Part shown: positions 1 to 23,677 of the stretch, piece by piece
Layout of the letters: each line of letters begins with the position of its first letter
How positions within the stretch are numbered: the first letter of the stretch is position 1
Virus record (IMG/VR): IMGVR_UViG_3300035182_001706
Span: 1-23,677 of that record
Source of the DNA: a virus
Reading direction: 5' to 3' (one strand)
DNA length: 23,677 nucleotides
Notes under the pieces: generated by a model
Databases searched by the model: none
What the model was told of the DNA's origin: nothing
Seen by the model: only the letters and a program-made list of their open reading frames with translations
Position numbers and translations under genes: made by a program

Positions 1-43
1 CCAAAACCGTCGATGCTTCTCTCAAGTTCAGAAAGCCTTCCAT
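1..43 (-). CDS. Start of a putative helix-turn-helix protein gene, cut by the window edge
   Basis: Only 14 codons are present, read from ATG at 43. The start is convincing: a GGGGG ribosome-binding site lies 7 bases upstream, and a promoter (TTGACT, 17 bp, GATAAT) lies further up. The visible peptide reads MEGFLNLREASTVL. This resembles the first helix of small MerR/excisionase-like (HTH_17 or AlpA type) DNA-binding domains, which often begin with a hydrophobic stretch followed by a helix of the form L-x-E-A-x-x-x-L. It is the first gene after the origin region and has its own promoter, so a regulatory or lysogeny/excision role is possible. The function is inference from very few residues; the start site is well supported. 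Confidence 0.6.
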   Translation of the reverse strand, partial: MEGFLNLREASTVL

Positions 44-71
44 AAACTAACCCCCTTTAAAATATTATTCT

Positions 72-100
72 ATTATCGCACATATAGTTATAAAAGTCAA
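72..100 (-). promoter_or_regulatory. Sigma70-type promoter for the left-edge gene
   Basis: On the minus strand the -35 box TTGACT (95-100) and the -10 box GATAAT (72-77) are separated by exactly 17 bp. Transcription should start near 65 and give a leader of about 20 bases before the ribosome-binding site of the gene starting at 43. This promoter separates that gene from the primase operon, which ends at 443. Confidence 0.7.
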
Positions 101-193
101 TAATTTTGATACTATATTTGCTTAAAATTTTAGCTCGTGTCTCTATATATATATTTTTAATAAAACTGGTAACAAGCCTTAAAACGCCTTAAA

Positions 194-277
194 TTGTTAC
201 TTTTTTACTCCATTTGTTACCACCATTGTTACCGTTTTGTTACCATTTTTTAAGTGTTTGTTACCACCATTGTTACC
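194..277 (+). repeat. Left iteron array (TTGTTACC)
   Basis: It contains five exact TTGTTACC copies and one TTGTTACT copy. The 20-mer TTGTTACCACCATTGTTACC occurs twice, at 214-233 and 258-277. Copies within each pair start 12 bp apart. The orientation is opposite to that of the right array. Confidence 0.85.
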
Positions 278-350
278 AATGAAAATATATAAAATACTAT
301 TATAATAATATTCTTAATATATTTATTATTATTTTAAAAAAAATGGTTAT

Positions 351-367
351 AGGGGGATAAACCCCCT
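351..367 (-). terminator. G/C hairpin between the iteron arrays, possible terminator
   Basis: AGGGGG and CCCCCT form a 6-bp stem around a 5-base loop. On the minus strand it is followed after about 7 bases by a run of eight T. It could end the early operon after the primase gene, or be a structural element of the origin. The gap before the T run makes it a non-standard terminator. Confidence 0.4.
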
Positions 368-379
368 TAAAAAATGGTT

Positions 380-440
380 GGTAACAAATTGGAACAAACA
401 GGTAACAAGCGGGTAACAAGTGGGAACAAACAGGTAACAA
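380..440 (+). repeat. Right iteron array (GGTAACAA), about 11-bp periodicity
   Basis: Exact copies start at 380, 401, 412 and 433. Degenerate copies (TGGAACAA and GGGAACAA) start at about 390 and 422. The six positions are thus spaced 10 to 11 bp, placing all sites on one face of the DNA helix. The last copy ends three bases before the primase-helicase stop codon. Confidence 0.85.
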
Positions 441-442
441 CG

Positions 443-2461
443 CTAAAAAGGCTTATCATCAAGCCATTCTTTAGCTTTATCATTTACACTAATAAACCAG
501 ACACCTTTTTCGTTCTCGACATAACCCTTAGCCTTCATTTTGCTTAGAGTCTTTCGTAAAACTCCGTTATTGGTGCCTGGTAGGAGTTGCTGGATTTCAG
601 ACAACGGCTTTTCGCCATATTCTAAAATACTAAGAATCATTTCTTTTAGTGTCGTTCCAGCATCTTCGAGAGTTTTCTTTTCGACACTAAAACGCTTATT
701 TTCCGTCTCTTTAATCTCAAATATCTCAGGCTCGTATAGTCGGGTAAAGTTGCTTTTCTTGTGGACTAATTGCAAAACAATGCCATTTTTATTCGACACT
801 TTTTTAGCATACCAGATATTTCTGGCGTCATTAAAAAAGAAAACACTTCCGTAGGGGTCAGGGTTATCTGAGTTCTTAGCAACGTGCGATAGCAACAGCC
901 ACGTAGTTGGTATCTTTAACAACGTCTGAGAATATAAAGAAACAGCTTCAGGGCTAAAAACATCAGACACCATAGACTTGACAACGCTATCAACGATAAT
1001 TACGTCAATCTTTTTCTCTTTAACCTCGTTATAAATCTGTTCTATTTCGTTGCCCAGTCTTGTATGGCAAGCCCTTATATAGATATTTTTTGCGTCGCCC
1101 GTAATCTTTCGGATAGTTCTTGCTATTGCTTCTGTATTTGGGTTCTCGTAATCTAAATACAAAACATTGTAGCCCAATTTATCCAATCTGGTGGCTAAAT
1201 AACAAGCGTAGGTAGACTTTCCCGTAGAGCCCGCTCCATAAATCAAATTTATTGCACCCTCTAATATAAATGGCTCAATCAAAAATTTGGGCTCGTATGA
1301 TGTAACCTTTATATCGGTTATTTTTTCAGAGCTTGCCATTATATAACGCTTCAAAAACTCTTTTTTAAAGCTCTCGACTAATTGCGATAAAATCGCTTCA
1401 GATATAAAACTAACATTTAATTTTAAAGCATTAACCAAAACCCGCGTTCCCGTTGAAGAGTGGAAATTATAATTAGCCGAATATAAATCCTGCACTAAAA
1501 CCTGCTCGTGCGCGCTCGTAATTTTTAAATAGCACTTTATACCATCTTTGTCTTGGAAGACAGATTTTACAGTAAAATACATTTTTAGCTTAGGATAGAA
1601 AAGCTCATATCCGAAGGGTATTTCTCTCATTTCAAATAAATCAGGCAATATATCAATCCTTCGGTGCTTCTCATAAATAGATTTTAGGGTTCTTTCTATC
1701 TCGCCTATATTCAATGGTGGGTTATTCTTGGTGTTCCAAGTAATAGCATTCTCGAGACAGTCTTCATACGATAACCCGTCATTTATCCACGAGCCCGCTA
1801 ACCTTGCTAAAGTCTCATTACGACTGCCCTGCCCTGCACCCTTGTAAAGCTCAGTAATATCGTGTTTGCTCTTTTTTATCTCTAAGGCTTTTAAAATCAC
1901 TTCAGGAATTTCTGCTATCTCAGTAGTCTCAAGCGGGTATTTATCGCTCCATCTGTAAACTTTTGGTGGTGTAAATTTAACAACATTGCCATCTTGAGAA
2001 ACCAACTCATAAAACATAGAGGGGGAAGCTACGACATAGCCACCCTCAGACCTTACATCAAAGAACTTGCTTTCGTCGGTCTTTGCTTGTATATTTCTTA
2101 TCCCTTCCTTATATCTAAAAAACAAATGGAAGTGGTTATTATCCGCCCGCGTTAATGCAATAGGGGTGGGTAATATCTCTTTCTGGTGCTCTTTAAAGAA
2201 CTTGTAGCCCGTTTCATTATCTACATCAACCACAGTGAGATTGCTCACTTTGCCCGTTACAATAGCAATATTATACTTACCGTCTCCGAACCACTCTTTT
2301 AGCTCTTCGTGGGTTGGTAATCTATTCTGATATTCAATCCACGAGCTAATTGCTGGTCTTTTATCATTCTTTCTAACAGGAAACACACTAAAGCCATAGG
2401 TGTATACATACTTAACCGCCCATTCATAGATAGAGTCAGCCTCTGATAATTGTGCCATCAT
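443..2461 (-). CDS. Primase-polymerase / AAA helicase replication protein
   Basis: A 672-residue protein. The N-terminal part is a bifunctional primase-polymerase domain (PF09250 type): the DxD metal motif in VVDVDN is at about residues 77-82, HFHLFFRY at about 110, and FDVRSEGGYVVASPS at about 134. A primase C-terminal helical segment follows at about 205-265. An AAA/RepA-like ATPase comes next, with Walker A GAGSTGKST (about 409-417), Walker B IDVIIVDSV (about 485-493) and a sensor-like LLLSHVAK. The end resembles a winged helix. The protein should prime and unwind DNA at the adjacent iteron origin and may bind it. I chose ATG at 2461 because GGGGGC lies just upstream; the TTG at 2482 has no such site. 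It overlaps the preceding gene. It is the last gene of the early operon. Confidence 0.92.
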   Translation of the reverse strand: MMAQLSEADSIYEWAVKYVYTYGFSVFPVRKNDKRPAISSWIEYQNRLPTHEELKEWFGDGKYNIAIVTGKVSNLTVVDVDNETGYKFFKEHQKEILPTPIALTRADNNHFHLFFRYKEGIRNIQAKTDESKFFDVRSEGGYVVASPSMFYELVSQDGNVVKFTPPKVYRWSDKYPLETTEIAEIPEVILKALEIKKSKHDITELYKGAGQGSRNETLARLAGSWINDGLSYEDCLENAITWNTKNNPPLNIGEIERTLKSIYEKHRRIDILPDLFEMREIPFGYELFYPKLKMYFTVKSVFQDKDGIKCYLKITSAHEQVLVQDLYSANYNFHSSTGTRVLVNALKLNVSFISEAILSQLVESFKKEFLKRYIMASSEKITDIKVTSYEPKFLIEPFILEGAINLIYGAGSTGKSTYACYLATRLDKLGYNVLYLDYENPNTEAIARTIRKITGDAKNIYIRACHTRLGNEIEQIYNEVKEKKIDVIIVDSVVKSMVSDVFSPEAVSLYSQTLLKIPTTWLLLSHVAKNSDNPDPYGSVFFFNDARNIWYAKKVSNKNGIVLQLVHKKSNFTRLYEPEIFEIKETENKRFSVEKKTLEDAGTTLKEMILSILEYGEKPLSEIQQLLPGTNNGVLRKTLSKMKAKGYVENEKGVWFISVNDKAKEWLDDKPF

Positions 2462-2972
2462 ATCGCCCCCATAAAATAGCAATAATTCTCTCGGCTCTGA
2501 CTATATCTGTTTTTCTTTCGGACTTCAAGTCGAAATTTATCCTTTCTATCATAATGGCATTAGCCATATTTACATTAAATATCAAGCCGTATCCCTTTTC
2601 TAAACCATAATAGTAGTATGCTAAATCTTCAACAGCAACATTTGCTCCAATTTTTACATCAAAAAAGTTTGTTAAAACCTTTCTAAACATTGCTAAAGCC
2701 GTCAAGGAGCCCAATTTATGGGCCGTATCAAATAAAGCTAAACTTAAGAAGGGGGTAAATAAATACGCCCCAACTTCTTTATAAATACTTTCAAAATGCT
2801 TTTGTGCTATTCTTTCCGCGTCCTGTATATAACCCTGTTGGTAAAAGCTATCTACTTGCTCGAATAGTTCTGGGTTGTCTTTTTTATAAATTCCATATAA
2901 CATTTGGGTATCTTTGTTTTTATAAACTTTACCATCAAGAGCAACAATTAATTCGTAAGCCTCTTTAAACAT
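2436..2972 (-). CDS. GH108-like (phage lysozyme fold) protein, probably altered catalytic site
   Basis: A 178-residue protein. Its start aligns with glycoside hydrolase family 108 lysozymes: F-x-E-A near residue 2, then ALDGK at 11-15 where the family has the catalytic EGG motif, then LYGI at 25-28 where the family has KYGI. FDTAHKLG at 81-88 matches the conserved FDTAVNMG-type motif, and an IGAN segment near 108 matches IG-x-x-T. The usual catalytic Glu is thus Asp13 and the following GG is not kept. There is no signal peptide. The gene sits in the replication operon, directly before the primase gene, far from the lysis genes. The family assignment is by eye. A non-enzymatic or repurposed role is inference. 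The start has a CGGAGG site. Confidence 0.6.
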   Translation of the reverse strand: MFKEAYELIVALDGKVYKNKDTQMLYGIYKKDNPELFEQVDSFYQQGYIQDAERIAQKHFESIYKEVGAYLFTPFLSLALFDTAHKLGSLTALAMFRKVLTNFFDVKIGANVAVEDLAYYYYGLEKGYGLIFNVNMANAIMIERINFDLKSERKTDIVRAERIIAILWGRYDGTIIRG

Positions 2973-3207
2973 TTTTTGCCTCCGACTCTTTTTCTATAGC
3001 TTCAATCATAACGCCAAAACTCTGTAGGTCGTCGTTTAAAAGGTCAATTCTTGCCTCAATCTTATTCAAATATACTTTTGATAGATTAATATTGCCATCT
3101 TTAATTTCAAAAAACAGGCTGTCTAAGTCTCGCTTTAGTTTTTTTATTATATCTTCGTCTATTGCTAAGCTGTGCTTTACTAAATCAAACAATGTTTTTA
3201 TTGCCAT
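2965..3207 (-). CDS. Small helical protein of unknown function
   Basis: An 80-residue, charged protein rich in Leu, Ile, Asp and Lys with heptad-like spacing over residues 18-70, so probably a helical bundle or coiled coil. It has no recognisable motif. An AAGGTG ribosome-binding site precedes the ATG. It starts one base after the nuclease gene stop and overlaps the next gene by 8 bases, so it is translationally coupled in the early operon. I do not recognise its family. Confidence 0.7.
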   Translation of the reverse strand: MAIKTLFDLVKHSLAIDEDIIKKLKRDLDSLFFEIKDGNINLSKVYLNKIEARIDLLNDDLQSFGVMIEAIEKESEAKNV

Positions 3208-3208
3208 T

Positions 3209-4123
3209 TTACACCTTCTTTGTTCCGAAAGAGAAGCTTACTTTTTGTCCAACCACTTGCGAAATTTTTTCGTTTTGCTTTGCAAGTTTTTTAGCCTTTA
3301 TTGTATCAATCTTTAACGCCTCTATATAATCGATGCCCTCTTGCTGGCACAAAGCAATAAACTCTACGGGGTCAATTATTAAATTAACCCTTTCGAAAAA
3401 CCCAATTTTTTTGTCTCCAATTATAATATGGTCGCCCGTTAATTCTAAGTGCCTTTTTAGCATTGCTTCGTATTTCTTGGACAACGCTTCAATGTATAAA
3501 TACTTTTCGGCTATCTCTTTTATATTTAGTTCATTTACACTCTTTTGGCCCATTTCACAAGCCCCGCGATATTCACACATATCACAACTTGAAGTTTTTA
3601 CTTGCATTCTCTTTATTCTTTTTTTTGCTTTCTCTATCTCTGCCCTTATGTCTAAATCGGTAGATACCTCAACGAGGCTTATGGGTTGGTAATTATTAAA
3701 GGTTGCCAATATGCCAACCAATGTAGGCTTGCGAGACTCTAAGTTAGCCATAGTCGCATAAGCATTTAATTGTAGGGCGTCTTTTTCATTTATATCGCTG
3801 GAATAGCGACATTTTATATCGATAATTATACGCAAGTCGGGCCTTTCGATTACTAAATCTGCAAAACCAATAAACTCATAATTGTCAATCGTTAGCCTGT
3901 ATTCTTTTTCCGTCTCTATCTCGGCGCCTTTTAAATACTCATTTAAAGCCTCATAATTAGCTTTACCGTCCATAAAATCCTGTTGGATTTTTTCGTGGAT
4001 TTCTTTTGCTGACTCAAATTCTGGTATTTCGGTATCTGCTGGTGCTTGCTCTATATATCTTTTTTCAAATGCCAATTTACAGCCCTTAGTCGCCTCTATC
4101 TTTGAGTGGCTCCAATGTTCCAT
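3209..4123 (-). CDS. PD-(D/E)XK nuclease with four-cysteine (Fe-S) motif, Cas4/RecB-like
   Basis: A 304-residue protein. It shows a nuclease core in order: His43 in a helix, Asp89 in GFADLV, Asp102-x-Lys104 in IIDIK, and Gln118/Tyr122 in QLNAYA. These are the motifs of RecB/Cas4-type PD-(D/E)XK exonucleases. Cys15 together with Cys180, Cys183 and Cys189 (C-x2-C-x5-C) reproduces the split four-cysteine pattern that holds a 4Fe-4S cluster in Cas4, AddB and Dna2. About 110 residues follow the cluster, as in phage DUF2800-like nucleases. With the ERF protein at 5706-6488 it probably makes the resecting half of a phage recombination pair. The ATG has a GGGGGC site and overlaps the preceding stop (TAATG). 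The absence of any other cas gene argues against a CRISPR role. Confidence 0.85.
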   Translation of the reverse strand: MEHWSHSKIEATKGCKLAFEKRYIEQAPADTEIPEFESAKEIHEKIQQDFMDGKANYEALNEYLKGAEIETEKEYRLTIDNYEFIGFADLVIERPDLRIIIDIKCRYSSDINEKDALQLNAYATMANLESRKPTLVGILATFNNYQPISLVEVSTDLDIRAEIEKAKKRIKRMQVKTSSCDMCEYRGACEMGQKSVNELNIKEIAEKYLYIEALSKKYEAMLKRHLELTGDHIIIGDKKIGFFERVNLIIDPVEFIALCQQEGIDYIEALKIDTIKAKKLAKQNEKISQVVGQKVSFSFGTKKV

Positions 4124-4443
4124 TATTTAGCCCCCTTTTTTCTTAATTCTCTTATTAAATATAATGTTAAAAAATAAGCCGTTGAGTCATAGCTTGAAAA
4201 AACCATTTCTTTATCCCTAACTTTATCAACATATAAAAGATTGTTCCAATATTCTAAGAATATATTTTGGGTCGTTTTTTTAATTTCATTTAAAACCTCA
4301 TCATTTAACTTATACTTAAACATAGTCTCGCCAAACATTCTTCCCCTTATCAAAGATAAAATATCTTTTAGTTTTTCCGAATATCCCGCCAAAGTCAAAA
4401 ACTCTTCGGCTTCTTTAAAATTTTTAAACTCTTTTAGCTCCAT
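4123..4443 (-). CDS. Unknown protein, paralogue of the gene at 4657-4908
   Basis: A 106-residue protein. It shares a clear pattern with the 83-residue protein encoded at 4657-4908: an M-x-L-x-E-F-x-N start, E-A-E-x-F, G-Y, a following I-L segment, E-T, then L-x-Y-W-N and a C-terminal Y-L-I-x-E-L-R. The longer copy carries an insertion of about 20 residues in the middle. The two are separated by a coiled-coil gene. The function is unknown. The start has a GGGGGTGG site and overlaps the upstream stop. Confidence 0.7.
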   Translation of the reverse strand: MELKEFKNFKEAEEFLTLAGYSEKLKDILSLIRGRMFGETMFKYKLNDEVLNEIKKTTQNIFLEYWNNLLYVDKVRDKEMVFSSYDSTAYFLTLYLIRELRKKGAK

Positions 4444-4655
4444 TATCCACCCCCTTCAATTACTTCATTTAAATCATTTATAGAACTATCAATATCATAC
4501 ACCAGCGATAATGCGTCTTCAATTTGTGCTTTAGTCTTTTCTGTGTAATATTTTATCTCAGAGATATTGTCATTGATACTATCTATTTTAGAATCTAACT
4601 GCTTTTTTAAAGCTTCTAACCTGTTGGCAATTGTTATTATTTCGTTTTTATCCAT
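4443..4655 (-). CDS. Small coiled-coil protein
   Basis: A 70-residue acidic protein with regular hydrophobic spacing through residues 5-65 (Ile/Leu with Lys, Asp and Glu), consistent with one long coiled coil. It has no membrane segment. An AGAGGT site precedes the ATG. It lies between the two paralogous genes 4123-4443 and 4657-4908 with overlapping or near-overlapping junctions, so the three may be made together. I do not recognise it. Confidence 0.65.
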   Translation of the reverse strand: MDKNEIITIANRLEALKKQLDSKIDSINDNISEIKYYTEKTKAQIEDALSLVYDIDSSINDLNEVIEGGG

Positions 4656-4656
4656 T

Positions 4657-4908
4657 TTATACCTCTCTTAATTCATTTATTAAATACATTACTAAAACAT
4701 AGCCGATTGTATAATCTTGGAGGCTCGGCCTACAAGGGGTGTCCATTATTCTGCTGTTCCAATACACCAAAAAACTTTCGGCCTTTTTTGTTTCGCTATT
4801 CCATTCCATTTTTATTATTTCAAGGATTTTAGAAAACTGTGTTGCGTAGCCTACTTCACTAAAAAACCTTTCGGCTTCTTCTATATTTTCAAACTCTATT
4901 AGTCTCAT
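4657..4908 (-). CDS. Unknown protein, shorter paralogue of the gene at 4123-4443
   Basis: An 83-residue protein with an M-R-L-I-E-F-E-N start, the E-E-A-E-R-F-F helix, V-G-Y, FLVYWN at about residues 46-51, and a closing YLINELRE. These elements match the 106-residue product of 4123-4443 in the same order, which indicates an old tandem duplication. An AAGGTG site lies 5 bases before the ATG, and one base separates it from the dcd stop. The function is unknown. Confidence 0.7.
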   Translation of the reverse strand: MRLIEFENIEEAERFFSEVGYATQFSKILEIIKMEWNSETKKAESFLVYWNSRIMDTPCRPSLQDYTIGYVLVMYLINELREV

Positions 4909-4909
4909 T

Positions 4910-5470
4910 TTACACCTTCGCCGTCGTAAGCTTTTTTTGATTCTGGTATTTACCGTCTTTATCTTTGTAACTTATTTCGCACACTTCATTAGCCTTTAGA
5001 AAAATAACTTGGGCTATGCCTTCAAAAGCATATATTTTAGCTGGTAAAGGCGTGGTGTTGGATATTTCTATTGTAACATAGCCTTCCCATTCGGGCTCAA
5101 AAGGTGTTACATTTACAATAATTCCGCACCTTGCATAGGTAGATTTGCCAACGCATATTGTCAAAATATCTCTTGGAATTCTAAAATATTCTAAGCTTCT
5201 TGCTAAAACAAAACTATTGGGTGGTATAATACAAGAACTGCCTTCATAGTCAATATAGCTATTCTCGGAAAAGTTTTTCGGGTCAATTATTGCATTATTT
5301 ACATTTGTAAATATTTTAAACTCGTCAGAGATACGCATATCGTAACCATAACTGGAAACTCCGTATGAAATAATTTTTACGCCTCCGATATCTTTAATCT
5401 GCCTGCTCTCAAATGGCTCTATCATTCCGCCGATTGCCCTTTTAATAATTTCTTTATCGCTCAAAATCAT
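4910..5470 (-). CDS. dcd: dCTP deaminase
   Basis: A 186-residue protein, close to the usual bacterial length. It converts dCTP to dUTP and so supplies the dTTP pathway. The central motif [19 protein letters not shown] carries the Ser (about 110) and Arg (about 114) equivalents of the active site. The Glu of YVTIEISN (about 135) matches the catalytic Glu. SSYGYDMR near 40 and a [10 protein letters not shown] strand near 150 also fit the trimeric Dcd fold. I chose ATG at 5470 because GAGGTG lies 5 bases upstream; the ATG at 5482 has no site and overlaps the upstream stop. Phage-borne Dcd typically expands the nucleotide pool during DNA synthesis, which agrees with its place among replication genes. 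No dUTPase is visible in the window. Confidence 0.93.
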
Positions 5471-5478
5471 TTTGCACC

Positions 5479-5709
5479 TCATAAATCTTTTATTTTTATT
5501 ATTCCAAGCTCTTTAAGTTGCTTTTCGACTTTCTTAAGTTTATATTTGCTAATAAACAACTCTTTAGAAAACTTTTCTAATTCAATCTTACCATCAATAT
5601 TCCCAAGAATTCCATAAATAACCACTAATTTAGTTTCTGGTATTAGCATTTCGTCCGTCAATGTATTTTGTATAACGTAAATTTTATCTGCTAATGAGTT
5701 CTTTTTCAT
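5479..5709 (-). CDS. Small protein, possible winged-helix fold
   Basis: A 76-residue protein. Its predicted helices are followed by a [15 protein letters not shown]-type ending, which resembles the recognition helix and wing of small winged-helix proteins (helix, then L-x-x-L-G-I-I). It has no other motif. Its ATG overlaps the erf stop (ATGA) and AGGTG lies upstream, so it is coupled to the recombinase. A DNA-binding role is inference. Confidence 0.6.
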
Positions 5710-6488
5710 TCTACACCTGCCTTTACCAATTCAATCATTACCTTATTTGCCTCAGCCTTTCTTATTTTGTCAATGGATATTATTGAACGGCCGATTATTT
5801 TAGATATAATCTGTATTGCTTCATCTTCTTTTAAATTCTTTCGGTCTATTATTTGCTGAATATTTTTTATTTGTTTCTCGTCTATGGTTGGCTCGTTTAC
5901 GTCTTTATCTTTCATTTTTTCTTTAATTTTAGATTGCTCTTCTTTGGTTTTTTCGATTTCTTTTTTAATGTTATTGTTTATGATTTCTTTTTCTTCTTCT
6001 AAGTCATTAGCATCAGTGTCTTCTTCAGTGGCTAATCCTAAGGCTAAAGACAGAGAATATCTTTTAGCGTAGGTTAGCGCCGTAGCTAATGCCTGGATTG
6101 GTAGCATATATTCCGAATATTGGACTATAGCCCGAAACGTCGTAATTTCTTGCCAACCTTCTATATGGCTTATGAAGCACTTTACTATTATAATCTTATC
6201 TTGGTATTCAGCCTCAAACCTATAGGATAACCCGTATTTATCTAATAAAGGCTTTATCGCCTCAACCACATCGTCAAAACTTGCGTAATTGTAGCGAACC
6301 GTCTTACCGTCCCTATTATATACCGTCTTGGTCTTTTTTATGGACGGTATTTGTGTTTGGAACTCGGACAATGCCTTATAAAATGCTTTTTTAGAAGCCA
6401 TTTTTTCGGACTCCGATTTCATTTCTAACAACTTATTTAAGATTTCTATATTGTTAATTTCTATTGCCTTAGCTATTAAATCGTTCAT
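5706..6488 (-). CDS. erf: ERF-family single-strand annealing recombinase
   Basis: A 260-residue protein with the ERF (PF04404) signature: the KAFYKALSEFQ helix near residue 34, a YNYASFDDVV segment near 67, IKPLLDKYGLSYRF near 77-90, and ALTYAKRYSLSLALGLATEEDTD at about 136-158. The C-terminal 100 residues are a charged Lys/Glu linker followed by a small helical end. ERF proteins anneal complementary single strands in phage recombination. Here it sits with SSB upstream and a nuclease downstream. An AGGGGGTG site lies 5 bases before ATG at 6488. It overlaps both neighbours. Confidence 0.92.
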   Translation of the reverse strand: MNDLIAKAIEINNIEILNKLLEMKSESEKMASKKAFYKALSEFQTQIPSIKKTKTVYNRDGKTVRYNYASFDDVVEAIKPLLDKYGLSYRFEAEYQDKIIIVKCFISHIEGWQEITTFRAIVQYSEYMLPIQALATALTYAKRYSLSLALGLATEEDTDANDLEEEKEIINNNIKKEIEKTKEEQSKIKEKMKDKDVNEPTIDEKQIKNIQQIIDRKNLKEDEAIQIISKIIGRSIISIDKIRKAEANKVMIELVKAGVE

Positions 6489-6963
6489 TAGACACCCCCT
6501 GGTATAGTTTCAAAAATATTTTTTTATACATATTTTTCTGTGGGCCTTTAGCTTTTTTATATTTCAGATAATACTGGACACATTTTGCCCAGCTGTAGAC
6601 CTCTGTTAAGCCTTGCTTCGGAACCCAAACATTAGCAACTTCGGGTAGGTTTTTAGCCTCTAACTCGACTTCCGCCTTTAATTTGCTAAAGGTATTTAAC
6701 GCCTTCGCATAGGTAATGTGGTTAGTTTGTAAATACCACATTAGGGCCCATATGCGATAAAACCTGTTTAGTTTACCCTGCCTTGTGGTGGGCCTTTTCT
6801 GGTGCATATAAGCGAAGAGCTCCACCACTAAAAACTTTAGCGAGTGTTTTTTAAATTTCTCAACTATTGCTAAATTATGAGGCTCTGGTAGCCTCTTAAT
6901 TTGCATATAGTCAGATAGAAGCATTTCTTCCGAGAACTTATTACGGGGCTTATAATTTACCAT
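6469..6963 (-). CDS. Basic protein of unknown function
   Basis: A 164-residue, Lys-rich, mostly helical protein with many aromatic residues (Trp/Tyr around residues 65-75 and 120-135). I see no catalytic motif and do not recognise the family. The ATG at 6963 is chosen because GGGGGC lies upstream and it overlaps the stop of the 43-codon gene at 6957-7088. The longer reading frame from 7041 would run through that small gene and has no ribosome-binding site. It overlaps erf by 20 bases. Its position between ssb and erf suggests DNA metabolism, by context only. Confidence 0.75.
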   Translation of the reverse strand: MVNYKPRNKFSEEMLLSDYMQIKRLPEPHNLAIVEKFKKHSLKFLVVELFAYMHQKRPTTRQGKLNRFYRIWALMWYLQTNHITYAKALNTFSKLKAEVELEAKNLPEVANVWVPKQGLTEVYSWAKCVQYYLKYKKAKGPQKNMYKKIFLKLYQGVSNERFNS

Positions 6964-7088
6964 AATAGCCCCCACTTTACTTTGTTTAGCTCCATAAAAA
7001 TTAACAAAATCAATAATAAATCGATAATACCAAACACCCAAACAATGCCCTTTTTAGCATTGTTTCCGTAATTCTTGTAATCAATCAT
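6957..7088 (-). CDS. 43-residue single-pass membrane peptide
   Basis: A short gene of 43 codons (start MIDYKNYGNNAKKG). It has a polar, basic N-terminus and one hydrophobic segment at residues 15-32 (GIVWVFGIIDLLLILLIF), then a charged end. An AAGGGGGTTGT ribosome-binding site lies directly before ATG at 7088, just after the ssb stop, and its TAA overlaps the next gene's ATG by a few bases. The spacing and coupling match the rest of the operon, so I take it as a real gene. The function is unknown. Confidence 0.65.
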   Translation of the reverse strand: MIDYKNYGNNAKKGIVWVFGIIDLLLILLIFMELNKVKWGLLW

Positions 7089-7097
7089 ACAACCCCC

Positions 7098-7451
7098 TTA
7101 GAACGGCTCGCCGTCTTCGAACCTTTCTTTTTCTTTAGCACCATTTATAAATTGAAAACCACTAAGGACAACGTCCATTCTTTGCTTATTGTTGCCCTCT
7201 TTATCCTGCCATTTTTGAAGCCTCAATCTGCCCTCAACAAAAATGGCGGAACCCTTTTTACAATATTGAGATATTACTTCAGCCTGTTTTCCAATTGCCG
7301 TAATGTCCAAAAAAAGCACTTCATCCTTGTCCTTGCCTTTAGTATTTACAGCAAGGCCAAAGGACCCAATCGCCACATTGGTGGCGGTATACTTCAATTC
7401 GACATCTCTTGTGAGATGCCCCATAAGTAAAATACGATTCAAATTCGGCAT
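7098..7451 (-). CDS. ssb: Single-stranded DNA-binding protein
   Basis: A 117-residue OB-fold SSB. It has the usual opening LNRILLMGHLTRDVELKYT, then an FGLAVNT strand, an FLDITAIGKQAE segment, KKGSAIFVEGRLRLQKWQDKEG and a VVLSGFQF strand. The acidic tail ends in DGEPF, matching the DDDIPF-type tip that recruits partner proteins. I chose ATG at 7451: CGGAGG lies 4 bases upstream, and this makes the protein begin just before the conserved core. A longer frame from 7499 adds 16 unrelated residues without a site. It is preceded by a strong terminator and a structured leader, so its expression is probably separately controlled. Confidence 0.95.
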   Translation of the reverse strand: MPNLNRILLMGHLTRDVELKYTATNVAIGSFGLAVNTKGKDKDEVLFLDITAIGKQAEVISQYCKKGSAIFVEGRLRLQKWQDKEGNNKQRMDVVLSGFQFINGAKEKERFEDGEPF

Positions 7452-7463
7452 AAAACCTCCGAT

Positions 7464-7507
7464 ACAGCGACTACTTGTTCCTGCCAATCGGTCAGGCATC
7501 GTCGCTT
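7464..7507 (-). promoter_or_regulatory. Structured leader of ssb
   Basis: On the minus strand AGCGAC and GTCGCT can close a 6-bp outer stem. Inside it, CCTGACC-GATT-GGCAGG forms a second hairpin with one bulged base. The structure ends about 7 bases before the CGGAGG site of ssb and begins just after a terminator T run. It could be an attenuator, a processing site or a regulator-binding element. I match it to no known riboswitch. Confidence 0.4.
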
Positions 7508-7511
7508 TATC

Positions 7512-7542
7512 AAAAAAAACTGGTGCTTGTTAAACACCAGTT
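7512..7542 (-). terminator. Strong intrinsic terminator before ssb
   Basis: The minus strand reads an 8-bp perfect stem AACTGGTG/CACCAGTT with a 9-base loop, followed by a run of eight T. It overlaps the last codons of the gene at 7530-7787. Transcripts from the early promoters should mostly stop here unless antiterminated. Confidence 0.8.
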
Positions 7543-7787
7543 ATAGGGAGAACGCTTCTTTCGACTAAAGTTATTCTATCTAAAGTTTCATCGTATTCTA
7601 ATTCGTAGACGGTTATACCGTCCACTTTCTCACCGCATTTGCTCCTGAATTTATTACCTTCGCCATCTCTATAAATATTTGCTTTAAATTTTGGGTGCTC
7701 ATATGGTCCTATGTAGTAGACTATCTTTACCGCCTCATTGTCTATTGCACTAATTATCTTTTTCCTCGAACCTATAAAATTAATCAT
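7530..7787 (-). CDS. Unknown early protein
   Basis: An 85-residue protein, mixed alpha/beta in appearance, with a beta-rich look (IVYYIGPYEH, ITVYELEYD). I recognise no motif. The start has CGGAGGTTT 5 bases upstream, the same ribosome-binding context as the genes at 7995 and 7451 and complementary to the proposed small RNA. It overlaps the preceding gene by 8 bases and its 3' end forms a terminator hairpin. As a small first-operon gene it could modify the host or regulate transcription; that is inference. Confidence 0.65.
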   Translation of the reverse strand: MINFIGSRKKIISAIDNEAVKIVYYIGPYEHPKFKANIYRDGEGNKFRSKCGEKVDGITVYELEYDETLDRITLVERSVLPITGV

Positions 7788-7995
7788 TTGAAACCTCCGA
7801 TTTTATAACTTTAGGCGGGCATAGGTGCTCGCCTAACTCTATTACATTTATAATCTCGCCATTAACATCAATAAAGACGCCCTCGTCGTCTATTACATTG
7901 TTAACAAAATATTTTCCCTCGCCCTCGTAGACATTCAGGTGGTTATGGTTATAACCACCGAAGTCCCACTCACCCAGTAACACTGCTTTAACCAT
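7780..7995 (-). CDS. Unknown acidic first early protein
   Basis: A 71-residue acidic protein with an EWDFGGYNHNH segment near residue 9 and several Asp/Glu. It is the first gene behind the early promoters and its leader is about 40 bases. A CGGAGGTT site lies upstream of ATG at 7995. No family is recognised. Small acidic first-operon phage proteins often act on host factors, but nothing in the sequence shows this. Confidence 0.65.
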   Translation of the reverse strand: MVKAVLLGEWDFGGYNHNHLNVYEGEGKYFVNNVIDDEGVFIDVNGEIINVIELGEHLCPPKVIKSEVSND

Positions 7996-8018
7996 TGGGA
8001 ACCTCCGAAAAGTTTTTA

Positions 8019-8034
8019 GGATTTTTTCAAATCC
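8019..8034 (-). promoter_or_regulatory. GAAA-tetraloop hairpin at the 5' end of the early transcript
   Basis: GGATTT and AAATCC form a 6-bp stem around GAAA, just 2 to 3 bases after the predicted transcription start near 8036. It has no following T run, so a 5'-end stabilising role is more likely than termination. Confidence 0.4.
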
Positions 8035-8041
8035 TTAATTT

Positions 8042-8071
8042 ATAATATATCAAATATTTTTTATTTGTCAA
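8042..8071 (-). promoter_or_regulatory. Early operon promoter
   Basis: On the minus strand there is a perfect -35 box TTGACA at 8066-8071. The -10 box is TATATT at 8044-8049 (16-bp spacer) or TATTAT at 8042-8047 (18-bp spacer). The expected start is about 8036. It drives the genes at 7995 and 7787. Confidence 0.75.
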
Positions 8072-8091
8072 GTGTTTTTTAAAAAAAATAT

Positions 8092-8120
8092 ATAATAAGA
8101 TTTTGCTATTAAAACAACAA
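8092..8120 (-). promoter_or_regulatory. Possible second early promoter upstream
   Basis: TTGTTG (8115-8120) and TATTAT (8092-8097) lie 17 bp apart on the minus strand. It is weaker than the promoter at 8042-8071. In such AT-rich DNA a chance match is possible. Confidence 0.35.
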
Positions 8121-8163
8121 AAAATAAAGTATAATAAAATTTTTATATTTTTTATATTTTTTG

Positions 8164-8250
8164 CAATAAAAGAGCCCCAATAGCTGGCAACTACTATTGG
8201 GGCGCTGGCCTAAAAAAGGAGGAGATGATGAACTTATACGGAGGTTTTCT
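8164..8250 (-). ncRNA. Candidate small RNA with anti-Shine-Dalgarno seed
   Basis: A promoter with extended -10 box (8257-8285) predicts a transcript starting near 8250. A 10-bp terminator hairpin ends it near 8165, giving about 87 nt. The 5' end is A/C/U-rich, and the seed AAAACCTCCG is at 8239-8248. A second motif CTCCTCCTTTTTT follows near 8213-8225. CCTCCG with its flanking AA is the exact complement of CGGAGGTT, the ribosome-binding context of the genes starting at 7995, 7787 and 7451 (8, 9 and 10 matching bases). I infer a trans-acting RNA that masks translation starts. The sequence shows the promoter, hairpin and complementarity, not activity. It lies in the 372-base gap 7996-8367, which holds no protein gene I can support. 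Confidence 0.6.
8165..8203 (-). terminator. Intrinsic terminator of the candidate small RNA
   Basis: GCCCCAATAG (8174-8183 on plus) pairs perfectly with CTATTGGGGC (8194-8203) around a 10-base loop. On the minus strand TCTTTTATT follows directly. On the plus strand no T run follows, so the sense is minus. Confidence 0.7.
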
Positions 8251-8256
8251 ATTGCT

Positions 8257-8285
8257 ATTATAGCAATAAAATATATAAAAATCAA
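8257..8285 (-). promoter_or_regulatory. Strong promoter with extended -10 inside the control region
   Basis: On the minus strand TTGATT (8280-8285), a 17-bp spacer and TATAAT (8257-8262) preceded by TGC make a near-consensus extended -10 promoter. It lies just after the late terminator, and the next element is a terminator, not a gene. Confidence 0.7.
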
Positions 8286-8294
8286 GGAAAACAT

Positions 8295-8317
8295 AAAAAC
8301 GCCCTCAACGGGCGTTT
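8295..8317 (-). terminator. Late operon terminator
   Basis: AAACGCCC (8297-8304) and GGGCGTTT (8310-8317) form an 8-bp stem around 5 bases. On the minus strand TTTTTATGTTTT continues from the stem. It lies about 50 bases after the last late gene. The A/T-flanked stem could also work partly on the plus strand. Confidence 0.8.
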
Positions 8318-8367
8318 AACTATTGAGTAGGAAACACTTTTAAATTATAAACATTTAAACCATTTTG

Positions 8368-9006
8368 TCAAATCCAAGTTGCCGTGCCCGCCTCTAATTG
8401 TTTTATTTGGTTAGAGAATTCTTTTTGCCATTGGACAACCACTTTATCAGCCACTAAGTCCAAAATCTTTTTAAACATAAATTCTTGGCCATAAACCTTA
8501 AGGGCAATTAACTTGCCACTTGCTTCACGCCCAAAGACTAATGGTGTTCCGCCTCGCCCTCTTGCAATAAAAACGCCCTCTATATTTCCAATCTGCCATT
8601 GGCCACCACTTATAATAGTTTGTTGGCCTTTTATAATTTGCACTTGCACCCCGCCCGTTGCTTGCTTTCTCGTCCCTTTGGTGGTCAATTCAAATTTGCC
8701 CTTTTTAGTTTTAATCTGAGTTTTTATTCTATCGCTTATTTGGACTGGGTTAAAATATGACATTAGGATAGGCTCGCCTACTACCAATATTTCTGCTTTT
8801 GTTTCGTTATATTTGGTAGATATTTTTTTATCTAAATCAGATTTTTTTATATTAAAGCCCAATTTATCTCTAATGTCGGAGCTGGCCTCTGTCTTACCGC
8901 TTCTAATAGAGTTTCTTAAGGCAAACTTAATCGCTTTATTAATCTGCTCGGGGTTATATTTTTCTTTTACCTGCTCCACGCCTTCAAGCTTAATCGAAAC
9001 TTCCAT
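8368..9006 (-). CDS. Minor tail protein Z-like (tail completion) protein
   Basis: A 212-residue protein resembling prophage minor tail protein Z (PF06763): an N-terminal helix with KAIKFALRNSIRSGKTEASSDIRDKLGF near residues 25-52, the phrase KKSDLDKKI, a basic middle part and a Gly/Arg stretch FIARGRGGTPLVFGR near 147-161. Proteins of this family finish or cap the tail near the head. It overlaps the preceding lysis gene (TAATG) and ends the late operon, while Z genes usually lie between head and tail genes. The family call is by eye. Confidence 0.65.
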   Translation of the reverse strand: MEVSIKLEGVEQVKEKYNPEQINKAIKFALRNSIRSGKTEASSDIRDKLGFNIKKSDLDKKISTKYNETKAEILVVGEPILMSYFNPVQISDRIKTQIKTKKGKFELTTKGTRKQATGGVQVQIIKGQQTIISGGQWQIGNIEGVFIARGRGGTPLVFGREASGKLIALKVYGQEFMFKKILDLVADKVVVQWQKEFSNQIKQLEAGTATWI

Positions 9007-9380
9007 TATAACAGCACCAATATGGCTATTCCGAGACCCGCGCCCATTATAAAATATTGAACTTTATCGCCTATGGAAGGTTTTTTGTGGCTTACGCACT
9101 CATTATAAGCATTTTTATAATTATTAGCAATAGTTTGTTGAAGCTCCACTTGCTCTTTAAGGAGACTATTTTGCTTAGCTAAAGCTTCATTCTGGTTTTT
9201 TAAATTCTGGGTTAGTTCTTGGTATTCTTTTATTTCTTGGTCTAAAACTCTTTTTTGCTCCAATTCAACAACCATATTGGAAGCGTCAGAAACACTAAAA
9301 CAAACCTTATCTTCGGCAAATGCTGTTGTTGTTCCAATTAAAAAAAAGGCTATTAAAAAAACACTAATTAGTCGGCTCAT
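9006..9380 (-). CDS. Lysis-cassette protein: signal peptide, coiled coil, C-terminal membrane segment
   Basis: A 124-residue protein. Residues 1-22 look like a Sec signal peptide (MSRLISVFLIAFFLIGTTTAFA). Residues about 35-85 form a coiled coil rich in Gln, Leu, Lys and Glu. Residues about 108-124 are a hydrophobic C-terminal segment (YFIMGAGLGIAILVLL). No lipobox Cys follows the signal. It starts inside the end of the spanin-like gene at 9364-9702, as outer-membrane spanins often do, but its topology is nearer to a unimolecular spanin without the lipid anchor. It probably acts in the periplasm at lysis. The start has a GGGG site. Confidence 0.7.
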   Translation of the reverse strand: MSRLISVFLIAFFLIGTTTAFAEDKVCFSVSDASNMVVELEQKRVLDQEIKEYQELTQNLKNQNEALAKQNSLLKEQVELQQTIANNYKNAYNECVSHKKPSIGDKVQYFIMGAGLGIAILVLL

Positions 9381-9702
9381 AACCCAACCCCTTAAATCTT
9401 TGTTTTAGCTCTTTTACACTTTTAGGCTCTGTTATCTTTTGCCTTTTATATTCATACTTAGAGATTGTTTTTTCTTTCAGCTCTTGCTCTTTCTTTAGAA
9501 CATCTAATTGGTCTTGTAAATCCTTAATCTGGGTATCTTTTTCTTTTACCAACCTTTCTAAAGACTTATTCGTGTCTCTAATTACCTTTTGCTCGCTTTT
9601 ATAATTGGTTATATCGACATAGACTATATACGCAAGGACAATAAAAACAAACCCCGCAATATACCATTTATAACGATTCAGAATACTTACCAATATCTGC
9701 AT
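9364..9702 (-). CDS. Inner-membrane spanin (Rz-like) candidate
   Basis: A 112-residue protein with a short cytoplasmic start, one membrane segment at about residues 13-29 (WYIAGFVFIVLAYIVYV), then a long charged coiled coil at about 32-90 and a short tail. This is the type II topology of Rz-type i-spanins, which link the inner membrane to an outer-membrane partner for the last lysis step. It overlaps the lysozyme gene upstream by 16 bases and the next gene downstream by 17 bases. GGGGGTTGA precedes the ATG. Sequence-level homology to Rz cannot be shown by eye. Confidence 0.65.
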   Translation of the reverse strand: MQILVSILNRYKWYIAGFVFIVLAYIVYVDITNYKSEQKVIRDTNKSLERLVKEKDTQIKDLQDQLDVLKKEQELKEKTISKYEYKRQKITEPKSVKELKQRFKGLGYEPTN

Positions 9703-10271
9703 TCAACCCCCTGGTATTTAATACCTTTTTCATACACTTTTAGAGAATATTCGTAATTTATATCACAACTGCCCCGCCATTGTTTGCAAACCCCGCCTTG
9801 TCTCCAAACACAAATAGATTGATTATATTTCGCGACACATACATCGAGAGCCCTTTCCCAATTGCCCCGTCCTTCCACTGCCTCACGGTTCACATAATAA
9901 GCACTACGGTTATATATCTGGTATATAACCCAAAGCTTTTTAATCTTAGCCCGCTCTTGCGCGTCCTTAATTATATAAGCTTGCGATAAAAAATAATCAA
10001 AATTATCTTTTTGCTTCCAATTAGAGAAATACTTTTTTAGAACTTTATCCCAGTAAACGGGTGTAATTTGTGCATACCCAATGCTACCAATTCCATCTAA
10101 GCTTGTTCGCCAAAAACAATTGGTCTCAACTTCTATTTGGCCTAAATTAAATTGGTAAGGATAGCTAATTCCGAGCACAAATTCGCTCGCATTCTTTACT
10201 TTCGGTATTAAAACTCTGCAATCTGCCCTTGCTATGGAAAACATCAAAAGAAAAACTAATAAAACCCTCAT
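9687..10271 (-). CDS. Exported transglycosylase-like lysozyme (endolysin)
   Basis: A 194-residue protein. A signal peptide with a likely cut after ARA at residue 16 would send it to the periplasm. The catalytic region reads GQIEVETNCFW with Glu47/Glu49 candidates near 45-54, then SLDGIGSIGYAQITPVYW near 57-74. This is the E-x-x, then S/G-x-x-G-x-x-Q-I-x-P arrangement of lytic transglycosylase (SLT) folds. Several cysteines in the C-terminal third could form disulfides. It should cut peptidoglycan at lysis. ATG at 10271 lacks a clear ribosome-binding site, so it may be coupled to the short upstream frame at 10276-10344. Confidence 0.8.
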   Translation of the reverse strand: MRVLLVFLLMFSIARADCRVLIPKVKNASEFVLGISYPYQFNLGQIEVETNCFWRTSLDGIGSIGYAQITPVYWDKVLKKYFSNWKQKDNFDYFLSQAYIIKDAQERAKIKKLWVIYQIYNRSAYYVNREAVEGRGNWERALDVCVAKYNQSICVWRQGGVCKQWRGSCDINYEYSLKVYEKGIKYQGVECRYW

Positions 10272-10275
10272 ATCG

Positions 10276-10344
10276 CTACGCTAATGGCCCGCCACGCTTG
10301 TTTAGGCCTTCAGACTTACAATTACACCTAAAAATCATTTGCAA
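10276..10344 (-). CDS. Possible 22-codon leader or mini-gene before the lysozyme
   Basis: TTG at 10344 or ATG at 10338 opens a short frame ending with TAG at 10276, four bases before the lysozyme ATG. The peptide contains C-N-C. AAGGGG lies 10 bases before the TTG, somewhat far. The lack of a site before the lysozyme ATG makes translational coupling plausible. The alternative is a non-coding structured leader, since the same stretch has imperfect direct repeats. Confidence 0.25.
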   Translation of the reverse strand: MQMIFRCNCKSEGLNKRGGPLA

Positions 10345-10356
10345 CGCTTGTAGGCC
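10291..10356 (-). repeat. Imperfect direct repeat in the lysis-cassette gap
   Basis: On the plus strand GCAACGCTTG-TAGGCC (10341-10356) and GCCACGCTTGTTTAGGCC (10291-10308) are related units about 50 bp apart, differing by two bases of indel and one substitution. The gap is richer in G and C than its surroundings. Confidence 0.5.
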
Positions 10357-10376
10357 CCTTTACGAATATGTTTTTT

Positions 10377-10658
10377 TTAGCCAAAGGCAATAATTATAGA
10401 ACTACTCAATAAGATAGTTAAATAATATGCCACCTTAAGCCTTGCGTCAGCGTCCCATTCAATATGTCCTATTCTTAAGACTCTAAAAATATAAGCCAAA
10501 GAATACCATAGAGAAACTAAAAAAACTTTCTTAAATACAAACTGTAGTGGTGCATAAAATAAGCCTATTATTCCACTCGCAAAAATAAACAAACCAATCA
10601 AAATAATTGTATTTTGTAACCCAAAACCTTTTAAATAATCTTTTAGACTTTTTTTCAT
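10377..10658 (-). CDS. Holin candidate
   Basis: A 93-residue protein with a basic N-terminus and three likely membrane segments: about residues 17-35, 42-60 and 74-92. The size, topology and place directly before the lysozyme gene suit a class I holin. I see no family signature, so the role rests on topology and context. A GGGGG site lies 6 bases before the ATG. It begins right at the stop of the fibre-like gene, and a gap of about 105 bases separates it from the lysozyme gene. Confidence 0.6.
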   Translation of the reverse strand: MKKSLKDYLKGFGLQNTIILIGLFIFASGIIGLFYAPLQFVFKKVFLVSLWYSLAYIFRVLRIGHIEWDADARLKVAYYLTILLSSSIIIAFG

Positions 10659-11378
10659 TTATACCCCCGTTTTATAGCTCACTAATGCACTGCTTGTGGT
10701 TATATATTTTATTGTTAGCTCCATAACTTTTCCCGCCGTTGTTGAGGTAGGCAAGGCTACTCCTAAACCTGCATAATTAGTGCCAAAAGATATATTCTGG
10801 GCCGTTCCATTATCCAAAATATAAATAAGAAAACTATCGCCCGCCTTAACATTTGTGGCATTATTTATCGTTATGCTATTTGCTAAAACCAAAGAATAAT
10901 ACTCATCGTAAACTGTTTTATCAGGAGTGATTTGTGTAGGAGAATTTACAGTATTTTGTCTTGGTGGAAAATTATTAAAATCGCCAGTCATAATATATTT
11001 AGAGTCGACACTATCATATGCAAAAATTACAGCCGTTATGGAATTTGGTAAAGTGCTTGGTTGGAAACCATTTACGATATTACTGCCCCAAGTTATTACT
11101 CGCCCGCCCGTAGAATCTTGCTTTATCAATAGAATACATTTTCCGCCCGCTCGTCCATTGGTAAAGTTTATCGTTGTGTTTCCCGTTAAAGTTACAATCT
11201 GAGAATCGCTCTTGCTCCAATCAACCGTTATGGCGCTCGAAAAGGTTATTTGGTTTAGAGATAAATTAAATCTATTAAAAAAATCATTAATCGTTTGAAA
11301 ATTGGTAGAATATATATTATTCCAGCCCGTTGTGCCGTAGGTTGCTGTTTGCATACCCGTTGGTGATAATGTAGCCAT
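10659..11378 (-). CDS. Two-domain fibre-like tail protein
   Basis: A 239-residue protein. After a short N-terminal attachment-like region, residues about 53-135 form a beta-rich unit with LTGNTTINFTNGRAGG, then a Q-D-S-T-G-G-R-V-I-T-W phrase, seen in many phage tail-fibre repeats. Residues about 160-239 form a second unit with the same plan (ANSITINN, KAGDSFLIYILDNGTAQNISFG). This looks like an internal tandem duplication. It lies between the hub protein and the lysis genes, a usual place for fibres or tail-tip decorations. An AAGGGGGC site precedes the ATG. Receptor binding is inference. Confidence 0.65.
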   Translation of the reverse strand: MATLSPTGMQTATYGTTGWNNIYSTNFQTINDFFNRFNLSLNQITFSSAITVDWSKSDSQIVTLTGNTTINFTNGRAGGKCILLIKQDSTGGRVITWGSNIVNGFQPSTLPNSITAVIFAYDSVDSKYIMTGDFNNFPPRQNTVNSPTQITPDKTVYDEYYSLVLANSITINNATNVKAGDSFLIYILDNGTAQNISFGTNYAGLGVALPTSTTAGKVMELTIKYITTSSALVSYKTGV

Positions 11379-11387
11379 ATTGCCCCC

Positions 11388-13670
11388 TTAATTTATAGAA
11401 TATACGCCGTCAGAAGCTCCAACATATAGAGACTTGCTTGACGAATACTGTCCGTTGTTATAATGCCTTACGCTTACCGTGAAGGCGCTCGCATTATTAA
11501 CCACTATATTTGGTGTGGTATAAACCGTTACATTGGTTCCAATAGTAACCTCGAAACTTCCTTCAACCAAAAATGGGTAGGTATCGGTGTAGGTGTCCGC
11601 ATTTTGGTAACCCGCTCCATCTAAATTAGTCTTAGTTACTGCAAATATATCAATATTTACATTTGCCCCGCTTCTTGTGGCTACTATAGCCTGCGGAGTA
11701 ATTGGTATATTTGCCTTATTGCTCAAATTTACTTGTATAGCCGTTACTTGCGACAAATCTAAAACAGAGTTCATAACTATTGGGGCCACTTTCAAATAAA
11801 AGGTATTTACATTATACGGAACGCTTAAAATGTTGTCTCCGATATTATTAATCCACGCTTGGGCTCCACTGCTATGGTCTGTCTTTGTGGTCCATAAAAG
11901 ACCCCTTATTATACCCGTAATGCTATAATCTGCGGTCCCATAGGGGTTAAGGTTTTGAAAAGCCATTATCTCGTTATCCACTATTAAAACCCTTTTCTGA
12001 GTAAATAACCCTGTGCTATCCGTGCTCGCATATGTATAAAACTCTTTATATGGGGTAAACAATAACCCGTTGGAGTCTATATCATAGGTATTGGAGCTAT
12101 ACGGCCCGTCTAAAACTCCAGCCGTAGCCCAAGAACTACAGGTTGTTAGCAACTCATAATTAGAGCCGTCAGTGCTTCCATATACAGCGAAACCTGTTTC
12201 GTAGCCCATTTCTTTATTAGCAAGAATTAAAAGTGCTGGGTTAGATATTCCACTTATATAGTCTAACTCTAAAATTTTTATGTGTGTTAAAGGGGTAGCC
12301 GTAAAAGTAGGTTGCACCCATTGTGTCCCGCCAACATTTAAGAAGTTGGTGTCCATTTGTGCTTCGGTCTGCTCCAAAAGTTGCATTGTTATTTCATTGC
12401 TATCAATCGCTGGCTCGCTTATCGAAAGAATTCTAAAATTACCATTTAAACCAATATCGGAATTTATTACCGTTAAAACATCGCCAATAGAATACATCGC
12501 ATATTTTATCGGTAATTTTAAATTTAAGGTCATTCTCGGGTAACTGCCTTGCTTCATAAATTCAGACAATCTCGCCATCGCTGTCGCTTGGTCTATAAAA
12601 GCCGTCAAATCTATCTCTTGGCGAACCTTCATTCCCGCTAACAATTGGGTTGCTGGGTTCTCAAGAATTAGTGTTCTCGTTACTCCATTGTCTACATAAT
12701 TACCAACAAATTGGTTGTAGATTGTATTCCAACTGGGCTTTGCTAAAGAGAAACTTATCCAATCGTCTTGTATGGTCCCTACTGGGGTATCGTCAGGTCT
12801 AAATATCTTTATTACAATCTTGCCATTAGAATCATAATCTAAATAGCTATCGACAAACTCTAAAATCTTATTAGCGCCCTCTTTGGCTTGTGTAGAGGAG
12901 GATATAACATAATTAATGCCCCAACCCTTGCTATAATAATAATCTGAAGCCTGATTAAAATTATCGTAATTCACATCATTTGGGTTCAGCCCCGCTATAT
13001 TCACAAGTAGGTCATATACCGCCCCTGCTGGGTTGGAGCCATTAGACATATTTTCGTTCCTTAAGCCCGTAGACAAAACCTTTTGGATTTTAAAGGTTAT
13101 GGTAGGCACATAAGTTCTGTTTTCGCCACAATATAACCTCTTAAAAAATATGTGTGCCACTCCAGGTATAGACGAGGCATAGGTTAACTGTGGAGCGTCA
13201 GCCGTTGTTGGGTAAACTCCATTAGTGCCATCATTTAACTTTTGGTAAAGGCTCGAGACACCCTTTGTGGTATCTGAATCTTCATACATAGTGATTAAAT
13301 TAATCTTGCCTTGGGCTATGCCCTGCCAAACGTCCATATAATACTTGTAGCCCGTTACAACATCACCGCCACCGCCACCTTTACCGCCCGCCTTTTGCTT
13401 CTCTTCGACGGTATAAAGGTTGCCGTAAAAGATAATATTTCCAGGTATATTTACTATTCCATAGGTCAAAGGCACGGGTTGCCCTTCATTTGTTTGGGTT
13501 ACCTGAAAATCGGCGAAGCTTGCGGGCTTCATATTCATTGTTGGCTTAGGGGTAAAAATAGAAGAAATTAGGGTTAGCCCAACCATTACTAAACCCAATA
13601 TTAAACTACCAGATAAAGCCCAAGTTAGCCCGCCCGTTATAAAGGCACCCAAGATAACCGCGAAGCCCAT
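11388..13670 (-). CDS. Tail hub / tail tip protein (J-like)
   Basis: A 760-residue protein. It starts with a hydrophobic, Gly-rich segment (about 1-40) ending in SSIFTPKP. A QVTQTNEGQPVPLTYGIVNIPGNIIFYGN stretch follows near 55-85, typical of phage tail-tip hub proteins (Phage-tail_3 / J-like and GTA hub families). A Gly-rich linker GGKGGGGG is near 95. The rest is beta-rich with fibronectin-like segments toward the end. It should form the central hub closing the tail tip and lead host contact. The NlpC/P60 gene directly upstream supports this, as the pair is conserved in many siphoviruses and GTAs. Confidence 0.8.
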   Translation of the reverse strand: MGFAVILGAFITGGLTWALSGSLILGLVMVGLTLISSIFTPKPTMNMKPASFADFQVTQTNEGQPVPLTYGIVNIPGNIIFYGNLYTVEEKQKAGGKGGGGGDVVTGYKYYMDVWQGIAQGKINLITMYEDSDTTKGVSSLYQKLNDGTNGVYPTTADAPQLTYASSIPGVAHIFFKRLYCGENRTYVPTITFKIQKVLSTGLRNENMSNGSNPAGAVYDLLVNIAGLNPNDVNYDNFNQASDYYYSKGWGINYVISSSTQAKEGANKILEFVDSYLDYDSNGKIVIKIFRPDDTPVGTIQDDWISFSLAKPSWNTIYNQFVGNYVDNGVTRTLILENPATQLLAGMKVRQEIDLTAFIDQATAMARLSEFMKQGSYPRMTLNLKLPIKYAMYSIGDVLTVINSDIGLNGNFRILSISEPAIDSNEITMQLLEQTEAQMDTNFLNVGGTQWVQPTFTATPLTHIKILELDYISGISNPALLILANKEMGYETGFAVYGSTDGSNYELLTTCSSWATAGVLDGPYSSNTYDIDSNGLLFTPYKEFYTYASTDSTGLFTQKRVLIVDNEIMAFQNLNPYGTADYSITGIIRGLLWTTKTDHSSGAQAWINNIGDNILSVPYNVNTFYLKVAPIVMNSVLDLSQVTAIQVNLSNKANIPITPQAIVATRSGANVNIDIFAVTKTNLDGAGYQNADTYTDTYPFLVEGSFEVTIGTNVTVYTTPNIVVNNASAFTVSVRHYNNGQYSSSKSLYVGASDGVYSIN

Positions 13671-14149
13671 TACAGCTCCACCAATCTAAGCACTTTTTTA
13701 AGGTGCTTCTTCCAATGCTCGTTTAATTCAGACACTATTACGCCCCTTTCTGGTGCACTATGAATAAATTTGTTATTATCTAAACAAACCCCGACGTGAT
13801 TCATTAAACCCTTAGGTGAGTGGTAAGCAAAAAGCAAATAATCGCCTCTATATAAATTGTCAGGCTCAAGCTCAATAAAATCTAAACCACCTTTTAAAAA
13901 CCTCTTATTATACATTATATAGTCGTAAATAATCTCTTTATCAAGGTGTATATACCACTCAGGGGAATATATATCGAATTTATAGCCGTCTAAAATACCT
14001 GCTTGGGTTAGTGCGTTTCCGACAAATTGGTTACAATCAGTCCCCCGCCCTTTTGCCCCCCATAAGTGTCGATAAGGCGTCCCAACCCAACTAAGAAGTT
14101 CGCTTTTAAACTTTGCCCATTCTTCGTCGTTATTAAAAAAATATCTCAT
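13670..14149 (-). CDS. NlpC/P60 family tail-tip peptidase
   Basis: A 159-residue protein. It shows the papain-like triad of the family: Cys39 in GTDCNQFVG, His118 in NHVGVCLD and His130 in FIHSAPERG. WVGTPYRHLWG near residues 21-31 is the usual lead-in. It should cut cell-wall peptides during tail assembly or DNA entry. ATG at 14149 overlaps the previous stop (ATGA) and has GGGG upstream; the frame also opens at a GTG at 14161, which would sit inside the previous gene without a site. It lies between the BR0599-type protein and the hub, matching the GTA order. Confidence 0.9.
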   Translation of the reverse strand: MRYFFNNDEEWAKFKSELLSWVGTPYRHLWGAKGRGTDCNQFVGNALTQAGILDGYKFDIYSPEWYIHLDKEIIYDYIMYNKRFLKGGLDFIELEPDNLYRGDYLLFAYHSPKGLMNHVGVCLDNNKFIHSAPERGVIVSELNEHWKKHLKKVLRLVEL

Positions 14150-14937
14150 TTGAAGCCCCACATTACAGGGTTTTTAGTAGGTATATATGGAAACCCCTTA
14201 AATCTCGCAAGGTTATTAAATTTATTCTTACAAGTCGCTGGTGTTTTATCACAGCCCGCATATACTATTACTTGCTGGCCGTCAATATTATCGTCAAAAG
14301 GCATATGAAGGAAACATTGGCTATTTGGTTGGTCGTGTTTTGTTATCATTCTATATTTACCGTTATACTCCACATAACCGTAGGTATACCAATCTGCTGG
14401 TTTGCTACCAAATATAGACGCTTTTATCACCGAACCACTCGCCGAAACCGTCGTTACATCTCTAAAATTGGTATTTAACACTCCACAATAACCATCATAC
14501 AAGGTTGCATTACAATAGGCCGAATATACTATCTGAGGCACTAAAGTTTGGTTAAGCATTAAAATATCTTCTGCCTTAAAAGTTATAGTCCTTCCCTCAA
14601 CGCCTACAGCCTCGCCCTCGCCAACAAAAAGAGTTTTAATGCTCTGGGTAGATAAAAACAACCGCCTTAAAACTAATCTAATACGTGGCACATTTACAAC
14701 CAAAAAATCTAAAGAGCTCGACTCTTTGGTCGCAAAAGTTATGGTAACCTCTCTTTTATTGCCTTTCTCTGCTGTAAATTCGCTTCTTTGCATTACCGTT
14801 GCTATATAGGTGGTATTACTATAGGTAATATTTTTGGGGTAATTTGTTACATTTATCGTATATTGGGGAAAATAAAAATCATAAAGCTCTGCAAAAGTAG
14901 GCAATTGGGTTTGCACAATATCATTATTATACGCCAT
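14146..14937 (-). CDS. BR0599/DUF2163-type tail-tip protein
   Basis: A 263-residue protein. The C-terminal part has the phage BR0599 (PF09356) pattern: YCNATLYDGYCGV near 140-152, then GCDKTPATCKNKFNNLARF and GFPYIPTKNP near 228-256. The four cysteines are at the family positions. The N-terminal half is beta-rich. In GTAs the matching protein sits in the tail tip next to an NlpC peptidase, as here. CGGAGG precedes ATG at 14937. It overlaps both neighbours. Confidence 0.8.
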   Translation of the reverse strand: MAYNNDIVQTQLPTFAELYDFYFPQYTINVTNYPKNITYSNTTYIATVMQRSEFTAEKGNKREVTITFATKESSSLDFLVVNVPRIRLVLRRLFLSTQSIKTLFVGEGEAVGVEGRTITFKAEDILMLNQTLVPQIVYSAYCNATLYDGYCGVLNTNFRDVTTVSASGSVIKASIFGSKPADWYTYGYVEYNGKYRMITKHDQPNSQCFLHMPFDDNIDGQQVIVYAGCDKTPATCKNKFNNLARFKGFPYIPTKNPVMWGFK

Positions 14938-15569
14938 TAGACCTCCGAATATTCGTAAGGGACTTCTTGGTATACTAAGCTAACTTGGCCTATCATATCT
15001 TCGCCGTCCGCTTTTTGTATCTTTACAATAAAGTCACTTGCGTGCCTTGCCAATATTAGCCTGCCAAAAAAAACTACATCTGTTATATTTAAAGCTATTG
15101 GCATTGCCGTGTCAAGCATTAACCTTTCATAGCCCGTCGTCTCTACCTCGTAAGATGTTACTTTTCTAACAATCAAATCGCCCGCTTTTGTTACTATAAA
15201 TATTCTTAGATTGGTGTCATTTTTAGCCGTTAACTGTGAAAAACTTACCATTATATACGAGTCGTTTGCATTTGCGTTTTGGGCTAAATTAAATTCTTGG
15301 CTCCAACAAGCAAGCCAAAACCTCGACAACTGCCCATTAGTAAACTTATAAAAAGAATTTAAGGTTTGAAAATCCGTCCTTGTTTGAAAAGTATAAGAAG
15401 CCGTTATCTTTCTTAGAGATACAGGCGTATAGGGATAACCAATCGTTCTCGTCCCTGCAAAAGAAACAAAATCGCCATTGTCTAAATACTCCACTTTATA
15501 ATTATCTAAATCAGGCTGGGGGTAAACAAATATAGTGCTTAAGGTATTTAATCCCGTTATGGATTGCAT
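14937..15569 (-). CDS. Tail-tip protein with FWL motif, distal-tail-like
   Basis: A 210-residue beta-rich protein. The phrase LNSFYKFTNGQLSRFWLACW near 70-89 resembles the F-Y-x-x-x-x-G-x-x-x-x-FWLPSW motif of small tail-tip proteins encoded before BR0599-type genes. It is probably part of the ring joining the tail tube to the tip. GAGGTG lies 8 bases before ATG at 15569. The family call is by eye and context. Confidence 0.6.
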   Translation of the reverse strand: MQSITGLNTLSTIFVYPQPDLDNYKVEYLDNGDFVSFAGTRTIGYPYTPVSLRKITASYTFQTRTDFQTLNSFYKFTNGQLSRFWLACWSQEFNLAQNANANDSYIMVSFSQLTAKNDTNLRIFIVTKAGDLIVRKVTSYEVETTGYERLMLDTAMPIALNITDVVFFGRLILARHASDFIVKIQKADGEDMIGQVSLVYQEVPYEYSEV

Positions 15570-16639
15570 TAGATAAACACCTCTTTTGCCTCAAAATCTA
15601 TCATTGCAAACTTGCCCGCTTTCCCATCTTGGGATATATTATTTATTACTCCATAAAAGGCTGGGTAAATCTCTATATCGTTTGCTGGTAAATTACTCGT
15701 TGCTGGATATTGCAAAGTTATTACTTTATTTGTTGTGTCAACCGAAGCCACTTCCAAACAAGAAGCAACTTGGGTGCTTTTTTGATAAACCACTATTAAA
15801 GGGCAAGTGGTAATTTCGGTGTATTTAGATATATCTTCGTTTACAGTTATCGACGTTAGCCCATTTAAATTGCTCGCTGTAGGGGTTACCCTTTCAAATG
15901 GTATCGAAACCGCAAACAATTTGCCCCCGTGCTGGTCTATGCCCGTTCTTGCCGTGCCGTAAGACATATCATCGACAAAGGCTTTTGCTTTATAACCCCT
16001 CAGCGGTGTATCAACTAAATTTCGCCTTTGCTCTTTAAGAAACATATTTACAGCATTAACCAAAGCATAAGATAAAGTAAATTCAAAACTATCGGGTATA
16101 ATATGCACCAAAGGTAACGTGGCTATTCTTAAACCCGTTATAAATAGGTTATAGTTCCCGCCAATATCAAACAAAAAACCAAAACTGCCATTTATTACAG
16201 GTTGGCCATTTATTGCCTGGATTTTTATTACCGTGCTTTTCATAACTAATGGGTTGTATGCTCCAGTCAAAACAGTAGAGAAACTTATTCCATCAAGAGA
16301 GTTATTTTGTATTTGGCTTAAATTAACCTTTTGGGTGTAAGCATTCCAAATATAAAAATTATAGTATTGGTCTGTTGATACGAGGCCCGCGTTTATGTTA
16401 GTTAAAGACAGCCAAATCTGGTTATAGAAAATATCATACATATCATATGCCCTTAGCCCGCTTCTTTTTGCTCCACCGAATACTAAATCATTATAAGCAA
16501 AGTGGGTTAAAAGAATAGGCTCTTTGTCTTTTAATAAATCTATTGCGTTAATCGTTGCTGGAAAGTAATTTAAATCTCTTTCAGGCCACTCTGGTGCTGG
16601 TATAAGAAAACTTTCAAAAATAGGGAAAATGTATGCCAT
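15569..16639 (-). CDS. Virion tail/baseplate protein of uncertain type
   Basis: A 356-residue protein without membrane segments. The segment YYNFYIWNAYTQKVNLSQI near 92-110 recalls the F-x-I-x-V-W-N-A motif of large phage baseplate proteins, and the body is beta-rich. The end reads KFAMIDFEAKEVF. It overlaps genes on both sides by one base, as in a tight structural operon. An exact role cannot be read from the sequence. Confidence 0.65.
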   Translation of the reverse strand: MAYIFPIFESFLIPAPEWPERDLNYFPATINAIDLLKDKEPILLTHFAYNDLVFGGAKRSGLRAYDMYDIFYNQIWLSLTNINAGLVSTDQYYNFYIWNAYTQKVNLSQIQNNSLDGISFSTVLTGAYNPLVMKSTVIKIQAINGQPVINGSFGFLFDIGGNYNLFITGLRIATLPLVHIIPDSFEFTLSYALVNAVNMFLKEQRRNLVDTPLRGYKAKAFVDDMSYGTARTGIDQHGGKLFAVSIPFERVTPTASNLNGLTSITVNEDISKYTEITTCPLIVVYQKSTQVASCLEVASVDTTNKVITLQYPATSNLPANDIEIYPAFYGVINNISQDGKAGKFAMIDFEAKEVFI

Positions 16640-17598
16640 TAATTACCCGTTTCTATTGCTACGCCAAAAGGAGATTGATAATCGCCCATTTCAACAATTG
16701 TAAACTTTCTCTGCCCATAATAAGTCGTGTCGCCTGGTAGAAAGTAGGGATAGCCCGCCGTTGCATAATAGGGCAATTCGCCTATTGGGTGAAAGTAATT
16801 ATAACCACTAACAGAATAGGACAAAGATACAATCGGCTTAATTATTGGTGCTTTATTTGTATAGGAGCTCATTTTAACAGCCCAATTATAAGAAAAACCT
16901 TTGTTTTGGGTGTATAATGTATAATAATTTGGGTAGGGTGTTCTAAACAAAGAAACCGTAGAGCCCATAGTCCCTTTTGTGCGCCCCGCACCCAAATAAT
17001 ACAAATCGCCAGAGCTATATGTCCCGTCATTAGCTCCACTCCAAATACAAAAATAAATAGGGTTATACGATGTATTAATACTTTTAGTAGTAATAAGAAT
17101 ATTCCCTTCCGTCTCTCCACTTTTATAACTCTCTATCGAGCCCATAAAAAATGGAACAATCCACCTTCCGCTTAATGGGTTTCCACTGGTATTGATATTA
17201 AAATTACCATCTAAAAACACTAAAATTCCGCTTTGATTTGCAAAAACCCATTGGGTTAACAAAGGGAATTGTGCTGGGTTATTATAAGGGTAAGAAATGT
17301 TATAGCCAGTGGTAAACATTCCTGGCTGTGCATTATACGCTAAGCTTCCATTAAATCCTAAATTGCCATATATTTGTAAAGCGTAATAATTCCCATACGA
17401 ATTAGAATAATAAACATACTTCATTGAAAAATATAAATTCTGGCTTCCATTTCCCGTAGAGTGTATATAAAGCTCTAAGTTTGCGCTATCAAATTTATCT
17501 ATTGTCCAACCATTTAAAACAACGCTGTTGGCTATATTCTGCAAAACTGCCAAAGGCGTCGCTACATTGGTAAATTGGTATTTATTAAATACTGCCAT
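16639..17598 (-). CDS. Virion protein, distant relative of the next-upstream gene product
   Basis: A 319-residue, Tyr/Asn/Gly-rich, beta-rich protein. TQWVFANQSGILVFLDGNF near 114-132 aligns with YQWIFSNKQRIIIVVRNN in the 410-residue protein at 17598-18830. The C-termini also share a pattern (G-x-x-x-x-x-YF then a strand ending near an AI-E). Similar segments occur in tail proteins of other siphoviruses. It is probably a tail-tip or shaft component. Only a weak GGGT lies before the ATG; coupling to the upstream stop (TAATG) probably suffices. Confidence 0.65.
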   Translation of the reverse strand: MAVFNKYQFTNVATPLAVLQNIANSVVLNGWTIDKFDSANLELYIHSTGNGSQNLYFSMKYVYYSNSYGNYYALQIYGNLGFNGSLAYNAQPGMFTTGYNISYPYNNPAQFPLLTQWVFANQSGILVFLDGNFNINTSGNPLSGRWIVPFFMGSIESYKSGETEGNILITTKSINTSYNPIYFCIWSGANDGTYSSGDLYYLGAGRTKGTMGSTVSLFRTPYPNYYTLYTQNKGFSYNWAVKMSSYTNKAPIIKPIVSLSYSVSGYNYFHPIGELPYYATAGYPYFLPGDTTYYGQRKFTIVEMGDYQSPFGVAIETGN

Positions 17599-18830
17599 TA
17601 AGCCTCCTTGATAGCCATAAAATCTACATAGGTTGTCCTAAAACAATTTTGAAAAATAATATACGTATCGCTTCCAACCGTAAATTCATTTTCAGACTGC
17701 AATGCAAAACCAGGCGAAAAATAACAACCATCAGGAAAGCCAGAAATATATTCATCGCAAAACAAATAAAGAGGCAATAAAACATTATTATACCCCGATT
17801 GGTATGCTACGGTAGACCAAGAATCATCAAAATAACTTCCGTCATAATTACTTTTCCCATCATAAATATACGGTGGCCCTTCTGTGGGTATTATTCTATA
17901 TCTTCTGCTCCATTGATTGGCATAATTAATCATACCGCCTTTGCCATAATCGTTAGACCCTGTGGGAGCCTGAAAACCAGAAGAAAAAGGTTGGGCGATA
18001 TAGCTTCTTACTGCCGTAGACCAAGTATTAACAGTGCTATCGTAATATATCGCGTAAGTCGTATTCGTGATATCCGTCCCCGTCCATAAATCACCATAAA
18101 TCCACATAGGGGTTGGGTATTCGGAAGGCAAACTTACTCGCATAAAATAACCCGCATAGCCAAAAGAATAATAGGTATTATTTCTTACTACAATAATAAT
18201 TCTTTGCTTATTAGAAAAAATCCATTGGTAGATATCGCCCGTCCAATAACCAAAGGCTGGAAAAGAGCAATTGGTTAAAGTAGTGCTTTGCAAAGCATAT
18301 AAATTGCCCGTTGTATCAAAAAAACTCGTTACTCCAACATCAAACCTACGATATCCCGTCATTACAATATTCGCTTTATCAAGCCCCGTAGAAAGCATTA
18401 AAAAGCCCAAATCTATTTGGCTTTGCCCATCAAGGCCCGTATTTCTTACTACGATTTGGTATCTTTTAAAGCTATAGGTATAGCTTATTGTTGCTGGCAC
18501 AGTCCCCTTTAAAAGGGTAAAATAGCCAAGCTTCCAATCAAGAGAATAATCAGTGCCCTCAACTAAAGTAGTTCCGCCATTGGTAAAGGTATAGCTACTT
18601 ACAAAACCAGTAGGTAAAGCTGTTGGTGTGTTTAAGGCATTAACCGTTATACTGCCCGAATACGCTATAGAAGTAAAGCTATTAGGTGATGTGTCTAAAT
18701 TCGTATAAACAATTTGCCAATCCCTGCCTGGAGTATTTGGGTCTCCGCAAATAAACCTAAAAAAATTAGTAAATGCACTTACAAAATTATTCTGTTGGCC
18801 CGTGATAGTTTGCTTCCCTGAATATGCCAT
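17598..18830 (-). CDS. Virion tail protein
   Basis: A 410-residue beta-rich protein. It starts with a helical NFVSAFTNFFRFICGDP segment. The YQWIFSNKQRIIIVVRNN stretch near 202-219 is followed by GYAGYFMRVSLPSEYPTP, a pattern I recognise from tail proteins of several siphoviruses with similar tail-tip modules. The C-terminus has FQNCFRTTYVDFMAIKE. It follows the tape measure gene directly, with GAGGT before ATG at 18830. Function beyond being structural is not visible. Confidence 0.7.
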   Translation of the reverse strand: MAYSGKQTITGQQNNFVSAFTNFFRFICGDPNTPGRDWQIVYTNLDTSPNSFTSIAYSGSITVNALNTPTALPTGFVSSYTFTNGGTTLVEGTDYSLDWKLGYFTLLKGTVPATISYTYSFKRYQIVVRNTGLDGQSQIDLGFLMLSTGLDKANIVMTGYRRFDVGVTSFFDTTGNLYALQSTTLTNCSFPAFGYWTGDIYQWIFSNKQRIIIVVRNNTYYSFGYAGYFMRVSLPSEYPTPMWIYGDLWTGTDITNTTYAIYYDSTVNTWSTAVRSYIAQPFSSGFQAPTGSNDYGKGGMINYANQWSRRYRIIPTEGPPYIYDGKSNYDGSYFDDSWSTVAYQSGYNNVLLPLYLFCDEYISGFPDGCYFSPGFALQSENEFTVGSDTYIIFQNCFRTTYVDFMAIKEA

Positions 18831-18833
18831 TTT

Positions 18834-21596
18834 TTACCTCAAAACTTTTTTAATTTGTGCGGACTGGTTGCTTATTACATTTACTACCGCTTTTTGCCCC
18901 GCTTGGCTGGATAGGTATTGATTCAACAATTGTGGGTCGATTACATTTACTATATTAACACTTTGTTGTTGTTTTGCTGGTGCGGGGTTATCTAAAGCAC
19001 TCGCTAACTTATTAAAAGTGTTATTTTGCTCTCTCGATAAAACTCTCTCGCCCGTTTGCAAAATAGCTGGCACTTCATCGATACCTAAATGGAATCGTGG
19101 CACATAACCACCCGTATGGAAGTGCAATCCCGTCAGCATACCAATATTGGGCGACGCTGGCTCCAATGCTCCACCACCAAACAGGCCACCAAACAGGCCA
19201 CCACCACCACCCAATAAGCCACCTAAGGAACTAACAAGTGGTTGTATCACTAAAATCTTTAAAAGCTCTTGGTATATGCTTTGGAGCGTAGAAATTGCTA
19301 AGTCTCTAAAATTCATAAACTTTGCACTCGTTACATCTAAAAAGCTTGTCAGCCCATTTTGCATAGTGCTTATTAGGGAATTGGCAATTTCTTTCCCTTG
19401 CTGGAAACTCGATAAAGCTTTATCAGAAAATTCTTTCATTGCAAACTGGAAACCCTGCCCAATTGTGCCATTTAACTCTAACCATTTTAGTTTTAAATCA
19501 ACAATGGAAGCCTGTAACCTCTTTATTTGCTCCATCTTTTGAATATAATTTTGGTCGTCGCCCGCGTCTCTAAACTGCTCAGCCTCTTGCTTATAAACAT
19601 CTAACAAGCGCATATTTAAATCGATTTGCTCATTTAAGGCGTCTTTTTGGCTCTCATTTTGGAGCTTTACATCTAAGTCTATTTGGGCTAAAGCATTCTG
19701 TATTTTCAACTCGGCTATTTTATTTTGGTAATCTTGCTCGACTTTTTGCTTTTTTTGGGCTGTTGCTTCTTCAATTTTAATTTTATTATCTTGGTATTGC
19801 TCATAAGTCATTGCGTCTTGCTTATAAAGCTCAGCCTCTTTTACATTTAATTTCAATAACTTATCATAAACAATTTGGTCGAAATGGTTATTTTTATAAA
19901 TTTCGTCAAGCTTTTCTGTTTCTTTATCGCCCCAATCTTGTGCCTCTGCGAGCCTTTTATCGTATTCGGTCTGGAACTCTTTAGTAATATCTCTCTCTAA
20001 ATCAACCCTTTTTTTATAATAATCTTCGATTATTTTATCGTCTTTTATGCTCGCCCCTTTCTGGGCTAAATTTATCGCATTTAGAGCCTCTTGGGAAGAT
20101 ATAACGCCTTTTTTCTGAAATTCTTTTATTTTATTTAATTTCTCAGTCAACCATTTATCAGTATCTGCTAAATCTTTTGCTATACCCGTTTGGGTTGCGG
20201 AATATAGCTCGTCCATTAATTCCTTGTAAGAATCCCTTAATCTGTCTAAATCGCCCGCACCTTTGTTTGTATCAATTGCTGGACCTTTTGGGGTTGGCCC
20301 TTTAAAATCAGTGCTTGGACTTCCCGCACTTTGTTTTTTATTAAAATTAGCAATAAGGCTGTTTGCTTTTTGCAAATCTTTATAAATACTATCACTTAAA
20401 CCACCCTGCAAAGACTGTTGGCCGTGCTTTATAAAATCATTTACGCCATTTTTAACTAATTGGGATTGTTCTGAGGCCTTACCAACTTGAAAGGTTACTG
20501 CATAGCCAACCTGTGCTATTGCGTGTGCAAGAACACTACCCATATCTACGAATTGGCTAATTATTGAGGCAACCCTACTGGATATAGAAGGCAATATACC
20601 AACAGAGATATATAACAACCCTTTAGATATTGTTTCTATTAACCCACCCAAAACACTTAACACAGGTGCAAATGGTTGCAATATCGTATAAATAGATTGC
20701 ACTGTTGCCTTTACGCTTTCCCAACCTGCCTTAATACCCGCTGATATTTGTTGCTTATGCTCATTGGTAAATTTAATAATGCTTATCAAGAAGTTATTTA
20801 TATCTTGGTAAAGCTCTGCAAATCCCATTCTCATTATTTCGTCTTTTATGGTAGATAAGTGATTCTCTATTACTACCCAAGTGCCCTCGTAATCTTTTGC
20901 TGAGGCATTATAGCCCTGCATATATTTGGCCAATTCAATCATAACATCTCGGCCTTGCGATTCCCACATTCTAATCGTTTTGGCCAAAACATTATGTTCT
21001 TCGTCTCCGCCCATAGACTCATTAATTTGTTTAGCTAACTGTGATTTTTTTATATCTGCGTCGAGCAATCCTTCGGTTTCAGTTCTTAACGCCTTAAGAG
21101 AGCTTCTCGCCGTAAAGGACACTATCTGGATAGCGTTAGCTAGGGTAACTAAACTGTCAATACTTTCTTTGGAGGCACTTATCGTTAGTCCGTGCTGGTT
21201 AATTATAAAAATCTCTTTCTCAATATCTTTTAAAGAGGCTATAGACCTGCTTGCTACTTGTTCGGCTATTTCTTGCTGGCCTTCAGCATATTCTTTCGCT
21301 TTTTCGTAATATTCTTTAGTGTCTAAACCTTTGTCTTGCGAAGCTTTTAATTGAGTTAAAACTGTAGCCGTTCTTAAAACACTCATATTGAATTCGTCTA
21401 CGGCTTTGTAGCCTTCTGTAATAAACTCTTTTGTTTTTTCAAGTGTTTCGTAAACGGTTACTGCTAATTCGGCAAATTTTGTTATTCCTTCGGCTACTTG
21501 GGTGCTCATATTTTTGAGGTTATTATTGAGATTATTAAAAGCTGTTGTTGTATTATCTATTGCATTTATGATTAGTTTTACTTCGTTATCTGCCAA
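18834..21596 (-). CDS. Tail tape measure protein
   Basis: A 920-residue protein. The N-terminal 120 residues are helical. A hydrophobic, helix-prone stretch lies at about 300-345. The long middle (about 450-700) is coiled coil with many Lys, Glu and Gln. The C-terminal part matches lambda-type tape measure proteins: MKEFSDKALSSFQQG, then a LQSIYQELLKILVIQPL segment, a Gly-rich LGGLLGGGGGLFGGLFGGG stretch and FHTGGYVPRFHLGIDEVPAIL. It sets tail length and is delivered into the cell envelope. Using about 0.15 nm per residue, the tail would be near 135-140 nm (inference). The start is TTG at 21596 with GAGGTG 5 bases upstream. Confidence 0.95.
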   Translation of the reverse strand: MADNEVKLIINAIDNTTTAFNNLNNNLKNMSTQVAEGITKFAELAVTVYETLEKTKEFITEGYKAVDEFNMSVLRTATVLTQLKASQDKGLDTKEYYEKAKEYAEGQQEIAEQVASRSIASLKDIEKEIFIINQHGLTISASKESIDSLVTLANAIQIVSFTARSSLKALRTETEGLLDADIKKSQLAKQINESMGGDEEHNVLAKTIRMWESQGRDVMIELAKYMQGYNASAKDYEGTWVVIENHLSTIKDEIMRMGFAELYQDINNFLISIIKFTNEHKQQISAGIKAGWESVKATVQSIYTILQPFAPVLSVLGGLIETISKGLLYISVGILPSISSRVASIISQFVDMGSVLAHAIAQVGYAVTFQVGKASEQSQLVKNGVNDFIKHGQQSLQGGLSDSIYKDLQKANSLIANFNKKQSAGSPSTDFKGPTPKGPAIDTNKGAGDLDRLRDSYKELMDELYSATQTGIAKDLADTDKWLTEKLNKIKEFQKKGVISSQEALNAINLAQKGASIKDDKIIEDYYKKRVDLERDITKEFQTEYDKRLAEAQDWGDKETEKLDEIYKNNHFDQIVYDKLLKLNVKEAELYKQDAMTYEQYQDNKIKIEEATAQKKQKVEQDYQNKIAELKIQNALAQIDLDVKLQNESQKDALNEQIDLNMRLLDVYKQEAEQFRDAGDDQNYIQKMEQIKRLQASIVDLKLKWLELNGTIGQGFQFAMKEFSDKALSSFQQGKEIANSLISTMQNGLTSFLDVTSAKFMNFRDLAISTLQSIYQELLKILVIQPLVSSLGGLLGGGGGLFGGLFGGGALEPASPNIGMLTGLHFHTGGYVPRFHLGIDEVPAILQTGERVLSREQNNTFNKLASALDNPAPAKQQQSVNIVNVIDPQLLNQYLSSQAGQKAVVNVISNQSAQIKKVLR

Positions 21597-22197
21597 TCTA
21601 ACACCTCAGCCTTGCCAGGCTTTCTGCCCGCAACCTTGCAAGCTTTCTCGTATTCTTTCTGGTATCGTTCTTTTTTCTCTGCTTCCGTTTCGCCTATTAG
21701 AAAAGCAATTACGCTTTCTCGGAATAAAACTTCGCGCATTACATACTTTAAATACTTTTCTGTTTCTTTTAAAGTAAAGCTCCATTCTATCCCGTCCCTT
21801 TTGGTAATATCGCCCTTAGCCAAATAAAGAACAGCTTCGTCTAATATTTCTAAGATGCTTTTGTCAGAGTTCTCGCCCAACTGCCCACTTTCTGAAATAC
21901 TAAAGACAGTGGGTTGCAAGAAAAAAAATCGTCGATTACCTTTACGGCCGTTTCTAAACTGCACTGCTCCAATTCTTTTGCCATCAAATTCAAATCTTTA
22001 TCTTTTGGGCTCTTGCCTTCTTCGACTAAAACAATCGCAAAGAAGTTTGGTATCTTATCGCCCAAAGCACTTATAAAATCCATCGTTGTGGGTGTTTCTT
22101 TTAATTGAAAATCGTTTAAAATGCCTGCTATTTGCTTAATTTGGCCAATTACTAAAGGCTTTTGAATATACTTTTTGCCGTTTATTTCATACTTCAT
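21578..22197 (-). CDS. Tail assembly chaperone, long form made by -1 frameshift (G-T type)
   Basis: A slip on the T run at 21921-21928 joins the first 92 codons of the short form to a second open frame, ending at 21578, and gives a protein of about 206 residues. The -1 frame stays open for 114 codons after the slip and encodes a charged helical domain, with no ribosome-binding site of its own. The order (tube, chaperone with frameshift, tape measure) is that of lambda V, G/G-T, H. The T part should bridge the tube subunit and tape measure in assembly. It overlaps the tape measure start by 19 bases. Confidence 0.85.
21850..22197 (-). CDS. Tail assembly chaperone, short form (G type)
   Basis: A 115-residue product of zero-frame reading, starting MKYEINGKKY. 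The helical protein coats the tape measure protein during tail assembly in this family. ATG at 22197 overlaps the tail tube stop (ATGA) and has GCAGG 7 bases upstream; the ATG at 22215 has no site. The frame ends at 21850, so most ribosomes would make this form. The frameshift into the longer form occurs after GAT TTT TTT. Confidence 0.85.
   Translation of the reverse strand: MKYEINGKKYIQKPLVIGQIKQIAGILNDFQLKETPTTMDFISALGDKIPNFFAIVLVEEGKSPKDKDLNLMAKELEQCSLETAVKVIDDFFSCNPLSLVFQKVGSWARTLTKAS
21884..21928 (-). promoter_or_regulatory. Programmed -1 frameshift site
   Basis: The zero frame reads GAT TTT TTT TCT, a perfect T-TTT-TTT slippery heptamer within a run of eight T (21921-21928). About 8 bases after the heptamer CCCACT (21908-21913) can pair with AGTGGG (21884-21889); a pairing with CAGTTGGG a little further on is an alternative. 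Slip site, spacing and downstream stem all fit a -1 event. Confidence 0.8.
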
Positions 22198-23156
22198 AAA
22201 GTCGCCTGCGTGCATTTTAACACCATTTGTATGCTCGAACCCGTTGCGTTTGTGCTGTAAAATGCCTCGAAAGGTAAATCAATAAAAACTCCACTTGGGC
22301 CCGCTATAGCTGGACTTACTGGGGAGTATATCAACTCTGGTATTAATATATCTAACGCCTCGTTGCCACTGGAACCGTCGCCCGTGCCCAAAGAATAAGA
22401 TATTTCAAGGCTCGAAGTTTGCGAATTCATAGCCTTTTGGAGCAAACTCATTCCATCAAACAACGCCTTTATTTTACCGCTTACCTTAACAATTCCCTCT
22501 GGTAGCGAATATCTTTCGCCCTGCCCGCCTATAACATAAACAGAGGCGTCAAGGTTATTCTCTATGCTAAGAGTAACTTCAGTTACCGTTGCTATCGGTG
22601 TTCCGCCCTCTTTAATATAAGCTATATTAAAACCCGTCCAAGAAACCTTTGTTAAATCGTTTGGGGTAGAATCATAACTTGTCGTAGACGCCGTCTCCCT
22701 CGCTCCAACAAAATCTAAACTTAAACTTTGGAAACCTTCGGGGCTTACCGTTAAGTCTAATTTATTCACTTTACAACCATTATAAAGAAAATACTCGCCT
22801 ATATCTGTAAACCCTTTTTCAATAGTGAAAGTTGGTAAAGAGCCTATAGTTATGGTATGAGTATAAGGCACCGCCGTTCCTACGGTAGCCACATTGCCCA
22901 AAGCGCCCTTAAGAAGCGTTCCGATATACGCCTGAAGTTCAGTTTTTATCGTTCCCTTTACATCTTTATTGCCAATAACTGGCTTAGTAGCGTCTCTCGA
23001 ACCTCTTATTGTTTTGCTATCAATAAGATTTCTTGTGGATTGGAAACTTTCGGTCTCGAAATACAAGAGATTGGCGTTGGGTGTCGCTGGGGTTGTTTTA
23101 AAGGTCGTCTCTTGCTGGTATATTATTCTGCTTTTTGCTCCAATTGCTTGCGTCAT
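22194..23156 (-). CDS. Tail tube protein
   Basis: A 320-residue protein. It begins MTQAIGAKSRIIYQQETTFKT, the usual opening of siphovirus tail tube proteins (phage_tail tube / TTP type), then LLYFETESFQSTRNLIDSKTIRGSRD near 25-50 and NKDVKGTIKTEL near 57-68. The rest is beta-rich with an Ig-like C-terminal part. It polymerises to form the tail tube. It lies directly upstream of the frameshifting chaperone and tape measure genes, as expected. GGGGGC precedes ATG at 23156. Confidence 0.88.
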   Translation of the reverse strand: MTQAIGAKSRIIYQQETTFKTTPATPNANLLYFETESFQSTRNLIDSKTIRGSRDATKPVIGNKDVKGTIKTELQAYIGTLLKGALGNVATVGTAVPYTHTITIGSLPTFTIEKGFTDIGEYFLYNGCKVNKLDLTVSPEGFQSLSLDFVGARETASTTSYDSTPNDLTKVSWTGFNIAYIKEGGTPIATVTEVTLSIENNLDASVYVIGGQGERYSLPEGIVKVSGKIKALFDGMSLLQKAMNSQTSSLEISYSLGTGDGSSGNEALDILIPELIYSPVSPAIAGPSGVFIDLPFEAFYSTNATGSSIQMVLKCTQATL

Positions 23157-23166
23157 TTTTGCCCCC

Positions 23167-23394
23167 TTACTTTTTTAATAATAAAACAATTATGCTTCCT
23201 AAATTTGCTAACAATAATCCGATAATTCCCCAAAATTTTGCTTCAAGCTTATCAATCTGTTTTTTTATATCGCTCGCGAATTTTTCTGTGTCTTCTTTTA
23301 AGCTATTAAAATTCGCCTTCATATTAGCAACTTGAATTTCACACTCTCTTTGGGTTATAAGCTCTTTATCTGCGGACAAATCTATGTCTCCCAT
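23167..23394 (-). CDS. Small coiled-coil protein with C-terminal membrane segment (XhlA-like shape)
   Basis: A 75-residue protein. Residues about 10-52 are a charged coiled coil, and residues about 54-73 are hydrophobic (FWGIIGLLLANLGSIIVLLL), ending in KK. This resembles the shape of XhlA-type hemolysin/holin helper proteins, but it lies in the tail operon, between the partial gene at the right edge and the tail tube gene, not in the lysis cassette. No ribosome-binding site is visible; it overlaps the upstream gene by 13 bases and so is probably coupled. The function is open. Confidence 0.6.
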   Translation of the reverse strand: MGDIDLSADKELITQRECEIQVANMKANFNSLKEDTEKFASDIKKQIDKLEAKFWGIIGLLLANLGSIIVLLLKK

Positions 23395-23677
23395 AACGGC
23401 GCGTCGTAAATTATTTCTATTGTAATCAAAGAAGCCCCACTCTCAGTATTATGCTTTTCGATTACCATTTCGTTACTATCTACGGCTAAAGAAACATCTA
23501 CGGCCTGCCCGCCAAATTTAGAACTATCACAAACCTCAACCACTTTTAAGATATCTGCTATGCCATTTCGGACATCTTTAGCCGTGCTTCCGTAATAAGC
23601 AATTTGCACTTTTAAAACCCATCTAAAAGAGCCAATCGGTCTTACGGGGTCAATCTTTGCTAAACTATCATTGTAGA
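23382..23677 (-). CDS. Virion protein, 5' end beyond the window
   Basis: The frame is open to the right edge: upstream of the internal GTG at 23609 it continues without a stop through ...DPVRPIGSFRWVLK. At least 97 residues are visible. It is likely a small tail protein encoded just before the tail tube gene (tail terminator or connector position). Its end is ...YDAPLWET and its last bases overlap the coiled-coil gene. I recognise no family; the role rests on position alone. Confidence 0.65.
   Translation of the reverse strand, partial: YNDSLAKIDPVRPIGSFRWVLKVQIAYYGSTAKDVRNGIADILKVVEVCDSSKFGGQAVDVSLAVDSNEMVIEKHNTESGASLITIEIIYDAPLWET

Follow-up and report, generated by a model that had tools for sequence, protein, structure and literature searches.

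What lies between the late and early operons of this phage, where a promoter faces no gene, and could its product act on the early genes? The window, by which we mean the whole stretch of DNA analysed, corresponds to a virus record 23,677 bases long (36.5% GC), and its likely genes are all on the minus strand:

1-7995, minus strand: early genes (ssb, Erf-type annealing protein, exonuclease, dCTP deaminase, primase)
8368-23677, minus strand: late genes (tail hub, tape measure protein assigned from size and position only, neck or tail completion protein, others)

Between these blocks, minus-strand positions 8285-8174 carry, in this order, a promoter, a 5′ arm (about 44 nt, unstructured) and a terminator hairpin:

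8257..8285, minus strand: predicted small RNA promoter, TTGATT, 17 bp, TGC-TATAAT, with 10/12 consensus matches and TG before the -10 box
8165..8250, minus strand: predicted small RNA of about 85 nt, its start near 8250 placed from the -10 position
8207..8250, minus strand: unstructured 5′ arm, on folding and pairing predicted to be antisense to early translation start regions
8239..8248, minus strand: 5′ seed AAAACCTCCG, complementary to CGGAGGTTTT
8209..8224, minus strand: second pairing segment CTCCTCCTTTTTTAGG, CCUCC with the Shine–Dalgarno (SD) sequence and UUUUUUAGG with the leader CCUAAAAAA
8174..8203, minus strand: intrinsic terminator hairpin of the small RNA, 11 pairs with a perfect 10-bp core, tail TCTTTTATTG

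The initial annotation had described a minus-strand promoter facing no gene (8285-8257) and a perfect 10-bp terminator hairpin (stem 8203-8174); both are present, with no gene on the minus strand between them, as is the second motif that it had noticed in the predicted RNA, CTCCTCCTTTTTT. As a generic pattern, promoter-like sites are not in excess in the window (16 versus 15.2 expected from shuffles); terminator-like sites are (8 versus 3.4). The arm, which reads AGAAAACCUCCGUAUAAGUUCAUCAUCUCCUCCUUUUUUAGGCC from the predicted start to the terminator, has a minimum free energy of -1.1 kcal/mol, and most shuffles are more structured. The terminator hairpin is the only stable fold of the RNA, the arm being unpaired or weakly paired. 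In the tail, UCUUUUAUUG, the U run is short; a long 3′ U tract is typical of Hfq-dependent small RNAs. On these predicted signals, the unit has what marks a phage trans-acting antisense small RNA, namely its own promoter and an intrinsic terminator without a conserved open reading frame. The -10 box sits within the palindrome TTGCTATAATAGCAA (8252-8266), a second copy of which, with two mismatches, lies at 8103-8117 (minus strand) upstream of the early promoter; the pair is a possible shared repressor operator.

The unit shares with the early genes the octamer CGGAGGTT, which occurs exactly four times in the window (0.27 +/- 0.47 expected; 0 of 100 shuffles reach four): inverted near the RNA 5′ end, at three early ribosome-binding sites (RBSs), and nowhere else. 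The early sites are as follows:

8000..8007, minus strand: RBS CGGAGGTT of the early gene 7780..7995, candidate target, 8 bp, extended to AACUU (-14.9)
7792..7799, minus strand: RBS CGGAGGTT(T) of the early gene 7530..7787, candidate target, 9 bp
7452..7461, minus strand: RBS CGGAGGTTTT of ssb, candidate target in the window, 10 bp, not conserved in the related contig R2 (below)

The seed near the predicted 5′ end is complementary to 10 bases of the ssb RBS, 9 at the gene starting at 7787 and 8 at the gene starting at 7995, just as first reported. The ssb gene is shorter than its listed frame, with the ATG at 7451 right after CGGAGGTTTT, and its start gives a hybrid energy of -29.0, reached by 0 of 3,000 dinucleotide shuffles and 78 of 3,000 motif-keeping shuffles. 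As the main target, ssb is not robust: R2 ssb has GGGGGGC in place of CGGAGGTT. An extended AAGUU pairing with all leaders was likewise rejected, AACUU being present in some leaders only.

Two related phage contigs were found, R1 (3300035180_002195, loci L020 and L017) and R2 (3300036715_001619, loci L018 and L019); together with the window they make up a comparison set of three close relatives in the collections searched, in which R1 and R2 are not independent. DNA similar to the window was not found in the annotated phage collection. Searching with the tail hub yielded ten contigs of the same phage group, of which only R1 and R2, both already known, carry the unit, and a single match in bacterial genomes (26% identical). 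A 23-base pattern of the RNA had zero copies in the bacterial genomes searched, and a scan with a 14-base terminator pattern, which was too short, gave mostly chance loci, against which BLAST of the unit returned nothing further.

The early regions of R1 and R2 consist of repeated transcription cassettes with a common promoter (TTGACAAATAAA...GATATAG), a leader made of a small hairpin (AGGATT...AATCCT) and then AAAAAA, and a CGGAGGTTTC-type RBS ((C/T)GGAGGTTTC-like), followed by one or two genes. The window holds one such cassette (promoter 8071-8044):

8044..8071, minus strand: early promoter TTGACA-16-TATATT of the promoter-leader cassette, which has 5 copies in R1 and 4 in R2

Cassette genes include one for an ArdC-type antirestriction protein (Pfam ArdcN E = 4e-31), and an Imm-like superinfection immunity gene lies farther downstream in the R2 early region. 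The early accessory cassette region (L018 6623-9022, L017 3704-6652) is mostly missing from the window contig. In R1 and R2, an extra early-type promoter is found just after the small RNA (L017 3492-3560; L018 6414-6480), followed by a very short frame, MTATV(A/P)KIL, without an SD.

The main predicted target of the RNA is a cassette gene, absent from the window contig, whose product starts MNGASNSK and is 116-117 aa long. In the viral collection the 116-aa protein was found only in R1 and R2, and in the annotated phage collection it has no relative; its predicted structure (pLDDT 41.6) was not taken into a fold search. The operon of this gene (L018 8262-8905) encodes two small proteins, 116 and 98 aa long, for which Pfam and PHROG gave no match.

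In a scoring by nearest-neighbour energies that allowed loops of up to 4 nt on each side, the best hybrid of the arm on the whole sense strand fell at the start of this same gene in both R1 (17882, -29.0) and R2 (8262, -32.0). Co-folding of RNA and target gave 24 (R1) and 28 (R2) intermolecular pairs over the leader, the SD and codons 2-3. Nearly the whole 5′ arm takes part in this pairing, beyond the 10-nt seed, and the best target is a gene that the window lacks. In the R2 hybrid, CUUUUUUUAGG lies on the leader CCUAAAAAAAG; further segments of the hybrid are AUCUCC with the SD GGAGGU, UUCA with UGAA and, at codons 2-3, CUCCGUU with AACGGAG. Between the SD and UGAA, the target has an additional U in R1 compared with R2, and the R1 RNA is one base longer at the matching place, the loop at this length difference being 2x2 in R1 and 1x1 in R2. 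The R1 and R2 RNAs each pair better with their own target than with the other's, and the window RNA pairs more weakly with the R1 and R2 targets (-24.4 and -23.1).

The counts that follow hold for one target among some 30-35 gene starts in each genome, and R1 and R2 are related. The energy at the MNGASNSK start was reached in R1 by 2 of 3,000 dinucleotide shuffles and 4 of 3,000 anti-SD-keeping shuffles, and in R2 by none of 3,000 of either kind. Real 43-nt stretches of the same genomes reached it in 3 of 6,159 cases (R1) and 1 of 7,304 (R2), and those with an anti-SD motif in 1 of 100 (R1) and 0 of 58 (R2). The combined support from R1 and R2 is good but not overwhelming. With accessibility included, pairing at early-cassette starts exceeded that at the starts of other genes in both R1 (p = 0.0017) and R2 (p = 0.019); the MNGASNSK start came top in R2, and in R1 it was second, the following gene of its operon ranking above it. 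The proposal that the match goes beyond the GGAGG core is supported, also against the anti-SD-keeping controls. In the window alone, the early leaders were not significantly better than other genes once accessibility was included (p = 0.13). Complementarity to mRNA starts exceeds chance and reaches beyond the SD core in R1 and R2, and is weaker in the window alone.

These controls bear on a reading in which the small RNA is real and its CU-rich, anti-SD-like arm binds many strong SDs, mainly in host mRNAs, with the early match partly a by-product. The arm has CCUCC twice and CCUCCUUU is also found at the 16S rRNA 3′ end; CCUCC motifs alone increase pairing in controls, and several non-early genes of the window pair about equally by accessibility-corrected energy. 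Motif-keeping controls nevertheless rarely match the summed early-target energy (12 of 500 in R1, 2 of 500 in R2 and 14 of 500 in the window), and the pairing takes in non-SD segments, in the leader and codons 2-3. We regard general SD binding as unlikely, although it is the alternative that fares best.

Conservation bears on a second alternative. Promoter, seed, second motif and hairpin keep the same order in R1 and R2; for promoter, seed and hairpin, the initial annotation had named loss of this order in relatives as a refutation, and its reading survives that check. The whole unit is 92.0-93.8% identical in R1 and R2, compared with 78-85% at four-fold degenerate sites of the adjacent late genes and 73% in the DNA directly after the terminator (window versus either relative). 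The 44-nt arm by itself is 88-93% identical, only weakly above background, and too short to prove constraint alone. Promoter spacing in the relatives is 17-18 bp, the -10 box of R1 is weaker (TACAAT), the 15-base palindrome over the -10 box is exact in the window and R2 and broken in R1, and the outer pair of the terminator is G-C in the window and G-U in the relatives.

The unit could nonetheless be a fossil without a regulatory role, left by the translation start of an early cassette that was inserted the other way round beside the terminator, whether or not it is transcribed. Its plus strand, CCTAAAAAAGGAGGAGATGATGAAC...CGGAGGTTTTC, resembles a cassette start with a hairpin upstream, and the RNA may indeed derive from an inverted cassette start, its complement reading CCTAAAAAA-GGAGG-ATGATGAAC-CGGAGG; because of this possible origin, the complementarity is explicable without function. 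Against a mere relic, the unit is conserved above four-fold sites with its minus-strand promoter and terminator kept, and pairing with the target is kept although both sequences have changed. Conservation and the matched length change favour function over relic, if weakly, with three sequences, and we consider a functionless fossil less likely still than general SD binding.

A role in cis is improbable. As it sits immediately upstream of the early operon and shares its strand, the unit might serve as the leader or attenuator of that operon, with transcripts from 8250 partly reading through the hairpin into the early genes. However, strong promoters belonging to the early genes themselves lie downstream of it, with one more in R1 and R2; folding revealed no alternative fold that opens the terminator, and a cis role leaves the complementarity to distant cassettes unexplained. 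A leucine-rich plus-strand small protein gene of 11-12 codons (RBS AAAAAAGGAGG, then ATGATGAAC...), for which SD and ATG spacing is good in the window, can be dismissed as a conserved gene, as single-base indels shift its frame in R1 and the R2 ATG is followed by TGA, so that the conserved element is not a peptide gene.

On the late side of the small RNA lies a further unit:

8297..8371, minus strand: neighbouring unit with a perfect consensus promoter, TTGACA-16-TATAAT (8371-8344), and a terminator (8317-8297)

What had been called the late terminator (8317-8297) has, in this promoter, one of its own, which overlaps the end of the last late gene. The gap between this promoter and the terminator is about 30-50 bases in the window and about 100 in the relatives, where it has an extra hairpin; AAGTGTTTCCTACTCAATAGTTA within the unit is invariant across the window, R1 and R2. 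A target search for it gave none that was convincing, and it may be a second small RNA or the late-operon terminator.

With these alternatives weighed, we lean, with moderate confidence, towards a small RNA of about 85 nt, encoded by the phage, that would act in trans as an antisense repressor of early-cassette translation. The earlier interpretation is partly supported: the observation is confirmed, the idea of a trans-acting RNA was right in kind as regards the small RNA gene and its pairing with early starts, and the main target is a different gene from ssb. The analysis shows the sequence elements, that they are conserved, and pairing in excess of the controls; from these we infer the transcription and repressive action of this RNA and its timing, which the initial annotation placed perhaps at the onset of late transcription. 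Its synthesis would start at a dedicated promoter in the gap between late and early operons and end at the intrinsic terminator, leaving a single-stranded 5′ arm free to pair with the translation start regions of early-cassette mRNAs. There, the 5′ segment (A)AACCUCCG, or else the second CCUCC, would cover the SD, and UUUUUUAGG would bind the common leader stretch CCUAAAAAA just upstream of it; at the MNGASNSK gene of the relatives, nearly the whole arm is predicted to zip over the leader, SD and codons 2-3. Binding of the 30S subunit would be blocked and the duplex probably cleaved, lowering expression of the early accessory genes.

More tentatively, the early cassettes (those for the ArdC-type antirestriction protein and others) may be interchangeable units with one leader and RBS, all under a single antisense RNA descended from an inverted cassette start. 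If this is true, accessory genes could be gained or lost, each new cassette falling automatically into the RNA-controlled regulon. Few phage small RNAs control early genes of their own phage in trans, and most of those known come from enterobacterial phages. If an uncultivated phage has a conserved one that acts on a leader common to modular early cassettes, it would show how newly gained accessory genes are kept under joint post-transcriptional control, and the precise base-pairing predictions given here can be tested in a reporter strain.

A description of this small RNA was not found in the literature searched, and among known phage RNAs several are comparable. The C4 antisense RNA of phages P1 and P7, Rfam family C4 (PMC5320573, PMC12197685), is likewise a phage RNA of about 80 nt with two-part pairing, one segment on the RBS and another upstream for specificity (PMC5320573). 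C4, however, is cut out of a larger transcript by RNase P, and its pairing segments sit in the loops of a three-stem fold, whereas the small RNA here has its own predicted promoter and terminator and a linear arm. Rfam returned zero families at the gathering score, with no C4 among matches up to E = 10, and the folds lack C4-type three stem-loops with pairing loops a' and b', only the terminator hairpin being stable; the RNA is therefore C4-like in logic and not a C4 member.

OOP of phage lambda and sar of P22 are encoded opposite their regulator genes. Both are antisense to such single genes, whereas the RNA here is encoded elsewhere and pairs imperfectly. The likeness is that OOP and sar, small phage RNAs too, use antisense pairing to down-regulate a phage regulator, and that sar does so by disturbing the initiation of translation (PMC12197685). 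VpdS of VP882 and PreS of lambda are trans-acting phage small RNAs at work during phage development, PreS on a host mRNA and VpdS on RNAs of both phage and host, but both are Hfq-bound and differ in sequence and targets (PMC12197685). DicF of the Qin prophage is similarly a short RNA of phage origin that acts in trans, pairing with an mRNA to block its translation; it is Hfq-linked and targets host ftsZ and metabolic mRNAs, whereas the predicted targets here are the phage's own early cassettes (PMC12197685).
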